This document shows, piece after piece, positions 1 through 64,000 of a DNA stretch of 64,000 nucleotides. Made by a program: the position numbers and the translations under genes. This stretch comes from a virus, in IMG/VR virus record IMGVR_UViG_3300009161_000044, positions 1-64,000 of that record. One strand, written 5' to 3'. The notes under the pieces were generated by a model. The model had not been told where the DNA came from, searched no databases, and saw only the letters and a list, made by a program, of their open reading frames with translations. Within the stretch, counting starts at the first letter, position 1. Each line of letters begins with the position of its first letter.

Positions 1-135
1 CTCACCCTGTGGACCCTGTGGGCCAATCTCACCCTGTGGACCCTGTGGGCCAATCTCACCCTGTGGACCCTGTGGGCCAATCTCACCCTGTGGACCCTGT
101 GGGCCAATCTCACCCTGTGGGCCCTGTGGGCCAAT
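1..135. repeat. 27-bp tandem repeat coding for collagen-like shaft
   Basis: Five head-to-tail 27-bp units (1-27, 28-54, 55-81, 82-108 and 109-135, the last with one A-to-G change) encode IGPQGPQGE on the minus strand. The array continues off the left edge. Near-identity at the DNA level suggests recent expansion or ongoing length variation of the fibre shaft. Confidence 0.95.
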
Positions 136-1227
136 CTCACCCTGTGGGCCAACGCTACCTGTATAGCCAATTACATCGCTAGCTGAACCAGTGTAGCCAT
201 CTGTGCCAATTGAACCAGTAAAACCAATACTACCTGTATAGCCCTGTGGGCCAGTGTCGCCTGTGGGACCTGTTGGTCCTCTATTTCCCTGAAGACCCGG
301 GTTACCTTGTGCGCCAAGTGAACCAGTATAACCCTGTGGACCTTGTGCGCCATTAGTACCTGCACTACCACTAAATCCTTGTTCGCCATTAGTACCTGCA
401 CTACCATTATAACCAGATTGTCCTCTTTGTCCTAGTGTTGCAGTGACTTGCCATCCGTTTACATTGTTATTATAAACAAAGTAAACATGTATACCTTGCA
501 AGTTAATGAGAACATCCTGGGTGTCTCCTTCAATCAACGAGCCATTTCTTGTAACAGTGAGAGGATTAGTCGACCAATCATTTCCGTCTACAATGTAAAT
601 GTAATCTCCTATTGAAGGAGAAGCAGGCAATGTTATGGTAAAAGAACCGCCAGTAGTATCGGCGATATAGTGTCCGGTTGAAACAGCAGTGGTATTAGAG
701 GTGATACGTATCCAACTAGATATAGCATCGGTTCCTGCGCTACCAACATATCCGCGTGATCCAACATATCCGCGTGATCCAGCAAATCCGCTAAATCCCC
801 CTGATCCTGTATAACCCGGACTAATTAATGCAGGATCTAACCATGATCTTGTGCCGGCAGTTAAACGTACAGTAGAAACAACGCCACTATTGTTTATGGT
901 TAGAGACGGATCATAACTGCGGTCAATCTTAATTCGAATGTAGGTAAAATTGCCCACAAAGTTTTCTGTTTCGTCGCCATTTGTTGCATTGTCGTATTGC
1001 TTATACGACGCACCATTGGTCCATGTTAGTTCAAACCAGTCTTCGGTACCAGGCGCATTCGCTAGTGTTGCTTGTACAGTGACACGTCCTTTAAACTGAT
1101 TTAGATTCCACTGTACAGTGTAGAACCCACTCCTGGCACTAAGGCTCCCGCCTACTGCGTAAGCGTCACCAATTATGTCAAGACTACCTGATGAGGTAGT
1201 TAATAGTATCAGATTATTTGCGGGCAT
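1..1227 (-). CDS. Collagen-like tail fibre protein (C-terminus off window)
   Basis: The frame is open from an ATG at 1227 to the window edge, so 409 codons are seen and the C-terminus is missing. The N-terminal ~190 residues are non-repetitive and beta-rich. Gly-rich segments follow ([13 protein letters not shown], then ~100 residues of folded domain), then Gly-X-Y stretches (GYTGS, GPQGP). The last visible part is a perfect tandem of IGPQGPQGE. Collagen-like Gly-X-Y shafts are typical of phage tail fibres and form trimers. The start lies 3 bp after the stop of the 54-aa gene upstream, so the two are probably co-transcribed. Role as receptor-binding or fibre protein is inferred from composition. 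Confidence 0.85.
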
Positions 1228-1230
1228 TTG

Positions 1231-1395
1231 TTACTCTTCGACAAGCTCAACTACAATACCATCACCAACTAGTTCTTGTACAACTTGTTCTATACTATTT
1301 ATAGCCTTGCTATCTAGCAGTTTTTCATCCGCATCTGAGTCTTTGACTAGCTTACTAACCTTAATTATAACCAATTCTTCAACAATTTTAGCCAT
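1231..1395 (-). CDS. Small acidic hypothetical protein (54 aa)
   Basis: ATG at 1395 to TAA at 1231, starting MAKIVEELVIIKVSK. The protein is rich in Glu/Asp and Val/Ile with no Cys or membrane segment. It sits directly upstream of the fibre gene with a 3-bp gap and is probably in the same late operon. An AATAAATA late-type box lies about 15-20 bp upstream. Function unknown; it could be a fibre assembly helper from its position. Confidence 0.7.
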   Translation of the reverse strand: MAKIVEELVIIKVSKLVKDSDADEKLLDSKAINSIEQVVQELVGDGIVVELVEE

Positions 1396-1452
1396 AGTAA
1401 GTATCCTTTGAGTTATTTATTAAAATATAAACTAAACGGTAAAAATTAAAAT

Positions 1453-1482
1453 CAAAAAAAAGCACGGAGTTACCCGTGCTTT
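1453..1482 (-). terminator. Rho-independent terminator after the ClpA-like gene
   Basis: On the minus strand GCACGG-GTAACT-CCGTGC is followed by a run of eight T. It lies about 20 bp after the stop of the ClpA-like gene. Confidence 0.9.
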
Positions 1483-1502
1483 GCTGCAATTTACTGCAAC
1501 AT

Positions 1503-3722
1503 TTACCTAGATGTCGTTAATAACAACTTATCTGTATCTCTATCAAATTGGAATGTTACACGCTTTTTAGCTGCACCAATTGCTAGTAATTTACGACTTA
1601 GCGGTACCTTAATTAGTTGATCAATCGCCCTACCCATCGGACGTGCGCCCATTTTCTCGTCGTATCCCTTTTCTAGCAGCAGATCATATGCAGCATCTGT
1701 GAGAGCAATCTCACAGTTCTTGTCTGCAATAAGTTCATTAATCTCACGTACAAACTTACCTGCAATCGTGCGGATATTTGCACGATCCAGCTTGTTGAAT
1801 TTGATTACTGCGTCCAGTCGATTGCGGAATTCTGGCGCAAAGAATTCCTTTGTGGCCTTTTCTTCGTCATCCCTACTTTGATGTATAAAGCCCAAACCAG
1901 GTCGTTCTGCTTGTGCAGCACCCAAGTTACTAGTTAATATCACAATACAGCTACGGCAGTCTACCCGCTTACCATTGCTGCTGGTAATCCAACCACTGTC
2001 CATGATCTGTAGCAGTACATTGCTAACCTGTGGATCTGCTTTTTCAATTTCGTCTAGTAGCAGTACACAATGAGGATTCTTTTCCACTGCAGAGATTAGC
2101 AAGCCGCCGCCAAGATTAGCATCCTCATAGCCAACATATCCAGGAGGTGCGCCAATTAGCTTGGCAACGCTGTGCTTTTCCTGATATTCACTCATGTCAA
2201 ACTTAGCAAAGTGAACGCCCATTGCATCGGCGAGCGTCTTAGCTAGTTCAGTCTTACCTACACCAGTTGGACCTAGGAACAAGAACTGCGCAACAGGACG
2301 ATTTGGACTCTTAAGTCCTGACCTGCTGATCGTAATACGTTCAATTACCATGTCCACTGCATGTGTTTGTCCAAACACCCTGTCCTTAATAGTCTTTTCA
2401 ATGAGGTCAATGCTGTCTGCAGTCTTGATCTTCTCGCTCTTGAACACTTCAACAGGCAGCTTAGTAGTCTTGCTCAGTTCCTCATAGATGTCATCACTGT
2501 GCAACTTCTTGATCTTCTTAAGACGACTGCGTGTCATAGCAGCATCTAGTATGTCAATGCACTTGTCGGGCTGCTTACGATCTGAAATCCAACGGTCACT
2601 GAGGTCAACACACAGTTCTAACTGTGCAGGAGTCACGTTTACTGCATGGAAGTCCTGATACTTGCTACGCAGACCCTGCAGAATCTCCACACACAATGCG
2701 CGATTTGGCTCGTCAACAGTAATACGATTAAATCGACGCATCATCGCGCGATCCTTTTCAAAGCTCTTACGGTAATCTTCCCATGTAGTGGCGGCAATTA
2801 CCTTAAACTCGCGTCGACTTAGCCCTGGCTTAAGCATGTTAGCTAGGTCCATACTGCTGTTTTGTCCGGCACCTGCGCCATTTAGCATATGTGCTTCATC
2901 GATAAACAACACGCTGTTTGGCTTCTTAGCTAGTGCAGAGGTAACTTCCTTAAACCGTTCTTCAAGATCGCCTCGATACTTGGTACCTGCCATCATTGCA
3001 GAAATATCTAGACTCCAAATTTCAATCTTGGCAAGTGATTCTGGAATATCCTTGCTAACGACTCGCTGTGCTAGTCCTTCTACAATAGCAGTCTTACCTA
3101 CACCCGGATCGCCAATTAGCAACGCATTATGTTTAGTACGACGACTAAGAATGTGCACCAACTGGTCTAGTTCATTTTCTCGTCCTAACATGGGATCTAG
3201 CTTGTTAGTAGCAGCCATGTCGCTGATATTGATACAGTAGGTGCGTAGTACTTTGGTATCATCGTCGTCAGGCGAGATAGCAGGAACTAAACACTTTACT
3301 AGAACTTTCTTAGTAATGCCAAAATTCTTAGCTTGTGTAGCAGCCCAGGACTGTTGTTCGTCTAGCATGCTATCTAGAATGTCAATACAATCTACTTCGC
3401 GCTGCGAATAGAATACACCCTGTCCAAATGCACGATTCATTACTCGTTCAATGCTTTTAGTTTCTTTTGGCGTGCTGTCGTTTGATTTGGGAATTTCGTT
3501 TTCTACGAACGAAACTAATTCCTGCTTATAGTCGTTTACTTTAACATGTAGAGTTTTGAGTTTAGATACCAGTTCACGATCCTCTTCGAGGATAGCTAGT
3601 ACTAGTACTTCAATGGTAATGTATTCGCATTCATTCTTACGGGCAATATCGTTTGCTCGAATAAGAGCTCGCTGCAACGTATGACTTGGTGCTGCGATTA
3701 GCATGGGTTTTTCTTTGGCCAT
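1503..3722 (-). CDS. clpA: ClpA-like AAA+ unfoldase
   Basis: A 739-aa Hsp100 ATPase with the order of ClpA: N-domain (about 1-150), D1 AAA+ with Walker A GDPGVGKT and Walker B VLFIDEAH, D2 AAA+ with Walker A GPTGVGKT and Walker B VLLLDEIEKA, and the ending EFRNRLD...GARPMGRAI. The D2 loop contains GLGFIHQ, where ClpA has IGL and ClpX has IGF; this tripeptide docks onto ClpP, so an intact LGF argues for ClpP partnership rather than a ClpB-type disaggregase. No ClpB middle domain is seen. It is close to normal ClpA length (~758 aa). A ClpS homologue is encoded at 53.6 kb, but no ClpP is visible here, so host ClpP is the likely partner. The 3' end of the J-domain gene overlaps its start by 25 bp. 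Confidence 0.93.
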   Translation of the reverse strand: MAKEKPMLIAAPSHTLQRALIRANDIARKNECEYITIEVLVLAILEEDRELVSKLKTLHVKVNDYKQELVSFVENEIPKSNDSTPKETKSIERVMNRAFGQGVFYSQREVDCIDILDSMLDEQQSWAATQAKNFGITKKVLVKCLVPAISPDDDDTKVLRTYCINISDMAATNKLDPMLGRENELDQLVHILSRRTKHNALLIGDPGVGKTAIVEGLAQRVVSKDIPESLAKIEIWSLDISAMMAGTKYRGDLEERFKEVTSALAKKPNSVLFIDEAHMLNGAGAGQNSSMDLANMLKPGLSRREFKVIAATTWEDYRKSFEKDRAMMRRFNRITVDEPNRALCVEILQGLRSKYQDFHAVNVTPAQLELCVDLSDRWISDRKQPDKCIDILDAAMTRSRLKKIKKLHSDDIYEELSKTTKLPVEVFKSEKIKTADSIDLIEKTIKDRVFGQTHAVDMVIERITISRSGLKSPNRPVAQFLFLGPTGVGKTELAKTLADAMGVHFAKFDMSEYQEKHSVAKLIGAPPGYVGYEDANLGGGLLISAVEKNPHCVLLLDEIEKADPQVSNVLLQIMDSGWITSSNGKRVDCRSCIVILTSNLGAAQAERPGLGFIHQSRDDEEKATKEFFAPEFRNRLDAVIKFNKLDRANIRTIAGKFVREINELIADKNCEIALTDAAYDLLLEKGYDEKMGARPMGRAIDQLIKVPLSRKLLAIGAAKKRVTFQFDRDTDKLLLTTSR

Positions 3723-4333
3723 ATGTATTTGGGTTGGACTGAAATGTCTAACCTATCTCCCTCATTGATTTTGTAACCTTGTGATATTAACACAGCATGA
3801 CCGTTATCGTCAACGCTTAGTTTGAGCAATTGCCGATCCCATGTAGCAGATATAACTCTGGTTTCTAATACTGATACAAGATCTAGTTTTGGTTGCCAAA
3901 TTAGTTGCTCTTCTTGCCAAACTAGTTCGTCGTTCTCTAGTGTAATGTTTACCATGAGATTGAGCTGATTGGCACGTACCAGTATTGATTTATTACGACC
4001 CCATTCTGCTTCCCATTCGGGAATTAGTATAGAGCATTCTAATATTTCACTAAGATAATCAAATCTCACTGTGATGTATTGTGGGCGCAATACTTCGCTG
4101 CAGCCCAATGTTACTGCTACAGGAACAGTGCTTACTGTTTTTTTAATTTCAACTATAGTACTACTTTTAACAAGTGCTTGTTCGTATGCTGCACGTAGCA
4201 GTTTAAACAATTCTGGGTCGCCGCCATGATCCGGATGATATTGACTGGCTAGTTTACGCCATGCGTGGCTAATTGCTTGTTTGTCTCTTGTGGGCTTTAA
4301 CTTAAGTACTTTCCAAGGATCATCCGTGGACAT
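3698..4333 (-). CDS. J-domain (DnaJ-like) protein
   Basis: 211 aa. Residues ~4-55 form a J-domain: DPWKVLKLKP, then the HPD tripeptide in SQYHPDHGGDPELFKLL. This motif activates the ATPase of Hsp70. There is no Gly/Phe region and no zinc finger, so it is a type III J-protein; residues ~60-211 are a beta-rich region I do not recognise and may bind a specific client. It overlaps the start of the ClpA-like gene, suggesting coupled expression of an Hsp40 and an Hsp100. DnaK would come from the host. Confidence 0.85.
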   Translation of the reverse strand: MSTDDPWKVLKLKPTRDKQAISHAWRKLASQYHPDHGGDPELFKLLRAAYEQALVKSSTIVEIKKTVSTVPVAVTLGCSEVLRPQYITVRFDYLSEILECSILIPEWEAEWGRNKSILVRANQLNLMVNITLENDELVWQEEQLIWQPKLDLVSVLETRVISATWDRQLLKLSVDDNGHAVLISQGYKINEGDRLDISVQPKYIWPKKNPC

Positions 4334-4341
4334 TGCGATTA

Positions 4342-4551
4342 TCAGCTAGGAGAGACCGAAGAGATTATGCTTCTGGTAATTCGCTCTTCTAGTATGGATT
4401 TTTGCATATCAACTTGTTCTAAAAATTCTAGGGAATCTGCACCACCTTCGGGCAAGTACATGGTGCGAGTGTAACTTTCGCCTCGTTCATTTTCAAAACG
4501 AACTTGTACTCTGTTGCCCTTTATAGGTATTACTGTATGTGTGAATGCCAT
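4342..4551 (-). CDS. Hypothetical protein (69 aa)
   Basis: Short beta-rich N-terminal half (VIPIKGNRVQVRFENERGES) and helical C-terminal half (SLEFLEQVDMQKSILEERIT). It sits 8 bp upstream of the J-domain gene and 2 bp after the IF-1 gene, so it is part of the same unit. No family recognised. Confidence 0.6.
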   Translation of the reverse strand: MAFTHTVIPIKGNRVQVRFENERGESYTRTMYLPEGGADSLEFLEQVDMQKSILEERITRSIISSVSPS

Positions 4552-4553
4552 AT

Positions 4554-4781
4554 TTAATCCTTGTATCGGTAAACGATCCTTCCCTTGGTTAGATCATAGG
4601 GACTCATTTCAAGTTTTACTCTATCCCCACATAAAATATTTATGTTATTAATACGAATCTTACCGCTTAAATGTGCAAGTATCGAATGGTTGCTTTCGCC
4701 TAATACAACCGCAACTCTAAAGGTTGCATTGGGCAAGCATTCGGTTACTGCACCGTCTATGGACACTACTTCTTTAGACAT
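4554..4781 (-). CDS. infA: Translation initiation factor IF-1
   Basis: 75 aa matching bacterial IF-1 over its whole length. Landmarks are the OB-fold start [15 protein letters not shown], the AHLSGKIR loop, and the end [16 protein letters not shown], against the E. coli ending TPYDLSKGRIVFRSR. IF-1 binds the 30S A site and supports start-codon selection together with IF-2 and IF-3. The phage copy has a two-residue insertion after the second strand (VVLGESNHS). It lies between small virion-type genes and the J-domain/ClpA block, and the upstream gene overlaps its start by 8 bp. Confidence 0.93.
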
Positions 4782-5490
4782 TCAATGAGACTAATATTTT
4801 TTGATTTGATTTGGAATTGGTTAACAGGAAATTTGATCCTGATTCTTGTATGTTAATATTTGGACCTAGCATTTTACCTAGCCATGTTGCTGCTGTGTTA
4901 CTTATAGCTGGTTCGTTGCCTTCCTCCAAATCTTCTGATGGAGCTTCATTTACTAGTGTAAAATTGATTGCGGAATGCATCTTGTGAGGTTGGAAAAACT
5001 GTTGTAGGCTTAATTGATCACCTTCTACTACAACGGTGTTGAAAGGAGCATCACTGAAAAACTCCATCATGCTTTCTTTCTTGTGTTGATTTTGTTGTTC
5101 GTAATATTCTTCTGGCGATGCAGCAACCTTTTGCTCTAGATTGGATAGCTTAACATGGTGTACTGTGAGCTTCTTGCCCACATTGAACTGCCAACGTAGT
5201 GTACCAGTTAAGCGTTCAGTGATATCCAACACTTCCATAATGCGTTCATGTAGGCGACGGTTGCGACGAATTTCAGCAAATACTAGGAACTTGCCTGCAT
5301 TATCTTCGCCAGTACTAACGTCGCAATCTAATATCCATGAACCTTCTTTTTCTAAAAACTTGGATAAGTCTCTTGCAGCATATTCTCCCCGTACACGAAA
5401 GGAAATCACACAAACGTCGTCGTCGCTGCCCGACTTAGCAGAGTACACATCAATTCCGATGTGTGCAGAAACCATTTTTTCAAGATCCAT
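4774..5490 (-). CDS. Conserved phage-type hypothetical protein
   Basis: I chose the ATG at 5490 ([16 protein letters not shown]), giving 238 aa. An in-frame start 51 bp earlier would overlap the upstream gene by 41 bp, whereas 5490 falls 10 bp after that gene's stop. The protein is mixed alpha/beta with a basic stretch ([12 protein letters not shown]) in the middle and an Asn/Ser-rich C-terminus. No catalytic motif or membrane segment is seen. It overlaps infA by 8 bp. Confidence 0.65.
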
Positions 5491-5500
5491 TGTTGATAAA

Positions 5501-6043
5501 CTACCCACTAAAGTTTTCTTCCGTTCCCTGATTAACCGCACCCTGCTTGTCTAGATCTTCGTCATATGCTTGATCTAATTCGGACAAGTCCATCTTCTCA
5601 CCGCCTAAGTCCATATAACCCTTTTCAACTTCCTGGGTTAGGTGCTTGGGTATGCTGATCTCAACAACCCAAACTGGATGTTTAACCAACTTGGGATAGA
5701 ATGTACCTGGTTTAAAATCTTCTCTGCTTTCTACATGCTTTGGACGATTGAGGTCACCTGTATGTACAGACACGTCAATCCCGTTATTCTGCATGCGCTT
5801 GATAAACAGTGGATCCGGCGGCATTTTCTTAGGCCATATGAACTTGCAGGTTACCCAATAGCGTGTGCTAATTGGCCCCTCTGCTAGCTCCCCCCTGCCC
5901 CAGTTCTTGTATGCATATACGTCTAGGTTATCTAGCACCCGCTCGTAGTCTGTTAGGATCTCCAACAGATTAGTGCTTTCGTAGATTCCCTTGATATTCT
6001 CAATGAGTTCTTTCAGTTCTACAGTCTTAGACAGGTTGCTCAT
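5501..6043 (-). CDS. Hypothetical phage protein, late promoter at its start
   Basis: 180 aa with a Trp/Pro-rich middle (YWVTCKFIWPKKMPPDPLF) and an acidic C-terminus. No family recognised. A textbook T4-type late box TATAAATA lies at 6051-6058, and the box TAAATA ends only 7 nt before the ATG. It is the first gene of the minus-strand unit running to the fibre gene. Confidence 0.65.
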   Translation of the reverse strand: MSNLSKTVELKELIENIKGIYESTNLLEILTDYERVLDNLDVYAYKNWGRGELAEGPISTRYWVTCKFIWPKKMPPDPLFIKRMQNNGIDVSVHTGDLNRPKHVESREDFKPGTFYPKLVKHPVWVVEISIPKHLTQEVEKGYMDLGGEKMDLSELDQAYDEDLDKQGAVNQGTEENFSG

Positions 6044-6050
6044 AGTGTTT

Positions 6051-6058
6051 TATTTATA
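6051..6058 (-). promoter_or_regulatory. T4-type late promoter box TATAAATA
   Basis: An exact TATAAATA octamer lies immediately upstream of the gene starting at 6043. In T4 this box is read by the gp55 late sigma factor together with the sliding clamp. Confidence 0.75.
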
Positions 6059-6095
6059 CCAAATCTATCACTAAACTTGTTTTTGACTGCCATGA

Positions 6096-6102
6096 GTAAA
6101 TA
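6096..6102 (+). promoter_or_regulatory. Possible late promoter for phoH
   Basis: GTAAATA on the plus strand, 38 bp upstream of the phoH start. Its core is the TAAATA hexamer seen before many genes here, but the first bases deviate. Confidence 0.35.
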
Positions 6103-6140
6103 CTTTGAGGGCGAACTGCCCCTACTAGAGGAGATAAACC

Positions 6141-6866
6141 TTGAGAAAAAGACTAAAGGCTGTTGGAAAACAGCAAACAGTAGCATACGAAGATAACTTA
6201 TTACACTTAGTTCCCGAACTAAAGAAAAAGAAGGTTGAACTTAAAGCAAGGAACCCCAACCAACAATATTACATACAATTACTTGAAGATTGGAATAAAA
6301 CCATAGTATTTGCCTCGGGGCCAGCAGGCACAGGCAAAACACTGTTAGCTGTTCAAGCAGCAGTGAAAGCGTTCATGAACCGCGATGTAGACAAAATAGT
6401 TCTCACCCGCCCCGCAGTAACAGTAGAAGAAGATCACGGCTTTTTGCCTGGCACCCTAAATGAAAAAATGGAGCCATGGACTAAGCCTATCTTTGACGTA
6501 CTGCAAGACTATTGGAGCACCAAACAGATTGAGTACTATTTGGAACACGGTAAAATTGAAATCAGTCCTCTAGCTTTTATGCGTGGACGCACTATGAAAC
6601 GAGCTTGGATTATTGCAGACGAAATGCAAAATGCCACAGTGAATCAGATGAAGATGCTGCTCACACGCATCGGCGATGACAGTAGAATGGTCATAACCGG
6701 CGACCTCAATCAAGGAGACCGTATCCGCGATAACGGACTACGTGACTTCATTGAAAGAAGCCGCATGTATGTTTCGCCCTACTTGTCATTTGTAAGTTTT
6801 GATCACGCAGATATTGAACGTCACCCTGCGGTACGTGCAATCCTGCAGATATACGGAGACGAGTAA
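6141..6866 (+). CDS. phoH: PhoH-like ATPase
   Basis: 241 aa. Walker A GPAGTGKT lies at ~58-66, DEMQNAT serves as Walker B near 160, and GDLNQGD follows. PhoH-like P-loop ATPases are very common in marine and freshwater myoviruses; the exact role is unsettled. The start is a TTG preceded by a strong AGAGGAG ribosome binding site about 7 bp away; no better ATG exists in frame. It is the only plus-strand gene in the first 25 kb and is convergent with the next gene, with no gap between stops. Confidence 0.92.
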   Translation: MRKRLKAVGKQQTVAYEDNLLHLVPELKKKKVELKARNPNQQYYIQLLEDWNKTIVFASGPAGTGKTLLAVQAAVKAFMNRDVDKIVLTRPAVTVEEDHGFLPGTLNEKMEPWTKPIFDVLQDYWSTKQIEYYLEHGKIEISPLAFMRGRTMKRAWIIADEMQNATVNQMKMLLTRIGDDSRMVITGDLNQGDRIRDNGLRDFIERSRMYVSPYLSFVSFDHADIERHPAVRAILQIYGDE

Positions 6867-7718
6867 CTAAGCAACCACGCGATATTCTTCGATACAACGA
6901 ATATACGTGTTGCCTAGACCCAGTATTAGCAGGCCAAGGTTAGAATCATCTTCGAACCAAAGCCTGCTAGTACCACGCCACATATGATCCCACAGGTTAG
7001 TGGAAGCAATCCTTTCGTGTTCAAATTGAATAATGCTTTCGAGATTTGCGTTAGGCAAGCAGGCATTTTGCTCCACTAGATCCTTGATCATGCTCAACAG
7101 TCCAGTATTGTTAACTGCTAGGTCTCGCATACGCTTGAGTTCTATACTAAAACGATAGCGATCATTCTTTAGCCGTTTCTTGCACACAATCTTGCGCATG
7201 ACTGAATCTTCTGCAGCATGTTCGATCAGTGCTTGCTTGTGTGTATCGCTAACAGGCTTGCCAACACAAACAACAAGTTCAGGAAAGTTCTTTAGCATTT
7301 CATCTTGCAAGGCACTAGTATTGCTAAAGAAACTCACACGCCGATGCTCTATACGTGCAGTACCTAGGTCAAACGTGTCACGATGCTGTAGAAGAAAATC
7401 AACAAGCCGCTCGGCAGATTCAATATCTGCAACACTAACTAAAGGCTTTAGGGTATGCCACGAGCTGTTGATAGAGGTTTCCATTCGTTCAAACTCGCCA
7501 CGATAGCTAATTACCATGTCGCCACGTTTAACTTTATCCTTCATCTCTGCAAACCGTGTTTGCATGTAAGCAGACCAAGTTAGAGTGCCCTTGCGACCAT
7601 ACGCTCGCATGAAGCTCCTAATCTCGTATTTTGGAAACAGCACATGCTCCATCTGAATCATGTGCGTGTACTTTTTGTAGTACAGTCGACCAACGTGCTT
7701 TTCTAGAATCTTTTTCAT
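6867..7718 (-). CDS. Conserved phage protein coupled to the clamp loader
   Basis: 283 aa, basic and helix-rich (RMRAYGRKGTLTWSAYMQ, KRLKNDRYRFSIELKRMRD). The ATG overlaps the clamp-loader stop by 4 bp (ATGA). Position corresponds to T4 gp62, the clamp-loader partner of gp44, but gp62 is 187 aa and I cannot see clear similarity. Treat as unknown with a possible replication role from its neighbour. Confidence 0.65.
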   Translation of the reverse strand: MKKILEKHVGRLYYKKYTHMIQMEHVLFPKYEIRSFMRAYGRKGTLTWSAYMQTRFAEMKDKVKRGDMVISYRGEFERMETSINSSWHTLKPLVSVADIESAERLVDFLLQHRDTFDLGTARIEHRRVSFFSNTSALQDEMLKNFPELVVCVGKPVSDTHKQALIEHAAEDSVMRKIVCKKRLKNDRYRFSIELKRMRDLAVNNTGLLSMIKDLVEQNACLPNANLESIIQFEHERIASTNLWDHMWRGTSRLWFEDDSNLGLLILGLGNTYIRCIEEYRVVA

Positions 7719-8638
7719 AGGCGACTCAACTCAATTAGGCATGCACTGAGATTGATTTCAGGATCAGCAACCAGTGCATGATTTACCAGTGCATTGCGGA
7801 TCACCAGCAATGCGCCATCCTGACGTTCTTCATCTCCCCATAGATCCAAGTTGTCATACAGCCAACGATATACTTCGTTGTATTCTTCCGTAGCAACCTG
7901 TCCGCAAATTAGCTTGCGAGCTTCACGGATCTTGCCTGTGCGGAACAACTGTACCATGTTCAACTTGTAGTCATCTGTGCGGTCATTGTCCGTAACTAAC
8001 GACGCAAGTTTGCCACCACCGCTGTTCTGCTGCAGCTTGTTCAGTGCCTTGCGTAAGTCTGGATAGGTAACACGAACATAACTGTCCAGTTCATCTAAAT
8101 CAAACTCCACACCTTCTTCTAACAACACAGTGGCACAACGAGCTGTGAACTCCATCATGTCTGTCTTGTCGATATGAAAGCCCTGACACCTACTATGGAT
8201 TGCGGGAATAATCTTGTTAGGATAGTTGCAAGTAAGAATAAACCTCACGTGGTCCGCAAAGGTTTCCATTAGGTTACGTAAGATAGCTTGTGCTGCCGGC
8301 GTGATGTAATCTGCCTCGTCCAGCAGCACCACCTTAAGGTCACCTAAGGCCATGGTCTGACAAAAGCCGTAAATGGTATCACGGAAGTTATCAATCTTGT
8401 TCTCGCGACTGGCATTGATTTCCTTGATGTCATAGGGATTAACACCAATGGCTTCAATTAGAATCTTAGCCAGTGTGGTCTTGCCAGTTCCCGCAGCACC
8501 ACTTAGTAGTAGATGAGGGATGTTCTTAGTGGCAATCCAGCCTTCGATTTGCTCGCGCTGACGCTGGTCCCTGAACACATACCCATCTACTGTCTTGGGT
8601 CGATACTTTTCAGTCCATAGGTTGTTGAGTACACTCAT
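7715..8638 (-). CDS. Sliding clamp loader ATPase, T4 gp44 / RFC small-subunit type
   Basis: 307 aa AAA+ protein. Walker A GAAGTGKTTL is near residue 50, Walker B VVLLDEADYITP near 105, and the clamp-loader SRC motif occurs as IHSRCQGF near 150. It begins with the typical WTEKYRPK. T4 gp44 (319 aa) is the closest known scale. It loads the gp45 sliding clamp, which in T4 also activates late transcription, consistent with the many late boxes in this window. It overlaps the next gene by 4 bp and follows the AbrB-like gene without a gap. Confidence 0.92.
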   Translation of the reverse strand: MSVLNNLWTEKYRPKTVDGYVFRDQRQREQIEGWIATKNIPHLLLSGAAGTGKTTLAKILIEAIGVNPYDIKEINASRENKIDNFRDTIYGFCQTMALGDLKVVLLDEADYITPAAQAILRNLMETFADHVRFILTCNYPNKIIPAIHSRCQGFHIDKTDMMEFTARCATVLLEEGVEFDLDELDSYVRVTYPDLRKALNKLQQNSGGGKLASLVTDNDRTDDYKLNMVQLFRTGKIREARKLICGQVATEEYNEVYRWLYDNLDLWGDEERQDGALLVIRNALVNHALVADPEINLSACLIELSRL

Positions 8639-8803
8639 TCACACTACTCGCTTGATTACAATACGTCCAGTTTCATCAACTTGAATTTCAACTTCCGTGC
8701 CTTCATCCCAACCTAGATCATTGACCAACTCGGGTGGGAATTGCAGCACAGCATCTCCGTTGTCAAGTATTTCTACAATGGTCGCAATGTACTGCTTACT
8801 CAC
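8639..8803 (-). CDS. AbrB/MazE-like DNA-binding protein (54 aa)
   Basis: GTG start at 8803, TGA at 8639. The sequence is a swapped-hairpin AbrB-type domain: AVLQFPPELVNDLGWDEGTEVEIQ, here quoted in parts as LQFPPELV and LGWDEGTEVEIQ, ending GRIVIKRVV. Such domains form dimers that bind DNA, as in SpoVT/AbrB or MazE-type antitoxins. No toxin lies beside it. The start overlaps the MazG-like stop (GTGA) and its stop abuts the clamp-loader ATG, so all four genes form one coupled operon. Confidence 0.8.
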   Translation of the reverse strand: MSKQYIATIVEILDNGDAVLQFPPELVNDLGWDEGTEVEIQVDETGRIVIKRVV

Positions 8804-9348
8804 AGGTCACCCTCCGCACGGTTCTCGCTGCTCCACACATTAAATTTACCACCGGGATAACGTGCTTCCAACTTCTTTACATTTTCCGCAATAACATCAT
8901 TGGGATCGAGATACAGTGCGCGGCAAGCATTAACCCAGTACCACATGATATCACCTAGCTCACGCTTGAGATGATAGTGATTCTCTGCACTGAGATTCTT
9001 GCCCTGGAACAGCATTTTCTTTACGATCTCTTGGAATTCGCCGCTTTCGCTACCCAATCCCAGCGCAGCAGTAATCAACAAGGATACATTAATATCTGGA
9101 CCGTGCTGCATCTCACCATTCTCGCCATAGGCTTCGTAATTGGTATCAATCTCATCCAACCTATCCATAAACGTAGTAAGGTCCTTGCTGGGCAAGCTGG
9201 TTACTTCGCGTACAAATTCGCTGTAGCGATTTAGGATAGTGGTGGGTGTAGCACTTGTAGGTTTGCTAACTAGTGTGCGATTGGCATCCCCAAATTCACG
9301 AGCAAAAACGGTAGCCCCACCATCCGGCGATTCAAAAATCTTAGTCAT
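8800..9348 (-). CDS. MazG-like nucleotide pyrophosphohydrolase
   Basis: 182 aa. The C-terminal ~100 residues hold the all-alpha NTP pyrophosphatase signature: LGSESGEFQEIVKK (ExxE) and KRELGDIMWYW (ExxD), which bind Mg2+ and NTP. The N-terminal ~75 residues are an additional helical region. In phages such enzymes clean nucleotide pools or lower ppGpp. It is the first gene of the replication operon, with a consensus sigma70 promoter just upstream. Confidence 0.85.
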   Translation of the reverse strand: MTKIFESPDGGATVFAREFGDANRTLVSKPTSATPTTILNRYSEFVREVTSLPSKDLTTFMDRLDEIDTNYEAYGENGEMQHGPDINVSLLITAALGLGSESGEFQEIVKKMLFQGKNLSAENHYHLKRELGDIMWYWVNACRALYLDPNDVIAENVKKLEARYPGGKFNVWSSENRAEGDL

Positions 9349-9381
9349 TGTATACTCCTAGTGAACGAAAACTGTTTTACA

Positions 9382-9410
9382 ATTATACGGTCTGTATTGT
9401 GTTATGTCAA
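9382..9410 (-). promoter_or_regulatory. Consensus sigma70 promoter for the mazG-clamp loader operon
   Basis: TTGACA at 9410-9405, 17-bp spacer, TATAAT at 9387-9382. Both hexamers are perfect. An early class of expression by host RNA polymerase is expected. The -35 box overlaps the stop of the upstream glycosyltransferase gene. Confidence 0.9.
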
Positions 9411-10078
9411 TGAAGTACTATGGATCCGTTGCGTATAGATTCGCAAGCCCGTGTATATATTGGAGATTCTATATCCATAAATCCATGTGCTACGTGTCTT
9501 GTAGTAGTTGCCCACGGGGAATAACTGAAACAATTGGTAATTATATAGTTCGTTCGATTCATTATCAGTTGTGCATTAAATGCCCAATCATCTCCAAAGT
9601 AAATGTTTAATCCGTCGGGAATAACATTCCAATTTTCTTTATGCACAAAGAATAAACTGCCAAACCCGTAAGTGTGTTGTCTGGTCCAGGGTATAATATC
9701 AATACTCCCGTCAATGAATGGAGGTTGATTAAACGCTGGGTTGCCTGGACACAGACCCACAAGACCAATGTCTTTAGTTAAGAACTTGTCTACTTTATAG
9801 AATAATTTAAGATCAACAATAACGTCATCGTTTAGGATACACACCTTATCATTTTTACTAACTCTAACCCCAAAGTTCCATGCAGGATTTACATAAACAT
9901 TGCGCGCTGCGTTGGCTAGTTTAACTTTTGGATGTGATAAGTTGATATTATTTGGCATTGCCTTAACGTCATTATTGATAATGATAATTTCATCAATGAC
10001 ATCAATATTTGCTAGATCTCCTACAAAGTCTGCAAATGGTTCAAACTTCCACATTGTAGGAACAACAACAGTAATCAT
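9407..10078 (-). CDS. GT-A family (GT2-like) glycosyltransferase
   Basis: 223 aa. It starts MITVVVPTMWKFEPF and has the nucleotide-sugar DxD-like region CILNDDVIVD near residue 80. A paralogue at 50.4 kb shares VVxPTMW, the NxxVNPAxNFGV segment and CILNDD. It overlaps the GroES-like gene by 4 bp, an odd partner, so the operon mixes functions. Acceptor sugar unknown. Confidence 0.8.
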   Translation of the reverse strand: MITVVVPTMWKFEPFADFVGDLANIDVIDEIIIINNDVKAMPNNINLSHPKVKLANAARNVYVNPAWNFGVRVSKNDKVCILNDDVIVDLKLFYKVDKFLTKDIGLVGLCPGNPAFNQPPFIDGSIDIIPWTRQHTYGFGSLFFVHKENWNVIPDGLNIYFGDDWAFNAQLIMNRTNYIITNCFSYSPWATTTRHVAHGFMDIESPIYTRACESIRNGSIVLH

Positions 10079-10428
10079 AGTTCGTGATCCAATGGTGCGC
10101 TTTCGTGTACAGCCATAATATCTTTAACGTCTACTCGACGAATCATAACTTCTTTGTCTGCTCCGTCCTCTAGATATTTTACACCTCTGGTCCATCGACC
10201 GTGTGCGATCAGTACCCATTGTCCAACTTCAAAATCAGTTTGCTCGGGACCAAGAGCATGTATTCGTGCCCAACGCGGACGAATGCCACGATCCTTACCG
10301 TCATCGTCTAGTATCAAAATACCGTGTTGCGTAAATCTATGATCAAAGACCATATCGGTTACAAGAATATGGTCTTTGATTGGACGCAGCTTACCTGTAA
10401 CTGTTGGAACTATTGCTTTATCGCTCAT
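10075..10428 (-). CDS. GroES-like co-chaperonin
   Basis: 117 aa. The pattern is that of a Cpn10: LRPIKDHILV at the start, GILILDDDG as mobile-loop region, ARIHALGPEQTDFEVGQWV as the core, and I-RR-VDVKDIMAV at the end. T4 uses a phage Cpn10 (gp31) with host GroEL to fold its capsid protein; the same role is likely here, since no GroEL is seen. It overlaps both neighbours by 4 bp. Confidence 0.82.
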   Translation of the reverse strand: MSDKAIVPTVTGKLRPIKDHILVTDMVFDHRFTQHGILILDDDGKDRGIRPRWARIHALGPEQTDFEVGQWVLIAHGRWTRGVKYLEDGADKEVMIRRVDVKDIMAVHESAPLDHEL

Positions 10429-10700
10429 TCTTCTAATCCTTCTATTCCTTCGGGGTCTTCGAGCGGATCGGGTTTTTCTTCTGGTGGGGGCGGAGCAGCT
10501 TGAGCCTTCAGTGCCTTTTGGCGTTGGTAATATTCTCGCGCTTTTTGTTCGCGTGTTTTAACAACAGAGCCACCGGGGCCAAGTTCATCTCCACGAGCAT
10601 TAGCTTGCATATTACCCACGGCAACTGCTAATTCGTTTTTTCTAAACAAGGCTTCAATATCAACTTGTTCGCCTTGCATGGTTCTATAAATCTTAGGCAT
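10425..10700 (-). CDS. Conserved T4-like phage protein (91 aa)
   Basis: Starts MPKIYRTMQGEQVDIEAL and contains NARGDELGPGGSVVKTREQ, a pattern I associate with small conserved proteins of T4-like aquatic phages. The C-terminus is Pro/Glu-rich. Function unknown. TAAATA lies ~30 bp upstream with a GAGGA ribosome binding site between. Confidence 0.75.
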   Translation of the reverse strand: MPKIYRTMQGEQVDIEALFRKNELAVAVGNMQANARGDELGPGGSVVKTREQKAREYYQRQKALKAQAAPPPPEEKPDPLEDPEGIEGLEE

Positions 10701-10720
10701 GTATGTGTCCTCAAGGATAC

Positions 10721-11209
10721 TTATTTAAAAAATTCACTGGCATCCAAATTCCACTTGATCGGATCAATTCTATGTACGCCTAATAGGAATAATACTAGAC
10801 TACTAACACTACTGCCGCGCCCTACACCCCATACGATCTTGTGTGTTCGCATAACATCAACCAAATACTTAATGGTCTGTAACACCGGTAGTAATTTACG
10901 TTTTTCAAACTCTTTCAATTCCCATTGTACTCGCGCTAGGTCATGTTCGTCACGCGATAATGTCAGCAAATGACTGATTATGTCCAACTCTCTGTACGAC
11001 TGGGGTATTAGCCATTCGTCGATACGCTCCTGCCAACTTAGTTGTGGAGGCAAACTGGGGAACAAGTCTTGATTGATCTCTAGCTTATCTTCTAGTTGCT
11101 CACGTAGGTCATTGGTAATCCAATCTAATGCAATTGCGGGGTCACAATTTTGCATTAGTACATGGACGAATTCGTCGCCGCCGATTGGGTTAGTTGTTAC
11201 TGCTTCCAC
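10721..11209 (-). CDS. Short DnaE-like protein (bacterial polymerase III alpha fragment)
   Basis: 162 aa. The C-terminal half reads like the start of the DnaE polymerase core: an LxxEL helix, an ILxxVxDxI-type segment, then WGVGRGSSVSSLVLFLLG and RIDPIKWNL, matching DnaE GRGSGAGSxVAYxLGITxIDP. It ends right there, before the catalytic PDxD aspartates, so it cannot polymerise alone. No frameshifted continuation is visible downstream. It is either a domesticated domain or a decayed remnant; tight packing in the operon (20-bp overlap with the upstream gene) favours a maintained gene. Confidence 0.75.
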   Translation of the reverse strand: MEAVTTNPIGGDEFVHVLMQNCDPAIALDWITNDLREQLEDKLEINQDLFPSLPPQLSWQERIDEWLIPQSYRELDIISHLLTLSRDEHDLARVQWELKEFEKRKLLPVLQTIKYLVDVMRTHKIVWGVGRGSSVSSLVLFLLGVHRIDPIKWNLDASEFFK

Positions 11210-11792
11210 CTTTTAACACTTTAGGAGTAAACTGAATGACTTTATTAAGTTTAACATCCTGATCGGATTTAGTCAACTGCCAATCAAGTCCTATAGACTT
11301 CCATGTAGGAAACTTTTGAAAACGATTGAAGTTGATGTTGGGTGTGTTCCACCAACGATCAGCAACCGGCAGGTCGTTGAGAATTTCTGCTAGCAGTTCT
11401 TTGCGTCCCCACTCAGCATAGTAACTGATGTTGTCACCTAGACTGCTGCTAACTTCAACTTCTTCGATGGTAAATCTTCCTTCTGCGATAGCATTCAGTT
11501 TAAATGCAAGCGCACAACTTAGTACCCAGTCAGGGCCATCATCGGGCAACACTACAATTTTGTTCTGCAGCTTTTGCATGGTCTTGAATATACTACTAGT
11601 CTTCTGCATGATTACTGTGCAGTTGAGCTCGTTGTTTAGGAAATGCTTGATACGTTGGAACGCTATGTTCTGCGCATGAGCACTTGCATCGTTCACTGTG
11701 AAAGTGACGTTCACTTCAAAACTATTTGGTAGTAGTGCATTTTCTACTACCGTGAGCGCAACAAAGTTGGCTCGAAATTTACAAAATTCCAT
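11190..11792 (-). CDS. Hypothetical phage protein (200 aa)
   Basis: Mixed alpha/beta; N-terminal half rich in Val/Phe/Asn and a C-terminal Trp-rich part (DRWWNTPN, PTWKSIGLDWQ). No motif recognised. It overlaps the DnaE-like gene by 20 bp and touches the 84-aa gene upstream by 1 bp. Confidence 0.6.
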   Translation of the reverse strand: MEFCKFRANFVALTVVENALLPNSFEVNVTFTVNDASAHAQNIAFQRIKHFLNNELNCTVIMQKTSSIFKTMQKLQNKIVVLPDDGPDWVLSCALAFKLNAIAEGRFTIEEVEVSSSLGDNISYYAEWGRKELLAEILNDLPVADRWWNTPNINFNRFQKFPTWKSIGLDWQLTKSDQDVKLNKVIQFTPKVLKGGSSNN

Positions 11793-12046
11793 TAGCTTAT
11801 ATCTATTACCGAGAATGGATCAGGATCGTTTTTGCTTTGCTGACTAGCATGCTTGGCATAACGTGCAGTGGTTCTGTTTATAACTTCATTGCGATAAGCT
11901 TCAATAATTCCAGACAACTGCATTTGCAATCCAAAATTACCTATACTTTGCGATGTTACGTACTTTCTGGACAACTCGTTTAGTTTTTGCTCCAACTGTT
12001 GGTCAGTGAGTGCATCTAAGTTATCCAGCAAAGGATTATAAAACAT
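11792..12046 (-). CDS. Hypothetical protein (84 aa)
   Basis: Helical, with a probable coiled coil (TDQQLEQKLNELSRKYVTSQ) and a Gln/Ser-rich C-terminus. It lies between virion fibre genes and the DnaE-like block, with 6 bp to the upstream gene. Possibly a virion accessory protein. Confidence 0.6.
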   Translation of the reverse strand: MFYNPLLDNLDALTDQQLEQKLNELSRKYVTSQSIGNFGLQMQLSGIIEAYRNEVINRTTARYAKHASQQSKNDPDPFSVIDIS

Positions 12047-12052
12047 AATGAA

Positions 12053-12610
12053 TTATGCTGCGTACTTTTTGAAGTTAGTCAAGTAGATAGTAGTGCCCGC
12101 ATCCCTTGTTACAAACTCATAAATGTAAATGTAGTTTGCAGCAGTGGTAGTAACTGCACCATCATAGACCTGGACTGGGGTGTCAAAGTCAACTGTGAAT
12201 GTACCCGATGATGGTAGGGTAAGTTCTACAGTCATTCTAGCTTCGGATCCTGCGGTTCCAAAATTGCTAAATGCTAATGTTCTAGTGCCGTTAGTTCCGC
12301 TAAGTGTTGCGTACTGATATCCACCGTTCGTCCAATTTAGAGTAACTGTGCCAGTACCTAGACTAGCACTAAAGTTATATCCCTTGGTTAGATTCTGCAA
12401 CGAAACATAGTTCTGTAGTGTGTTACCTGCAAACCCGTTGTCAGTATTGGTCTTGGCAGTGTAATCTTGCAGTATGGTTACTTCGCTTGCAGCAGTTTCT
12501 AGCTGTGTCTTAATAGCTAGAAAATTGTCTCTGAATCCTTGGCTGTCGTTTGCAACGCCGGCAACTGGGTAATTGGCATTAATCCCACTTGTGCTAATTG
12601 TTGATGTCAT
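12053..12610 (-). CDS. Virion structural protein, fibre-like
   Basis: 185 aa, rich in Thr, Gly, Asn and Ser with alternating beta pattern. N-terminal GFRDNFLAIKTQLETA resembles the trimerising N-terminal segment of short fibre proteins; the same xFxxNFxxI pattern occurs in the 271-aa protein nearby (FKCNDNFTAIEGA). It overlaps the 732-aa gene by 17 bp. Structural role inferred. Confidence 0.75.
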   Translation of the reverse strand: MTSTISTSGINANYPVAGVANDSQGFRDNFLAIKTQLETAASEVTILQDYTAKTNTDNGFAGNTLQNYVSLQNLTKGYNFSASLGTGTVTLNWTNGGYQYATLSGTNGTRTLAFSNFGTAGSEARMTVELTLPSSGTFTVDFDTPVQVYDGAVTTTAANYIYIYEFVTRDAGTTIYLTNFKKYAA

Positions 12611-14792
12611 AAATCGCTCCGTCAGTATTAAAGTATATGTACTTATCTTCAGTTATGGATGCATCAAAAGTTGTGTAGTCAAACAAGGTTCCGCCTTCGT
12701 CGAACAGTGTAATTGTTGGCAATATTGTCGCACCCTTAAGTATCATACGATCTACATGGAAGTCGATGTAGCTGAGTTTGTGCGTACTGGTCTTAATTTT
12801 GCGCAGTACCTGTGTACCATTTCCAGGCTTAACATGGCACAGCACTGCTGCAGCGATCCAACCTAATGGACGACCATCTAATTGGGGACTGGTCATCCAC
12901 TGTGGCAGTAAACTGTCTGTTGCTTGTCCCGGACCATCTTGCAGTCGAGCCAATTGATTTTGTAGAGTAGCCGGATAAATTTCCTGTATGCTAGAATACA
13001 AATCATCAGTAGACGGAATAGCTACAATTTGTGGAGGGCCTTCCATTACGCTGTTTAGCTGTGGATCAATGATGTCCACATAAACTGTATCGCATACATG
13101 ATTGCCCAAGCGATCCTTAACTGTGGCATAATGCACGTTGCCCAAACGGAAACGCTTTAGATCCCAGTTTTGGCTCACTGCATCTGCAAACTGTTCTGCG
13201 TCCGATTCTGCAATACCCACAAATGCTAGGAACTCACATTCCAAACTTCTACCATATTCACTATCCTCGCTGCGATACACGATCGAATTATTGAATATAC
13301 GTTGGTCGGTTACCAAGTTCCTCCACACAGTACGTTGACTGTTGGCCATATATGCTCGGTAGTACATGTTAAACGCTTGCGCAACTTCGCCGCTGTTTGC
13401 CACAAACGGTAATACTTCTATTTCAAAGTTTTGTATCTGTGTAGTTAACGGAGACAGATCCGCATAATCTTGTGATGGGTTATATACCTTAACAGAGAAC
13501 GAGTAAACACCTTCGGCTGTGGCCCAAACTACCTTACCACTGAGATAGCCCCTGGGTGTTAGTGTTAGTCCAGGTGGGAGATTGCCTTCATATAACTCAA
13601 AGAACAACGGCGTAGACGAATTCTGAACCATGTAGCAATTGATTGCCAGATCGCTAACCTCACCCTTTCGTATGTTGTATCGATATGTTGCGGCGTCTGT
13701 GATTGCTACGCCCATTGGATCTAAGAATTGGAAATCAACTCCGTCGCCGCCTACTACACGTAGACTAAATTCAGGAGTAATTGTATCTTGTACAGTAACA
13801 GATGCTACAACTTTTTTAATTGCAACGGAAAAACTATTGTATTGGTCCTGATATGCAATGTTAGGAATTAATCCAGTAACATAACCATTGCGTAGTTCCA
13901 CTTGTAGATACGGGGCAGTAGTTGCTTGATATCCGTCGTACCCCAATATTGATCCTTCGTCATATCCCTGCATGTCATAGGCATTTTGCGCGCCCATTAT
14001 AGAGTATTCTAGATCTTCTCCAGTAGGATTCCATGCTCGTAACTGTTTGAGAAATTGATTACTGTGTCTGTATGTGCCCAGGTTGGATGAGGTTAGCAGT
14101 ACGATAGGCAAGGATGAACTTGCATCTGCAGATATAATTGTGGTATCTGCAGTAATGTCAGTACTACTAGCATCTAATCCTTGTGTATCAAGTGTATACA
14201 GCGTGAACGTTTTATCTACATATGTATTTTTTTGTTCTATACTACGGGCACGTATGGTAAACTCGCTTACTCCGGTATAGAAAAATGTGCTATTACTAAC
14301 ATCCCAATTATCACTGGTAGTCGACGTGGCTACAAGATTAGCCCCGGCAATACCATATAGTTTACCTGTTGCATCTAGAAATACACCCTGTGGTAAAGAA
14401 CCATTCAGCAGTACAAATTCTAATGGTTTAATCCAGGATGCAGTGAATGCTAATTCGCGACGTGTACCGGCAACCCATCCGGGCAGTATTGTATCCTGTG
14501 TCCAACTAATACCTGGCGCTGCAGCTACGGTCAGTGTAAATGTACGATCAGTTACACCAGTGGCGTTTTGCGCACGTATAATGATTTTGTACACAGTGCT
14601 AGCAGTGACATTTGGCGCATCAAATGTCACAACAATAGTGGTTGCGGTTTTTGCAATAGATGAGTTGGGTATCTCGTTATCAATTACTGTAATAGATGTA
14701 CTGTCGCTGGCCGTAATCGTGTACGATACTGCTTCATCACCGGATGTAACAGTTCCTAAGGATGCGTTGGTAATCCAAATTGGATAAGACAT
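12594..14792 (-). CDS. Large virion protein with Ig-like (He_PIG type) repeats
   Basis: 732 aa. Several repeats read like putative-Ig domains: LPQGVFLDATGKLYGIAG (residue ~130) and LPPGLTLTPRGYLSGKVV (~410) share the LPxGxxLxxxGxLxG signature. The rest is beta-rich. Such domains decorate tail or baseplate proteins and may bind polysaccharide. It is in one operon with two fibre-like genes. Confidence 0.8.
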   Translation of the reverse strand: MSYPIWITNASLGTVTSGDEAVSYTITASDSTSITVIDNEIPNSSIAKTATTIVVTFDAPNVTASTVYKIIIRAQNATGVTDRTFTLTVAAAPGISWTQDTILPGWVAGTRRELAFTASWIKPLEFVLLNGSLPQGVFLDATGKLYGIAGANLVATSTTSDNWDVSNSTFFYTGVSEFTIRARSIEQKNTYVDKTFTLYTLDTQGLDASSTDITADTTIISADASSSLPIVLLTSSNLGTYRHSNQFLKQLRAWNPTGEDLEYSIMGAQNAYDMQGYDEGSILGYDGYQATTAPYLQVELRNGYVTGLIPNIAYQDQYNSFSVAIKKVVASVTVQDTITPEFSLRVVGGDGVDFQFLDPMGVAITDAATYRYNIRKGEVSDLAINCYMVQNSSTPLFFELYEGNLPPGLTLTPRGYLSGKVVWATAEGVYSFSVKVYNPSQDYADLSPLTTQIQNFEIEVLPFVANSGEVAQAFNMYYRAYMANSQRTVWRNLVTDQRIFNNSIVYRSEDSEYGRSLECEFLAFVGIAESDAEQFADAVSQNWDLKRFRLGNVHYATVKDRLGNHVCDTVYVDIIDPQLNSVMEGPPQIVAIPSTDDLYSSIQEIYPATLQNQLARLQDGPGQATDSLLPQWMTSPQLDGRPLGWIAAAVLCHVKPGNGTQVLRKIKTSTHKLSYIDFHVDRMILKGATILPTITLFDEGGTLFDYTTFDASITEDKYIYFNTDGAIYDINN

Positions 14793-14793
14793 C

Positions 14794-15609
14794 TTAGACT
14801 ACTGTTGCCCCGCTAAGTGCAGTTACGATCCATGCGCTTCCCGTAAAAATTAAGGTAGCAGAATCTGCAACCGCATTAAACAACACGTGGCTACTAAATC
14901 CTAACTTGTTGGTTACGTATACTCGAACATCGCCCCCGTCTACTATCATAGTCATTACCAATAATTGACCTTCTACGCCGTCAGGTAGAGTAGCGTCAAA
15001 TGCTCCGTCTACACTGCTGATCATGGTGTAGGAGCGGTTGAGATTGATATTAGCAGGTGCAGCAATAGTTTCAGGATCAGTTAGTACTACTTTAGAACCC
15101 GAAACAATTAATGTCTGTACGTCGGTCCAACGCTTAAGAGCAGTACCTGCAGAATATGCAGCATCTGTATTAGGAGTGAGACCATTGCATAACAAGCTAC
15201 CAAATGTACCCTGTTGCGGATTAGTTCCACCAATGACTACGCCATTGATTGTACCGCCAGTTGCGTTGAGTGCGTTGATATTAGTAACACCAGTTCCAGA
15301 TGTGGTTAAACTGATATTTGTACCGGTTATTACCGTACCGTTAACTGATAATTCATCAAGTATTAAGTTGCCAGTACCGTCGGGGATAATGCTAATATTG
15401 CCGTTTGACGCGCTGCGGATAGCATGCCCTGCTACATACAAGTCATTGCCTAGTGTTGGATTTGTATCGCTGGATAGTTGGAAACTGGTATTAACAGCAC
15501 CTTCTATTGCTGTAAAATTATCGTTGCATTTGAAAAATGCAGCATATAATGTATCGCCTAGGCCATCATTTGGCGTACTTATATTAACTTGTTGTAGTGA
15601 TATGGTCAT
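14794..15609 (-). CDS. Fibre-like virion protein (271 aa)
   Basis: Begins MTISLQQVNISTPNDGLGDT with FKCNDNFTAIEGAV, a common head of phage fibre proteins. It continues with repeat-like beta segments (GNISIIPDGTGNLILDEL) and ends in a compact domain. It lies 1 bp from the Ig-repeat gene. A GAATAAATAC late box lies ~20 bp upstream of the start with an AGAGGA ribosome binding site. Confidence 0.78.
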   Translation of the reverse strand: MTISLQQVNISTPNDGLGDTLYAAFFKCNDNFTAIEGAVNTSFQLSSDTNPTLGNDLYVAGHAIRSASNGNISIIPDGTGNLILDELSVNGTVITGTNISLTTSGTGVTNINALNATGGTINGVVIGGTNPQQGTFGSLLCNGLTPNTDAAYSAGTALKRWTDVQTLIVSGSKVVLTDPETIAAPANINLNRSYTMISSVDGAFDATLPDGVEGQLLVMTMIVDGGDVRVYVTNKLGFSSHVLFNAVADSATLIFTGSAWIVTALSGATVV

Positions 15610-16261
15610 ACTCTATCCTCTGTAGAGTATTTATTCTTTCCTGTAGTAATAGAGTGCTGCCCCAGCTCTTATATTCTGATATAGTTAATTCTACCGCTTC
15701 GTGCTTGCAATGTAGGTATTCTTCATCACTAATATCCAAATGTATGCGGGGAAATTCGCCAATTTTTAATCCCGTGCGCGGGGATAGGTATATCTGCTTG
15801 ATGCCTTCGGTTCTTGATGCCAATTCCCGCATGGTGATCTGAGCTTTATTATTATACATTCCCGTGTGGTCGTTAACAATGGCAGGTACTCTGAGCCCTA
15901 GCTTCTTGGCTGCAAGTATACGCAAGCCGCCCTGGTCTTCGCATACGGTCCAGAATTTGCTGGGTGTTGCTCGATAACTTAAGGGAATAGAAGATAACGC
16001 TCGATTCTTAGGAAGACCAGTGTTAACTACAATGGGATAAATGATACCCCATTTTTCAATATGCTCCAACAAACGGGACCAATGTCCCGTTAGTATGTCA
16101 ATGTAGTAAAGATATCGTTCGTTAATTTGATCAAACGTTTCGACAGTATTGTAAAGATAGCCCGGCAATTCGTGAAAGTCCTCGTAATGGCAGGGCTGAT
16201 CTAAATTAATAATGCTATCGGGTCGTAGTTGAGAGGAATAAATCTTAACCTGATTAGCCAT
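15584..16261 (-). CDS. ParB/Srx-fold-like protein
   Basis: 225 aa. The segment GGLRILAAKKLGLRVPAIVND near residue 115 (quoted as GGLRILAAKKLG + VPAIV) resembles the ParB-N box GxxRxxAAxxxGxxxVPxxV. The preceding IIYPIVVNTGLPKN fits the earlier strand of that fold. ParB-like proteins bind DNA or CTP, and some are nucleases. The 3' end overlaps the fibre gene by 26 bp, and a late box lies within its coding end. Confidence 0.6.
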   Translation of the reverse strand: MANQVKIYSSQLRPDSIINLDQPCHYEDFHELPGYLYNTVETFDQINERYLYYIDILTGHWSRLLEHIEKWGIIYPIVVNTGLPKNRALSSIPLSYRATPSKFWTVCEDQGGLRILAAKKLGLRVPAIVNDHTGMYNNKAQITMRELASRTEGIKQIYLSPRTGLKIGEFPRIHLDISDEEYLHCKHEAVELTISEYKSWGSTLLLQERINTLQRIEYDHITTTS

Positions 16262-16272
16262 TATATTTTGCC

Positions 16273-16620
16273 TTATTTGGCACTTGTCACTTTAGCTTTT
16301 GCAACCTTTTTCTTTGCTGCCTTTTTGGCTGCTTTCTTCTTGGCTGGCTTTTTAGCTGCGGGCTTCTTTTCTATAGATTCTTCAAACACCATAACTTTAG
16401 GTTCTTGCGGAAGCTCTAGGAATTCTGCTGGCTTGACGGCTAGTGTTAGTTTAAATTCTTCTGCTAGGAATTCTTCGTATGGATCTGATTCAGGTGCCTT
16501 GTCTTTCTTCCTTAGTAGAGCGTAGAATACCACTAGTGAAACTACAGTAACACCCACAATCACTAGTGTTGATAGTGTTGTTGCATCCCAAAAAAACCAT
16601 GTTTGTAAATCATTTAACAT
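16273..16620 (-). CDS. Membrane protein with Lys/Ala-rich histone-like tail
   Basis: 115 aa. One transmembrane helix (residues ~17-37, STLVIVGVTVVSLVVFYALL), an acidic middle (ESDPYEEFLAEEF), then a ~30-residue C-terminal tail of KKPAAKKPAKKKAAKK type, like histone H1 or AlgP. The tail would bind nucleic acid or polyanions near the membrane. It precedes superoxide dismutase in reverse order (8 bp downstream of it). Similar tails end three other proteins in this window. Confidence 0.75.
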   Translation of the reverse strand: MLNDLQTWFFWDATTLSTLVIVGVTVVSLVVFYALLRKKDKAPESDPYEEFLAEEFKLTLAVKPAEFLELPQEPKVMVFEESIEKKPAAKKPAKKKAAKKAAKKKVAKAKVTSAK

Positions 16621-16628
16621 ATATACTC

Positions 16629-17177
16629 CTAGGCCAATTTGGCTGTTATTTTGCTCCAGTCAATGATCTGCCAAATCTTTTTTAAATAACCTGCCTTATC
16701 GGGACCGTAGTCTGTATACCACGCATGCTCCCACCAGTCTATTAGCAGTACAATATCATTTTTGATTTGATGATTCTTGATGGTTTTAATTGTGCCATTC
16801 TTAGCCAAGTAGACCCACCCGGATCCTTGGATACCCATGGCAACCTTACTCACTTCGTCCTGAAATTCGTCATAGGACTTGAAATGTCGTTCGATGAAAG
16901 CCAGTGCATTATCACTGGGCTTGTTTGAGCGGCGGGGCGGTTGGAATTGGGCGAAGAAGATGTTATGTAGAAATGCACCTGCCTTGTTAAAGTCTGGATC
17001 TCCTTCGCCCCGGTTGTAACGGTCCACATAGGCCCGTGCCAATTTCCCATAGTGAAAATCTAGATTCTGTTTGCTTAGAACAGGATCCAGATCGTCACGT
17101 GAATAGCTCAGAGGCTCTTGAACTAGTTGTTCTTTGTCCTCTAGTAGTGCTTTGTATTTTGATTCCCAGTTGCTCAT
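16629..17177 (-). CDS. Fe/Mn superoxide dismutase
   Basis: 182 aa, usual length ~190-200. Ligands fit the family: His in NLDFHYGKLARAYV (residue 42), His in GAFLHNIFFAQ (~73), and Asp/His in IDWWEHAWYTDY (~145-149). GSGWVYLAK and the DWWEHAW signature are also present. The usual KHHQxYV is KLARAYV, losing two conserved histidines after the first ligand. Metal choice cannot be told. It lacks a signal peptide, so it is cytoplasmic or virion-packaged. A CTAAATA late box ends 6 nt before the ATG. Confidence 0.9.
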   Translation of the reverse strand: MSNWESKYKALLEDKEQLVQEPLSYSRDDLDPVLSKQNLDFHYGKLARAYVDRYNRGEGDPDFNKAGAFLHNIFFAQFQPPRRSNKPSDNALAFIERHFKSYDEFQDEVSKVAMGIQGSGWVYLAKNGTIKTIKNHQIKNDIVLLIDWWEHAWYTDYGPDKAGYLKKIWQIIDWSKITAKLA

Positions 17178-17183
17178 TATTTT

Positions 17184-17190
17184 TATTTAG
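17184..17190 (-). promoter_or_regulatory. Late promoter box (CTAAATA) at the SOD start
   Basis: TAAATA at 17189-17184 with the ATG at 17177, a 6-nt gap. No Shine-Dalgarno sequence fits in between, so the late mRNA may be leaderless. Confidence 0.55.
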
Positions 17191-17216
17191 TGCAACTAGG
17201 AGTATTTGGGATTTAT

Positions 17217-18245
17217 CTAATCCACATATTTTACAAACTGCTGGGCAGAATTGCACCAGGATATGTTCTTCACTGTGTTGTGTACCTGCGCACGGGGAAT
17301 CTCAAAACACTTAGTTACAGCATAGGCCAGATCGCTGTTCATGTAACCGTTGACTCCGTTTACAATTTGATCTCGTGGACCCGTGACGTTGAACGCAGCA
17401 ACAGGAGTACCGCATGCCATAGCTTCCAGTATCACAATGCCGTAGGTGTCGGTGCAACTGGGGAATACAAACACGTCTGCAGCCTTGTAATAGCTGGCTA
17501 GTTCGTCCCCAAACTTGTAACCCGCAAAGTCAATATCGGGATACTTCTTTTTAAGACGCTTACGCTCGGGTCCGTTACCCACTACTACCTTGTGCAGCTC
17601 TACACCTGGAATGTAGAGTTTGCAGAATTCCTCAATGTTCTTTTCCTTACTAACACGCCCCACATACAGCAAGGTCTTAAAGGGCTGTTCTATCTTATGA
17701 TACAATCTAAAATGCTCATCGTACCCCTTCTCCATTACGGCGCTGTGCCAATTGGGGTTTTCGTTAGAGCTAGATTTGGAGGAGGTGATCACCAACTTTG
17801 AATCGCGATGGAACCAGTCAAAGTACCACTGTGTCCAACTCGTAGGAATACCCCACATAGCTTTAGCAAATTCAGGAAACTTGGTATGATATGCTGTGGT
17901 ATACTGTATGCCTAAATCCGTAAGCACTTGCCTAGCTTGGTATCCTAGCGGGCCCTCGGTGGCAATATGGAAACGAATGATGCTACTATCTGCTTGTAAT
18001 CGTAGTATGAGATTGCGCAGCAGCCGATACATGGTCATACGACGTACTAGTGCAAGGCTAACTTCCTTGTAGAAAGGAAACTTAACAGTTTTAAACTGAC
18101 TAGGTTCAATCAGTTCTACATCATAATTAGGTGGCAAGTTCTCGATAATGTTCTTGTAAGTGGTTACAACGCCGTTTACCTGTGGGTACCAAGCGTCAGT
18201 GACTATTACGATTTTTGTACGTCGTTCCAATATATTAACTCCCAT
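17217..18245 (-). CDS. GT4-family glycosyltransferase (MgtA-like)
   Basis: 342 aa GT-B enzyme. N-domain starts VTDAWYPQVNGVVTTYKN, typical of alpha-mannosyl or glucosyl transferases on lipid acceptors. C-domain has VGRVSKEKN and the donor-binding ExxxxxxxE motif in TYGIVILEAMACGTPV. It overlaps the LpxH-like gene by 40 bp. This pair (GT plus LpxH2-type phosphoesterase) occurs together in bacteria, suggesting a lipid-glycan modification. Confidence 0.87.
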   Translation of the reverse strand: MGVNILERRTKIVIVTDAWYPQVNGVVTTYKNIIENLPPNYDVELIEPSQFKTVKFPFYKEVSLALVRRMTMYRLLRNLILRLQADSSIIRFHIATEGPLGYQARQVLTDLGIQYTTAYHTKFPEFAKAMWGIPTSWTQWYFDWFHRDSKLVITSSKSSSNENPNWHSAVMEKGYDEHFRLYHKIEQPFKTLLYVGRVSKEKNIEEFCKLYIPGVELHKVVVGNGPERKRLKKKYPDIDFAGYKFGDELASYYKAADVFVFPSCTDTYGIVILEAMACGTPVAAFNVTGPRDQIVNGVNGYMNSDLAYAVTKCFEIPRAQVHNTVKNISWCNSAQQFVKYVD

Positions 18246-18967
18246 CGTCCGTCGGTGTGCTCGACTAGTGCAGTGCAGCTTTCAACCCAATCCCCGTCAT
18301 TCATGTAAGTAATGCCGTTGATATCTTTGATAACTGCCTTGTGTATGTGTCCGCAGATAATGCCATCTGCATGTTTGTTCTTGCAGTAGCCCGCAATCAA
18401 ATCCTCAAAGTCACTCATAAAGCTGACTGCTTCCTTGGTCTTGTGCTTGAGATATGCACTCAAGCTCCAATACTTTAGCCCCATCTTACGGCGTGCCCAT
18501 GCTAGTGCATTGTTAATGTCTAGCAGTATACCGTATGCAAAATCGCCTAGGTGATAGAGAAACTTGAGATGTCCGCGTAGTGCCGTGTCAAACATGTCGC
18601 CATGTATCACAATATACTGCTTACCATCTAGTCCGTGATGGCGATGATGATTTTTGATTTCAATATTGCCAAAGCTGAGATCATATTGCAGTGTCTCGCG
18701 CAGTGCTTCGTCATGGTTGCCCACAATGTAGACGACATGCGTGTCACGTTTGGCTGCGGTCAGTATACGACGCACCACATTGGTATGACTCTGTGGCCAA
18801 TAGACCTTGCGGCTTAGTCGCCAACCATCAATGATATCTCCTACCAGGAAAAGATTATCACAGGTGGTGTGCTTGAGGAAATCGCATAAAGCATCGGCTT
18901 TACAACCTTTTGTACCAAGGTGAATGTCCGAGATGAATACGGATCTATAGTGCGTGGTTGGGTGCAT
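18206..18967 (-). CDS. LpxH-like metallophosphoesterase
   Basis: 253 aa. Calcineurin-fold motifs in order: SDIHLGT, GDIIDGW, GNHDE, IHGDMFD, and GHIHKA, binding two metal ions. The pattern and C-terminal NDGDWVESCTALVEH match the UDP-2,3-diacylglucosamine pyrophosphatase (LpxH2) group, which act in lipid A synthesis. Whether the phage enzyme acts on lipid A is not shown. It overlaps the UV endonuclease gene by 23 bp. Confidence 0.83.
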   Translation of the reverse strand: MHPTTHYRSVFISDIHLGTKGCKADALCDFLKHTTCDNLFLVGDIIDGWRLSRKVYWPQSHTNVVRRILTAAKRDTHVVYIVGNHDEALRETLQYDLSFGNIEIKNHHRHHGLDGKQYIVIHGDMFDTALRGHLKFLYHLGDFAYGILLDINNALAWARRKMGLKYWSLSAYLKHKTKEAVSFMSDFEDLIAGYCKNKHADGIICGHIHKAVIKDINGITYMNDGDWVESCTALVEHTDGRWELIYWNDVQKS

Positions 18968-19985
18968 GTTGTGTCTCTTGCAGGGGCTTACGCATACTAT
19001 TTAGTTGCTCGTAGAGGCGCCTGCTGGCTTGATTCTTAGCCTTGCTTTCACACATCATGTCTGCCCAGGACAAGTGTTCTAGTGCCCACGTGTTAACAGC
19101 ACGGTTCCAGTAGAAGTCACTGTGCGCCCGCAGCTTCTGCTTTTTGTGCCCTAGCTCTAGTAGCAGCTTATGGTCAGGCAAGGTCTCGGCACAATGGTCT
19201 ACTAGAACGTCCTCACGAGATACGCTATAATGGATAACAGGCCTAACGCCACGCCAGCTATCCACCACACGTGAAACGCAACTATCGGAGGGTAGGATGT
19301 ACTCTGCGTCACGTATCCAATTATGATGTATGTCAAGCACAATAGGGACCAAATTGCCCAAACTAAGACAATCATCGAGCCCATATGTCATCTCCTCATT
19401 TTCGATAGTAATAGTGTTGCGAGCTTCGGGACTTAGGCGAGGGTACACGTCACGAATGCCCTGTGCGCCACGCCGTCCGGCAATATGCACGTTGATCTTG
19501 AAGTCCTGAAACGTTTTACCATACCCCATCCAACGTGCTAGAGTAGCATGGTATTCAAATTCTTCTATACTCCTTTCGACCACATCATCACGCTCACTAG
19601 CGAGTACAGTGAACTGGCCAGGATGAAAAGAAGTACGAACCCCAGTACTGCGAGCAAGGTTTCCCACTGGCTCAAGATGCTTTTCCGCATAAGCACGAAC
19701 GTCGCTACGTTGCCAAAAGTAACGCCAACTAGGCTCAGTAAAAACAGGCAGTATGTCGCTACCCAAACGAACCATTCGAAGTTGCTCATCTAATATCCCC
19801 ACACGAGCTACAAGGTTATATGCTGCGTCAATATTATGGACCATGATGTCCCATAGTCGCTGTTCGGCTACCTCACGAGTTTGGCGATTAAGCCAAGCCA
19901 CAGTGGTGCTACGGTTGTTTAGTTCTGGAACCGTTTCTAGTGAGTCGTCTACCCACTTACATGCAAAACCAATCTTGCCTAGCAT
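18945..19985 (-). CDS. uvsE: UV damage endonuclease (UvdE/UvsE)
   Basis: 346 aa TIM-barrel AP-endonuclease-like enzyme. Typical segments: MLGKIGFACKW at the start, RLGSDILPVF, TSFHPGQFTVLASE, KINVHIAGRRGAQ, TIENEE, and DIHHNW. It nicks 5' of UV photoproducts to start repair. Length fits the family plus a short C-terminal tail. A strong sigma70 promoter precedes it, so it is probably early. Confidence 0.92.
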   Translation of the reverse strand: MLGKIGFACKWVDDSLETVPELNNRSTTVAWLNRQTREVAEQRLWDIMVHNIDAAYNLVARVGILDEQLRMVRLGSDILPVFTEPSWRYFWQRSDVRAYAEKHLEPVGNLARSTGVRTSFHPGQFTVLASERDDVVERSIEEFEYHATLARWMGYGKTFQDFKINVHIAGRRGAQGIRDVYPRLSPEARNTITIENEEMTYGLDDCLSLGNLVPIVLDIHHNWIRDAEYILPSDSCVSRVVDSWRGVRPVIHYSVSREDVLVDHCAETLPDHKLLLELGHKKQKLRAHSDFYWNRAVNTWALEHLSWADMMCESKAKNQASRRLYEQLNSMRKPLQETQHAPNHAL

Positions 19986-20014
19986 ACTGTACTCGTAGTA
20001 ATGAACATGCGTGT

Positions 20015-20043
20015 ATTATACATGAAGTAGATGCACAAGTCAA
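20015..20043 (-). promoter_or_regulatory. Sigma70 promoter for uvsE-lpxH-GT operon
   Basis: TTGACT at 20043-20038, 17-bp spacer, TATAAT at 20020-20015, 30 bp before the uvsE start. The -35 begins directly after the T-run of the upstream terminator. Confidence 0.85.
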
Positions 20044-20069
20044 AAGAAAAGGCGCAAGATGCGCCTTTT
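20044..20069. terminator. Terminator after the outer-membrane barrel gene
   Basis: AAAAGGCGCA-AGA-TGCGCCTTTT is a near-perfect palindrome with T-runs on both strands, followed on the minus strand by TTTTCTTTTG. It ends transcription of the barrel gene and borders the next promoter. Confidence 0.88.
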
Positions 20070-20087
20070 CCTAAGGTACAAGTTGGA

Positions 20088-20522
20088 TTAGAACTTGTAG
20101 ACTACGCCCGCAAACACGCGGCTACCATCCCAACTACCTTCACCAATTTGGTAACGGTAATCAGCGGTTAGCGACAGCTTGTCCACTAGTGGTAGTGTTG
20201 CGCCAACACCAACCTGGACCAATGTTACGTTATTGCCACGGTCTGGATCAACCATAGCTAGACCTGCTTTGGCTACAACGCTTGCACCCAATACCTTAGC
20301 AACGTCATAGGTACCAAGTACGCCATAACGGTTAACCTCGGAACGCTTGTCCAACTCTACTGCGACACCGTATGGTCCGTGTAGTGGTAGGCTGGCACTT
20401 ACGCCCAATGTGCTATCACCCTTGCGACCAGCATTATCCCAACCGGCATTAACGCCAACGTCTGCAGCTTGGGCTGTTCCCATTGCTGCGGCCAATAGTG
20501 TTGCAAAAATAATCTTCTTCAT
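20088..20522 (-). CDS. Small outer-membrane beta-barrel protein
   Basis: 144 aa from the ATG at 20522. Signal peptide MKKIIFATLLAAAMGTAQA, then alternating beta strands separated by short turns and a C-terminal ...VVYKF, the outer-membrane insertion signature. The size fits an 8-stranded barrel. Phage barrels such as lambda Lom alter the host surface; this could exclude superinfection or mask a receptor, which is inference. An in-frame upstream start would extend it into the preceding terminator and is unlikely. Confidence 0.8.
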   Translation of the reverse strand: MKKIIFATLLAAAMGTAQAADVGVNAGWDNAGRKGDSTLGVSASLPLHGPYGVAVELDKRSEVNRYGVLGTYDVAKVLGASVVAKAGLAMVDPDRGNNVTLVQVGVGATLPLVDKLSLTADYRYQIGEGSWDGSRVFAGVVYKF

Positions 20523-20536
20523 AATATACCTCTTGT

Positions 20537-20564
20537 AATAAAAAATGCAGCATCGCTGCTGCAT
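20537..20564 (-). terminator. Terminator/attenuator just before the barrel gene
   Basis: ATGCAGCA-GCGA-TGCTGCAT followed by TTTTTTATT on the minus strand, after the gene ending at 20600. Its T-run is only ~15 nt before the barrel ATG, leaving no room for a promoter in between, so the barrel gene may be expressed by read-through. Confidence 0.85.
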
Positions 20565-20599
20565 TAATATTTAACGAAGCATTTGGTCTACGCCAAAAA

Positions 20600-21451
20600 T
20601 CATAGGTACTTGTTTAAAATTTCTTCCCAGGATATGTTGGAATCGTCTTCCTCGCTTACAGGGTTACGCTGGTCTTGTTTGACCGGGTTATCATCCTTAC
20701 GACGGTCGCCAGAAACTATGGCAGCCACATTAGATTTACCAATACGCTTTAGTAGGAACAGCAGGTGGGCATCATTATGGTCTTTAAGATATAGCTCACC
20801 GTTCACATCAATTAATCCAATTGGGTTTGCATTATTGTAATCAACCAACTTTTCCTTAAAGTTAGGCTCTCTGAGGAATAAACTGAGTTGATTTCTAATA
20901 GGAGTACTATCGGGAATTTTTAATCCCATTTTAATTAATAGGGTACTCAATATTTTAGGATCTATTTTCTTATCAAATACAGAAATTTTATCAATTTTTT
21001 CTGTAGGGACTTCTGGGGCGTCGGTTCCCATAGAGAAATCAGTCCAGGTACCGGCGCTCAGATTTGCCAAAGTTTTAACTATACCAGCGTCGTGGTGCAG
21101 TTTGCCAGACTGCCCAGAATCTGTGCCTAATTCTTTATGCGAAAATATGCTATAGAGTTTTATGGTCTTATCATCACCGCTTTGTACAATACTATAAACC
21201 AAATTAACATCACCTGCTAGGTGCATGTGACGTAAATTTTCTCCCTGTACTGCACCCCGCAACGGACCACCCGAGCTAAATGCTTTGTCATAACTGCTAA
21301 CTGAAGGAATTATTCCTGACGGATTCTGATTATAAAAATCTATTTTCTTTTTTAGAAAATCCAACAATTTTTCATCTAGAAAATCAAAACGTGGGCGTTG
21401 ATTTTCTAGATATTCGTCAAATCGTGAGGATTGTTTTACGAGTAATGCCAT
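20600..21451 (-). CDS. Protein with YafQ/RelE-like toxin domain
   Basis: 283 aa. Residues ~62-115 read as a YafQ/RelE-type core: GPLRGAVQGENLRHMHL, VNLVYSIVQ, then IKLYSIFSHKELG, matching the LxGxxxGxRxxHhxxDxxLhY and hxLhxxGsHxeLF pattern of YafQ. YafQ-family toxins cleave mRNA on the ribosome. Flanking regions are charged, helical and unknown; the C-terminus is acidic (SEEDDSNISWEEIL). No antitoxin gene is evident. It could be a virion or early host-takeover protein. Confidence 0.6.
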   Translation of the reverse strand: MALLVKQSSRFDEYLENQRPRFDFLDEKLLDFLKKKIDFYNQNPSGIIPSVSSYDKAFSSGGPLRGAVQGENLRHMHLAGDVNLVYSIVQSGDDKTIKLYSIFSHKELGTDSGQSGKLHHDAGIVKTLANLSAGTWTDFSMGTDAPEVPTEKIDKISVFDKKIDPKILSTLLIKMGLKIPDSTPIRNQLSLFLREPNFKEKLVDYNNANPIGLIDVNGELYLKDHNDAHLLFLLKRIGKSNVAAIVSGDRRKDDNPVKQDQRNPVSEEDDSNISWEEILNKYL

Positions 21452-21675
21452 TAGTTTGGGTCAGCCTTCTTCCGTGCTGCAATACGAGCTTCCAACATCT
21501 TCACATAATCTTCCGCCAGCACGGGCTTGCTCCACTCTGCGGGGTCGTTCGCCATACGAATAACCTGTGCTACATCTTCGCTACAGAAGCCAGTATCGTT
21601 GTGCTGTTCCACGTGCTCGAGAAGAGCTTTGTCGGAGAGATTGTTGTAATAGTTGTTGACTTCTTTCAGCTTCAT
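21451..21675 (-). CDS. Small paralogous protein A (74 aa)
   Basis: Shares a core with the next gene: L-EH-EQHNDTGFCSEDVAQVIRMANDPAEW against L-EELDQDNDTGFRTEDLVRIVRAANDPAAW. Helical, acidic. ATG overlaps the stop of nothing upstream; its stop codon shares a base with the start of the YafQ-like gene. An AATAAATA box with an AAGGAA ribosome binding site lies upstream. Function unknown. Confidence 0.7.
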   Translation of the reverse strand: MKLKEVNNYYNNLSDKALLEHVEQHNDTGFCSEDVAQVIRMANDPAEWSKPVLAEDYVKMLEARIAARKKADPN

Positions 21676-21699
21676 ATGATGTTCCTTGTGAGATATTTA

Positions 21700-21957
21700 T
21701 TAGTGTTTGGTAAAATTCATCTGTGCAATCTGCTGAGCCATTTCCTCTGCAATTTGTTCGCAGCCAGGCATTGCCTGTACGGACTTTAGCAGTTCCTGCA
21801 GAAGCTGTTCACCAGTCATGGACTCGCCCCATGCGGCGGGATCGTTTGCTGCCCGCACAATCCTAACCAAGTCTTCGGTACGGAAACCAGTATCATTATC
21901 CTGATCCAGTTCCTCGTACAGTTCCAGATCGGTCATTGCGTTGTAGTCCTTTTCCAT
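21700..21957 (-). CDS. Small paralogous protein B (85 aa)
   Basis: Tandem paralogue of protein A with the DNDTGF-xxED-xxVRxANDPAxW core (residues ~18-45) and a longer C-terminal helix. The duplication is recent enough to be obvious by eye. A GTAAATA box ends 4 nt before the ATG, suggesting a leaderless late transcript. Confidence 0.7.
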   Translation of the reverse strand: MEKDYNAMTDLELYEELDQDNDTGFRTEDLVRIVRAANDPAAWGESMTGEQLLQELLKSVQAMPGCEQIAEEMAQQIAQMNFTKH

Positions 21958-21971
21958 ATGGTATTTACGCC

Positions 21972-22361
21972 TCAGACCAACACAGGACCAAGGAGAAATC
22001 CAGGCTTAACACCGCTGAGGTAACCGTAGGGCACACCAAGATGGAACTCGAGGTAGCTGATGTCGCCAAGGGTTTCGTGCGCGTCGTCCAGGAAGCGGAT
22101 AGCGTCCGCACGAGTGGCGCCGGCTACAGTATCCAGGATTTTCTGAATACGTGCTTCGGTGGCAGCGATCGCTGCTTGGTGCGCGGCCTCTTCCTCGCGG
22201 TTGGAGTGACCAAGGTCTTCGATCAGCTCGTCCCAAATACGCTGCTTGCCCGCGTCGTCGGCAGCATGCCACTCGGACCAAAAGTATTCGCGAGGGCGAT
22301 AGCCGTGGGCGTCCTTGTGCAGGTCGCTGACAATGTGAGCGTCGAAGGTGTACTGAGTCAT
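21972..22361 (-). CDS. Hypothetical protein (129 aa), GC-rich
   Basis: I start at MTQYTFDAHIV (22361), 1 bp after the stop of the zinc-finger gene; longer in-frame starts would overlap that gene. Helical, with Ala/Glu-rich stretch NREEEAAHQAAIAATEARIQ and a C-terminal hydrophobic tail. The DNA is visibly more GC-rich than the window average. No family recognised. Confidence 0.65.
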   Translation of the reverse strand: MTQYTFDAHIVSDLHKDAHGYRPREYFWSEWHAADDAGKQRIWDELIEDLGHSNREEEAAHQAAIAATEARIQKILDTVAGATRADAIRFLDDAHETLGDISYLEFHLGVPYGYLSGVKPGFLLGPVLV

Positions 22362-22362
22362 A

Positions 22363-22551
22363 TTACTTGCTCCCTTGGAAGTACTTACCCGTGCCGCCAC
22401 AACCGTAGCAAACGTAAGGGCAGCCCGTTTCATCGTAGCCGTGGTCACCGCAGCCGTCGCAGCTGGGGCAAATGTTCTGGTGCTGGTAGTAGAGCTCGAC
22501 GCTCACAATGCGGAGCTCTTCGGAGTATTCAAGCCACGTTTTGATCTGCAT
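22363..22551 (-). CDS. Small zinc-finger protein (62 aa), DnaJ-type cysteine repeats
   Basis: Two CxxCxGxG-like knuckles: CPSCDGCGDHG and CYGCGGTGKY with another Cys pair between, as in the DnaJ cysteine-rich domain. There is no J-domain. Probably binds zinc and an unfolded or nucleic-acid partner. It is the first gene behind a sigma70 promoter, with ribosome binding site GGAGCAGAGC before the ATG. Confidence 0.75.
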   Translation of the reverse strand: MQIKTWLEYSEELRIVSVELYYQHQNICPSCDGCGDHGYDETGCPYVCYGCGGTGKYFQGSK

Positions 22552-22582
22552 GCTCTGCTCCTTTCCCTAACCCTATGTGCAT

Positions 22583-22611
22583 ATTATAGGGTCAAGTAGA
22601 GCTGCTTGCAA
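22583..22611 (-). promoter_or_regulatory. Sigma70 promoter, copy 1 of a recurring type
   Basis: TTGCAA at 22611-22606, 17-bp spacer, TATAAT at 22588-22583, then a leader ATGCACATAGGGTTAGGG that recurs almost unchanged at 25.2 kb. It drives the zinc-finger gene. Confidence 0.85.
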
Positions 22612-22640
22612 CCAAAATTTTACCAATTTTTCAGCAGATT

Positions 22641-22698
22641 GCGTAAGTTGTTGATTTTATTGGGAATTTAGTTTTCTAGCAAAATCAATGACTTACGC
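22641..22698. repeat. Dispersed palindromic repeat, copy 1 (full)
   Basis: GCGTAAGTTGTTGATTT and AAATCAATGACTTACGC flank a 24-nt loop with TATTGGGAATTTAGTTTTC. The arms pair along 17 positions, with two G-U wobbles if transcribed from the plus strand. It lies between the stop of one small gene and the promoter of the next. See the other copies at 25.26, 54.98 and 57.55 kb. Confidence 0.9.
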
Positions 22699-22910
22699 TA
22701 CCGCTCCAAAATATCAGGGAGAATTTCCAGGTGAATTACGGACAGCTTTTCGCTTAGGCTATTTTCCAGCTCGTCCTTTAGGATGTTGACCAAATGGTCA
22801 AATTCTACTGGGTCAAATCTTCCACCATTGTTGTGCAGTGCAGCCAATGGTTCAAGGTCGCCATCGCTGCGCTTGTAGGCAATAACGTAGGAGTTCTTCT
22901 TGTACTTCAT
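22698..22910 (-). CDS. Hypothetical protein (70 aa)
   Basis: Basic N-terminus (MKYKKNSYVIAYKRSDG) and an amphipathic helical middle. Its stop codon abuts the palindromic repeat. 8 bp separate it from the next upstream gene. No family recognised. Confidence 0.6.
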   Translation of the reverse strand: MKYKKNSYVIAYKRSDGDLEPLAALHNNGGRFDPVEFDHLVNILKDELENSLSEKLSVIHLEILPDILER

Positions 22911-22918
22911 GATATACC

Positions 22919-23104
22919 TTAGTAGTGAACTAGAATAGGTTTAGGTTCGTGAGAACCGTCTAGTTGTTTGAGATGATCAAAGTATACACAAGCTTGGTCG
23001 AGACTGCAAGTGGTTTGGTACAGTTGCCACCAACCAAAAATACCAAACCCGCGCCGCCACTCCACTGTATACAGTTTGCCATGCTGTACTACTCGAGCTT
23101 TCAC
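22919..23104 (-). CDS. Hypothetical protein (61 aa)
   Basis: Short, aromatic-rich protein (VEWRRGFGIFGWWQLYQT), possibly a small beta-sheet fold. Start overlaps the upstream stop by 4 bp (ATGA). Function unknown. Confidence 0.6.
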   Translation of the reverse strand: MKARVVQHGKLYTVEWRRGFGIFGWWQLYQTTCSLDQACVYFDHLKQLDGSHEPKPILVHY

Positions 23105-23370
23105 GCCTCACCCCTCGCACGGATGTCAGCCGCAATCGCCTCGGCAGCGTTAAACCACCCTGCTTCGTATGTGCCCACCATCATGGGTTCCTTAGGGCCA
23201 CCGTAGGAGTTGGCAATCCGCGCACACGCCTTACGCTCGGCAGCGGCGACAATTTGAGCAAAACGCTCTACACCATAGCAATCAAAGCTGAAGGTCTCTC
23301 GCCCGCGGCTGTCCTTTTCAACGTCGCCGGCCTCCCGCGCCCAGCGGATGATGTCTTCACGATTCATCAC
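23101..23370 (-). CDS. Small phage protein of the NREDIIRxAREAG type, copy 1
   Basis: 89 aa beginning MMNREDIIRWAREAG and containing ERFAQIVAAAERKACA. This pattern is widespread in short accessory genes of proteobacterial phages. A paralogue lies at 24.4 kb. Coupled to both neighbours by 4-bp overlaps. Function unknown. Confidence 0.75.
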   Translation of the reverse strand: MMNREDIIRWAREAGDVEKDSRGRETFSFDCYGVERFAQIVAAAERKACARIANSYGGPKEPMMVGTYEAGWFNAAEAIAADIRARGEA

Positions 23371-23564
23371 TCAAATCCAAAATGAGTTTTAAGGTCCTGA
23401 GCTAGCAAGTGCCCATGCTCCCAGTTACGGGAGGCATAGTTGGCACATTCTTGAATAATCAACTCAGCAAACTTTTCAGGATCCAGTTCACCTGCAACAT
23501 AATCACCGTTGCTGTCAACGGCCAGTGCTCGGTCGTAGAGTTTTGCAATTCGTTGGTTCATCAC
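23367..23564 (-). CDS. Hypothetical protein (65 aa)
   Basis: MMNQRIAKLYDRAL, then DPEKFAELIIQECANYAS. The FAELIIxECxxx helix also occurs in the next upstream gene (FAELIVRECVTVVA), so the two are paralogues. 4-bp overlap on both sides. Confidence 0.65.
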   Translation of the reverse strand: MMNQRIAKLYDRALAVDSNGDYVAGELDPEKFAELIIQECANYASRNWEHGHLLAQDLKTHFGFE

Positions 23565-23788
23565 TCAATTCCAAAGTGTTGTTGAATCTTGCTTGCATAA
23601 GTGCTGGCGGGTTCACGATGGTCGACCGCATCTGCTACAACTGTAACACATTCCCGCACAATCAACTCAGCAAACTTGTCACGATACAACTGATGAAATT
23701 CTGAGAGACCGCCAGCATTTACAGTGGCGAGTTGCACTGCCGCAAAGTCTTGTGCCTGTTCAGAAAGTTTAACAATTCCTTTAATCAT
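23561..23788 (-). CDS. Hypothetical protein (75 aa), paralogue of downstream gene
   Basis: Shares the KFAELIVRECV helix and the C-terminal HFGIE/HFGFE ending with the 65-aa neighbour. Helical; function unknown. Coupled by 4-bp overlaps. Confidence 0.65.
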   Translation of the reverse strand: MIKGIVKLSEQAQDFAAVQLATVNAGGLSEFHQLYRDKFAELIVRECVTVVADAVDHREPASTYASKIQQHFGIE

Positions 23789-23979
23789 CGACCTACAACC
23801 TCCATGCGCTTCTGTAGTGCTACCATACCCTCGCGATACGTCTCAAGTTGGTCTCGCGCTTGCATAAGCGCCGTATGCTTATGGGCATCATGGCTAATGC
23901 GCTGTTCGATGTCAATAGCCTTGTTCACATTGCGAATGGCTAGATTGAGTGCCTCAATCAAGTCTTGATATTCGTTCAT
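23785..23979 (-). CDS. Coiled-coil hypothetical protein (64 aa)
   Basis: I start at MNEYQDLIEALNLAIRNV (23979), which overlaps the upstream stop as ATGA; the longer frame to 24138 is a shadow. The whole protein reads as one long helix with heptad-like leucines. Confidence 0.65.
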   Translation of the reverse strand: MNEYQDLIEALNLAIRNVNKAIDIEQRISHDAHKHTALMQARDQLETYREGMVALQKRMEVVGR

Positions 23980-24191
23980 GGGCGTTCCGTCACACGATAG
24001 GCCACCGTGCGTCCATTTGGCGAACTGCGGCGCGGGATCGTTCGTTCGGACTGCTGAACTGCAGCCAACATCTCCGTGACATAGGCCAGCTTGTTGTTGG
24101 CTTCGGTCAGTGAGGCATGGGAACTCAAGGTATCCCAACGCGAGGGACGGGTTTCAAATTCCAACAGTCGTTCAACAATATAATGACTCAT
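23976..24191 (-). CDS. Hypothetical protein (71 aa)
   Basis: Helical N-terminal two thirds (ASLTEANNKLAYVTEMLAAV) with a basic C-terminus (RTIPRRSSPNGRTVAYR). Coupled by ATGA overlaps to both neighbours. Function unknown. Confidence 0.6.
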   Translation of the reverse strand: MSHYIVERLLEFETRPSRWDTLSSHASLTEANNKLAYVTEMLAAVQQSERTIPRRSSPNGRTVAYRVTERP

Positions 24192-24391
24192 TGCTGCTCT
24201 CCCAAAATTGCCTGTACCTGTTTCTGCTTGAGACCTAGCGTTTGGGCAATGCGTCGCACCCCGTATGCATGGTCACGATGTAAGTGTAGCACCATTGTGC
24301 GGTTGATTGCAACCAGTAATGCGGTCTTGTCCACACCACTGCCGCTGGTCATGAGATTGTACAACTGCGATTCGGTTAGGGTAGGCATCAC
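24188..24391 (-). CDS. Small helix-turn-helix-like protein (67 aa)
   Basis: The C-terminal half AYGVRRIAQTLGLKQKQVQAI reads (in parts RRIAQTLGLK, QVQAILG) as a helix-turn-helix of the type RxIAxxLGLxxxxVxxxL. Likely a small DNA-binding protein. Coupled to both neighbours. Confidence 0.6.
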   Translation of the reverse strand: MMPTLTESQLYNLMTSGSGVDKTALLVAINRTMVLHLHRDHAYGVRRIAQTLGLKQKQVQAILGEQQ

Positions 24392-24621
24392 TGCCCCTTT
24401 GCACGGATAAGTTTGGCGGCATATTCAGTCCAGCACTCTGCTCCGTCGCCATAGGTGTCAATGCTGTCACACACCTTCGCACACGCCTCACGCTCGGCAG
24501 CGGCGACGAGGGCGGCAAAGCGTTCAAGTTCTTCATCGGATACACTCCAAGGATTCATTAGGTGATTCGGTTCGGTAAACCCAGCCTCTCGTGCCATGCG
24601 GATGATGTCATCGCGTTCCAT
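24388..24621 (-). CDS. Small phage protein of the NREDIIRxAREAG type, copy 2
   Basis: 77 aa: MERDDIIRMAREAGFTEP and ERFAALVAAAEREACA match copy 1 at 23.1 kb. Carries a C-terminal helix ending AAKLIRAKGQ. Function unknown; the copies bracket the block of tiny genes. Confidence 0.75.
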   Translation of the reverse strand: MERDDIIRMAREAGFTEPNHLMNPWSVSDEELERFAALVAAAEREACAKVCDSIDTYGDGAECWTEYAAKLIRAKGQ

Positions 24622-24836
24622 TACTTCACCTCCACAGTCTTAAGAGACTCTTTACTGATGCATTCATAGCCACCATATACTTCCATGTAAATACCATTAG
24701 CATTTACGCAAGCATCAGCTCTCTTATCCAGTTCTGATATAACAAAAAATTGTGCAATAAACAGAAAAATAGAAAACAACATAATGCTAATCAAAAAAAT
24801 ATTGAAAATCTTTTCAAGAATCCATTTAAAACTCAT
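24621..24836 (-). CDS. Small membrane protein (71 aa)
   Basis: Start at MSFKWILEKIF (24836). One long hydrophobic helix (FNIFLISIMLFSIFLFIAQF) then an external part with two Cys (CVNANG, YECIS), which could be disulphide-bonded in the periplasm. AT-rich, unlike its neighbours. Its start lies inside the end of the 22-aa gene. Confidence 0.65.
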   Translation of the reverse strand: MSFKWILEKIFNIFLISIMLFSIFLFIAQFFVISELDKRADACVNANGIYMEVYGGYECISKESLKTVEVK

Positions 24837-24894
24837 TACTGTACGCAGTGCTGTAGCCACGATCGTACGAGTCATCACCGTTATAGCAAGGCAT
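24826..24894 (-). CDS. Micro-ORF (22 aa)
   Basis: MPCYNGDDSYDRGYSTAYSN + EF, from ATG 24894 to TAA 24826, with a strong GAGGAG ribosome binding site 6 bp upstream. It overlaps the start of the membrane protein gene by 11 bp, so translation of both may be coupled. Tyr/Ser/Asp-rich; function unknown. Confidence 0.5.
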   Translation of the reverse strand: MPCYNGDDSYDRGYSTAYSNEF

Positions 24895-24904
24895 ACGTTA
24901 CTCC

Positions 24905-25201
24905 TCAGACCTGTTCAAAGCCAACAAACTTCACGCGGTACTTGACGCCGTCCCGTACCATGACGTCACCTACCATGGTCGAGCGCAGGCCGTACTCGCG
25001 ACCGTTGTGAACGTGCAGCGGAGCCATGACCTGCACCTCAGGATGGAAGTCACCGTTCTCAACCAGCTCATTATTCTCGCCAAACACCAGTCGCGTCTTG
25101 GACCACGAACCCATGATGTTCTGCGTCATGCAGTAGGCAGTATCGAGCTTGTCGGTCATGACCTCAGCAACGAGCTGCTCACCGTGATACACCTGGATCA
25201 T
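24905..25201 (-). CDS. Hypothetical protein (98 aa)
   Basis: MIQVYHGEQLVAEVMTDKLD, mixed alpha/beta with beta C-terminus (DVMVRDGVKYRVKFVGFEQV). First gene behind sigma70 promoter copy 2, with ribosome binding site AAAGGAGCAGA. No family recognised. Confidence 0.65.
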   Translation of the reverse strand: MIQVYHGEQLVAEVMTDKLDTAYCMTQNIMGSWSKTRLVFGENNELVENGDFHPEVQVMAPLHVHNGREYGLRSTMVGDVMVRDGVKYRVKFVGFEQV

Positions 25202-25232
25202 GTTCTGCTCCTTTCCCTAACCCTATGTGCAT

Positions 25233-25261
25233 ATTATACGGGTCAAGGGTCCAAAACGCAA
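25233..25261 (-). promoter_or_regulatory. Sigma70 promoter, copy 2
   Basis: TTGCGT at 25261-25256, 17-bp spacer, TATAAT at 25238-25233. The stretch TATAATATGCACATAGGG and the leader to the ATG nearly match the 22.6 kb copy base for base. Confidence 0.85.
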
Positions 25262-25295
25262 GAACTAAATTCCTAATAGAATCAATGACTTACGC
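25261..25295. repeat. Dispersed repeat, copy 2 (half element)
   Basis: On the minus strand GCGTAAGTCATTGATTCTATTAGG + AATTTAGTTCT: one arm and the loop of the palindrome without the second arm. It contains the TAA stop of the HNH gene at the same place where copies 3 and 4 hold a stop codon. Confidence 0.88.
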
Positions 25296-25862
25296 AGCCC
25301 GATGTAAACGACTGTTTTTTGGGACTCGTGCAAGCAGGAATTCCATCTGATCTGCTAGAATTTTACGATTTTTTAGGATCATTTTCTCAAATACACTGGG
25401 CGCATAGGGAACGTAGAGCAGGGGCATGCGGGCTTCTTCTGGAGTCTTGCAGCCCTTAGCACTGTTACAGGGCTTGCATGCGCTCACGGTGTTGCTCCAA
25501 AAATGTCGCCCACCCTTGCTACGGGGAATGATATGGTCAATGGTCAGTTCTCGATCACCAAATGCGTCACCGCAGTAGGCACAGACGTTACGGTCGCGAG
25601 CATAGAGGATTTCACGCACAGTAAATTGATTGTTTACGCGATTTAAGAACTTGTCCCCAAACAGTGGCCCTGTTACACCTACGATCGAGCTGATGTCAAT
25701 GGAACTTTGCTCACCGTATGCGTTAATGCCACCGTAGAATGTCTTGATAGTTGCGCCTACTTCCCACAGCACCTTGTGCTTGGCATAGTAGCAAACAGCG
25801 TCTTCGTAACAAACCCAATCTTTGGGCATGCCCGCGCTGTCTGTAATCAATACTTGACTCAT
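25290..25862 (-). CDS. HNH endonuclease
   Basis: 190 aa. The HNH core is in the second half: CAYCG, LTIDHIIPRSKGG, NTVSACKPCNSAKG, with the two CxxC pairs binding zinc. The N-terminal ~90 residues are a separate region. It is of the free-standing type common in phages (homing or packaging related). A sigma70 promoter (TTGTAT-17-TACAAT) lies just upstream and an AAAGGAGG ribosome binding site precedes the ATG. Confidence 0.88.
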   Translation of the reverse strand: MSQVLITDSAGMPKDWVCYEDAVCYYAKHKVLWEVGATIKTFYGGINAYGEQSSIDISSIVGVTGPLFGDKFLNRVNNQFTVREILYARDRNVCAYCGDAFGDRELTIDHIIPRSKGGRHFWSNTVSACKPCNSAKGCKTPEEARMPLLYVPYAPSVFEKMILKNRKILADQMEFLLARVPKNSRLHRAA

Positions 25863-25880
25863 GATTTCCTCCTTTGATCT

Positions 25881-25909
25881 ATTGTATTACTTATTTTGTA
25901 TGAATACAA
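25881..25909 (-). promoter_or_regulatory. Sigma70-like promoter for the HNH gene
   Basis: TTGTAT at 25909-25904, 17-bp spacer, TACAAT at 25886-25881. The intergenic region is divergent with the plus-strand glycosyltransferase. Confidence 0.65.
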
Positions 25910-25929
25910 CAGCTTAGATATATATTTTT

Positions 25930-26607
25930 ATGATTACAGTATTCTACCATTTATACATTCCGCCAGGCGATGATTGTTTTACATTTCCCTTGATATTAGA
26001 CGAACAGTTAGGACTCATCGAGCGTTCGTTATTGGGCAAACATGCCAAGATAAAAATGTGCATCACCATGCCTAAGAATCAATGGTTGCCATTGATGTGT
26101 CGAAATTACGTTCACTTAGTGACCGAATATATCAGCGGTCATTTCCCCAACGTAGAAATAATTGATATTCGGGATGTTAGCGAACCAAATCTATACGAAG
26201 GTCAGACCTTATACGCATTATGGCGATATTCTCATTTATATGAAGGGAATTATCTATATCTACACAGTAAAGGTATATCTCACAGGAATATTGCATCTAC
26301 TCATGATTGGCGTAAATGCATGCAATATTTTCTAGTGGGGAAATGGGAAACATGTTTGGCCTATTTAAAATCGCACGATGTAGTTGCTACTAAATCACAT
26401 TGGTTGGGTAATTTCTGGTGGGCAACGTCGGACCATCTCCGACGTTTACCAGACCCGTTGTCTTTAGCGGGAGATTCTACAGACCCAAACGTGCGTTTAG
26501 TGTATGAATCCTGGGTCTTACATGCAAATCCAAAAATTCACTACATGCATGAAACTAAGGTGAATCATTACCTTGAGTTTTATCCGCCTTCGGCTTACGA
26601 AACTTAA
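25930..26607 (+). CDS. Glycosyltransferase-like protein with HSKG motif
   Basis: 225 aa. The centre YLYLHSKGISHR is typical of a family of uncharacterised glycosyltransferases found in capsule clusters and giant viruses. Ends NHYLEFYPPSAYET. It is transcribed alone on the plus strand; its 3' end overlaps the convergent 50-aa gene by 53 bp. Donor and acceptor unknown. Confidence 0.65.
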   Translation: MITVFYHLYIPPGDDCFTFPLILDEQLGLIERSLLGKHAKIKMCITMPKNQWLPLMCRNYVHLVTEYISGHFPNVEIIDIRDVSEPNLYEGQTLYALWRYSHLYEGNYLYLHSKGISHRNIASTHDWRKCMQYFLVGKWETCLAYLKSHDVVATKSHWLGNFWWATSDHLRRLPDPLSLAGDSTDPNVRLVYESWVLHANPKIHYMHETKVNHYLEFYPPSAYET

Positions 26608-26707
26608 CGGCTTTCTTCTTAAAAATCTTATCCCAATTTGCTCGATAAACATTACTAGTATGCTTGGTCTGAATTAGGTCGCCGGTAACATCATTTTTAG
26701 TGGTCAT
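26555..26707 (-). CDS. Small conserved phage protein (50 aa)
   Basis: ATG at 26707 to TAG at 26555: MTTKNDVTGDLIQTKHTSNV followed by YRANWDKIFKKK. The xNDVTGDxI...YxxNWDxIF pattern recurs in short proteins of unrelated phages. Convergent overlap with the glycosyltransferase end. The ATG comes 0-5 nt after the T-run of the peroxiredoxin terminator, so translation must rely on read-through or a very short leader. Confidence 0.7.
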   Translation of the reverse strand: MTTKNDVTGDLIQTKHTSNVYRANWDKIFKKKAVKFRKPKADKTQGNDSP

Positions 26708-26742
26708 AATAAAAGGCGCAGAGTTATTAGCCCTGCGCCTTA
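26708..26742 (-). terminator. Terminator after peroxiredoxin
   Basis: AAGGCGCAG-GGCTAATAACT-CTGCGCCTTTTATT on the minus strand, 7 bp after the peroxiredoxin stop. Confidence 0.88.
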
Positions 26743-26748
26743 GTTTGG

Positions 26749-27399
26749 TTACTTAACTTCGAAGTCGCCAATTCCGTCTGCAACTACTCCAAAAATCCGT
26801 TCGGTAGTAACAACTGCAGTCTTCTTAGCTGCAGTCTTGCGCACAGTCTTGGGACTAAATGCTTCTTCCACAATTGGGGTTGCAAGATAAGCAAGTACAT
26901 TCTCAGGCGTGCTTTCAACGTATGGGTCATCACCAGCATTGTTCTTCTTACCTGGCTCAACAAATGCAGCTTCAATGATGCCATTGTTGATTACTACTGC
27001 ATAACGCCAACTGCGAACACCAAAGCCCAAATTGTCCTTAGCAACTAGCATTCCCATCTTGTCTGTAAACTTATCGGAACCGTCTGGTAGCAACTTGACA
27101 TTCTTGATCTTGAGATCCTTGCCCCAAGCATTCATAGTGAATGCATCGTTAACGCTGAGGCAGTAAACCTCATCCACATGCTTGCGGAATGTCTTGTAAT
27201 TACGTTCAAAACCAGGTAGCTGCTCATTGCTGCAGGTTGGGGTAAACGCACCGGGTAGTGCAAACAGTACCACACGACGATCCTTGAATAGATCCCGGGT
27301 ATTAATATCCTGCCAATCGTACAGCCCGTCCTCGTCCTTCACACGAGTACGCAGTACAACTGCAGGCGCCTTGGTACCAATCAACTTAGACTTAGCCAT
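26749..27399 (-). CDS. Peroxiredoxin (Prx5/AhpE-like) with C-terminal extension
   Basis: 216 aa; the Prx5 core is ~160. Peroxidatic Cys lies in ALPGAFTPTCSNEQLPGF (residue ~55), with the conserved Pro/Thr. VYCLSVNDAFTMNAWGK and SWRYAVVINNGII fit the fold. The last ~45 residues are extra, with a Lys/Ala segment (VRKTAAKKTAVV) like tails in three other proteins here. It reduces H2O2 or organic peroxides using thiols. No signal peptide. Together with SOD it suggests oxidative-stress protection. Confidence 0.9.
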   Translation of the reverse strand: MAKSKLIGTKAPAVVLRTRVKDEDGLYDWQDINTRDLFKDRRVVLFALPGAFTPTCSNEQLPGFERNYKTFRKHVDEVYCLSVNDAFTMNAWGKDLKIKNVKLLPDGSDKFTDKMGMLVAKDNLGFGVRSWRYAVVINNGIIEAAFVEPGKKNNAGDDPYVESTPENVLAYLATPIVEEAFSPKTVRKTAAKKTAVVTTERIFGVVADGIGDFEVK

Positions 27400-27480
27400 T
27401 TGTTTCTCCTATTCTAGCTAAAATATATAACGCAGATATAAGTTTAACAGAATAAATTTAAATGTCTACGACTATTTTGG

Positions 27481-28578
27481 TTAGTCTTCTTTGTCTCCAC
27501 CCCAATCAAAGTAACGTAGCCAAATGTATTCGCTTCGCTTGTTGTACTTGTTTAGTGAACGTAATGCGAATCCTGCCTTGCCTAGGAAACCAAATCCAAA
27601 CAATACACTTTCCATAGTCTTTTCAATATCACCGGAATCGGTTGGCTTGCAATAAAAATGGCTGGGCATCCAATCAATTTCATTGGACACAACAATTGGA
27701 ATACCGCGGCTTACAAAGTCTGCTGCCACAATATTAAAGCTTTCAGTTAAACTGGCCTGTAGTCCGATATCCATTTCTTCAATTAATTTCAAAAAGTCGT
27801 CGTGCTGCAACCAACCATGCTCCACTAGCTGGTAATTGTCCCCGAGATTATTAAACAATCCGCGTAGGTTCTTTAGTACGTTGTTGCCCTGATTTTCGAT
27901 ACGCGCCACATTAATATGGAAGCGAAGCTTTTTATTATTCTTTTGTGCGTAACTGATTGCGGCAATTGCTTGCACCAAGTGATTCTTCATGGGACGAATT
28001 GCACCAAAGCAACCTACGTTAATAGTGTCAACAATTGGTTTGCGGGTTACTACGTTTTGTTTGATATTGTAGAAATTAGGCAAGTAAATGACTCGCTTGC
28101 AAATTGGATGCTTGCGTCCATATGCTGATGCTACAATTTTACAAGTATCGTTATACGCCTTTACACTGTTTGGGGCAATATAAACATTTCTGTAGGTGAG
28201 ATACTTCAGAGTCCAGTCTAGCGCAACTCCGTCGCTTGCAAGGAATGGCATTTCGCTGTGATTACGAACAATCCATTTCACATGAGGATGCAGTTGTTGT
28301 AGTACTGCAAACTTCTCGGGTACTACCCAAAATGCTTCAATGATCACATGGGTGGGTTTGTATGCTTTAACTTCGCGATCAATTGCGTTGTTGTCTGGTA
28401 CTTCTACTAGTTTACTTTCTGTACCATTTTGATTCAGCATGTCTACTACAAAGCTTGCGCTATTACGCAGACCACTTGACACACAGTATTGGAAGTATGG
28501 ATGATAATCTTGATGTAATGTGGTATTTTCATCAAGAGTCATTTCTCTCTTTTTGAGAATAAAAAGTAATTTAGACAT
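27481..28578 (-). CDS. GT4-like glycosyltransferase
   Basis: 365 aa GT-B enzyme. C-domain landmarks: GCFGAIRPMKNHLVQA, then LIEEMDIGLQASLTESFNIVAADFVSRGIP holding the ESFxxVxxDxxxxGxP donor region. It resembles proteins of the FkbM/GT cluster further on in style (NHSEMPFLA-type segment). TAAATA lies ~30 bp upstream with a GAGGTG ribosome binding site. Confidence 0.8.
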   Translation of the reverse strand: MSKLLFILKKREMTLDENTTLHQDYHPYFQYCVSSGLRNSASFVVDMLNQNGTESKLVEVPDNNAIDREVKAYKPTHVIIEAFWVVPEKFAVLQQLHPHVKWIVRNHSEMPFLASDGVALDWTLKYLTYRNVYIAPNSVKAYNDTCKIVASAYGRKHPICKRVIYLPNFYNIKQNVVTRKPIVDTINVGCFGAIRPMKNHLVQAIAAISYAQKNNKKLRFHINVARIENQGNNVLKNLRGLFNNLGDNYQLVEHGWLQHDDFLKLIEEMDIGLQASLTESFNIVAADFVSRGIPIVVSNEIDWMPSHFYCKPTDSGDIEKTMESVLFGFGFLGKAGFALRSLNKYNKRSEYIWLRYFDWGGDKED

Positions 28579-28639
28579 GGGACACCTCAGAGTAGTAGCA
28601 GCAGCGACTACTATTTAGTATAATAATTAAAAGAATGTA

Positions 28640-29026
28640 TTAATTTCTACCTGGCTGTGGTTCACGATGCCACACACCATAGATGCAGTGTACTAGTTCA
28701 TGACCAAAGAACTCGGGCTCGTAACTGACCTTAGGATCAACCATGTATATGGTGCAGGTTAAATCATCTTTACGCAGCACACTGAACGCAGCAACGTTCT
28801 TAGGAGTAATAGTTCCTTGTATATTATTGCGTTTTGCAATCTCTGCACTTAGTGCAGCGGCACTGGGCATTAACACTATCTTCATGGGGAACTCTGTGCG
28901 TGTAAATGTTTCCTTTTCAAAGTAGTAACCATCTTTGCCCACCTTACCGGTGTCGCTGTTAGGTCCGCAAGCAACCAGAGCTAGTGCTGCAAAGAATGTT
29001 AATATTAATTGTTTAAAGTTTGCCAT
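28640..29026 (-). CDS. Lipoprotein with HExxH motif
   Basis: 128 aa from the ATG at 29026. N-terminal MANFKQLILTFFAALALVAC: signal peptide with lipobox LVAC, so lipidated at Cys20. Near the end FFGHELVHCIYGVWH holds HExxH plus another His, a zinc-metallopeptidase-like motif, though the protein is short. TAAATA ends 5 nt before the ATG. Last gene of the cytochrome cassette; it may be a maturation or assembly factor. Confidence 0.75.
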   Translation of the reverse strand: MANFKQLILTFFAALALVACGPNSDTGKVGKDGYYFEKETFTRTEFPMKIVLMPSAAALSAEIAKRNNIQGTITPKNVAAFSVLRKDDLTCTIYMVDPKVSYEPEFFGHELVHCIYGVWHREPQPGRN

Positions 29027-29034
29027 ACTATTAT

Positions 29035-29505
29035 TTAGTAAACATGTACGGTTATCACATGCACAAATACGCATATGATCATGATAAACACAATAGGCAA
29101 GTGTCCCACATGCCATGCGGAAAACAATCGTTCAAAGCCCTTGCGGTTACGTAGGTATCGACCTATTATGCCACTGGCTGCTACTATCAACATACTGAAT
29201 AGTGCTATGTTACTGTTGGGACTGCCCAAATGATAATTGCTGTGATAGAGAATAGTAATGGGTCCAAATATACCCAACAGTTGATGTATGTTAAACCATT
29301 CTGCAGTTTTACCAATCTTCCACATCCATTCAAATCTTTTGTGCATGGAATAAGAAAACATCAGTGCCATCAAGCTAGCACCTGTCCAACCTAGTATATA
29401 GCCTAACCCGTTGTGTGGGTCAATGAGCCTGTAGGGAGATATGACCCATCCAATAAAGATTGTAGTTACGGCCATAACCGTAACTACAACTATGCTAGTT
29501 TTCAT
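29035..29505 (-). CDS. Cytochrome b-like integral membrane protein
   Basis: 156 aa with four or five transmembrane helices (around residues 4-22, 32-52, 68-88, 97-113, 128-150). Candidate haem-b ligands are the His residues in NIHQLLG, YHSNYHLG, AWHVGHLP and FVHVITVHVY, arranged on opposite helices as in b561 or ferric-reductase-like proteins. It lies 6 bp after the multihaem gene, so a quinol-to-cytochrome or cytochrome-to-acceptor role is plausible but inferred. Confidence 0.72.
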   Translation of the reverse strand: MKTSIVVVTVMAVTTIFIGWVISPYRLIDPHNGLGYILGWTGASLMALMFSYSMHKRFEWMWKIGKTAEWFNIHQLLGIFGPITILYHSNYHLGSPNSNIALFSMLIVAASGIIGRYLRNRKGFERLFSAWHVGHLPIVFIMIICVFVHVITVHVY

Positions 29506-29511
29506 CCTGCC

Positions 29512-30279
29512 TTAAATTAACTTCCGTGTGGCGCGGTAATTAATGGCAAAGAATTCGCCTTGCAACATCTTCTGAATGCGTGGATCGTTAATGAGCTGTG
29601 TGCATTTGAAGCTGATGCTGCTGTTTACACTATGGCAAGTTTCACAAGAATCGCTAGTAATTGGGTGTCCGCCCGGAGCATTGATCTTGCCCTTGGCAGT
29701 TGTACCATTATGGCAAGTTACACAGCCGGTTGTGATGCCTGCGTGAATTGCAGCAAAGCTACTATCCCAGTTACGTCCAGTGTTCTTGTGGCATACACCG
29801 CAGTCTTGTGTGGTTGGAATGTGGTCACTTGGCTTACCTTGTGCACCATATGTTCTAAATGCGTTATTGTGACAACTATCACATCTCTGTGTACTTACAG
29901 AGGCGTGGTTCATGTTTACACCTGATGTAAATGTCACTGTTGCGTGGCAGCTACCGCAGTCTGTAGTTCCAATTGGAATGTGGCTGGTACTGCGTCCAAC
30001 AGTTGCACTTGTTGGCGAACCGTTGTGGCAAGTTGCACAAACTTTAGGGGTACCAATAAATCTACCACCTGCGTGACAGCTGGCGCAGGTTGAACACTTG
30101 CCTGTGCTTAGGTGCGCACCAGTTAGCGGAAAGTTTGGGTGAATGGTTTCGTAGAGGGTGCATTCTGCAGCAGATGCGTCCGGAGAAAAAGTAGTTAGTA
30201 CTGCTGTGGGTATTGCATAAGTTGCAAACACGATTACAGCCATAAGAATAGACGCAAAGAAACTCTTTAATTTCGCCAT
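29512..30279 (-). CDS. Secreted seven-haem cytochrome c
   Basis: 255 aa. N-terminal signal/anchor (residues ~8-30) with a possible cut after DASA. Seven CxxCH haem sites in order: CASCH, CATCH, CGSCH, CDSCH, CGVCH, CVTCH, CETCH, spaced 15-40 residues. Many are preceded by a free His (TSHIP, SDHIP, GGHPI) that could be the distal ligand, as in cytochrome c3/c7-type proteins. The periplasm would be the site of haem attachment by host Ccm. A TATAAATAC late box lies ~30 bp upstream. The downstream gene is a membrane cytochrome b. Confidence 0.93.
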   Translation of the reverse strand: MAKLKSFFASILMAVIVFATYAIPTAVLTTFSPDASAAECTLYETIHPNFPLTGAHLSTGKCSTCASCHAGGRFIGTPKVCATCHNGSPTSATVGRSTSHIPIGTTDCGSCHATVTFTSGVNMNHASVSTQRCDSCHNNAFRTYGAQGKPSDHIPTTQDCGVCHKNTGRNWDSSFAAIHAGITTGCVTCHNGTTAKGKINAPGGHPITSDSCETCHSVNSSISFKCTQLINDPRIQKMLQGEFFAINYRATRKLI

Positions 30280-30293
30280 GATAATGGTCCCCG

Positions 30294-30312
30294 TTAGGAT
30301 AGTATTTATACT
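30294..30312 (-). promoter_or_regulatory. Late promoter for the cytochrome genes
   Basis: TATAAATAC on the minus strand between the barrel gene and the multihaem gene, with a GGGGA ribosome binding site after it. It would allow separate late expression of cytochromes c and b and the lipoprotein. Confidence 0.6.
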
Positions 30313-32213
30313 TAGAAGTCGTAACGGTACCCAATGTAAAAGGTTTGATTGGTGAATACGGGACTTACTTGATAGATGGTTACAGCATATGGACGTAGTA
30401 TTAAGGATCTAGCATACTGTGCTTCCAGCTTGCCGTGCTCGCCAAATGCGTATATTATGCGTAGGTTTGCACTAATTGTGCGCGATGTGTGCGCTATGTC
30501 GTCATAGCGTAAGGTAGCAGACAAGCTGTTTGTATCCCAAAATCTATAGTTGTTGGCCACTGTAACAAAGTAGCTGCGGCGTTCACCAATGGTACGATTG
30601 GCTACAAATTCAACTGTGTTGTGAGAGTCCCAAACGTTTTCGCCGGACAAGTGTAGTGTTAGCGAATAGTTGTTGCGTGTGCCCACAGTTACTGGCACGG
30701 GATCAAACTGTGGCGAAATAGTAAATCCCGGAGTAGTACTCAAGTTGGTTACTTGCGCATCACCGGTCAGCGTCCATGTTTTATCTATGGTATAGCCCGC
30801 ACCTACTACTAGCGAACTAGCTATGGGTGTGGTGGTGATAATATAACGATAGATGTCGTTTGAATTCAATCCTGACCTAGCTAATAATTCTCCCACTGAA
30901 TTGTATACTTGACGTTCGGGTTCCAGTATACCTAAGCCCAATGCAACGTCTGCGTATGGTATAGGACTGCGCCGGCGTTCGTAGCTAGCAAATATGTTGT
31001 AGCCGTTAAAGTAGTGTATGCCCTGAAAGTTAACCTTGTTAAACTTGCTGTACTGAAAGTCATATTCGGTATTCAACAGTGCAGTAGTGGAAGTACCACC
31101 GTATTCTACATCTGCACCCAGTGCCATGCGTTCAACAAATCCATCTGCTATGCTGCGATTGATGTATAATGAAGTAGTGGTATTGTTAAATGGTCGCCAT
31201 TCAAACCCCGCACCCACAAAGCGTCTAGTGGCAGTAGTTTCTCCGGTATATGGTACACCTGCTGCAAACGTCCACTTGTATTGGTCTTCGGTGCGGTACC
31301 AAGCACTGACTCCATCATACCGTCCAATGGCACCAGCTGAGGGGTTTTGTCTACCCAGTCGTATGTTGTATCTAACGAATGTATCTTCAAAGTTTACATA
31401 AGCAATGTTAAGTCTTGCAGTGTTATCTTTATTCTCTAGTAGATCTCTTGCTGCGGTAAAGCGTAAACGACTGCTCCATATGTATTGATTGTGATGACGT
31501 TTGGCATCCAGTTGCAGTCCAGTTAAGCTGCTTATCTGAGAAGTGTTCCACTGTATGATACCTGCACTGTTACTGGTTGCACCAAAGTATAGATATTCAC
31601 TAGCGGACCCTGATAGTTCAAAGCTGTCGCCTTGTCGTGGTGCGCGTTCCTTAAAGTTGTTTGCTGTTTCCGTGGGCTCAATTATTTCCAATGCCATTAA
31701 ACGCTGCTGTACTCGCACACGGTCGTCAGTTTTCACATCATATAACTTTAAGTACAGTGCGTATTCTACTTTGGCTTTGTCATACAGTTTGGACTTTTCG
31801 TATGCATACCCCAATAGTTCGTGTGCTTCTCGTGCGGTGGCTGGTGGCTGTGTGAGAATGAACGAACGTAGATTATTGATTGCTACAGTGTAGGGACCTT
31901 CTCTGCTGGTTAATACTTGTCGTGCTTCGCGTATGAGTTCTTCAGGTGGGCGTGTATCAAATGTTACTATGGGTTGATCTGGATCCGTTGGTGTGGCTGT
32001 AGCAGTGCGTGGTCGAGGTTTTGTCTCGGTGGGAACTGTTTCCACAATAGGCGGTAACCAACGTACAATGGTTACAGTTTCTGTTCTGCGTCGTGGTACT
32101 GGAGCTGCAGGTGGCGCAACTGGTGGACGATTAATAATGCCACTGACCTGGCTATAAGTCACAGCGGGATATACTGCTGCACACAGTACGGCTACAACTA
32201 AAAACCTAATCAT
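30312..32213 (-). CDS. Outer-membrane beta-barrel with TPR domain (porin-like)
   Basis: 633 aa. Signal peptide MIRFLVVAVLCAAVYPAVTY; Pro/Thr-rich linker (residues ~30-80); helical TPR-like region (~85-165, AREAHELLGYAYEKSKLYDK); then ~440 residues of alternating beta strands with GRQNPSAGAIGRYDGVSAWY and the terminal FYIGYRYDF, the outer-membrane C-terminal Phe signature. The domain order recalls PgaA or the NfrA-type phage N4 receptor. Next to secreted cytochrome c it could be the porin sheath of an electron conduit; an exopolysaccharide or receptor role is the alternative. Confidence 0.82.
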   Translation of the reverse strand: MIRFLVVAVLCAAVYPAVTYSQVSGIINRPPVAPPAAPVPRRRTETVTIVRWLPPIVETVPTETKPRPRTATATPTDPDQPIVTFDTRPPEELIREARQVLTSREGPYTVAINNLRSFILTQPPATAREAHELLGYAYEKSKLYDKAKVEYALYLKLYDVKTDDRVRVQQRLMALEIIEPTETANNFKERAPRQGDSFELSGSASEYLYFGATSNSAGIIQWNTSQISSLTGLQLDAKRHHNQYIWSSRLRFTAARDLLENKDNTARLNIAYVNFEDTFVRYNIRLGRQNPSAGAIGRYDGVSAWYRTEDQYKWTFAAGVPYTGETTATRRFVGAGFEWRPFNNTTTSLYINRSIADGFVERMALGADVEYGGTSTTALLNTEYDFQYSKFNKVNFQGIHYFNGYNIFASYERRRSPIPYADVALGLGILEPERQVYNSVGELLARSGLNSNDIYRYIITTTPIASSLVVGAGYTIDKTWTLTGDAQVTNLSTTPGFTISPQFDPVPVTVGTRNNYSLTLHLSGENVWDSHNTVEFVANRTIGERRSYFVTVANNYRFWDTNSLSATLRYDDIAHTSRTISANLRIIYAFGEHGKLEAQYARSLILRPYAVTIYQVSPVFTNQTFYIGYRYDF

Positions 32214-32215
32214 TG

Positions 32216-32608
32216 CTACTTGGTGATGCGGCGAGCAACCTTCTTCTTGGTCTTCTTAGCAGCAGTCTTAGGTGGGGCCTTGCTTAAAAAATGATACTTG
32301 TGGAATATCACAATCCATACAAACAGTGCAGCCAATCCTATGTTAAGTAATATCTCGCCAGGAGGAGCTTTTACTGTATCAATGATCATGCCGTGACGTG
32401 GTATCATATCATAGTAAATGGTATTCATAGCGTTCCATGCTGAAGTAGCAATAATGGAAACCAGTGCTATTTTAAGCGACCAATGTTGTAGTACAGGCCA
32501 TTTGTAAATAATGCTGTTACCGTTACCAAACAGCAGTACAAAGAACGCAGTCATTGCCAGACAAATAACAATATTAGCCGCTATATTCAACAGGTACATG
32601 AATTCCAT
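32216..32608 (-). CDS. Multi-pass membrane protein with basic tail (130 aa)
   Basis: Three transmembrane segments (residues ~8-30, 43-62, 84-104) and a C-terminal tail PPKTAAKKTKKKVARRITK. A haem role is possible from the cassette position but the histidines are few. 2 bp from the barrel gene start. Confidence 0.7.
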   Translation of the reverse strand: MEFMYLLNIAANIVICLAMTAFFVLLFGNGNSIIYKWPVLQHWSLKIALVSIIATSAWNAMNTIYYDMIPRHGMIIDTVKAPPGEILLNIGLAALFVWIVIFHKYHFLSKAPPKTAAKKTKKKVARRITK

Positions 32609-32618
32609 TGTCTACTCC

Positions 32619-32996
32619 TTATCTTTTTCGCACAGTCTTTTTTCGAGCTATGGGTTTCTTTCTAGTTAGCTTACGCCTATTAGGAATTATTTCCTCTGCA
32701 GCATCGGGTATGAATTTTTTAATGGCATATTCAATACCAGTTAACCCAAGAAAACCCAGTATGAATGCAATACCAAAAGTAAGATTTTGATTACTAATAT
32801 TTAAAGTATCAACTACAATTGGGGTTATATAATTGGCGCTGCCAATACCGGTGGCAATACTAACAGCAATGCTGTATAAATGCGTATTAGCTCCTTTTTT
32901 AATGGTTAGAAGCGAACCAAATAATCCCGACACAATAAGCCCCGCATTGATTCCAACTTCCTGAAGAAGATTCTCCTGCATTGTCGTTACCCCCAT
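32619..32996 (-). CDS. Membrane protein with basic tail (125 aa)
   Basis: Three hydrophobic segments (LIVSGLFGSLLTI, VSIATGIGSANYITPIV, LTFGIAFILGFLGLTGIEY) and the end RRKLTRKKPIARKKTVRKR. ATG at 32996 is 7 nt after a TAAATA box; an internal ATG at 32981 has a better GGGGG site, so the start is uncertain. Holin-like topology is an alternative. Confidence 0.65.
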   Translation of the reverse strand: MGVTTMQENLLQEVGINAGLIVSGLFGSLLTIKKGANTHLYSIAVSIATGIGSANYITPIVVDTLNISNQNLTFGIAFILGFLGLTGIEYAIKKFIPDAAEEIIPNRRKLTRKKPIARKKTVRKR

Positions 32997-33024
32997 AACC
33001 TAGTATTTATTCACAGGGATAAAT

Positions 33025-33112
33025 TGGCGGAAGCGGTAGGATTCGAACCTACGGACCTGTGACAGTCGCTAGTTTTCAAGACTAGAGCCATAAACCGCTC
33101 GACCACGCTTCC
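33025..33112 (-). tRNA. tRNA-Ser (TGA)
   Basis: 88 nt with long variable arm. Acceptor GGAAGCG/CGCTTCC, anticodon loop CTTGAAA, encoded CCA. Confidence 0.95.
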
Positions 33113-33119
33113 GTAACCT

Positions 33120-33195
33120 TGGCTGAGGGACTAGGATTCGAACCTAGGTACTTGGAATCAAAATCCAATGTCCTACCAGACTAGACGATCCCTCA
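33120..33195 (-). tRNA. tRNA-Gln (TTG)
   Basis: 76 nt. Acceptor TGAGGGA/TCCCTCA, anticodon loop TTTTGAT, encoded CCA. Confidence 0.95.
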
Positions 33196-33206
33196 ACGCT
33201 GTAATA

Positions 33207-33233
33207 GTTATACTGTACACTAACGCTAGTCAA
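33207..33233 (-). promoter_or_regulatory. Sigma70-like promoter for the Gln-Ser tRNA pair
   Basis: TTGACT at 33233-33228, 15-bp spacer, TATAAC at 33212-33207. The -35 directly follows a terminator T-run, as at 20 kb. Confidence 0.6.
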
Positions 33234-33262
33234 AAATAAAGGGACTGTTAAAGCCCCTTTAT
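33231..33262 (-). terminator. Terminator after the 206-aa gene
   Basis: AAAGGGGCTTTAACAGTCCCTTT then ATTTTTG on the minus strand; it separates the virion-type gene at 33.3 kb from the tRNAs. Confidence 0.85.
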
Positions 33263-33285
33263 TGTATAGTGCATTTCTGCTGGGC

Positions 33286-33906
33286 TTACTTGTGACGCAG
33301 CACGTTGCTCAGTGTTTCCATAAACGACTGAAACTCTGCGTCTTCCTGTGTTGGCTCACTTTCTTTTACTGCAGGTGCAGTTGGACGATGTGGTCTCATG
33401 TCGGTAACTGTTTTTCTATCGGCTTTTGTAAACTGTTTGGTTGGAGTCAACCCCATTTTTCTTTGTGTAGCAGGTGACAAGTCCTTTACTGCAGATACTT
33501 GACTGTTAAAGTTAAACTGATCCTGTTGTCTACGAAGGCCCGTATTGTTTAATCTGTCTTGTGCAGCTTTAAAACCTCGAACAGGAGCAGGAGCTGTGTC
33601 AGAATCCGCAGCATAATCGGCTACACCCATGTTTTTTGCCTGAGCTAGCTTCTGTGCTTTGCGAGCATCAGATGCGCTGAAATAAGTGTCGGGCTTTAGT
33701 TCGTCAAGCTGACTGCCAGTCATTTCACGGATACTTTCTAGGAATGCGTCAAAGTCAAAGTCTTCTTCTACTTCCTCGGGGACAGAAGTCTCCTCAAATT
33801 CCTCTGCAAAATTATTAATACTATCAACTTCATCAAGTTCCTGCGATTGTTCGCAAGAGCATGATTCTACTAGCATTAACATTTTCTTCATATCTTCACT
33901 GGCCAT
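33286..33906 (-). CDS. Acidic virion/internal protein candidate (206 aa)
   Basis: Residues 1-70 are strongly acidic (EEFEETSVPEEVEEDFDFDA), the rest basic and disordered (Gln/Arg/Lys/Pro). N-terminus MKKMLMLVES contains an LxxVE-like site. The charge pattern suits a scaffold or internal head protein. A GGAATAAATAAA late box and GAGGA ribosome binding site lie upstream. Function not recognised. Confidence 0.65.
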   Translation of the reverse strand: MASEDMKKMLMLVESCSCEQSQELDEVDSINNFAEEFEETSVPEEVEEDFDFDAFLESIREMTGSQLDELKPDTYFSASDARKAQKLAQAKNMGVADYAADSDTAPAPVRGFKAAQDRLNNTGLRRQQDQFNFNSQVSAVKDLSPATQRKMGLTPTKQFTKADRKTVTDMRPHRPTAPAVKESEPTQEDAEFQSFMETLSNVLRHK

Positions 33907-33943
33907 AACAAAATCCTCAAATACTAATTTTATTTATTCCAAT

Positions 33944-33983
33944 CAAAAGAAAAGGGTCAGCAAGGACTAGCCCCACTGACCCC
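33944..33983 (-). terminator. Terminator after holin-like gene
   Basis: GGGTCAG...CTGACCC hairpin with TTTTCTTTTG tail on the minus strand, 5 bp after the stop. Confidence 0.85.
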
Positions 33984-33988
33984 GTTAC

Positions 33989-34177
33989 TCACTTGCCGCT
34001 TAGTGGCTTGTCAGTGAGTGTACGCAGCCATACAATTACTGCACCCAGAATTGGGCCAGCCATTCCCAACTGTTCAGCGGATAGTCCGCCCAAGCTGGCC
34101 TGTAGTGCTGACAGAGCCGCAACTACTACGCCTAACCAAATTGTCTTCGACTTTAATGCGCCTTTTAGAGCTTCCAT
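33989..34177 (-). CDS. Holin-like small membrane protein (62 aa)
   Basis: Two hydrophobic helices (TIWLGVVVAALSALQASLGG and MAGPILGAVIVWLRTLT) with basic ends (LKSKTIW, TDKPLSGK). Size and topology fit a class II holin; a second candidate is at 55.8 kb in the lysis cassette, so one of them may serve another role. It is divergent from the large plus-strand gene. Confidence 0.65.
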   Translation of the reverse strand: MEALKGALKSKTIWLGVVVAALSALQASLGGLSAEQLGMAGPILGAVIVWLRTLTDKPLSGK

Positions 34178-34259
34178 GATTCGTCTCCTTTAAATGCCTT
34201 TAGGGCATGAGTATTTACTACAGGACTAAATAAACACATAACATTTTGAGGTTATTCCC

Positions 34260-36185
34260 ATGAAAAGAAGTATTAGTTCACGCACAATATTAGAAGATAA
34301 ACGCGCATTGTTAGAAGATCTATGCGAAGGCATGAATCTCAGGGATCGACTGCTAACAGAAGAAATCTACAATGAGTTTCATGATATTGGACGCATGATT
34401 TCCGAAGCCCAACTGACACAGGATCAGATACAGAAGCTGTTTGCAGCAGTATCCAAGGGTGCAGAAAAGGGTTGGAACGTGGACTTACCTGGTGGTGATC
34501 CAGATATTGGACCAGCAGGCGAAGGTGGCAACAAGACACTAATGGGCAAGATCTCGGGCGCGTGGCAAAAGCTCAAGAGTAAGATTGCACAAAGTGGCCC
34601 AGTAAGCGGATTTGACGTTACAGTAGACAAGCTACAAAAGCAAATCTCTGCAAAGTCAGGACCAGACGGAAAGCTAACCAAGGCAATCGCAGCATATAGA
34701 AAGTTTGGTGATAAGCATCCCGTCATGCAGGGTGTTGTTATTGCAGGTCTAACTGCGGCAGCAGCAATGGGCGGCGGACTAGGCCTAGGTGCAGTTGCAG
34801 GCGTGGCAGGCGGACTAAGAACACTGGACCGCATGCTAATGGGTGATCGTGCTAGTAGCGCACTATGGAAGGGCTTCAAGGCAGGCGCAGTTACATACGG
34901 CGTTGGTTCAATCATCCAGGGTGTACAAGGTGGGCAGACTGCCACAGATACTGGTGCCGGACAAACTGCATCAGCGCAGCCGGCAGCAACACCAGCTCCA
35001 ACTGGTGTAGATACAGCCACTCAAACTGTTGCAGCAGCTAAGGGCGATACACTAAGTCAGATTGCTCAGAAGATGGACGTTAGTGTTAAGGATCTAGTGC
35101 AAGCAAACCCACAAATAACCAATCCTAATGATTTGGGGCTTGGTGAGATTGTCAATATACCAAGTGCAACAGGAAATGCTGTATATCAAGGTGGAGTGGG
35201 AACTGCGTCCGACACTGCTGCTAAGGTCGCAAGCGGTCAATATACTCCAAGTCGCTACGGTATTAAAGAAAGCGTAGACTGGGACAAGATTTGCACTACT
35301 TTTGCAATCCAAGAAAGTATGAAGATGCCACTAAAGAGCGCAGTATACCTAACACCATATGGTGTACAGCAGGTAATGGAAACTGTTGAAAAGTATAAGG
35401 ATGAACTAGACGAAGGTATTTGGGATGCAGTTAAGGCTGGATGGAACACTTCCAAGAACAAGATCACAACAGACAAGTTGGACTTGTGGTGGCGTAGAAA
35501 CCGCGGCGAGAATCCAACAGACGGCCCAGTAGACAAACAAGTTGTCGTCGACTTCCTCAAGAAGATGGGCGTTAAGAGTGGTCTGGTTGATCGTGCGTTT
35601 AAGGAAGTTGGTATTCCGGACGAAGTTAACAAAGACGATGTTCCACCAACACCTACACCTACACCTACACCTACACCTACACCTACACCTACACCTACAC
35701 CTACACCTACACCTACACCAAAACCAACACCAACTCCTCCGCCAACACCTACACCTGGCGATAAAGAGCCTAAGCCCGGTGAGGTAGAACCTAAGCCAAC
35801 ACCTAATCCTGGTGACACTAAGCCACAGGATGGCGGTCAGGATGCAACACCGGCTCCAGCACCATCAATTACTCCTGCCAAGAGCAGCCAGGAATTGCTC
35901 TCAGGTCTCAATGCATTGTGGGATGACAATGCGGAATGGATCTACGAGAAGGGCGTTGGTAAGGATCTAATCAATTGGTTACAGGCCAAGATCAAGAAGT
36001 ATCACACCGGTCCAGTTGGAGTTGGCCCAACTGATAAGAAAACTGTCAGTAAGTACGGTCTTGCAGAAGCCAAGCGCCGTAAGATGCTGATGATCGAACG
36101 CAAGATTGCTCAATACGAACAGCTAATTGCCGAGAACAAGAAAAAGCAAAAGAAGACGCTAACCGAATCTCGTAAAAAGAGATAA
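34260..36185 (+). CDS. LysM-containing virion protein with Pro-Thr repeat linker
   Basis: 641 aa. N-terminal helical part (1-130), a Gly/Ala-rich possibly membrane-inserting stretch (~155-185, GVVIAGLTAAAAMGGGLGLG), a LysM domain (~258-303, KGDTLSQIAQKMDVSVKDLV) that binds peptidoglycan, a (PT)n linker (~463-495), and a basic C-terminal helix (KRRKMLMIERKIAQYE). It could be a virion protein delivered through the cell wall. A CTAAATA late box lies ~40 bp upstream of the ATG. Confidence 0.78.
   Translation: MKRSISSRTILEDKRALLEDLCEGMNLRDRLLTEEIYNEFHDIGRMISEAQLTQDQIQKLFAAVSKGAEKGWNVDLPGGDPDIGPAGEGGNKTLMGKISGAWQKLKSKIAQSGPVSGFDVTVDKLQKQISAKSGPDGKLTKAIAAYRKFGDKHPVMQGVVIAGLTAAAAMGGGLGLGAVAGVAGGLRTLDRMLMGDRASSALWKGFKAGAVTYGVGSIIQGVQGGQTATDTGAGQTASAQPAATPAPTGVDTATQTVAAAKGDTLSQIAQKMDVSVKDLVQANPQITNPNDLGLGEIVNIPSATGNAVYQGGVGTASDTAAKVASGQYTPSRYGIKESVDWDKICTTFAIQESMKMPLKSAVYLTPYGVQQVMETVEKYKDELDEGIWDAVKAGWNTSKNKITTDKLDLWWRRNRGENPTDGPVDKQVVVDFLKKMGVKSGLVDRAFKEVGIPDEVNKDDVPPTPTPTPTPTPTPTPTPTPTPTPTPKPTPTPPPTPTPGDKEPKPGEVEPKPTPNPGDTKPQDGGQDATPAPAPSITPAKSSQELLSGLNALWDDNAEWIYEKGVGKDLINWLQAKIKKYHTGPVGVGPTDKKTVSKYGLAEAKRRKMLMIERKIAQYEQLIAENKKKQKKTLTESRKKR
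35649..35714. repeat. Hexanucleotide repeat (ACACCT)11
   Basis: Eleven perfect in-frame copies encode alternating Thr-Pro. Unit slippage would change the linker by two residues without breaking the frame. Confidence 0.95.
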
Positions 36186-36205
36186 TACACCTTAGCAAAG
36201 AAGCA

Positions 36206-36231
36206 GAAAGGGCAGTAACGCCCTTTTTGTT
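36206..36231 (+). terminator. Terminator after the LysM gene
   Basis: AAAGGGC-AGTAAC-GCCCTTTTTG on the plus strand. Confidence 0.85.
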
Positions 36232-36249
36232 TGATTGCAACATCAAAAC

Positions 36250-36255
36250 TAAATA
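36250..36255 (+). promoter_or_regulatory. Late promoter box at the GNAT-like start
   Basis: CTAAATA with the ATG only 4 nt after the box; no ribosome binding site fits in between. Confidence 0.55.
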
Positions 36256-36259
36256 CATC

Positions 36260-36916
36260 ATGCGACTGCTAGAATTAATAGAGCCCGTTCAAGAAATTGA
36301 AAGCATACCTCTGAGCGCGTATGGCGAACGTGGCATGGACGAAGAACTACAATCAGCAATGACGGATGCTGGCAAGGCTAAGAAGTGGCGTGACTTATGG
36401 TATTTCTTTAATAAAGATACGTTACACACCTATTCTCAGGATAAAAAAACAGTTACAGGACGTATAATTTTTATTGAGCCAGGCAAGCATGCAAATACTG
36501 GCGCAAGAGTACTAAACGTCTACGTACACAAAAAACATCGTGGTGAAGGCGTTGCTGCAGGCATGTACGCTATTATGTTGGATACTTTTAAAGTAATACG
36601 CAGCGACGACATACAAACTCTGGGTGGACAACGTATGTGGGTTAGTTTGCACAATAAACCAGGTGTTACTGTACGGGCAGTGCTGTATATCTTCCCTCAG
36701 GAAGTAACTGCTCGCGTAGAGAAAGAACTAGATAAACTAGGTGCGATTAAAAAATCTCAGAATAAAATTGGTCTAGATACTTACGAAATTCCCGTAGAAA
36801 CCAACGAAAGCATGCGTCGATTAATCACTAACAGTCGCATGCTAAAGATATACAATAACGATAACTACGCTCTAGGTCTGGTAGCGTATAAAGGGGCCAG
36901 ACGTGCAGCTACATGA
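36260..36916 (+). CDS. GNAT-like acetyltransferase, candidate head-packaged protein
   Basis: 218 aa from the ATG at 36260 (an earlier in-frame start would lie in the terminator). Residues ~85-110 read LNVYVHKKHRGEGVAAGMYA, the GNAT motif A (V-xx-xxRGxGxxxxLY) that binds acetyl-CoA. The N-terminus MRLLELIEP has the LxE site discussed in the findings. Substrate unknown. The next gene overlaps its end by 14 bp. Confidence 0.65.
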   Translation: MRLLELIEPVQEIESIPLSAYGERGMDEELQSAMTDAGKAKKWRDLWYFFNKDTLHTYSQDKKTVTGRIIFIEPGKHANTGARVLNVYVHKKHRGEGVAAGMYAIMLDTFKVIRSDDIQTLGGQRMWVSLHNKPGVTVRAVLYIFPQEVTARVEKELDKLGAIKKSQNKIGLDTYEIPVETNESMRRLITNSRMLKIYNNDNYALGLVAYKGARRAAT

Positions 36917-37379
36917 ACTATTTGAAGGTTATAAACCGCTAGAACCCGCAGCGGCGTTCAACATGCCCACAACCGTATTTGTCAGTCGCAGAGATACTCC
37001 GGATCAAGAAGAGCGTGTGGACGATATCCCTCGATGGGCAGCAGCAAACGGCATTAACATGAGCTTGCTACGATTATTACTGAATCCACTTGATGCAGTA
37101 TTTGGTCGTCCTATTAGAGGTTGGCGTTTCAGATTACCGGGACAACCGCCACTTGATGTTTATCGCAAACAGGATAGACACAGTCGAGGACTAAAGCCCG
37201 GCAAGTACACTGTTCAGAAAGTGGGATCTAATCTTGCGCCTAAAGTAGTTGGCATAGCTCAACTACGTCAATGGGCTAAGGACAATGAAATTAGCACTGC
37301 TGCTCTGGTGCAAGCTATTAATCGTAAACAACCTGTGCGTGATGGACTGGACCGTAAGTGGATGGTTACGCTTGCTTAG
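36903..37379 (+). CDS. Duplicated-module protein, candidate head-packaged protein
   Basis: 158 aa. N-terminus MQLHELFEGY carries the shared LxE motif. Two related modules follow: DIPRWAAANGINMSLLRLLL...RGWRFRL and QLRQWAKDNEISTAALVQAI...RKWMVTL, with the W-x(3)-N-x-I-x(3)-L pattern of small modular DNA-binding repeats (IENR/NUMOD-like). DNA binding is therefore a guess. Overlaps upstream and downstream genes. Confidence 0.65.
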   Translation: MQLHELFEGYKPLEPAAAFNMPTTVFVSRRDTPDQEERVDDIPRWAAANGINMSLLRLLLNPLDAVFGRPIRGWRFRLPGQPPLDVYRKQDRHSRGLKPGKYTVQKVGSNLAPKVVGIAQLRQWAKDNEISTAALVQAINRKQPVRDGLDRKWMVTLA

Positions 37380-37542
37380 GCACAAAGATCCACATCAGCA
37401 AATAGATTAATAGTCCGGGACCAAAGAAAAACGCTAGGGTAAACAGCAAACGCCACGCCCATGTTTCCATGCCTGTAGCATCAGCTAGTCCTGCGCAGAC
37501 TCCGCCAATTACATTTTTTTCTTTGTTTAATCTCAGAGACAT
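37366..37542 (-). CDS. PspC-domain membrane protein (58 aa)
   Basis: ATG at 37542, TAA at 37366. MSLRLNKEKNVIGGVCAGLA then a transmembrane helix FFFGPGLLIYLLMWIFVPK is the complete PspC domain of phage-shock proteins. PspC relays membrane stress in enterobacteria. The gene is convergent with the plus-strand gene and overlaps it by 14 bp. A membrane-stress-tuning or toxin-antitoxin role is inference. Confidence 0.85.
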   Translation of the reverse strand: MSLRLNKEKNVIGGVCAGLADATGMETWAWRLLFTLAFFFGPGLLIYLLMWIFVPKQA

Positions 37543-37558
37543 GGATGTTCCTTTAAAA

Positions 37559-37633
<75 letters not shown>

Positions 37634-37643
37634 ATGCTTATAT

Positions 37644-39269
37644 TTACGAATTAAATAGGTAATGTTCAAAATATTTAATACTGTCATCATTTGCTATCAT
37701 TTTACTAACATGTTCCATATCTACTAGATCGGGGTGTACCCACCAATCTTCAAAGTACGCTGTTTCTGTAACTGCTAGCTTTGATACTACTAGCACATAC
37801 CCTAGATTAGTTAAATGTTCTCTACTCAATTTTAACCACTCGTCACCCGCTATATAACCATCGTGTTCGTATGTAAGTACTGCGAACTTTAATTTGTCAA
37901 AAGGAACATTGAGCAGCGCAATATATGTATTATAAGCAGGTTCACAGTCCACGCTCAGATAGTCAATATGTAAATCGTTTATGCCTGCTCGTTCTAATGC
38001 AGATTTAATATCTACAGTTCGAGCGTCAAATAGTTCTGTTTTGTTTTGTCTGACAGTATTAAAATTTAGAACACAGTTGAGATCAATCTCAACACTGGTG
38101 CCTTTCCAAAAGAAAGTATGTTCTAATAGATATGTATTTGAGCCTAATACTGGATCGTTTGACCCAATCTCAAAGTAAGTTCCGTTTACTTTTCCCTTAT
38201 GTACAGCAAGCACAAATAAATCTTGCCCTGCTTGTGAATAACTGGTGTTTATCTTATTAAAATTTGTATAAGGGAATTTAAATTTACTTCTGCTTATTGG
38301 TTTGTTCGTCACATGATTCATGTGATTCACATGAAACGTCAGATTGTCTGACAGAAACTGATCAAATTTTTGCTCAAACGCAGATATAAAACTTTTTGCA
38401 CTCCAAGCATTGTAAAATTCTTCAAGAGGTATTATAGAGTTCTTAACAATGTCTTTAATCTTGTTTTTACTGAGCAATAGATTTGTATTATGCGCAACAT
38501 GACGATACATACTGCTGTCGCTAATAGCGAATGGTTTGCGAGCAGCTAGCGCAAAGTCGATACAACTACTAACACCTCTACCTGGTTGATCGTCGTAATT
38601 AAAAATGTTAATGTCGTTGCCATTAAGGAATTGTATCACTTCTTCATTGGTTTTAAAGTCATGTGTGATATTCAATTTGACGTTGATATTGGCAATTGCA
38701 CGACATTGATCTGCAATTTCATGGGCAAGTGCCCCACTAGCATCCACAAAGTTACCGTAGGGAATGTGTAGATTTACTACTACTGGTTCAATGAATTGGT
38801 CATTGACCATGCGAACAACACCGGGAAAGTTTTTACTGTATTGTCCAAATCCAAAACTACCAATCTTTAGAATTGGTCCAGGTGGCGTATAAACTATATT
38901 TAGGTCATACGGTACTGGTCTTGGCATTGTAGTGAACTGTTCGCTACTAAAAGTTGGGTCGCATACAAAATGTGCTAATACCGTAGGATAGTATGTACAA
39001 ACATCATGCCCAGTGATCATGAACTGAGGTAGTGTTATTTCTTCAGACAAGGATTTGGTAACCCATCTTAGTGTGTCATGATGATAGTTCCATAGGATGG
39101 CGTTAGCATCTGTTGTAGTATACCATACAGCTAAATCCTGTATATCATTGACTGTGACAAACTCAAATTGGTACTTTGTTGATTTGCTTAGTATATCATA
39201 AGTTGTCTTTGCAAAGTTATGAACTCCACAGTTAGTTTCTTTATGCGTGATGATTGCAATTTTATACAT
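37644..39269 (-). CDS. Fusion: glycosyltransferase-like + FkbM-type methyltransferase
   Basis: 541 aa. Residues ~1-320 are a GT-B-like region (KIAIITHKETNCGVHNFAK at the start; GRGVSSCIDFALAARKPFAI in the donor half). Residues ~335-541 are an FkbM-type methyltransferase: YSQAGQDLFVLAV, GTYFEIGSNDP, DYLSVDCEPAYNTYIAL, FAVLTYEHDGY, EDWWVHPD. The separate genes at 40.3-42.0 kb are related to both halves. Likely sugar transfer plus O-methylation of one glycan. Overlaps the next upstream gene by 8 bp. Confidence 0.82.
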   Translation of the reverse strand: MYKIAIITHKETNCGVHNFAKTTYDILSKSTKYQFEFVTVNDIQDLAVWYTTTDANAILWNYHHDTLRWVTKSLSEEITLPQFMITGHDVCTYYPTVLAHFVCDPTFSSEQFTTMPRPVPYDLNIVYTPPGPILKIGSFGFGQYSKNFPGVVRMVNDQFIEPVVVNLHIPYGNFVDASGALAHEIADQCRAIANINVKLNITHDFKTNEEVIQFLNGNDINIFNYDDQPGRGVSSCIDFALAARKPFAISDSSMYRHVAHNTNLLLSKNKIKDIVKNSIIPLEEFYNAWSAKSFISAFEQKFDQFLSDNLTFHVNHMNHVTNKPISRSKFKFPYTNFNKINTSYSQAGQDLFVLAVHKGKVNGTYFEIGSNDPVLGSNTYLLEHTFFWKGTSVEIDLNCVLNFNTVRQNKTELFDARTVDIKSALERAGINDLHIDYLSVDCEPAYNTYIALLNVPFDKLKFAVLTYEHDGYIAGDEWLKLSREHLTNLGYVLVVSKLAVTETAYFEDWWVHPDLVDMEHVSKMIANDDSIKYFEHYLFNS

Positions 39270-40182
39270 ATTTGAATCCTGAAATTTGATTGTTAGTTCT
39301 TGCGTCTTCTATTGCTTGTTCTAGTATCTCAGATGCATAATACAGATAGGTAGTACTGGTGTGCCTGAAGTCAGCAGAAATGTCCAAGTCATAAGGTAAC
39401 GTATCAACTCCGTGATTACTAAAATTAACAAAGATCTTCTTTGTATCTAATAGATTTCTTTTAGTGTTAGTATATGTAAACGGTCCGCTGTTTTTACCTA
39501 CAATGAGATTTACTTTAGTAGAGATATAGCTGATCTCGCAAAGGTCATTATCACACTGAAACAAATCAGATGTGAATTTGATATTAGGTAGGACAGTATC
39601 AAACTTTTCGGTAACTAGAAAAGTTGCATCCTTGTGTCTTTCTGCTAAAATTTCTATAATGGATTTCATATTATCCATTTGACTTTGCATGCTCTGAACA
39701 TGACCATTACAGAATAGATATATCTTTTCGTGATTGGTTAAAAACTGATTTGCAATGGTAAGATCATAATGATCATAATTGATATCTGGAATATAATGCC
39801 ATATATTAGGGTTTAGCTTTACATTAACTGCTAGTTCTGAATTCAGTATGTTATAGCAATTCTCAAATATCTTATACAGATAAACATAGGATGGGTGCCC
39901 TCCGGGCCATTGACCATGGTATGCGCCAACCCATGTGTTTAAAACTGGAATTATACTACCATTAACATTAACTCTAACAAACTTCTCAAAATGATAATCG
40001 TTCCAAACAGATCTTGCTAATGCAGTATCTAAACTGGGCATTATATCATTCATTACCTTATGATTACAAAAATGTGCGTAATATAGATGCAAATGCGATA
40101 ATTGTTTAACTAAGTCGGCAACCATACCACGTATAATAAACAAATCACCATGATGAGCATGGTTGCAGAACATTAGATTCAT
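39262..40182 (-). CDS. Putative glycosyltransferase (306 aa)
   Basis: Starts MNLMFCNHAHHGDLFIIRGM and has KIYLFCNGHVQSMQ and LIVGKNSGPFTYTNT, consistent with a GT-B fold such as GT9-like enzymes, where SGPxxxT binds the donor phosphate. The family is not clear. It is coupled to a 26-aa micro-ORF upstream and overlaps the fusion gene. Confidence 0.6.
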   Translation of the reverse strand: MNLMFCNHAHHGDLFIIRGMVADLVKQLSHLHLYYAHFCNHKVMNDIMPSLDTALARSVWNDYHFEKFVRVNVNGSIIPVLNTWVGAYHGQWPGGHPSYVYLYKIFENCYNILNSELAVNVKLNPNIWHYIPDINYDHYDLTIANQFLTNHEKIYLFCNGHVQSMQSQMDNMKSIIEILAERHKDATFLVTEKFDTVLPNIKFTSDLFQCDNDLCEISYISTKVNLIVGKNSGPFTYTNTKRNLLDTKKIFVNFSNHGVDTLPYDLDISADFRHTSTTYLYYASEILEQAIEDARTNNQISGFKYV

Positions 40183-40259
40183 ATCAATTGCCTACAACCA
40201 ACACCGCATGCTGCTTTTTTTACAAGAGTGGGAGTTACAAATAGTACTGTTGATTTCAT
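40179..40259 (-). CDS. 26-aa micro-ORF, glycosyltransferase N-terminus remnant
   Basis: MKSTVLFVTPTLVKKAACGV + GCRQLI resembles the first beta-alpha unit of GT-B enzymes (VLFVTPTxxKSACGVG). It stops after 26 codons. It overlaps both neighbours with ATGA junctions (40256-40259 and 40179-40182), so ribosomes could pass through it from one gene to the next. Either a decayed gene kept as a coupler or an expressed micropeptide. Confidence 0.55.
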   Translation of the reverse strand: MKSTVLFVTPTLVKKAACGVGCRQLI

Positions 40260-41257
40260 TTAATGCTCGTAAGTATGTTGAGTAATTTAGTCTGACACGC
40301 TATCGGCGACCAATCTTTTTTCATTTGTTGTACCGCATCTTGTCCGTACTGCAATGAATCTTTCAATGACCATTTGCTACAATCAGGTTGATATTGATGT
40401 ATATGTCGCATGTGTGCCGATGAACTTACCGACAGCGGCCTTCCACTGGCTATTGCAGGGTCTGCAGATCCTGATAATCCTGGAGTAGACCCGTCTCGTG
40501 TATACCAAAAAACATTAAGGCTGTTCTCTGAACACCACTTGTACAAGTCAATTCGACTCATGTGATGATTAGTAATAATTAATTTTACGGTTGAGCCAGT
40601 TTCTCTCTTGCACTGTCCGATGATATCATTGTACATGTCTTCGTGCATGCTATAGTATGAATGAGGATAAGGAATATTCATTCGTACCACGCTTCGCTCA
40701 AATTCCATTCGCGCAGCTTTGACAATTAAGTTAAAGCATTTTGAATAGCAAGGAAACCCTAATGTGCCGATAACAGGAATACCTGTATCTTTATATTCAA
40801 AATTCATTGACGGAATGGGGCGAGGGAATGCATAGAATCTGGGATCATGATATTTCATTGTAGGATCCAGGACCAGATATGCATCAAAATAATCTGGGTT
40901 ATCTAAGTCAACCATTGGATCGTTTGGACGCATCTCTAGTACAATTGCTAGCACTCGTCCAGGTAATTGTTTTAGATATTGTCCCTGGATTCCTATCATT
41001 TGTTGCATTGCAATTTTATGATAGTTGAATATATAAAAATCAAACGGAGGAAGAGTAATATTACTACTCTTCAGTGTTATTTTCCCCCGATGCAAATGAT
41101 CCAGATCTAGGTCGTTTGCGTTGACATACTCCATGGACCAATTCGTACTATCTTTAACCGATTCATATATCATCGATCCTGACTCATGAATACTGCATAT
41201 AGCCGCAGCAGTATTAACAAATAGAATTTTCATTTTAGGACTCATGAATGTTGTCAA
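40256..41257 (-). CDS. GT-B glycosyltransferase-like protein (333 aa)
   Basis: N-terminal KILFVNTAAAICSIHESG and C-terminal STPGLSGSADPAIASGRPLSV resemble the first half of the 541-aa fusion. Start at 41257 overlaps the upstream methyltransferase by 23 bp; an internal start at MKILFVNT (41233) would remove the overlap and is plausible. Confidence 0.68.
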   Translation of the reverse strand: MTTFMSPKMKILFVNTAAAICSIHESGSMIYESVKDSTNWSMEYVNANDLDLDHLHRGKITLKSSNITLPPFDFYIFNYHKIAMQQMIGIQGQYLKQLPGRVLAIVLEMRPNDPMVDLDNPDYFDAYLVLDPTMKYHDPRFYAFPRPIPSMNFEYKDTGIPVIGTLGFPCYSKCFNLIVKAARMEFERSVVRMNIPYPHSYYSMHEDMYNDIIGQCKRETGSTVKLIITNHHMSRIDLYKWCSENSLNVFWYTRDGSTPGLSGSADPAIASGRPLSVSSSAHMRHIHQYQPDCSKWSLKDSLQYGQDAVQQMKKDWSPIACQTKLLNILTSIK

Positions 41258-41969
41258 ACAAATAACTCATAAAGAATTTTGTATCATCACTATTAGAGAA
41301 AAATCTAGACACTCGATTCATATCCACTAGTTCTGGATGTACCCACCAATCCTCGTAATCTACGTATTCTAAATTACCGGTGCCAGCATCACCTGCACTA
41401 ATATTGCTAGCAACTAATACATAACCATGACTCCATAGATAGTTGCGACTACTGTATTTGAATTTGGGGCCTGCATAGTAACAATCATGTTCGTATGTTA
41501 TGACTGCAAAACGAAGAACATCTAACGGCAGTGCTCTGAGCGCAGCATATGTGTTTGACGCAGGTTCACAGTCAATACTGGCAAAATCAAGATCTCGTGT
41601 GTGTATCCCAGATTTCTCTAGTAGATCCAGATAGTCAACTGTGGTCGCATCGCTTACTACTGCTTTATTTTTTCTAGAAAGATTATAGCTCTGAACAATA
41701 GAATCTTCTATGTCTAAACTTACACCTTTCCATCCAAACTGTTGCTCTAATAGATATGTATTTGAGTACGACTTTGGTTCGCCACACCCAATTTCTAAAT
41801 AAGTGCCGTTACTCTTACCCTCTAGTATTCCCAATACAAACAGATCTTGCCCTGCCTGAGCATAGCATTCGTTTATTTGCTCAAACCCTGCATGTTTCAT
41901 CTTAAATTTAGACTTCCTAATCTGATAATTTGGCGTTACCAGATGCAGTTGATCGTTTTCAACTTTCAT
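41235..41969 (-). CDS. FkbM-type methyltransferase (244 aa)
   Basis: YAQAGQDLFVLGILEGKSNG, TYLEIGCGEP, LDFASIDCEPASNTYAAL and EDWWVHPELVDM match the second half of the 541-aa fusion closely. SAM-dependent O-methylation of a sugar is the usual role. 13 bp after the upstream methyltransferase gene. Confidence 0.82.
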   Translation of the reverse strand: MKVENDQLHLVTPNYQIRKSKFKMKHAGFEQINECYAQAGQDLFVLGILEGKSNGTYLEIGCGEPKSYSNTYLLEQQFGWKGVSLDIEDSIVQSYNLSRKNKAVVSDATTVDYLDLLEKSGIHTRDLDFASIDCEPASNTYAALRALPLDVLRFAVITYEHDCYYAGPKFKYSSRNYLWSHGYVLVASNISAGDAGTGNLEYVDYEDWWVHPELVDMNRVSRFFSNSDDTKFFMSYLFDNIHES

Positions 41970-41982
41970 TATAATATAAATC

Positions 41983-42726
41983 CTAAATTATTGAATTATG
42001 TTTGAACAAGAGGCTTTGTAGCTTCTGTGGTATAGATATATTTTGCCCAATATCAACTTGCATTGTTGTTATAGTAGAAACTTTTTCTATTAGGAACCCG
42101 TGCTTAGTAAAATCATCTATTAGTTTGCTATATGTGTAGTTATTTTGTTTCATCCAAAATTCATTGTATTCGCAAATAATCCTACCTATCTTATTTTTTT
42201 CTAATAGATTTCTCATGCCCCACAATGCATCAGGTTCGCTACCTTCTATGTCTATTTTTACCAAATTGATGAAATCACATGCTGCTAGATCTTGATCGTT
42301 GTCCAACAGATCAACACTAACAAAAATTTTGTTGTGTTGACCTGCACCGGGTTGAGAAAAACAACTGGGAGTATACAAAGTTCCTGCTTCGGGTTCGTAT
42401 AATGAAATATAGCCGCTAGTTTTACCTGCAGCTATATTTCTAATAAACAAGTTGCTAACATGACCAAGATTACTCACCAATGACTGGAATGCGCGGGGAC
42501 CTGGTTCTATCGCAAAAACTTTTCCGGTTGGCCCAACTAAATTTAACGCCATAGTTGTATACCAACCAAAACTTGCGCCAATATCCACAAATACTTGTCC
42601 TGGCCTCAATGTATCAATGACCCATTGAGATTCTTCGGGCTCATATCCATTGATCAACATCATGTATTGAATGAGTTCTTTTTCATCCAAAGTCATTTGA
42701 TACCCATTCACAACTTGTGTGTACAT
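41983..42726 (-). CDS. FkbM family methyltransferase (247 aa)
   Basis: Classical FkbM pattern: VFVDIGASFGWYTTMAL (SAM motif I), KVFAIEPGPRAFQSLVSNL (motif II) and FINLVKIDIEGSEPDALWG. Distinct from the other two copies. Part of the surface-glycan operon. Confidence 0.87.
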   Translation of the reverse strand: MYTQVVNGYQMTLDEKELIQYMMLINGYEPEESQWVIDTLRPGQVFVDIGASFGWYTTMALNLVGPTGKVFAIEPGPRAFQSLVSNLGHVSNLFIRNIAAGKTSGYISLYEPEAGTLYTPSCFSQPGAGQHNKIFVSVDLLDNDQDLAACDFINLVKIDIEGSEPDALWGMRNLLEKNKIGRIICEYNEFWMKQNNYTYSKLIDDFTKHGFLIEKVSTITTMQVDIGQNISIPQKLQSLLFKHNSII

Positions 42727-42729
42727 AAA

Positions 42730-43956
42730 TTACTTGCTAATTACCTGAAAACGTGGGCAAGGTACAACTAATTTACCGCCCGCATTAATAAAGTCTTGCT
42801 CTCGCTTGACAAATTCATCAATAAAGTGCCAGGGCAGAACTAGCAGATAATCAGGTTTAGCAGCTCGCATTTCTTCCTCACTAACAATGGGAATACGTGT
42901 ACCTACAGTTTCCAATCCAAACTTGTATGGACTACGTTCCGCAATAGCAGTAACTAGGTCGGGCGTAATACCAAACAATTGTAATAGAGTATTGCCCTTA
43001 GTGCTAGCCCCATATCCATAAACAGTCTTGCCTTCTGCTTTGGCTGCATGTAGGAACTCCGTTACTTCACGCTTAAGCTGATCAATATTAGCACCAAAGT
43101 CTGCCCACAATTGGGGATTGCTTAGATCCCAGTGTGCAGCTTCATATTCCAATGTGCTAGCAACGCGGTAGTCGCATACATCGCGCTGCTGTTGTGTGGC
43201 AAAGGTGCGCTTGTCACTGGTACTTTTTTGGAAGTAGACGCGGAAACTACCACCGTTGGTGTCATTGAGGCTGCAATCGCGGATTACAAAGCCTTCTGCT
43301 TCAAACAGTGCCTTGATACTGGTGAGATTGTAATAGTACACATGTTCGTGGCAAATGTTATCGAATGCCATCTGCTTAAGCATGAGCGGAGTGTAGCTCA
43401 TCTGCACCACAAACACACCATCGTCTGCTAGGATCTTGTGTACATCACGAATAAAGGGACGTGGATTTTCTAGATCGTAGAACATAGCAACACAGGTCAC
43501 TACCTTGGCCTTGCGATCACCGTAGCCCGTGCGCTGATATGCTGCTTCACTGAAGAAGTCCTGCACTACTGCGTCTGCCACACGAGTACTTTCTGCAATA
43601 TAGCTATCATCTGCTGGGTCGATACCCACTTTAATAGCAGTATCTGGCACTGCAGCTAGTAGTGTGCCGTCATTACAAGCAATATCCAACCAAACATCGC
43701 CAGTCTTAATGCTGACGCGCTCGCAAACTTCGGCTACAATCTGTTGTAGCTGCTTGGTCATGCTGGTGTTGATACCCGAACGATACCAATACTGTCCATA
43801 CATCTTGTCTAGGGGAGCAACACCGTCCAGGCGTACTGCACCAATAGTTTCATCCAGATAAAGATCCAAGCTCCAGGGCTTGGTTTCGCGCATCTCACTG
43901 CCGGGCTTTACAAAATCACTTACGTAGTGATTGCCTAGTTCTAGTAACTTCTTCAT
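42730..43956 (-). CDS. Sugar C-methyltransferase-like protein (408 aa)
   Basis: SAM domain with DVWLDIACNDGTLLAAVP and VFVVQMSYTPLMLKQMAFDN plus ICHEHVYYY, and a C-terminal Rossmann-like domain starting VYGYGASTKGNTLLQ. This order is that of NDP-hexose C-methyltransferases (NovU/TylC3 group). Their N-terminal zinc-binding cysteines are missing, replaced by a short Lys/Glu region. It abuts GDP-mannose dehydratase (1 bp), which would supply a 4-keto-sugar. Confidence 0.85.
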   Translation of the reverse strand: MKKLLELGNHYVSDFVKPGSEMRETKPWSLDLYLDETIGAVRLDGVAPLDKMYGQYWYRSGINTSMTKQLQQIVAEVCERVSIKTGDVWLDIACNDGTLLAAVPDTAIKVGIDPADDSYIAESTRVADAVVQDFFSEAAYQRTGYGDRKAKVVTCVAMFYDLENPRPFIRDVHKILADDGVFVVQMSYTPLMLKQMAFDNICHEHVYYYNLTSIKALFEAEGFVIRDCSLNDTNGGSFRVYFQKSTSDKRTFATQQQRDVCDYRVASTLEYEAAHWDLSNPQLWADFGANIDQLKREVTEFLHAAKAEGKTVYGYGASTKGNTLLQLFGITPDLVTAIAERSPYKFGLETVGTRIPIVSEEEMRAAKPDYLLVLPWHFIDEFVKREQDFINAGGKLVVPCPRFQVISK

Positions 43957-44979
43957 TTATACCTCTCGTTTAGCTTGTTCATAGTCGGACTCGCACATAT
44001 CACGTACAAGTTGTGCAAGATCACAATCAGGTTCCCATCCTAATATTTCTTTAATTTTAGTTGGATCACCTAGAAGATTAGTAACGTCAACTGGGCGATA
44101 GTATGCGGGGTTAACACGTATTAGTACTTGCCCCGTATTAACATCGCGACCTATTTCGTCAACGCCTGACCCTTCCCATTGCAAATCAATACCATAGTAT
44201 TCCGCGGTAAGTTTGCAGAACTCTCGAATACTGGTTTGCTTGCCGGTAGCAACTACATAGTCGTCGGCTCGATCTGTTTGTAGCATCATCCACATGGCAC
44301 GTACATAGTCCTTAGCATGCCCCCAATCTCGCTTGCTGTCTAGATTACCTAGTTCAAGCACGTTCTGTTTACCTAACATCATGCGAGCAAATGCGCGGGT
44401 GATCTTGCGTGTAACAAATGTTTCACCACGTCGTGGACTTTCGTGATTGAACAGTATGCCATTACAAGCAAACATGTTGTAGCTTTCACGATAGTTTACA
44501 GTGATCCAATAGGCATATAGTTTAGCTACGCCGTATGGACTGCCCGGATAGAATGGCGTAGTTTCATTTTGCGGACTGATTTGCCCCACACCAAACATTT
44601 CGCTGGTACTGGCTTGATAGAACCTAATACGGTCTTCCATCTTGAGACTGTGTATTGCATCTAGTATGCGTAGTGTACCTAGTGCATTAATATCGCTGGT
44701 CATAACAGGAGCGTTAAAGCTAACCTTAACATGACTTTGAGCAGCTAGATTGTACAACTCATCTGGACGAATTTCGTCAATCAGATTGCGAAGACTATTG
44801 CCATCGCTGAGGTCGCTTTGCTGCAATATAATGTGCTGCTTGAGATGACTGATGTTTGGATGTGCTGCGTCTGCCGTTCTACGTACTAGTCCATGTACTT
44901 CATAACCCTTGTCTAGTAACAGTTCCGCAAGGTAGCTGCCATCTTGTCCGGCAACACCTGTAATAAGTGCTCGCTTCAT
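43957..44979 (-). CDS. gmd: GDP-mannose 4,6-dehydratase
   Basis: 340 aa short-chain dehydrogenase. NADP-binding [15 protein letters not shown] at the start, catalytic [10 protein letters not shown] (YxxxK) with Ser/Thr in QASTSEMFG, and [16 protein letters not shown], a diagnostic GMD segment. Converts GDP-mannose to GDP-4-keto-6-deoxymannose, precursor of fucose, colitose, perosamine. First gene of the glycan operon. Confidence 0.95.
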
Positions 44980-45066
44980 TTAACTTCCTATGTGAAATAC
45001 TATGTGTAATTATGTGCGTACTAACACACTGGGAAAATTTTGCGGCGCGTCAGCAATAGTGCGAAA

Positions 45067-45142
45067 TGGTACCCGGTGACGGAATCGAACCGCCGACATT
45101 TGCCGTGTAAAGGCAACGCTACTACCGCTGAGCTAACCGGGC
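45067..45142 (-). tRNA. tRNA-Val (TAC)
   Basis: 76 nt. Acceptor GCCCGGT/ACCGGGT, anticodon loop TTTACAC, encoded CCA. Confidence 0.95.
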
Positions 45143-45148
45143 ATAAAC

Positions 45149-45224
45149 TGGCGTCCCTAAGGGGATTCGAACCCCTGTCGTCGCCGTGAAAGGGCGATGT
45201 CCTAGGCCTCTAGACGATAGGGAC
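45149..45224 (-). tRNA. tRNA-Glu (TTC)
   Basis: 76 nt. Acceptor GTCCCTA/TAGGGAC, anticodon loop CTTTCAC, encoded CCA. Confidence 0.95.
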
Positions 45225-45232
45225 AATAAACT

Positions 45233-45308
45233 TGGTGCCCCCACACGGATTCGAACCGCGGACCTACTGATTACAAATCAGTTGCTCTACCAGCTGAGCT
45301 ATAGGGGC
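45233..45308 (-). tRNA. tRNA-Thr (TGT)
   Basis: 76 nt. Acceptor GCCCCTA/TGGGGGC, anticodon loop TTTGTAA, encoded CCA. Confidence 0.95.
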
Positions 45309-45317
45309 AATGTAGTA

Positions 45318-45345
45318 ATTATACACGATTATGCTCGTGTGTAAA
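45318..45345 (-). promoter_or_regulatory. Sigma70 promoter for the Thr-Glu-Val tRNAs
   Basis: TTTACA at 45345-45340, 16-bp spacer, extended -10 CGTGTATAAT at 45323-45318. Confidence 0.75.
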
Positions 45346-45357
45346 ATTTATTTTGAA

Positions 45358-45732
45358 TTACAGGGGCAGTTTCTTAGCAGCAGCCAGTGCTTGCTCTAGA
45401 TCGCGTTTGGTAAATGCGCGTAGCTCGCCTCGAGCGACAGTGTCCTTAATAAGGTCCTGATCAAAGTCAATGACTTGAACATCTTCTCCACCAGTATCAT
45501 CCGGACCTAATAGCGTATCCTCACTATCATGACGTCCGCGACAATCGTATGCGGTGCCGTTGGGTGCGGTTATGAACACATGATCCACTCTAAAATTTTC
45601 GTCTTCACCATCTTCATCCCACCCTATGCGGGCACGTATAGTCCAGTCTGGATGCAGTTTCTTTAGTGCGATAGCCATTACATGACAGTGACCTGTCATG
45701 TAATCGGGAGACTCAATCTCATCTATACGCAT
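45358..45732 (-). CDS. Papain-like Cys/His protein, candidate head-packaged protein
   Basis: 124 aa. MRIDEIESPDY carries the shared N-terminal motif. GHCHVMAIALKKLHP with a Cys at the start of a helix and VDHVFITAPNGTAYDCRGRH with a His then Asp look like a papain/NlpC-type Cys-His-Asp triad. A structurally similar layout occurs in the protein at 49.6 kb. Peptidase, amidase or deamidase are possible. Its ATG overlaps the upstream stop by 1 bp (TAATG). Confidence 0.6.
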   Translation of the reverse strand: MRIDEIESPDYMTGHCHVMAIALKKLHPDWTIRARIGWDEDGEDENFRVDHVFITAPNGTAYDCRGRHDSEDTLLGPDDTGGEDVQVIDFDQDLIKDTVARGELRAFTKRDLEQALAAAKKLPL

Positions 45733-46559
45733 TAACGCAGTCTACGAGCGGGAGGTGGTAGTGAGGTTACTTCGTCTGGCGCAGCAACTTGTCCGCCGCT
45801 GATACTGTCCTTGCTGGGCCACGAATAGATGTAGCGTCCCGCAAAGTCCTTGACCATCATAAAGGTATAACCATCAGCTTCGAACATGCTAATCTGCGCA
45901 TCGTAGTCAGGCATAAGCTCGCGCATGCTAACTTCAGCTTGGCGCAGTCTACGGCCGCGATCACGCAGTTTGGCAGCAACTATATTAAGTTCATGCTGTT
46001 CGTTTGGACCTTGTTTGCCTAGAGTTGCCAGCACGTTGATCTTCTCGATTGGTGTGCGTGTGAACATGCTGAATAGCTGTCGTCCCATAGCACGTATGGG
46101 CTTGCTGATGTATCCGGGCAAGTTCTTAACTTGGTGCCATTTGGGTTGTATTTCGTCGCCACGCATGAGTCCACGCTGTAGTACAGCAGGTAGATTATCT
46201 GTGGTTGGTACGGTGGGTTCATCAAATCCAAGTTCAGTATCCAGATCAGGTTCTTGACTTGTATCAATTTGATTCAGATTGCGTGTCAAATCCAGCATGT
46301 GACGCATGCCTTCGGGACCAGTAGTTATGTTACTGGTTCTAGCACGTGTCTTTTCAGCACTTGCAGTACGCTGTGCTGCAGGCTCTGTCTCGGGCTTGCC
46401 GGTAGTAGGAGCAGCACGACCAATCTCAGGATCTTTAATATCTAAACCTGGTAGTTTAGTCTTGTCCTGAGTCTTAGTGGGCTTGCCCTTTTTATCTTCA
46501 TCGTCTGCTTCGTGCAGCAGACCGTAATTGAACAGTTGGAAGTTATGATATTGTGCCAT
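45732..46559 (-). CDS. Virion/internal protein candidate (275 aa)
   Basis: Start at MAQYHNFQLFNYGLLHEADD (46559); TAAATA ends 5 nt before it, while a longer reading to 46574 would include the promoter box. Residues 20-130 are charged and disordered (Lys/Thr/Pro/Glu-rich); the C-terminal half has a folded domain with VLATLGKQGPNEQHELN. Function not recognised; a head-internal protein is a fair guess. Confidence 0.6.
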   Translation of the reverse strand: MAQYHNFQLFNYGLLHEADDEDKKGKPTKTQDKTKLPGLDIKDPEIGRAAPTTGKPETEPAAQRTASAEKTRARTSNITTGPEGMRHMLDLTRNLNQIDTSQEPDLDTELGFDEPTVPTTDNLPAVLQRGLMRGDEIQPKWHQVKNLPGYISKPIRAMGRQLFSMFTRTPIEKINVLATLGKQGPNEQHELNIVAAKLRDRGRRLRQAEVSMRELMPDYDAQISMFEADGYTFMMVKDFAGRYIYSWPSKDSISGGQVAAPDEVTSLPPPARRLR

Positions 46560-46589
46560 ATGTGTATTTAGCATAGTGGCACAATTAGC

Positions 46590-47111
46590 TTACTTACCTG
46601 GTGGGTTATATGTTTGCTCGTACTCTGCTTTGGCAATACGATAATAGCCAGCATCACCATCTTTAACCAAGTAGTCGCCAGGCTTGAGTACCATGGACTC
46701 GCCCCAGGGAGCAGTAAAGTTTACCATGTCCTTGCCCGTGTATGCAGCAACCATACGCGGACTCTGTTCGGGAATCGCAGTATCGCCTGTTACTTGATAT
46801 AGCTTAGGGAACTTAGCAGCTTTAAGTACATACTGTTCCTTACTGGGCCCACTCATAATGATATCGCCCGGAGCAGCTACGTTCTGAGTTTCCTTGCCAT
46901 CCGCTGTAACTGTTACAACTGGCATTTCCTTTTCTGCAGTAGCGTAGCTCATCGCTGGCATGTTTTCCGTGCTTGCTACCTGTGTGTACTTTTTGGCCAA
47001 TTTGCGTGTTGGCTTAAATTCTAAACTTGCAGCAACTTGGCCAATGTCAACCAAAGGAGCTTCTGCTTCCATAACGATATCCGAATACTTTCTAAAAAAT
47101 TCAGTGGTCAT
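46590..47111 (-). CDS. Protein with two PGD-type beta modules (173 aa)
   Basis: Two similar units: NVAAPGDIIMSGPSKEQYVL (~85-115) and MVLKPGDYLVKDGDAGYYRI (~140-165). Each has PGD(I/Y)(I/L)(M/V) followed by a YxL/YxI strand, a compact all-beta module I cannot name. N-terminus SDIVMEAEAPL has an MEAE site similar to T4 prohead cleavage sites. Upstream is a TATAAA box. Confidence 0.6.
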   Translation of the reverse strand: MTTEFFRKYSDIVMEAEAPLVDIGQVAASLEFKPTRKLAKKYTQVASTENMPAMSYATAEKEMPVVTVTADGKETQNVAAPGDIIMSGPSKEQYVLKAAKFPKLYQVTGDTAIPEQSPRMVAAYTGKDMVNFTAPWGESMVLKPGDYLVKDGDAGYYRIAKAEYEQTYNPPGK

Positions 47112-47135
47112 ATCTACTATCCTTATGTTTATAAA

Positions 47136-47209
47136 ATGGAGCGGGATAGGGGAATCGAACCCCTGACAAGAGTTTGGAAAACTCTAGTTTTACCATTAAA
47201 CTAATCCCG
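47136..47209 (-). tRNA. tRNA-Gly (TCC)
   Basis: 74 nt. Acceptor GCGGGAT/ATCCCGC, anticodon loop TTTCCAA, encoded CCA. Confidence 0.95.
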
Positions 47210-47217
47210 CAATAATC

Positions 47218-47811
47218 TTATCCTATCTTCTGAATAACTAATACCATATCATCATAGCGCATGTTGATATTACGTAGATCAAACACTTGAATTCGTGTTC
47301 TCATCCCATTGGGACTGAGATCATCGAGCAGTGTTTTAATCCAGGCAGAATCTGGAATGTCTTCGATGACTGCAATACCATTGATATTTAGTTTTGACAG
47401 ATAGTGCTTAATAAAAAATCTCATCGAGTCCAGTGTGTGGGGACCATCATCAATGATGATGTCATACCCGTTGTCTAGCTCGTTAACTGTTTCTGTAGTA
47501 TACGCATCACATTTCTTTAGTTGTATTCTGTCGTGCTGCTTCCAAAAAAATAGACTAATCGTATTATCTAAGCCTTGTATCTCGGCATTGGGAAAGTAAC
47601 GCTGCCACAACAGCATAGACCCACCATTATGTACCCCAATTTCTAAAACTTTTTTAGTGGAAAGTCTATAGGGTGCAAATAGCGTTTCGTATACTTCATC
47701 AATATAACAATGTCCATTGACTCCTAAGTTCTTATCTAAAACTTGATAGTTTGGCAAATCTGTTCTGTGTGATCTTAGAACATCATTTGCCAGCTCGCTT
47801 AGTAATTTCAT
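47218..47811 (-). CDS. CmcI/TylF-like SAM methyltransferase
   Basis: 197 aa from MKLLSELANDVL (47811), chosen because AGGAG lies 7 bp upstream and because a longer reading would run into the adjoining tRNA. SAM motif KKVLEIGVHNGGSMLLW and DIIIDDGPHTLDSMRFF plus AVIEDIPD fit the CmcI/rhamnosyl O-methyltransferase group. Probably another glycan O-methyltransferase. Confidence 0.8.
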   Translation of the reverse strand: MKLLSELANDVLRSHRTDLPNYQVLDKNLGVNGHCYIDEVYETLFAPYRLSTKKVLEIGVHNGGSMLLWQRYFPNAEIQGLDNTISLFFWKQHDRIQLKKCDAYTTETVNELDNGYDIIIDDGPHTLDSMRFFIKHYLSKLNINGIAVIEDIPDSAWIKTLLDDLSPNGMRTRIQVFDLRNINMRYDDMVLVIQKIG

Positions 47812-47831
47812 TATCATACTCCTATTAAATC

Positions 47832-47919
47832 TGGCGGAGACGGTGAGATTCGAACTCACGGACCAATTACGGTCGCCTCGTTAGCAGTGAGGTACTTTCG
47901 GCCACTCAGCCACGTCTCC
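47832..47919 (-). tRNA. tRNA-Ser (GCT)
   Basis: 88 nt, long variable arm. Acceptor GGAGACG/CGTCTCC, anticodon loop CTGCTAA, encoded CCA. The last anticodon-stem pair is A-C. Confidence 0.92.
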
Positions 47920-47923
47920 AATT

Positions 47924-48000
47924 TGGCGCCCCCGGAAGGATTCGAACCTCCGACCTGGTGGGTAGAAACCACTCGCTCTAATCCTCTGAGCTACGGGGAC
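47924..48000 (-). tRNA. tRNA-Arg (TCT)
   Basis: 77 nt. Acceptor GTCCCCG/CGGGGGC, anticodon loop TTTCTAC, encoded CCA. Confidence 0.92.
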
Positions 48001-48007
48001 AAAATTC

Positions 48008-48093
48008 TGGTGCAAGTGGCGGGACTCGAACCCGCAAGCCATTACAGCGACAGATTTTAAGTCTGTTGTGTATACCGATTCCACCACACTTGC
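48008..48093 (-). tRNA. tRNA-Leu (TAA)
   Basis: 86 nt, long variable arm. Acceptor GCAAGTG/CACTTGC, anticodon loop CTTAAAA, encoded CCA. Confidence 0.93.
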
Positions 48094-48100
48094 ATAATAA

Positions 48101-48736
48101 TCATACGATCCCACACCGCCACAAGAACAATGTTCTGTCGCTTGTAGTAGGGTCTTCTGCTGTACCTTCAAAAATAAAGTCTACTGGCTGTGGCAAGTTG
48201 AAAGGAGGCAGAAATAGGTTCAACCTAGTCCACTGTACACGACCAGATGAATCGTCAACACAGTCTTCGTTAGGATATGCTTTCCATGTATAAGACGTAG
48301 TTAAAATATATTTTGCACCCGATCGTTGAATATTAGTCAATGCACGATGTATATTGGAAAACGACATATGAAACAAGCAATCGCGGCACATTACAAGATC
48401 CACCTTGGGTAGATCGTCTGTCAGCAAATTAAGCGTTCTGAAATCGACAGAAGGGAATCGCTTTTTATTATCCTCGATCATAACTGGCACAATGTCTGCG
48501 CCAATATACTTTGTATATCCTAGATCAACATGCTGCATCCAGTTAAAATCACCGCAAGGAATATCCAACATAGATGTAATGTTATGACGTTCTAATAGTA
48601 ACGGTAATTCCCGTCTAATATTAACTGTTTGTCGCAAAGTAGAGCCCAATCCTGATTTGGTCTCGGGATAACCGCCATATGGACCCCATATGTCGTTAAC
48701 GTATGCATCGGTAAAAATTTGTTCTTCTTTGTTCAT
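48101..48736 (-). CDS. Class I SAM methyltransferase (211 aa)
   Basis: Start at the ATG 48736 (MNKEEQIFTDAYV), which overlaps the upstream stop as ATGA; a TTG further up is unlikely. SAM motif SMLDIPCGDFNWMQHVDL, then YIGADIVPVMIEDNKKRF, DLVMCRDCLFHMSF. Substrate unknown; its place among glycan enzymes suggests sugar modification. The stop is 7 bp from tRNA-Leu. Confidence 0.8.
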   Translation of the reverse strand: MNKEEQIFTDAYVNDIWGPYGGYPETKSGLGSTLRQTVNIRRELPLLLERHNITSMLDIPCGDFNWMQHVDLGYTKYIGADIVPVMIEDNKKRFPSVDFRTLNLLTDDLPKVDLVMCRDCLFHMSFSNIHRALTNIQRSGAKYILTTSYTWKAYPNEDCVDDSSGRVQWTRLNLFLPPFNLPQPVDFIFEGTAEDPTTSDRTLFLWRCGIV

Positions 48737-49146
48737 ATTTCTGTCCAACTGTAATCACCCAAACATTTTACTTCCGCAACATAATGGTAGTCAACCGGTA
48801 TTCCGGAAGACCATTCGGTGGGACCAGTAAATGCCAGTATCACTTTGTTCTTGCGAGTATCACGGACCAGCCAATAGCTGCGTCCGGGTACTACCTTAAA
48901 GTTATATTCTGCAGCGTGTACCATATCGGTAACTTCTAGCCTACGCTGTATAGCGTCTGCTTGCCGTTTAAGTACAGTAACCACTTCCATAATACGATGG
49001 TATTCTTGCTCGGCTTGCATGCGAGCAATGTTACGCATAATGTCTTTTTCTTCGTGAATGGCGATGGGCGCAAATTTTGGCGCACCAACTTCCATTGGAT
49101 ACGCTATTGCGTGTCGCTTCATACGATCTTCGTCAGTTAGGTCCAT
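48733..49146 (-). CDS. DUF2452-like T4-type phage protein (137 aa)
   Basis: HAIAYPMEVGAPKFAPIAIH, then KDIMRNIARMQAEQEYHRIME, and a C-terminal YWLVRDTRKN...GDYSWTEI. This is the pattern of the DUF2452 family in T4-like phages as I recall it. Function unknown. Confidence 0.68.
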   Translation of the reverse strand: MDLTDEDRMKRHAIAYPMEVGAPKFAPIAIHEEKDIMRNIARMQAEQEYHRIMEVVTVLKRQADAIQRRLEVTDMVHAAEYNFKVVPGRSYWLVRDTRKNKVILAFTGPTEWSSGIPVDYHYVAEVKCLGDYSWTEI

Positions 49147-49159
49147 GCTGCTTCTTTGT

Positions 49160-49233
49160 TGGCACCGGATGAGGGAATTGAACCCCCGTTAACGGTTTTG
49201 GAGACCGCTGTAATACCATTATACCAATCCGGC
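49160..49233 (-). tRNA. tRNA-Trp (CCA)
   Basis: 74 nt. Acceptor GCCGGAT/ATCCGGT, anticodon loop CTCCAAA, encoded 3' CCA. Confidence 0.94.
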
Positions 49234-49242
49234 AAATAAAAG

Positions 49243-49319
49243 TGGTCGGGATGACAGGATTCAAACCTGCGACATTTTGCTCCCAAAGCAAACGCTCTAT
49301 CAAACTGAGCTACATCCCG
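49243..49319 (-). tRNA. tRNA-Pro (TGG)
   Basis: 77 nt. Acceptor CGGGATG/CATCCCG, anticodon loop TTTGGGA, encoded CCA. Confidence 0.95.
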
Positions 49320-49360
49320 TCAAACTATTTAATACTGCTGTTGAGCAGTGTTAACAAAAT

Positions 49361-49451
49361 TGGTCCTTGACCTGGGTAACGATCCCAGCCGTGAACGGTA
49401 ATCTGCCGCTAAAGAGTTTATAAATCTCTCCTGCACCCTGTGCTGTCAAGG
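49361..49451 (-). ncRNA. Atypical class II tRNA-like RNA
   Basis: 91 nt. Perfect acceptor CCTTGAC/GTCAAGG, discriminator A, encoded CCA, perfect T-stem CTGGG/CCCAG with a seven-base loop, and a long variable arm (CGG...CCG). The D-arm is odd (GCAC-AGG-GTGC, three-base loop). The anticodon loop TTTATAA gives TAT on a stem with an A-A mismatch. It does not fit Leu, Ser or Tyr. It could be a decayed tRNA or a specialised tRNA-like molecule. Confidence 0.6.
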
Positions 49452-49456
49452 AAATT

Positions 49457-49532
49457 TGGTGAGACTGGTGGGGTACGATCCCACGACACACGGATTAAAA
49501 GTCCGATGCTCTACCAACTGAGCTACAGTCCC
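49457..49532 (-). tRNA. tRNA-Lys (TTT)
   Basis: 76 nt. Acceptor GGGACTG/CAGTCTC with one G-U, anticodon loop CTTTTAA, T-loop ATCGTAC, encoded CCA. Confidence 0.92.
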
Positions 49533-49541
49533 AATATGTGT

Positions 49542-49569
49542 ATTATACAGCAATAGTGTATGCTGTCTA
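49542..49569 (-). promoter_or_regulatory. Sigma70 promoter for the Lys-Pro-Trp tRNAs
   Basis: TAGACA at 49569-49564, 16-bp spacer, TATAAT at 49547-49542, directly before tRNA-Lys. Confidence 0.72.
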
Positions 49570-49581
49570 TAGCTAATTCAA

Positions 49582-49587
49582 TAAATA
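49582..49587 (+). promoter_or_regulatory. Late promoter box on the plus strand
   Basis: AATAAATA with the ATG 5 nt after the TAAATA core. Confidence 0.55.
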
Positions 49588-49592
49588 TATCT

Positions 49593-50012
49593 ATGAGATT
49601 ATACGAAATATCTGATTCCGCACAATTGCCAACGTTGGCGATGTTAAAGCAACTGCGTCCAGAAATGGTCCAAGTTGCCCAACATGCGTACGATGCATGG
49701 GATGAGGAAGAACGAGACACTTACGCCGGCGGCGGGATCTGTCATATCATTGCAGATGCCATACTTGATGTTCTATATCAGCACAATATCACTGCTACTA
49801 CTCAAAGCAGCAGCCACGAACAACATGTTTATGTTGTAGCGCAAGTTGAAGAGGGTGTGTACATGGTAGACATACATCACAGTATCTACGAGCGTGGTGG
49901 GGGCTTTAGCTGGACCAAAGTACCCGATGTAGTGTTTGAACCAGATGATATTACCTTCTACCGTATATCAGGCGATCCTGACGAGTTTGATCAAATAACA
50001 GCAGAATATTAA
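49593..50012 (+). CDS. Papain-like Cys/His protein, candidate head-packaged protein
   Basis: 139 aa from MRLYEISDSAQ (49593). GGGICHIIADAILDVLYQHN has Cys at a helix start and EQHVYVVAQVEEGVYMVDIH has His then Asp, the layout of a papain/NlpC-type triad, as in the 45.4 kb protein. N-terminal motif shared with other cargo candidates. One of the few plus-strand genes, embedded among minus-strand tRNAs. Confidence 0.6.
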   Translation: MRLYEISDSAQLPTLAMLKQLRPEMVQVAQHAYDAWDEEERDTYAGGGICHIIADAILDVLYQHNITATTQSSSHEQHVYVVAQVEEGVYMVDIHHSIYERGGGFSWTKVPDVVFEPDDITFYRISGDPDEFDQITAEY

Positions 50013-50014
50013 TT

Positions 50015-50090
50015 TGGTGGGACAACATGGGTTCGAACCATGGACCTAAGCGTTATCAACACTTTGCTCTACCGGCTGAGCTATTGTCCC
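50015..50090 (-). tRNA. tRNA-Ile (GAT)
   Basis: 76 nt. Acceptor GGGACAA/TTGTCCC, anticodon loop TTGATAA, encoded CCA. Confidence 0.95.
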
Positions 50091-50096
50091 AATAGT

Positions 50097-50342
50097 TTAC
50101 CAGGGCTTGCCTGATACTGTAACGACCTGACGCGCCTGATTTGTTGTAAGATGATGTGTTACTTCGCCAGTGCGATCTATAAATCCTATATATCCTTGTC
50201 CTGGATGTGGATTTGCATAAAATGCAGTCATATCATCATAGTTGTCTGAATTTACTGCTTCTATGGGCTTGTGATCTGCATTGAGTAGAAACCAACCACC
50301 GGGCTTTTTTGTTTTCTTAGGTGTTAATTGTTTTAGTCGCAT
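50097..50342 (-). CDS. Hypothetical protein (81 aa), possible packaged protein
   Basis: Starts MRLKQLTPKKTKKPGGWFLL, a weak version of the shared motif. Beta-rich remainder (GYIGFIDRTGEVTHHLTTNQ). TAAATA ends 4 nt before the ATG. No family recognised. Confidence 0.6.
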   Translation of the reverse strand: MRLKQLTPKKTKKPGGWFLLNADHKPIEAVNSDNYDDMTAFYANPHPGQGYIGFIDRTGEVTHHLTTNQARQVVTVSGKPW

Positions 50343-50354
50343 GTGGTATTTATG

Positions 50355-51071
50355 CTAGTCTAGAACTGTGCATCCAGGTACAATTGAATATCCATTTACA
50401 TCTCTAAATCGTCTAAATACAGCTTCATATATCGCACCTTCCCGCCATAACAAGTTGCCGTTAGTAAAGCTACTACTAGTAGTGTTCATTGGTGTATAAA
50501 AAAAGGTATTTTTAATTATAAAGTTCTGCCTAAACCTTGTTTGCATAACGTCATTGAGCCAATTGTCCCCATAACATATGTCTAATCCACCTGGAATATC
50601 TATCCAATCAGATTTATGGATAAACATCAACGATCCGCCATTGCCTCCGGTGACTCCTTCATGCCAGGGAACAAGATCAATTTCTCCTGTTACTGGCAAA
50701 CCACAAGATGCATCATAGGATATGTTATAAAATTGATTTGGTTTGAACACCTTATGAATCTTATGGAATAGTTTTATATCAACTATGATGTCATCGTTGA
50801 GAATACAGATTCTGTTATATCGGCTTACGGCTACGCCAAAATTATATGCAGGATTTACATATATGTTTTTACCAAGATCGTATAATTTAACCTTAGGGTG
50901 CGTTAATACTTCATGATTTGGCGTAGCTGCAGTATCATTGTCGATGATAATAACTTCGCCAATTATGTCTAACTGCACAACAACAGAAAGAAAATCTAAG
51001 AATGGAGCAAATCTCCACATGGTGGGCGTCACTACTGAGAATTTAGATTCCTCTGAAATTGTTAATTCCAC
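50355..51071 (-). CDS. GT-A glycosyltransferase, paralogue of the 9.4 kb gene
   Basis: 238 aa. VVTPTMWRFAPFLDFL, NIYVNPAYNFGVAVSR and CILNDDIIVDIKLFHKI repeat the pattern of the protein at 9.4 kb. The DxD-like NDD binds the nucleotide-sugar. Overlaps the aminotransferase-like gene by 10 bp. Confidence 0.78.
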   Translation of the reverse strand: MELTISEESKFSVVTPTMWRFAPFLDFLSVVVQLDIIGEVIIIDNDTAATPNHEVLTHPKVKLYDLGKNIYVNPAYNFGVAVSRYNRICILNDDIIVDIKLFHKIHKVFKPNQFYNISYDASCGLPVTGEIDLVPWHEGVTGGNGGSLMFIHKSDWIDIPGGLDICYGDNWLNDVMQTRFRQNFIIKNTFFYTPMNTTSSSFTNGNLLWREGAIYEAVFRRFRDVNGYSIVPGCTVLD

Positions 51072-52357
51072 AGCTCGAGCACCTGTTCGTAATACACAAA
51101 CACATCTTCACTGTAATGCGGAGGACACCCTACAAAGAATACATTCGACAATGCCTTGTTTGCATTTGGATAGTCTGCTGCTATGCCCAGATGTTGATAT
51201 CCAGGATGCAATAGTATATTGCCCGCAAAGTAGTTGCGAGTCTGAATTCGATTACTTTCAAAGAAAGCCTGCAGTTTTTCTTTATTTGCAGCACTATCTA
51301 CAATAATAGGTACACCGAACCAGCTGGGATCTGCAGCATCTAGTTTATCTGCTATACGAGCTTGTGGAATATGTTTTTCAATTAGCGACTTAATCTTAGC
51401 AAAATTAACACGACGCTTACTATCGATTTCGTCAACCTTCTTGAGTTGCTCTACTCCAATAGCACCTTGCATATCTAGCGGCTTGAGATTATATCCCATA
51501 TTGGTAAAGAGATATTTGTGGTCAATCACACCATCATATCCATCCAACCACTTATCAAATCTGTTACCACATGTACCACATGCTAATAGATTAGCTGCAC
51601 CAACACAACGGCAATCTCGCCCCCACCAACTGATACTACGAACAAGATTAATTAGTTCGATATCGTCAGACGATACCATTCCACCTTCACCGGTAGAAAT
51701 ATGGTGGGCAGGGTAAAATGATGTGGACCAAGCATAATAGTAATCAGTTAACAGCTTGTTGTTCCACTTTGAACCCAAGCTATCACAATTGTCACCGACC
51801 AGTATTAGATTGTGTCGTTGACAGATATCTGCCAGCACATCCATATTGGGCGGATTACCCAATACTGGGGACACAAAGATTGCCACCGTATTAGTGTTAA
51901 TAGCTGATTCGATCTGAGTTACATCAAAATTAAGCGTGTTCATTTCAATATCAATGAACACGGGCTTGAGATTATTTTGTACCAGAGGTGCAATGGTGGT
52001 GGGAAAGCCCACAGGGGACACAATTACTTCTGCACCGTCGCGCCATGATAGGTGCTTCTTTAGTGCAGCAATCATGGTAAGGTTAGCCGATGAACCTGAG
52101 TTCACCATGTGACTATACTTTACATTGAACTTTTTACCAAATGCCCACTGAAACTTAGCAACATTCTCTCCGGATACCAGCCACTTGCCAGTAAGGAATG
52201 CACGTACTCCTGCTTCGATCTCATTATGGTCCCAGTATGGGCCAGAATAAAAAACTGTGTCCTTAGAGGGATCTAGTTCCTTAGGAGTGTATGCATACTT
52301 GGGAGCGCCATTGGCTTTGACTAAAGCCGCAATCATTTGATCAATTTCAGTAGACAT
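51062..52357 (-). CDS. rfbH: RfbH/ColD-like sugar 3-dehydrase (PMP-dependent)
   Basis: 431 aa of the DegT/DnrJ aspartate-aminotransferase fold. SFYPAHHISTGEGGM has His where aminotransferases carry the PLP lysine, the hallmark of CDP-/GDP-4-keto-6-deoxyhexose 3-dehydrases. Cysteines in GRDCRC and CGTCGNRF fit the iron-sulphur site of the E1 enzyme. With GMD this could yield a 3,6-dideoxyhexose. Usual length ~430. Confidence 0.87.
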   Translation of the reverse strand: MSTEIDQMIAALVKANGAPKYAYTPKELDPSKDTVFYSGPYWDHNEIEAGVRAFLTGKWLVSGENVAKFQWAFGKKFNVKYSHMVNSGSSANLTMIAALKKHLSWRDGAEVIVSPVGFPTTIAPLVQNNLKPVFIDIEMNTLNFDVTQIESAINTNTVAIFVSPVLGNPPNMDVLADICQRHNLILVGDNCDSLGSKWNNKLLTDYYYAWSTSFYPAHHISTGEGGMVSSDDIELINLVRSISWWGRDCRCVGAANLLACGTCGNRFDKWLDGYDGVIDHKYLFTNMGYNLKPLDMQGAIGVEQLKKVDEIDSKRRVNFAKIKSLIEKHIPQARIADKLDAADPSWFGVPIIVDSAANKEKLQAFFESNRIQTRNYFAGNILLHPGYQHLGIAADYPNANKALSNVFFVGCPPHYSEDVFVYYEQVLELWN

Positions 52358-52424
52358 TTAATCCTCTAGATATTGTATAGTGTGCATATATGTATATGTT
52401 AGGTATACATAATGTTATTTTATT

Positions 52425-52508
52425 TGGTGGGTAGTGATGGATTCGAACCACCGTTGCCGAAGCGGCAGATTTACAGTCTGCTGGTATAAACCGCTCACCC
52501 AACTACCC
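52425..52508 (-). tRNA. tRNA-Tyr (GTA)
   Basis: 84 nt with variable arm. Acceptor GGGTAGT/ACTACCC, anticodon loop CTGTAAA, encoded CCA. Confidence 0.94.
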
Positions 52509-52709
52509 TAAATTAGAAGCTTCCCCTTGCTGGCTTACATCTTACGCTAGGTTTTCCTAGTAGTCATAATAGACGACATCAGCAGCAGCTCAACACAAGG
52601 GGATTAACGCATTGCCAGCGCCAGTTAGGTTGAACTGGAACCACCCGTACCTATCACGGCACTTCTCGTCGTGCGGGTCACACTATCCGTTGATTAGACG
52701 GAACGTTCT
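52509..52709 (-). other. 200-bp gap in the tRNA array with strong hairpins
   Basis: No open frame worth calling. Minus-strand hairpins: CTAGG-AAAA-CCTAG, CCAGTT...AACTGG, CCGT...ACGG, ACCCG...CGGGT, and a long-range CCCCTTG/CAAGGGG pair that would bracket 52.52-52.60 kb. It may be a structured RNA processed with the tRNAs. Confidence 0.4.
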
Positions 52710-52785
52710 TGGTAGCGCAGCTTGGAGTTGAACCAAGTTCTCCGGGTTATGAGCCCAGTGTAGTGCCGTTCTACTACCGCGCAAC
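52710..52785 (-). tRNA. tRNA-Met (CAT), first copy
   Basis: Anticodon loop CTCATAA on CTGGG/CCCGG, encoded CCA, D-arm GTAG...CTAC. Acceptor TGCGCGG/CTGCGCT leaves the first pair (T-T) unpaired, recalling the unpaired 1-72 position of initiator tRNAs, though those have C-A. Confidence 0.85.
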
Positions 52786-52792
52786 AGTTGAT

Positions 52793-52868
52793 TGGTGGAC
52801 CGTGGGAGAATTGAACTCCCTTCTCTGCGATGCAAACGCAGCATAATACCCAGTATACTAACAGCCCC
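52793..52868 (-). tRNA. tRNA-Ala (TGC), poorly paired acceptor
   Basis: Anticodon stem CTGCG/CGCAG with loop TTTGCAT and T-stem GGGAG/CTCCC are perfect, and the G3-U70 identity pair of tRNA-Ala is present. Acceptor positions 4, 6 and 7 do not pair. Either degenerate or needing correction. Encoded CCA. Confidence 0.8.
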
Positions 52869-52911
52869 ATAATACTATTTACTTGCGATATAACAATTGC
52901 AAAAATTAATT

Positions 52912-52995
52912 TGGTGCGCAAGGAGAGATTCGAACTCTCAAGCCTTTCGGCAACGGCTTCTAAGACCGTCATGTATACCGTTCCATCACTCGCGC
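52912..52995 (-). tRNA. tRNA-Leu (TAG)
   Basis: 84 nt, long variable arm. Acceptor GCGCGAG/CTTGCGC, anticodon loop CTTAGAA, encoded CCA. Confidence 0.93.
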
Positions 52996-53001
52996 ATTAG
53001 T

Positions 53002-53077
53002 TGGGGTGACTGATGGGACTCGAACCCACAGCGACCGGAATCACAATCCGGGGATCTACCATTGATCTACAGTCACC
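53002..53077 (-). tRNA. tRNA-His (GTG)
   Basis: 76 nt including the extra G-1 opposite C73. Acceptor GTGACTG/CAGTCAC, anticodon loop TTGTGAT, encoded CCA. Confidence 0.95.
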
Positions 53078-53083
53078 ACTGAG

Positions 53084-53161
53084 TGGCGGTCTCAACGGGA
53101 TTTGAACCCGCGTCTACTACGTGACAGGCAGTTATTCTTAACCAGACTGAACTATGAGACC
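53084..53161 (-). tRNA. tRNA-Asp (GTC)
   Basis: 78 nt. Acceptor GGTCTCA/TGAGACC, anticodon loop CTGTCAC, encoded CCA. Confidence 0.93.
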
Positions 53162-53175
53162 AATAAATAAAACTA

Positions 53176-53481
53176 ATGTCTATTCAATATTATATTATGG
53201 TTGACCCAGATAAACCTAATAAATGTAAATTAGGTATTACTAAGGATCCACACAATCGTATAAGATCATATCGAACAGCAAATCCAAATTGCTATTTTCT
53301 AGTAGTATACACTATACCTGATAAAATACACGAGAAAAAAATACTAGATCTTCTTAAAGATAGATTTCGTGTACAAAGCGAATATGTACATTGCCATCCT
53401 AATCTAGTAAAAAATATTGTTGAATGTTATCTAAACGATAACAATATCAAATTAGATGACGAAATTTACGGGCTGTATTGA
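53176..53481 (+). CDS. GIY-YIG-like (T5orf172/MUG113) protein
   Basis: 101 aa: YYIMVDPDKPNKCKLGITKD, then RIRSYRTANPNC and IHEKKILDLLKDRF with YVHCHPNLVKNIV. This follows the T5orf172/MUG113 branch of the GIY-YIG nuclease superfamily, with the first Y-Y pair, KxGxT and RxxxYxTxNP. It lies on the plus strand between minus-strand tRNA-Asp and tRNA-Asn, like a free-standing homing endonuclease. It is more AT-rich than its surroundings. Confidence 0.78.
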   Translation: MSIQYYIMVDPDKPNKCKLGITKDPHNRIRSYRTANPNCYFLVVYTIPDKIHEKKILDLLKDRFRVQSEYVHCHPNLVKNIVECYLNDNNIKLDDEIYGLY

Positions 53482-53544
53482 TTAACCCGAGAGCTCGTCA
53501 CACTCTCGATGGGCCGTAGAGCGAATCTACACTGCGCCAATATT
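53482..53544. other. Hairpin-rich spacer before tRNA-Asn
   Basis: Two inverted repeats, CGAGAG...CTCTCG and GTAGA-TTCGC-TCTAC, follow the GIY-YIG gene. They may serve as its terminator or as processing signals; no T-run follows. Confidence 0.4.
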
Positions 53545-53619
53545 TGGCTGGAGTGGCAAGGGTCGAACTTGCGACCAGACGATTAACAGTCGTCGGCTCT
53601 GCCTCTGAGCTACACTCCA
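53545..53619 (-). tRNA. tRNA-Asn (GTT)
   Basis: 75 nt. Acceptor TGGAGTG/CACTCCA, anticodon loop CTGTTAA, encoded CCA. Confidence 0.94.
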
Positions 53620-53627
53620 AAAATTAA

Positions 53628-54014
53628 TTAACGGGCGTCTTCTGCGTCCATTACGTCGCAAGTAAGAGGCCATGGGCCGCGATGCGGTACCATCGGCTTC
53701 AACATATCATAGTCTGTATTGCCAGCAGCATGTTCTTCAATTCTGCTGGCAACAGTTTCTGCAAGGTCACGACTGGCGTAACTGGCTACTGCGGAGTATC
53801 CACCTCTGTGTGCCTGCATCATGCGTTTGGTAGCAGCAAACTTACTAAGTCCTGCGCCATGCATGATAGCCTCAATCACCACTTGGAATGGTGTTACGTT
53901 ATCGTTAAGTACAACCACTGTAGCACCACCAGGAACATACAGAGGAGCATCCTGCTTGTCTGTGCTAGGTGGACGGTCTAGTACTGTTTCTTCGGCAATT
54001 TCGTTTAATCTCAT
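53628..54014 (-). CDS. clpS: ClpS-like adaptor, candidate head-packaged protein
   Basis: 128 aa. Residues ~33-95 follow ClpS: VVVLNDNVTPFQVVIEAIMH (in ClpS VLLNDDYTPMEFVVxVL), then AAATKRMMQAHRGG-type MxxxHxxG, and ASRDLAETVASRIEEHA. The N-degron pocket Asp/Asn and His are in place. A ~30-residue N-terminal extension starts MRLNEIAEETV, matching the LxE packaging-like motif; in ClpS the N-terminal tail also contacts the ClpA pore. It would deliver N-end-rule or other substrates to the phage or host ClpA. 4 bp after the upstream stop. Confidence 0.9.
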   Translation of the reverse strand: MRLNEIAEETVLDRPPSTDKQDAPLYVPGGATVVVLNDNVTPFQVVIEAIMHGAGLSKFAATKRMMQAHRGGYSAVASYASRDLAETVASRIEEHAAGNTDYDMLKPMVPHRGPWPLTCDVMDAEDAR

Positions 54015-54018
54015 TATA

Positions 54019-54384
54019 CTATTTTACCGGTGTTGATTGAGGTTTACGGTTGAATATTACTTTATTAAGTTCAGTATCCATAATGGTATATTCTACTGTG
54101 GTACGCTTTCTAGTGCGTACACTATTTGTATGTATAGCTTCTAGTATTACAGCAAATGCCTGCGGGCCTGTCAAGTTAGAATCGCTGATAGGCTTGCCAT
54201 CTGCCAATACTTGGTGAACCTTTCTAGATCTAGCTTTGTAGTGCTTGTACTTGTCAATTATTAGTTTAACAACACCTGCGCCAAATGCTGCAGTTAATAC
54301 TGCAGTGGCATCAATATTAGGCATTAGCTCTGAAAGCCAGTTTTCGTTGATCTGTTTGGATTCAGTTAGTTCATGTATTCTCAT
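54019..54384 (-). CDS. Hypothetical protein, candidate head-packaged protein (121 aa)
   Basis: MRIHELTESKQINENWLSEL carries the LxE motif. A hydrophobic helix (ATAVLTAAFGAGVVKLIIDK) follows, then a basic globular region (YKARSRKVHQVLADGK, RTRKRTTVEYTIMD). TATAAATAAC ends 5 nt before the ATG. It is in one unit with ClpS. Function unknown. Confidence 0.65.
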   Translation of the reverse strand: MRIHELTESKQINENWLSELMPNIDATAVLTAAFGAGVVKLIIDKYKHYKARSRKVHQVLADGKPISDSNLTGPQAFAVILEAIHTNSVRTRKRTTVEYTIMDTELNKVIFNRKPQSTPVK

Positions 54385-54389
54385 GCAGT

Positions 54390-54397
54390 TATTTATA
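54390..54397 (-). promoter_or_regulatory. Late promoter TATAAATA for the clpS unit
   Basis: Exact T4-type octamer; the ATG follows 5 nt after TAAATA. A weak -35-like TTGGGA lies 18 bp further up, so host polymerase use is possible too. Confidence 0.65.
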
Positions 54398-54399
54398 CA

Positions 54400-54690
54400 C
54401 GAGAATGAAATATATTCCCAACTTTTCGCTGCGGGACCGCAGCTGAGCCACGTGGGCTACCTACTCGTTACACGGTAGGTGGTGTGGGGCGACCATAAGA
54501 ATTCTTTTTTACCAAGGGGCACACCGTGCTGTTGTTTAAGAGTAAAAGCTGTATAACCCCAGCCACTCCCCCATAATACTAATGCTGACGGATTTTACCA
54601 GCCACGTTTTCACCATGGCCTTCATCCTCGCCGCCGCCCATTTGAACTTTGTTTAAGGTGGCGTTCGCAGTCGCGTTCCGCATTACCACC
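54400..54690. other. Unassigned ~290-bp region with hairpins
   Basis: On the minus strand GCTGCGG-TC-CCGCAGC and CCTAC...GTAGG hairpins and C/G-rich blocks are seen. Only very short frames are present, the best being 34 codons at 54579-54683. It is not a tmRNA as far as I can see: no resume codon region or tag-like peptide. Confidence 0.4.
54579..54683 (-). CDS. Possible small protein (34 aa)
   Basis: ATG 54683 to TAG 54579: MRNATANATLNKVQMGGGED + EGHGENVAGKIRQH. A GGTGG sequence lies 2-7 nt upstream. It starts 8 nt after a terminator T-run, an arrangement seen before three other genes here. Low certainty. Confidence 0.35.
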   Translation of the reverse strand: MRNATANATLNKVQMGGGEDEGHGENVAGKIRQH

Positions 54691-54723
54691 AATAAAAAAC
54701 CCTGGGATCTTTCGATGCCAGGG
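54691..54723 (-). terminator. Strong terminator with GAAA loop
   Basis: CCCTGG...CCAGGG with ATC-GAAA-GAT in the middle, then TTTTTTATT on the minus strand. Confidence 0.9.
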
Positions 54724-54752
54724 TCTATGTTAACACAGCAGTTGCTGCATTT

Positions 54753-54857
54753 CTAGACCCTAGTACGATAATCTCTTGGATTTTTCGACCAATAGCCACA
54801 GCGATTGGCTTCACGTATTTGTGCTTTACTAATACTGATTCCTCTCGTTGCTGCCAT
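54753..54857 (-). CDS. Small basic protein (34 aa)
   Basis: ATG 54857 to TAG 54753: MAATRGISISKAQIREANRC + GYWSKNPRDYRTRV. It is transcribed from the sigma70 promoter at 54.95 kb and ends 30 bp before a strong terminator, so the gene has its own transcription unit. Basic; could bind nucleic acid. Unknown. Confidence 0.55.
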   Translation of the reverse strand: MAATRGISISKAQIREANRCGYWSKNPRDYRTRV

Positions 54858-54939
54858 GTTGTGTATATTAAATCCTTTGTGTACGTCTGTCAACTACAGT
54901 GTTGACTTTGTATTTAGTCCTATTTCTTAATATGTGTGT

Positions 54940-54967
54940 ATTATACACGATATTTTGAATACGTCAA
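54940..54967 (-). promoter_or_regulatory. Sigma70 promoter, copy 3 (with repeat)
   Basis: TTGACG at 54967-54962, 16-bp spacer, TATAAT at 54945-54940. It follows repeat copy 3 immediately, as at the other repeat sites. Confidence 0.85.
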
Positions 54968-54978
54968 ATTTTATTTGT

Positions 54979-54998
54979 CTAATAGAATCAATGACTTA
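54979..54998. repeat. Dispersed repeat, copy 3 (partial)
   Basis: Minus strand TAAGTCATTGATTCTATTAG, containing the o-spanin stop codon at its first bases. It matches the 25.26 kb copy over 20 bp, then diverges. Confidence 0.85.
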
Positions 54999-55187
54999 GT
55001 TGTTGGGAGTAATTGGGCTAACTGGTTCCGCAGTTTTCTCTGGATATACTGAACGAATGGTCTTGAGCGGTGCTGGTGCACGGTTCAATATTTCCGGAGC
55101 TTCGGGCATGACAATCTCAGAAGTTAACTGAGTTGTGGTTCCGCATCCTGCAAGTAACAGTGTGGCTAATATGATTGTGTATTTCAT
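54996..55187 (-). CDS. Outer-membrane spanin lipoprotein (Rz1-like)
   Basis: 63 aa. Signal peptide with lipobox ATLLLAGC, then a Pro-rich periplasmic part (PEAPEILNRAPAPLKTI). Size and Pro content fit an o-spanin. It lies 9 bp after the i-spanin gene. Confidence 0.82.
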   Translation of the reverse strand: MKYTIILATLLLAGCGTTTQLTSEIVMPEAPEILNRAPAPLKTIRSVYPEKTAEPVSPITPNN

Positions 55188-55196
55188 CTTGATCTC

Positions 55197-55742
55197 CTAC
55201 TTGGCCTTAGGACGGTCTGATACCGACTTGTTAGACTTTTCTACAGCTTCCTTGACCTTTGCAAAGTAATCCTGCCAGGCTTTGATCTGTGCATCCTTCT
55301 CACGGCAAGTACTGTAGTTGTCTGTTACTACATTTAGTGCATCGGTATCTTTTACGCCACTGATGTCAGGATTGGCACTTGCGGTAGTATCTGGAACTGC
55401 TCCAGTTACTGCCTGATCGTGTACATATACCCAGCCTTTGCTAACCTCGCATATGCTAGGTACATCACGAATGCGGTCACGATATACTACCTGCATTTCC
55501 TTGATCTTTTGCACACGGTCAACGTACTCGGTTACTACTTTTTCCTTAATGGTGTTCTTTTCCTTATCAAATGCAAGCTGTAGATTTTGCTTTTCGATAA
55601 CGTAGTTGTTGATTACTGTTTCGTATTCAGCTTTGGTTACTTTGCTGCCAGTACGGTATCCGTAAAAGTATGTGCCGCCGATGACTAAAGCACCAACGAT
55701 AATACCACCAATGATCAGATATGGGGAAGGAATGCCTAACAT
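55197..55742 (-). CDS. Inner-membrane spanin (Rz-like)
   Basis: 181 aa. N-terminal transmembrane helix (YLIIGGIIVGALVIGGTYFY), a long coiled coil (~30-95), and a C-terminal YSTCREKDAQIKAWQDYF, close to Rz endings. Pairs with the o-spanin to fuse membranes at lysis. A GTAAATA box lies ~25 bp upstream. Confidence 0.85.
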   Translation of the reverse strand: MLGIPSPYLIIGGIIVGALVIGGTYFYGYRTGSKVTKAEYETVINNYVIEKQNLQLAFDKEKNTIKEKVVTEYVDRVQKIKEMQVVYRDRIRDVPSICEVSKGWVYVHDQAVTGAVPDTTASANPDISGVKDTDALNVVTDNYSTCREKDAQIKAWQDYFAKVKEAVEKSNKSVSDRPKAK

Positions 55743-55793
55743 ATTGCGTCCTCTGTTACGTTGTATTTACGCAGAGAACGCGGTTTTGTTAAA

Positions 55794-56021
55794 CTATTTG
55801 GGTGCCTTTGGGGCAAACTTTTCCAATCCAGTTGCACCTAATCCCGCAATGACCACGTACATCACACTGCTGTACATGAACTCATCTATCTTGTATCCCC
55901 AGAACAGGTTAGCAACAAACGCCAAGGTCATGAGGAACACGCAGACAAATGTGATCACTCGCTTGCTGGAAATAGAACCATCATGCCCATCTGCGAGCAT
56001 GCTTCGTAAACTTGATAGCAT
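55794..56021 (-). CDS. Holin-like membrane protein (75 aa)
   Basis: Two transmembrane helices (VITFVCVFLMTLAFVANLFW and MYSSVMYVVIAGLGATGL) after DGHDGSISSKR, a head typical of phage holin-like proteins. It precedes the spanins in the lysis order. Its ATG directly follows a terminator T-run with a late box in the terminator loop. Confidence 0.75.
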   Translation of the reverse strand: MLSSLRSMLADGHDGSISSKRVITFVCVFLMTLAFVANLFWGYKIDEFMYSSVMYVVIAGLGATGLEKFAPKAPK

Positions 56022-56064
56022 AAAAAACCCCCCTACTGGAATATTTATTCCAAAATTGGGGGTT
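56021..56064 (-). terminator. Terminator enclosing a late promoter box
   Basis: AACCCCC...GGGGGGTTTTTTATG on the minus strand; the loop holds GGAATAAATATTCC, itself a small palindrome with AATAAATA. Read-through RNA from upstream would fold the hairpin, while RNA started in the loop would not. Confidence 0.8.
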
Positions 56065-56656
56065 AAGGGGCGCGGCTATTGTGGAATCCGCGTATGGGTC
56101 TTGCGCCCAGTATACGGTCAATCTGCTCCCACGACCACAGGCTCATGGCACCGTTGTCGGGTGCAATGCCCAGCGGACGACTATCTACGCCCACGTCCAT
56201 GATACGGGCATCGACCACTTCGGGATGGTGGTCCATGTTGCCATGTACATGCCCAAACAGTGCATAACTGCCCCGATTCATACCCAGCCATTCCAGCATG
56301 GGATAGTGGAACAGGGTAACCAAACGATTACCAATCGTCAGATCCATGTAGTCGTTGATGCTGGCAAACTGCTTCTGCAGCAGATGATCACTGCGGATTA
56401 CCTTGTCGTGATTGCCATAGATCAGGTGCTTGCGTCCGGGCAGCTGCCCCATGATGTCACGGGCCCGCTTGCTGTCGCAGAAGAAGATGTCGCCCAGCAT
56501 ATAGACATCATCAGTATCCGCAACATCTCGCTGCCAATTTGCAATCAGTATACTGTCCATCTCGTCGGTCGTAGTACCATGACGAGTGTTGGGACAGAAA
56601 CTAAGAATGTTCCTGTGCCCAAAGTGACAGTCGCTAGTGAACCAAATCTTTGACAT
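56063..56656 (-). CDS. Calcineurin-like metallophosphoesterase
   Basis: 197 aa from the ATG at 56656. Metal motifs in order: SDCHFGHRN, GDIFF, GNHDK, and GHVHGNMDHH. Similar small phosphoesterases are found in many phages; substrate unknown. It shares TAATG with the membrane gene upstream. Confidence 0.87.
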   Translation of the reverse strand: MSKIWFTSDCHFGHRNILSFCPNTRHGTTTDEMDSILIANWQRDVADTDDVYMLGDIFFCDSKRARDIMGQLPGRKHLIYGNHDKVIRSDHLLQKQFASINDYMDLTIGNRLVTLFHYPMLEWLGMNRGSYALFGHVHGNMDHHPEVVDARIMDVGVDSRPLGIAPDNGAMSLWSWEQIDRILGARPIRGFHNSRAP

Positions 56657-56799
56657 TATGCAATGCAAGCTTGAATAGTAAGAATGACCATGGTAAGAAT
56701 GCTAATCCAGACAACGAAATTGATCCAGCGATCGCGGTCGTCTGTTCGCTTGTCGCTGGCGCGTTGCCGATCCTTCCAGGCGTAATCTTCATCACTCAT
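56656..56799 (-). CDS. Small membrane protein (47 aa)
   Basis: ATG 56799 to TAA 56656: charged head (DYAWKDRQRASDKRTDDRDR) and one transmembrane helix (FVVWISILTMVILTIQACIA). Overlaps both neighbours by 1-3 bp. Confidence 0.65.
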   Translation of the reverse strand: MSDEDYAWKDRQRASDKRTDDRDRWINFVVWISILTMVILTIQACIA

Positions 56800-56903
56800 T
56801 GCTTGTCCTCCACGTATTTAAGAAACATTGCCATCATAAAGCACATCAGTGCCGTGACCCATTGTCCCATAGCAAGGAACAATAAGGATAGTACTGCAAA
56901 CAT
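56796..56903 (-). CDS. Small membrane protein (35 aa)
   Basis: ATG 56903 to TGA 56796: MFAVLSLLFLAMGQWVTALM then CFMMAMFLKYVEDKQ, one hydrophobic hairpin. ATG overlaps the upstream TGA (TGATG) and its stop overlaps the next ATG, strong evidence of translational coupling. Confidence 0.65.
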   Translation of the reverse strand: MFAVLSLLFLAMGQWVTALMCFMMAMFLKYVEDKQ

Positions 56904-57109
56904 CAATAAGGTCGCAGTTCGTGATAGTCTTCGCTATCATTGATCATGACGCTGAAACTGTTATCCTGTTCCTGTAGCCACAGATCGTAGTTCTTGTCAT
57001 CCTGCTCAGCAGCACTGACGTAGGCTGTATTCAGTTCCGCAATGTCCCGCATGAACTGTACCATGTCATCATCGGTCATGTCCTCGTAGTAGCGTTTCAT
57101 ATGTCCCAT
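56903..57109 (-). CDS. Acidic hypothetical protein (68 aa)
   Basis: MGHMKRYYEDMTDDDMVQFM and an acidic helix-rich rest. An ATG three codons in (57100) is an alternative start. Coupled to the membrane gene downstream. Unknown. Confidence 0.6.
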   Translation of the reverse strand: MGHMKRYYEDMTDDDMVQFMRDIAELNTAYVSAAEQDDKNYDLWLQEQDNSFSVMINDSEDYHELRPY

Positions 57110-57112
57110 CCC

Positions 57113-57469
57113 TTAGTCCATCCGGCTAGTGGAGTACGCATCTAGGCCGTAGCGGCGAAGTGTCCGGGCAAACTCTTCAGCATAGGCTTCCTTGAGCTCC
57201 ATGCTCTGCCCACCACGGTGTACGCTGTACTGCAGGCAACGCTCGTAGCTGTTCTTGTAGAAGCCGTGCTTGATCAGCTCCTTACCCAACTTGCTGTTGC
57301 TGCGAACGCCTGGTACGTTCACCGTAGCAAAGCCGCAGACACCGCTGGGCACCACATAGCGGGTAGCACCATCCTGCACCACCATGGGTTTGGGGATGGT
57401 CTGCTGCATGCCCTGTTCGCCCGCACACTGCGCTTCGCTGATAATAAAAGGAACGTCGTCGTGATTCAT
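57113..57469 (-). CDS. Hypothetical protein (118 aa)
   Basis: Start at the ATG 57469 (MNHDDVPFIISEAQC), with GGAG 6 bp upstream; a TTG further up is less likely. It has a beta-rich middle (YVVPSGVCGFATVNVPGVRS) and a helical end. First gene behind promoter copy 4. Confidence 0.65.
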   Translation of the reverse strand: MNHDDVPFIISEAQCAGEQGMQQTIPKPMVVQDGATRYVVPSGVCGFATVNVPGVRSNSKLGKELIKHGFYKNSYERCLQYSVHRGGQSMELKEAYAEEFARTLRRYGLDAYSTSRMD

Positions 57470-57504
57470 TTTGAACTCCAACTGTTATTTAACCCTATGA
57501 ACGT

Positions 57505-57533
57505 ATATTACAGCCGTTCGGGTAGGGTTACAA
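57505..57533 (-). promoter_or_regulatory. Sigma70 promoter, copy 4 (with repeat)
   Basis: TTGTAA at 57533-57528, 17-bp spacer, TAATAT at 57510-57505, then CATAGGGTTA as in copies 1 and 2. Confidence 0.7.
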
Positions 57534-57552
57534 CCAGAATTTTCGCCAGATT

Positions 57553-57611
57553 GCGTAAGTCATTGATTCTATTGGGAATTTAGTTTTCCCTTAGAAATCA
57601 ACAACTTACGC
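57553..57611. repeat. Dispersed palindromic repeat, copy 4 (full)
   Basis: GCGTAAGTCATTGATT...AATCAACAACTTACGC around CTATTGGGAATTTAGTTTTC. Compared with copy 1 the two arms are swapped while the loop keeps its plus-strand orientation. The stop of the nuclease-like gene lies inside the right arm. Confidence 0.9.
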
Positions 57612-58262
57612 AGGGACAAATTGACGTTGGTAGTAGTCGTCTTGTACAGGACTTGTGGCGCCAGAAATCAACACTTTAACAAAGCTGGATTTGAATTTCC
57701 ATGTTGGCTGAGGCTTCTCACTTGTACCTGACCAAGTCACTGTTAGGTATTTGGTCTTTGGCGGTGACATACCTTTGGTAAGGTCTTTGTACTTTTCACC
57801 CTTCATCCAAGTTGTCAATTTCTGAAAATCCTGATCTAGTTCATAAAGTGTATAATTATCAAGTCGATGTAGATCACAGATAATACCATCCTTCACCTTA
57901 TAGTGTGTATCTTTGTTACGAATTTCGTTGTAAGTGACCAAGATAGTTCGAACCATCTTCTTAAACACTACACTTTCATTAAATGTTGGAGCAAAGTTTT
58001 TATGTTCCTTGGCTGTAATTTTAGCAACGGTTAAATCTTTGCCACGGTCTAGACTATAAGTCTTGACTTCACCTTCGGGAGAATCGGGCATACCTGGCAG
58101 ATTGTGATTACTTAGATCAAATAGATCTTCAATATGGTTACCAACTCTACCGCTGTTCTTTTTGCTATATCTCTTTGAGATTTTTGGGTTTATCGAGTAC
58201 CATTCAGCTTTTAAAGGCTCAAGTACACGATCAATTACAGGTTGACTAAGTTTAGCAGGCAT
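57606..58262 (-). CDS. MutH/Sau3AI-like endonuclease
   Basis: 218 aa. Residues ~38-80: GRVGNHIEDLFDL, then DSPEGEVKTYSLDRGKDLTV. This resembles the MutH/Sau3AI fold: GxxGxxxE, D...GxExK and a following polar strand, with Asp, Glu and Lys as the metal site. It may be a defence or host-DNA nuclease. Alternative: another PD-(D/E)xK family. Confidence 0.55.
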   Translation of the reverse strand: MPAKLSQPVIDRVLEPLKAEWYSINPKISKRYSKKNSGRVGNHIEDLFDLSNHNLPGMPDSPEGEVKTYSLDRGKDLTVAKITAKEHKNFAPTFNESVVFKKMVRTILVTYNEIRNKDTHYKVKDGIICDLHRLDNYTLYELDQDFQKLTTWMKGEKYKDLTKGMSPPKTKYLTVTWSGTSEKPQPTWKFKSSFVKVLISGATSPVQDDYYQRQFVPA

Positions 58263-58273
58263 TGTTCCTCCGA

Positions 58274-58732
58274 TTAATTGCCAGAATAGGTTTTTAGAAC
58301 TAGTTGTCCAGAATCAATCTCGTCCGGATATCGAGATGCAATCATGGAATTATCCATGAATCGCAAACGCATTTGGTCTACCTTTTCGCTTGGTACACCG
58401 TGTACATTATCCCACTTACCTGTGCAATGTACTACAATCACTTTGGCTTGGTTGTTAAGTGCATAGTCAATGTAGTTTTTGATTTCCCAAAGTTGGGTAA
58501 AGGTATTGCTCACAATCACAGGCTCGCCTCGTTGCACAGACTGGGAAAACTTTGCAAAGCACCAAGCATGAGCACGTGGTAGGTGTTCGGGAACAAACTT
58601 GTGGTAACCTGCTTGTTCAAAATACTGGTCTGCTTCGTAGTGTTGTGCGTTGGGTGTACCTGCTGCAAGTTTAGCAGCAAGAGTGCTCTTGCCTGATCCC
58701 GGAACGCCACGAAGTAGATATACAATGCTCAT
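58274..58732 (-). CDS. P-loop kinase, polynucleotide-kinase-like (152 aa)
   Basis: Walker A RGVPGSGKSTLAAKLA at residues 7-22, then DQYF and a lid-like region (FTQLWEIKNYIDYALN), consistent with the T4 PNK-type/AAA_33 kinases. In phages the function is often RNA or DNA end repair, which would suit a tRNA-rich genome. GTAAATA ends 5 nt before the ATG. Confidence 0.78.
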   Translation of the reverse strand: MSIVYLLRGVPGSGKSTLAAKLAAGTPNAQHYEADQYFEQAGYHKFVPEHLPRAHAWCFAKFSQSVQRGEPVIVSNTFTQLWEIKNYIDYALNNQAKVIVVHCTGKWDNVHGVPSEKVDQMRLRFMDNSMIASRYPDEIDSGQLVLKTYSGN

Positions 58733-58744
58733 ACTAGTATTTAC

Positions 58745-59137
58745 TCAGATAGTGTCTATTAGACCCAGCTCGTTGGTGTATTTTACATTCTTAATACCGA
58801 ACTCTGCAATAGCTCGCATGCAACCTTCGCAAGGCTTGGCCATGCCCCAACCACTAGCAGTATCCTCTCGGGTACGCAACACCAGCAAGGTAGCTCGCCT
58901 AAGATCATCCACAGTTATGTGACGCAGTGCGTTCTTGATTGCATGCATTTCCGCATGCATATAGATACGCTCCTTGTTCACACTGTACTTGGCCTGCATG
59001 GGATCAGTCTTCATACGGTTGTATCCAAAACTGATCACACGCCCACGAATTACTACCGCAGCAGCCAACTGATAGCGAAGGTGATCGGACGACTCTGCTA
59101 TGCGCATGAGCAGTGGAAAAATCCTGTCATTACGCAT
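58745..59137 (-). CDS. dCMP/cytidine-deaminase-like protein
   Basis: 130 aa. Zinc motif HAEMHAIKNAL (His, catalytic Glu) with PCEGCMRAIAEFGIKNV (two Cys). Fold and length fit ComEB/dCMP deaminase-type enzymes that feed dUMP to thymidylate synthesis, though substrate could be a tRNA base. Confidence 0.85.
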   Translation of the reverse strand: MRNDRIFPLLMRIAESSDHLRYQLAAAVVIRGRVISFGYNRMKTDPMQAKYSVNKERIYMHAEMHAIKNALRHITVDDLRRATLLVLRTREDTASGWGMAKPCEGCMRAIAEFGIKNVKYTNELGLIDTI

Positions 59138-59138
59138 G

Positions 59139-59405
59139 TCAATCAGCCGTAGTCGAGTCCACCATCGGGTTGGTTACTGTTTCTGCTAGTCTAGCATTCT
59201 GATAGTAATCACCGATATGAGCTTCAAAGGTACGGAACAGCTGATCAAACTTGAGCTCGTAAAGGCTTACTACGCCCAACAGCAGATTGGCAATTTCATC
59301 CTGGGTCATGTTGCGGTTCTGTAGAGTATCAAGAATCAACTTGACATCTTCGGTTACGCGCCAAGCACCCAAAATCTGCTGTTCCAAATCAAACTGATGA
59401 CTCAT
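59139..59405 (-). CDS. Hypothetical protein (88 aa)
   Basis: Helical, acidic (QQILGAWRVTEDVKLILDTL, MTQDEIANLLLGVVSLYELK). 1 bp from the deaminase gene. No family recognised. Confidence 0.6.
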   Translation of the reverse strand: MSHQFDLEQQILGAWRVTEDVKLILDTLQNRNMTQDEIANLLLGVVSLYELKFDQLFRTFEAHIGDYYQNARLAETVTNPMVDSTTAD

Positions 59406-59408
59406 TGC

Positions 59409-59612
59409 TCACTCCAAAAAATGTTTATCAATAACCTGTTGAATCTCTACGTGGCTTACTATAGCACGACATTCCTGGGCTGTCAACACTATTAGTTTAC
59501 GACTGTAGGCTTCTAACCAATCTTCTAGGGATATTTTGGTTTTATCCGGGTAGATTTCGTCCACACCAATCATTGCTTGGAGTACCAAACGTCTTTCAAG
59601 CTTTCGATTCAT
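59409..59612 (-). CDS. Hypothetical protein (67 aa)
   Basis: Basic helical start MNRKLERRLVLQAMIGVDEI and a short helical end. 3 bp upstream of the 88-aa gene. Unknown. Confidence 0.6.
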   Translation of the reverse strand: MNRKLERRLVLQAMIGVDEIYPDKTKISLEDWLEAYSRKLIVLTAQECRAIVSHVEIQQVIDKHFLE

Positions 59613-59618
59613 TTTGGA

Positions 59619-59927
59619 TTAGGTAGTAGCATCGGGCGCCATGCAAGCATGGTACAAGGTCATTGCTGCTATGTTTACATCTTCGTTGCGAGCAGTCCAT
59701 CCTAGCTCAATCAACTTGGCAATTAGTCTTTGGTTATCCCTGTCTGCATTACCTTCCAGTAACAGTTTGTACAGTACGCCATCGTACTCCTGCTTGTTGC
59801 TAGCCCTGCGGGCAATCATGGTAAATGCCGTAAACCTAACGGTGATTTCCGTGCAGGCTTCTGGATTAGCAGCCAGTGCTGTGGTTGTGAACATCAACAG
59901 TGCCGCAGCACATAGCATCTTTTTCAT
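59619..59927 (-). CDS. Secreted periplasmic protein (102 aa)
   Basis: Signal peptide [19 protein letters not shown], then a helical domain with two Cys (ACTEITV and HACMAPD) likely forming a disulphide. Four-base overlap with the upstream gene. Unknown function. Confidence 0.72.
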   Translation of the reverse strand: MKKMLCAAALLMFTTTALAANPEACTEITVRFTAFTMIARRASNKQEYDGVLYKLLLEGNADRDNQRLIAKLIELGWTARNEDVNIAAMTLYHACMAPDATT

Positions 59928-60214
59928 ACAGTTTCCTTATTAGGTACAATCAATTGAGCATCATAATATGCCCCGCATTTGGAACACGACATCCTTGTAA
60001 CCAAATCAGCTACAATGTTCTGTGTGCTACCTTCGTGGTCACAATCGCCCAATCGATTGTTTTCCAAATCAATTGCACGAAGTATCATACTGGGAGTGGT
60101 ATCGGTATCTCGTAGCTTGCCCAGCGCACGACGTAGGGCAACAGGATTACTGAGCAGTTCAAAGTATTGATCTTCAAACTTCTGTGCGTGAGCTTGCCAG
60201 TGTTCTGCGCTCAT
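59924..60214 (-). CDS. Small protein with zinc-ribbon-like end (96 aa)
   Basis: Helical N-terminal two thirds; C-terminus GDCDHEG and [11 protein letters not shown] give a CxH/CxxC set that could bind zinc. Coupled to both neighbours by 4-bp overlaps. Confidence 0.65.
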
Positions 60215-61155
60215 ACAAACCTCTTAAAGTATTCAATAGTTGGGATTAGTCCTTGTTCCAATGCAATAGTAGGACTCCAACTTAGTTGTTCTTTGGCTAG
60301 TGTGATGTCCGGACGGCGCTGGCGCGGATCATCATGTGGCAATGTTTCGTATAACAATTGTGACTTACTGCCAGTTAGCTGCAATATTTTTTCAGCCAAC
60401 TCTCGCATGGTGAATTCGCTAGGATTACCCAAGTTAATGGGTCCGGTTACACCACTGTTTGTTGCCATCATGCGAACGAATGATTCAATCAAATCGTCTA
60501 CATAACAAAAGCTGCGAGTTTGATTACCATCACCATAAACGGTAATTGGTTGGTTGCGTAGTGCTTGCATAATAAATTTACTAACCACACGACCATCATT
60601 GGGATGCATACGTGGACCATATGTATTGAAGATGCGCACAACTTTGATGTCTAGATTATGTTGCCTACGATAGTCAAAGAACAGCGTTTCTGCGCAACGC
60701 TTGCCTTCGTCGTAACAACTGCGCACACCAATTGGGTTTACGTGACCCCAATAGTTTTCTGTTTGTGGATGTTGCTCTGGATCACCATACACTTCGCTGG
60801 TGCTGGCTTGTAGAATTTTAGCGCCTGTACGTTTGGCTAGGCCCAGCATGTTAATAGCACCATGCACACTGGTCTTGGTTGTTTGTACGGGATCATGTTG
60901 ATAATGAACAGGACTTGCAGGACACGCCAGGTTATAGATCTCGCCTACTTCAATATAAAGCGGGAAGGTAACATCGTGTCGTAACAATTCAAAACGTGGA
61001 TTATTGAGTAGATGCGCCACGTTAGCTTTGCTGCTTGTATAGAAGTTATCCAGGCAAATTACATCACGACCTTCATTGAGCAGGCGTTCACAAAGGTGCG
61101 AACCTAGGAATCCGGCTCCGCCCGTAACCAATACAGTCTTGTTAAGACGTGTCAC
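60211..61155 (-). CDS. UDP-glucuronate decarboxylase (UXS)
   Basis: 314 aa extended SDR. NAD motif [16 protein letters not shown], substrate region [13 protein letters not shown], catalytic Thr/Ser in [18 protein letters not shown] and YDEGKRCAE (YxxxK), and [20 protein letters not shown]-type segment. Makes UDP-xylose from UDP-glucuronate. It adds another sugar donor to the glycan genes. Confidence 0.95.
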
Positions 61156-61385
61156 AGTTCGTCCTCATCGGGTAGTAGGTCGTCTACGTTGAATGGCCAG
61201 GATGGATTGTAATTGTAGCCTAGCTCATGTTCTAGATATTGCATGCCGCGGTCTAGCATTGCACTTTCAATCCAGGTAGCATCCACATGTTCTAATTGAT
61301 CTGGTGTAAAAAACGCAACTGCGCAGCCCATGCTACGCAGTGTGGTAACCAATTCAAAGATTTTTTCGTCGTACTTAATCTTCAT
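61152..61385 (-). CDS. Small acidic phage protein (77 aa)
   Basis: [20 protein letters not shown], then [19 protein letters not shown]: a pattern common among small phage proteins. Coupled by 4 bp to UXS. Unknown. Confidence 0.65.
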
Positions 61386-61557
61386 CGTGTGATTGAGTTT
61401 CTACACGTAGACGTTCAATTAAATCTTTAAGGCTTTGATTTAATAACGACATATCTAGATCAAGTTTAATCTCGGGATAGATTATCACTATATCAGCTTT
61501 GGGCTTGCTCATCTTCTTCTTGAGAAGATAAGGCATGAAGTCAACAACCTTACCCAT
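61375..61557 (-). CDS. Hypothetical protein (60 aa)
   Basis: Basic start (VDFMPYLLKKKMSKPKADIV) and acidic helical end. Overlaps both neighbours (11 and 8 bp). Unknown. Confidence 0.6.
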   Translation of the reverse strand: MGKVVDFMPYLLKKKMSKPKADIVIIYPEIKLDLDMSLLNQSLKDLIERLRVETQSHDED

Positions 61558-61810
61558 CTGGCTCCGCCTTGTTGTTCATGTACTTCTCCAACTTGGCAAT
61601 CTTCTCCTCACCAAGTTCAGGTAAACGAAAGCCATCAATGTAGCCTTCTTCTACGATGAGCTTGAGTACGCCCATAAAGTCGCCAATCTCTTGCTCCAGT
61701 CGTTGCTGGTTAGCAATGCTCTTGCCAAAGCGATGAATCTTGCTGACTGCTTGCACAATCTCGCCGCATTCCTCGGACAACACAATCAACAGTTCTTGTT
61801 CGCGATTCAT
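61550..61810 (-). CDS. MazG-like pyrophosphohydrolase, short form (86 aa)
   Basis: LSEECGEIVQAVSKIHRFGK (ExxE) and LEQEIGDFMGVLKLIV (ExxD) give the metal site. Single-domain form; second MazG-type gene in the window. Preceded by an AAAGGAAAAAG ribosome binding site. Confidence 0.85.
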   Translation of the reverse strand: MNREQELLIVLSEECGEIVQAVSKIHRFGKSIANQQRLEQEIGDFMGVLKLIVEEGYIDGFRLPELGEEKIAKLEKYMNNKAEPDG

Positions 61811-61825
61811 CTTTTTCCTTTAATG

Positions 61826-61902
61826 TGGTGGGCCCAGTAGGATTCTAACCTACGATCGGTCGTTTATGAGACGACTGCTTTTGGACACTAAGCTATAGGC
61901 CC
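61826..61902 (-). tRNA. tRNA-Met (CAT), second copy
   Basis: 77 nt. Acceptor GGGCCTA/TGGGCCC, anticodon loop CTCATAA, encoded CCA. Could be elongator Met or a lysidine-modified Ile tRNA. Confidence 0.93.
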
Positions 61903-61908
61903 TTAAAC

Positions 61909-62268
61909 TTAATACGATGCATTATCCGTTAGTGGCGGGTAACCTCGTTGATTCTCCAAATCTACTGCTTCATACAGCATGTTGTGTATAGTCAAGTATC
62001 CCGAGTACTGTGCCGGTGCATAAGAATCTGTACCAAACTCAAACACATCGTATAGTACTCCGCGGTAGCTTTGACGTTCCTTGATCTCGCCTCGGTATAT
62101 ACGTCTAACTACAGCACAGAATAGCATAAGCTGCTGGTCTTTGTCAAGTGCATTCCACGCTGCTTCGCTGTCTGCATCAAACTGCTTTGCAGCCTCACGC
62201 ATGGCTTCACCTGCTGCAGCTAGTTCCTGCAGTAGATCCATATTTGTTTTATCTGCTGTACTGACCAT
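61909..62268 (-). CDS. Hypothetical protein (119 aa)
   Basis: Helical N-terminal half (LLQELAAAGEAMREAAKQFD), then GDSYAPAQYSG-type aromatic end. Start at 62268 overlaps the upstream stop by 20 bp; MDLLQELA at 62241 is an alternative. Unknown. Confidence 0.62.
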   Translation of the reverse strand: MVSTADKTNMDLLQELAAAGEAMREAAKQFDADSEAAWNALDKDQQLMLFCAVVRRIYRGEIKERQSYRGVLYDVFEFGTDSYAPAQYSGYLTIHNMLYEAVDLENQRGYPPLTDNASY

Positions 62269-62563
62269 ATATGTATGTTAACACTTCTTCAGGATAAGTT
62301 GCAAGTACTTCTCGGGGGGTGCGACTATCAAATGCCAAATTAGGTGACGCCAACCATTCCTCCACCAACTCGTCGCTGCCTAATATTGGTAGTAGCAACT
62401 GGTTAATTTCATTACGAATATGGTTATACCTTAACCAATCACTACACCATCGCATGTGGTCGTCTCGCTGTATACGAACTTTGTCGTTAGACAGCTCCAC
62501 ATAATCACGAGCGATGGTGTAGATTAGGTCTTCTGCACTAAGTCGATTAGTGTACTGGCTCAC
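62249..62563 (-). CDS. Hypothetical protein (104 aa)
   Basis: Begins with a GTG at 62563 (MSQYTNRLSAEDLIYTIARD), chosen because the longer frame shadows the upstream gene. Helical, with EEWLASPNLAFDSRTPREV. Overlaps the upstream gene by 17 bp. Confidence 0.6.
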   Translation of the reverse strand: MSQYTNRLSAEDLIYTIARDYVELSNDKVRIQRDDHMRWCSDWLRYNHIRNEINQLLLPILGSDELVEEWLASPNLAFDSRTPREVLATYPEEVLTYIYGQYSR

Positions 62564-62858
62564 TTGGTGTCTCGGTTGCAACTGATGGAACAGTTTCAGC
62601 GGGTGCCACTGGCTCTTCTGGATCAGGTTCAGGTGCAAACACTGCCGGTTCAGACTCGGACGGTGATGTGCAAGTAGTCCATGCAAACTCTCCGGTCAGA
62701 TCATCAAACCGTGCGCCGCAATTTTGTGTAGCAGCTTTCTGCAGCTTTGCAGTGGCAATATTACTACCAACTACAGCACCAGTACCAAACACAACAATTG
62801 CTGCACCAATTACGATACACAGTAGTGTTAACTTTTCAAATCCTGTACGCTCTGACAT
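62547..62858 (-). CDS. Single-pass membrane protein with Pro/Glu tail (103 aa)
   Basis: Transmembrane helix CIVIGAAIVVFGTGAVVGSN (13-32), two Cys in a periplasmic loop, then a Pro/Glu-rich tail (PDPEEPVAPAETVPS). Unknown role; possibly envelope-spanning. Confidence 0.65.
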   Translation of the reverse strand: MSERTGFEKLTLLCIVIGAAIVVFGTGAVVGSNIATAKLQKAATQNCGARFDDLTGEFAWTTCTSPSESEPAVFAPEPDPEEPVAPAETVPSVATETPSEPVH

Positions 62859-62873
62859 TATGGTCTCCTTATA

Positions 62874-63056
62874 TTACCATTCTGAATTTTCAAGTCTAAA
62901 CTTGCTCTTGGGAGCAGCACGGTTTAGTACCTGGATTAGTTCTGCACCAAGCAGTTCAAAGTTTGGTGCTTCAAATATGGGATGCTCGCTATCGTTATCG
63001 ATTACAATAATAGGATGCGTTTCGTCGTCTTGATAGATTAAAATTGATTTAATCAT
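62874..63056 (-). CDS. Hypothetical protein (60 aa)
   Basis: MIKSILIYQDDETHPIIVID, small alpha/beta. Its ATG overlaps the stop of the membrane gene upstream (ATGA). Unknown. Confidence 0.62.
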   Translation of the reverse strand: MIKSILIYQDDETHPIIVIDNDSEHPIFEAPNFELLGAELIQVLNRAAPKSKFRLENSEW

Positions 63057-63178
63057 AGTTGTTGTTCCTCATCATACGGCAACCAGTTCTTAGATTGTAT
63101 CTGCTTAAGTGTATGTAGTACTACTGCAAACACCAAACCAATAAAAAATCCACCTAAAAATACCAATGTATCATGCAT
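63053..63178 (-). CDS. Small membrane protein (41 aa)
   Basis: ATG 63178 to TGA 63053: MHDTLVFLGGFFIGLVFAVV then LHTLKQIQSKNWLPYDEEQQL. One transmembrane helix. Coupled to the 60-aa gene by ATGA. Confidence 0.65.
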   Translation of the reverse strand: MHDTLVFLGGFFIGLVFAVVLHTLKQIQSKNWLPYDEEQQL

Positions 63179-63188
63179 ATTTTATACT

Positions 63189-63410
63189 TTATGATTCGTC
63201 AACAGTAGTTAGTACGTTATGTACATCTGCAATATACCGCCAGGGATCAAAGCGATGACTGCGGCAACGATGTACAGTATCTAACCATGCCCAATAGCCA
63301 TCTTCGGACAATACAGGAAACCATGCGTATGCTGTATGCCACTTACGCTGGGCTTGCATCTTCTCGTCTTTTGCTAAACGTTGAAGATTGGCTCGTTTAG
63401 TTGCGGTCAT
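63189..63410 (-). CDS. Hypothetical protein (73 aa)
   Basis: Start at MTATKRANLQRLAKDEKM (63410); basic head and Trp-rich rest (YAWFPVLSEDGYWAWLDTVH). Overlaps the upstream gene by 14 bp. Unknown. Confidence 0.6.
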   Translation of the reverse strand: MTATKRANLQRLAKDEKMQAQRKWHTAYAWFPVLSEDGYWAWLDTVHRCRSHRFDPWRYIADVHNVLTTVDES

Positions 63411-63573
63411 TTTTGAGCTGTTCCTCAACAGCAACCGTCGCTAGCATGGCAGGAGTCCCCATCATAATAATTATAAGTAGCACACCGCTAACACCCGATA
63501 CTGAATATGCCCAGACGCTCCATACGACAAACCATGCAGCGAGAGAGATTACGGCAAACTTACGGCGAAACAT
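63397..63573 (-). CDS. Two-helix membrane protein (58 aa)
   Basis: Start at MFRRKFAVISLAAWF (63573), with AAGGAG 7 bp upstream. Two transmembrane helices (~6-24 and 28-46). Unknown; overlaps both neighbours by 14 bp. Confidence 0.65.
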   Translation of the reverse strand: MFRRKFAVISLAAWFVVWSVWAYSVSGVSGVLLIIIMMGTPAMLATVAVEEQLKNDRN

Positions 63574-63826
63574 TCGATTGCTCCTTAATAATCTGTATAT
63601 CTTTAACACACATAAGGTAGTTATCGTTGACTACCCTAACCAACACACCACCTTGTTGTTGGCATTTATTCATATAGGCTTTTTGCTCTTTTTTGAAGGC
63701 GTCATGCATTAGCCTAAAACCAAATACGCCAAAACCTACGATGATTAGGAATGGTAGTGTCTTTTTGAATACATCCCACGCCTTGCCTAATCGCAGTGCT
63801 GTGGTTTCTGTTACGGGAATACGCAT
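63560..63826 (-). CDS. Membrane protein (88 aa)
   Basis: One transmembrane helix (FLIIVGFGVFGFRL, ~25-40) followed by a periplasmic or cytosolic segment with CQQQGGVLVRVVNDNYLMCV, i.e. two Cys, resembling a small disulphide-linked domain. Unknown. Confidence 0.62.
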   Translation of the reverse strand: MRIPVTETTALRLGKAWDVFKKTLPFLIIVGFGVFGFRLMHDAFKKEQKAYMNKCQQQGGVLVRVVNDNYLMCVKDIQIIKEQSNVSP

Positions 63827-63921
63827 ATTTTCTCTACTTAGTTGTGCTAGAACCGTGTACTAGTATTTTAGCAGGGTGTGCGGGGTAATGCAAGAGCATG
63901 TCCAAAATATAAAATTTTGGA

Positions 63922-63927
63922 TAAATA
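63922..63927 (+). promoter_or_regulatory. Late promoter box at the last gene
   Basis: GGATAAATA on the plus strand; ATG 5 nt after TAAATA. Confidence 0.5.
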
Positions 63928-63932
63928 TTGGC

Positions 63933-64000
63933 ATGAAGTCCACCACCCTAAAAGTTGCCCTAGCAGTTATTACCACTGTGGGTTCAATTGCTGTTGCAGC
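63933..64000 (+). CDS. Secreted protein, N-terminus only
   Basis: MKSTTLKVALAVITTVGSIA then VA: a Sec signal peptide of a protein that runs off the right edge. Start chosen by the late box 5 nt upstream. Confidence 0.6.
   Translation, partial: MKSTTLKVALAVITTVGSIAVA

Follow-up and report, generated by a model that had tools for sequence, protein, structure and literature searches.

We asked whether a minus-strand gene cassette in a viral genome fragment could provide the phage with its own route for moving electrons across the envelope of the infected bacterium. The window analyzed here is a stretch of 64,000 nt (positions 1 to 64,000 of IMG/VR record IMGVR_UViG_3300009161_000044). An earlier note, based on the sequence alone, described in this window an outer-membrane barrel with a TPR region, a secreted cytochrome c with seven CxxCH sites, a membrane protein with paired histidines, and an HExxH lipoprotein, and inferred from the resemblance to MtrCAB and PioAB that the phage may alter host respiration or extracellular electron transfer. 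Our analysis confirmed these genes and supported a porin-cytochrome electron conduit, although the relative is of the PCC3 type, a proposed porin-cytochrome conduit (He et al. 2017, PMC5566968), and not MtrCAB/PioAB. Assembly of the conduit and its effects on respiration remain inferred.

Genes of the cassette

All four ORFs were found on the minus strand. The barrel gene (30312..32213, minus strand) encodes 633 aa, and its AlphaFold2 model (mean pLDDT 64) has five helices at residues 90-177, followed by 22 strands (197-632). The TPR assignment of the N-terminal helices rests on weak hits, namely YbgF (E 0.044) and TPR chains matched by the phage barrel profile. The cytochrome gene (29512..30279, minus strand; MHC7) encodes 255 aa with seven CXXCH motifs, a match to Pfam Cytochrome_C7 (E 2e-10), and a signal peptide recognized by eye. 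In 14 of 14 MHC7 sequences, 14 His columns were invariant, that is, the seven proximal His of the CXXCH motifs and seven others.

The third gene (29035..29505, minus strand) encodes 156 aa with five membrane-length helices in the structural model. Its histidines form two WX3HX13H motifs, and it also carries the SGXXG motif, as described for the inner-membrane protein (IMP) of PCC3 (PMC5566968). We therefore predict that it is a dihaem cytochrome b of the PCC3-IMP type. It shares the histidine pattern of DUF4405/ferric-reductase-type dihaem cytochromes b, with a sub-threshold DUF4405 hit (E 0.03), but is a stand-alone protein without a fused haem-c domain. Structural comparison of the IMP model with VIA gave superoxide oxidase (Z 9.2) and SpNOX (Z 7.8) as the top rows, both weak, and Foldseek gave 48 matches at E up to 10 but none at 0.001.

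The HExxH protein was listed as a 158-aa ORF overlapping the IMP gene, but by eye the likely start is at 29026, giving a 128-aa lipoprotein (28640..29026, minus strand) with an LVAC lipobox and a GHELVH sequence. It had only sub-threshold family hits and no tblastn homologue in the other loci inspected, and another record (G004) has an unrelated DUF4329/JAB-like lipoprotein at its IMP. Thus, the lipoprotein is a neighbor not shown to belong to the conduit, contrary to its grouping in the earlier note. Upstream, the gene run extends through a small membrane protein of unknown role (32216..32608, minus strand), which had no Pfam or PHROG match, to a holin-like gene at its head (32619..32996, minus strand; phrog_2359 holin, E 5e-11).

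The sequence TATAAATACTAT (30299..30310, minus strand), which appears to be T4-late-promoter-like, ends 19 nt before the MHC7 start codon and is the only exact copy in the window. TATAAATA alone was not enriched in the window (4 matches, 4.5 expected), and TAAATACTA was enriched only weakly (3 against 0.9). We therefore relied only on position: TAAATA was found upstream of MHC7 in 6 of 6 phage loci, against 0.9-4.5% of 55-nt windows, although the upstream stretch examined was 60 nt and three of these loci (L003, L005, and L009) are close relatives.

Recurrence and selection of the cassette in phages

The cassette is real, recurrent, and under purifying selection. A barrel gene lies directly upstream of one or two cytochrome genes in 18 of 19 IMG/VR records, the 19th being cut by a contig end, and in 12 of 13 groups after near-copies were collapsed. 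The second cytochrome, usually with five haems, is present in 9 of 13 distinct phage groups but not in the window. The IMP was found in only 5 of 13 phage records searched, and all five distinct phage IMPs carry both WX3HX13H motifs and SGXXG. The dN/dS values of the least saturated pairs were 0.13 for the porin, 0.07 for MHC7, 0.04 for the second cytochrome, and 0.08 for the IMP, and they reached up to 0.44 for more divergent, more saturated pairs.

Six of 20 records carry a T4-type portal (PF07230 above its cut-off), among them a separate 266-kb record to which the window is 100% identical over 20,765 bases, whereas G000 itself, a 69-kb fragment, does not. The nearest portal relatives were Sinorhizobium phage Phosso and Pseudomonas PA5oct/Paride-type phages at 50-53%. 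tblastn against INPHARED phages with the IMP, barrel, and cytochrome found nothing. In the barrel phylogeny, the phage barrels plus that of L042, a Methylophilaceae mini-cassette, stood apart from 29 other cellular barrels with support of 100/100. A tree with the phages alone as a clade was not rejected (p 0.17), so transfer from phage to bacterium is only suggested; a search of plasmids with the L042 barrel found nothing.

Comparison with bacterial porin-cytochrome clusters

The window barrel matched Methylophilaceae barrels, and profile-profile comparison aligned the phage barrels with Methylophilaceae porins over 534 columns, including the helical part (probability 100, E 3e-57). In that family, a multihaem ORF lies beside the porin in 21 of 22 loci, whereas outside Methylophilaceae only 7 of 14 short loci showed one. 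Five longer clusters read IMP, 27-haem cytochrome, large cytochrome(s) of 14-74 haems, and porin, the order given for Slit_1446-1449 (PMC12016527). These clusters were identified as PCC3 by composition and order, not against a named reference sequence. Of 187 genomes, 21 had both porin and strong IMP hits, 2 the porin only, 1 the IMP only, and 163 neither, with a cut-off for the IMP (E below 1e-60) that was chosen after seeing the list; at E 0.001, 58 of 187 genomes had an IMP-like hit. Of 35 unique IMP-like proteins, three bacterial ones lacked the motifs.

The phage version is miniature compared with PCC3. Its cytochromes have mostly five or seven haems, whereas the extracellular cytochromes of PCC3 have a median of 34 haems (smallest 10) and the periplasmic ones a median of 21. 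The phage IMP is about 150 aa, without the roughly 120-aa insert, instead of about 260-315 aa. MHC7 resembles the N-terminal part of the giant cytochrome next to the porin, by eye and by short BLAST matches, rather than a short MtrA. No homologue of the 27-haem periplasmic cytochrome was seen in the phage loci read, although whole phage records were not scanned with a 27-haem query; profile A1 gave 1-2 matches per record in 15 records. The cytochrome-assembly gene PF01578 was found in none of 15 records.

The cassette would work like MtrCAB, MtoAB, or PioAB, with a barrel plus a multihaem wire across the outer membrane. However, MHC7 has seven haems, not ten, the DmsE-family decahaem model TIGR03508 scored 29.6 against a cut-off of 192.2, and the cytochrome profile had no PDB sequence match at E 0.001. 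According to the earlier note, a barrel aligning best to polysaccharide-export or receptor proteins would refute a conduit, and at fold level this is formally the case. The top rows of Foldseek were Campylobacter MOMP and the alginate exporter AlgE, and the top 50 of VIA were mostly TonB-dependent receptors with some Occ porins (Z 18.4 to 15.4). PgaA and MtrB were not among the top rows of either search, which excludes neither, and the 21 sequence matches of the barrel profile, to the TPR part, did not include MtrB. At 7-12% identity, we interpret these matches as likeness among large barrels, whereas sequence homology ties the phage barrel to cytochrome-linked porins.

Discussion

Homology, gene order, motifs, and selection point to a phage-borne, miniaturized PCC3-type porin-cytochrome conduit, and we consider this explanation likely, though not certain. 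In this model, the barrel sits in the outer membrane and holds or docks MHC7, and in most relatives a second, usually five-haem cytochrome as well. The short IMP, a predicted dihaem b-type protein of the inner membrane, would pass electrons between the quinone pool and the periplasmic haem chain, directly or through host multihaem cytochromes; given how few records carry the IMP, many phages would need host parts. The cassette adjoins lysis genes in three lineages (the window and the loci L002 and L009) and was presumably made late in infection with them. It most likely lets the infected cell discharge electrons to extracellular acceptors (Fe(III), humics) when oxygen is short, so that energy supply holds until lysis. 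Membrane topology, electron flow, late timing, direction, and benefit are inferred without biochemistry or expression data, and PCC3 itself is functionally unverified (PMC12442390). No phage-encoded conduit was found in full-text searches of openly licensed papers or in passages of PMC8788666, PMC12503164, PMC10159854, PMC9894754, PMC11480375, and PMC6893657, which does not show its absence from print.

The same conduit may instead run in the opposite direction, with electrons from Fe(II) or reduced humics feeding the host chain during infection, but we consider this unlikely. PCC3 was modeled as carrying electrons from an extracellular donor to the quinone pool, and the IMP has the proposed quinone-active cytochrome b pattern (PMC5566968). 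On the other hand, PCC3 clusters of S. lithotrophicus ES-1 were down on Fe(II) (PMC8788666), and an outward use was suggested for methylotrophs with PCC genes (PMC6344600).

Two other functions are improbable to a similar degree. In a redox-protection module, the IMP would act like superoxide oxidase (superoxide to quinone) with the c haems as a further sink, together with a peroxiredoxin encoded at 26749-27399, 1.6 kb downstream of the IMP. The best VIA row for the IMP model, E. coli superoxide oxidase, fits this idea, but Z under about 13 is weak for helical bundles, the linked porin has no role in it, and no peroxiredoxin homologue was seen in the other loci inspected. Alternatively, the barrel or conduit might short the envelope, or sense redox state, to time lysis, in view of the adjoining holin or endolysin genes. 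Such adjacency may only reflect late transcription, and in the loci L004, L015, and L023-L027 no lysis gene was recognized next to the cassette, although not all neighbors were searched. The bis-His haems and the IMP point to electron transfer.

That the barrel is a receptor, export, or exclusion protein with an unrelated cytochrome as its neighbor is very unlikely despite the fold matches, because porin and cytochrome stay together in 12 of 13 distinct phage groups and 21 of 22 Methylophilaceae loci, and porin and strong IMP hits co-occur in 21 of 24 genomes that have either. An assembly chimera or mislabeled bacterial contigs are extremely unlikely, and already contradicted for the large records, even though most records are fragments and 14 of 20 lack a T4 portal hit, given the recurrence of the cassette, the six portal-carrying records, the identity with the 266-kb record, and the separate barrel branch.

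More speculatively, T4-like jumbo phages, probably of oxygen-poor habitats, might carry a minimal conduit of IMP, porin, and short haem wires so that the dying cell keeps respiring on minerals or humics until it bursts. In this tentative view, which we hold to be somewhat less likely than not, phage lineages have shrunk PCC3 to what may be the smallest natural trans-envelope wire and hand it back to bacteria, as L042 nests in the phage porin branch.

Phage auxiliary metabolic genes for energy metabolism also act on host energy flow, but those appear to be mostly single enzymes or subunits, whereas the cassette would be a multi-protein trans-envelope route. If it works, it would offer a very compact conduit (633-aa porin, 255-aa seven-haem wire, and 156-aa membrane protein) for bioelectronics, and a tractable system for testing how PCC3, which has no demonstrated function, moves electrons. 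It would also mean that viruses manipulate extracellular electron transfer, which would link phage infection to iron and humic cycling.

Gene organization of the cassette

The window is 64 kb of a 69,274-base virus record and contains 22 tRNA genes. On the minus strand, one after another, lie a holin-like gene (32619-32996; phrog_2359, E 5e-11), a gene for a small membrane protein (32216-32608), and genes for a barrel with N-terminal helices (30312-32213), a seven-haem cytochrome (MHC7; 29512-30279), a membrane protein with five membrane-length helices (29035-29505), and a HExxH lipoprotein (about 28640-29026). The earlier note had named the last four of these as a set resembling a trans-envelope electron conduit, and all four elements are present. 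A peroxiredoxin gene (26749-27399; phrog_2281, E 2e-65) lies 1.6 kb downstream of the membrane protein gene. Elsewhere in the window are a LysM protein with a long PT repeat (34260-36185), a ClpA/ClpB-like ATPase (1503-3722), a UvdE UV endonuclease (18945-19985), and nucleotide-sugar genes for GDP-mannose dehydratase (43957-44979), an RfbH-like aminotransferase (51062-52357), and a dehydratase/epimerase (60211-61155), which suggest surface remodelling.

Recurrence and conservation in phages

We scanned IMG/VR with the cytochrome, its alignment, and the barrel alignment, which gave 9, 19, and 13 records, respectively. In the 19 cytochrome records together, the barrel gene is directly upstream of the cytochrome gene or gene pair in 18, whereas in the 19th the cytochrome match begins 15 bases from the contig end. 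Collapsing records that are at least 98.6% identical in their best aligned piece left 13 groups, 12 of them with the barrel. Nine groups have a second, shorter cytochrome between barrel and MHC7, three (that of the window and those of the phage loci L013 and L027) have one cytochrome, and one is cut. A T4-type portal was found in 6 of 20 records, of 266, 327, 328, 179, 369, and 69 kb, and the window is 100% identical over 20,765 bases to the separate 266-kb record.

For the least saturated pairs, dN/dS was 0.128 for the porin (phage loci L003-L009), 0.072 for MHC7, 0.043 for the second cytochrome, and 0.080 for the membrane protein (phage loci L048-L049), whereas other pairs with computable dS reached 0.44 (porin, phage loci L004-L009, dS 1.3). 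Across 14 MHC7 sequences (13 phage, 1 bacterial), there are exactly 14 invariant histidine columns, 7 in CXXCH and 7 elsewhere, and the window protein has 14 histidines in all. The second cytochrome has four to six CXXCH, and in six of nine phage sequences also a CX4CH, so it usually has five haems; only three non-motif His columns are conserved across its ten sequences. In the barrels of L003, L004, L005, and L009, about 90 residues precede the hydrophobic signal-like segment, an unexplained N-terminal extension that the window's barrel lacks.

A membrane protein with the motifs of the PCC3 inner-membrane protein

For PCC3, He et al. (PMC5566968) describe an inner-membrane protein (IMP) of about 300 aa with five helices, SGXXG on helix 4, and WX3HX13H on helices 3 and 5, and propose two b haems and quinone activity. 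All five distinct phage proteins compared here have both WX3HX13H motifs and SGXXG. In the window protein, W70, H74, H88, S111, G112, G115, W131, H135, and H149 are invariant in a 12-row alignment with bacterial members. The phage proteins lack an insert of about 120 residues before the last helix. The structural model of the window protein agrees in helix layout (pLDDT 77). The top rows of the VIA structure comparison were superoxide oxidase (Z 9.2, rmsd 3.5, 126 aligned) and the NADPH oxidase SpNOX (Z 7.8, rmsd 3.9, 124 aligned), both presumably dihaem b proteins, although Z in this range is weak for helical bundles, and Foldseek alone found nothing significant.

Bacterial relatives

A single scan of genome contigs gave 5 loci. 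The best of these, L042, comes from a MAG titled Methylophilaceae and has MHC7, barrel, and a 5-haem cytochrome in a row (7977-10935), with transposase-like genes nearby as judged by eye. In 187 genomes of that family, the barrel is in 23 and a strong IMP hit (E below 1e-60) is in 22, with both in 21 (Fisher p 2e-24, not corrected for common descent; the cut was chosen after the list was seen). At E 0.001, 58 genomes have an IMP-like hit. Longer regions were retrieved for 18 of the 22 barrel genomes other than that of L042. In the short loci of all 22, 21 have a multihaem ORF beside the barrel, and in the exception the barrel runs to a contig end.

Five clusters retrieved at greater length read FAD/4Fe-4S protein (divergent), IMP, 27-haem cytochrome, one or two cytochromes of 14-74 haems, and barrel. 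In one of the bacterial loci, L154, a single cytochrome ORF of 2551 aa with 74 CXXCH (5952-13607) lies beside the porin. After the barrel, the one cluster tested by Pfam has an ABC ATPase (CcmA-like), CcmB, a CcmC-like protein, CcmE, CcmF, and a redoxin (CcmG-like), and many of the others have ORFs of like sizes. The order IMP, periplasmic, extracellular, porin is that listed for Slit_1446-1449 (PMC12016527). Profile comparison aligned phage and Methylophilaceae barrels over 534 columns including the helical part (E 3e-57). In a wider draw from the class, 44 of 369 genomes have the barrel; of 14 of these loci, read with about 1.5 kb on each side, 7 show a multihaem ORF.

In the barrel tree, twelve phage barrels and L042 form one side of a 100/100 branch, with 29 other bacterial barrels on the other. 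L042 sits among the phage barrels (95/88 with the window's group), but a tree with the phages alone as a clade is not rejected (p 0.17). So either a phage gave the mini-cassette to a bacterium, or an unsampled bacterial mini-version gave it to phages.

Genomic context in the phages

The cassette is adjoined by a holin gene in the window, by an endolysin gene directly downstream in the phage locus L002, and by an endolysin gene directly upstream in L009. TAAATA begins within 37 nt upstream of the MHC7 start in 6 of 6 loci, against 0.9-4.5% of 55-nt windows. In the window it is TATAAATACTAT, the only exact copy, which appears to resemble the T4 late promoter. No cytochrome-assembly gene PF01578 was found in 15 records, so maturation would use the host's system. 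An HNH endonuclease of the window (25290-25862) has 44-47% identical homologues about 2-5 kb from the conduit in three distant phages (L023 5372-5935; L025 7124-7720; L026 2215-2772), and is possibly a mobilising element.

The IMP gene is next to the cassette in the records G001 (the window's segment), G004, and G018, and about 59 and 67 kb away in G005 and G009. It was not found in 8 of 13 records, several of them fragments. A later scan found IMP relatives in two further contigs, L130 and L134, without a barrel or cytochrome in the stretch examined. Beside the IMP, two phages have unrelated peptidase-like lipoproteins, DUF4329/JAB-like in L004 (4172-4693) and HExxH in the window (28640-29026). 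Where the IMP is away from the porin, a 193-197-aa protein that looks by eye like a small secreted barrel is encoded directly upstream of it (L048 915-1496; L049 1457-2050), with no Pfam match for that of L048.

Possible mode of action

Fold searches with the barrel model named generic porins, AlgE, and TonB receptors, which is the kind of result that the earlier note had set as refuting its electron conduit. At 7-12% identity, we read this result as barrel generality. In the phage loci read, the miniature lacks two defining features of PCC3, namely the giant extracellular and periplasmic cytochromes, and we therefore call it a PCC3-type variant and not a PCC3. Its function is undemonstrated, and PCC3 is itself functionally unverified (PMC12442390).

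We infer that the barrel, which has 22 strands in a middling model, forms the pore, and that it is spanned by MHC7, which by eye is like the N-terminal unit of the giant cytochrome that neighbours the porin in bacteria. The helical part would dock periplasmic carriers, and the IMP would tie the chain to quinone. The direction of electron flow may be either way: PMC5566968 models PCC3 inward, whereas PMC6344600 suggests that methylotrophs with PCC genes could pass electrons to Fe(III) or humics in anoxic water, which we take as the better guide.
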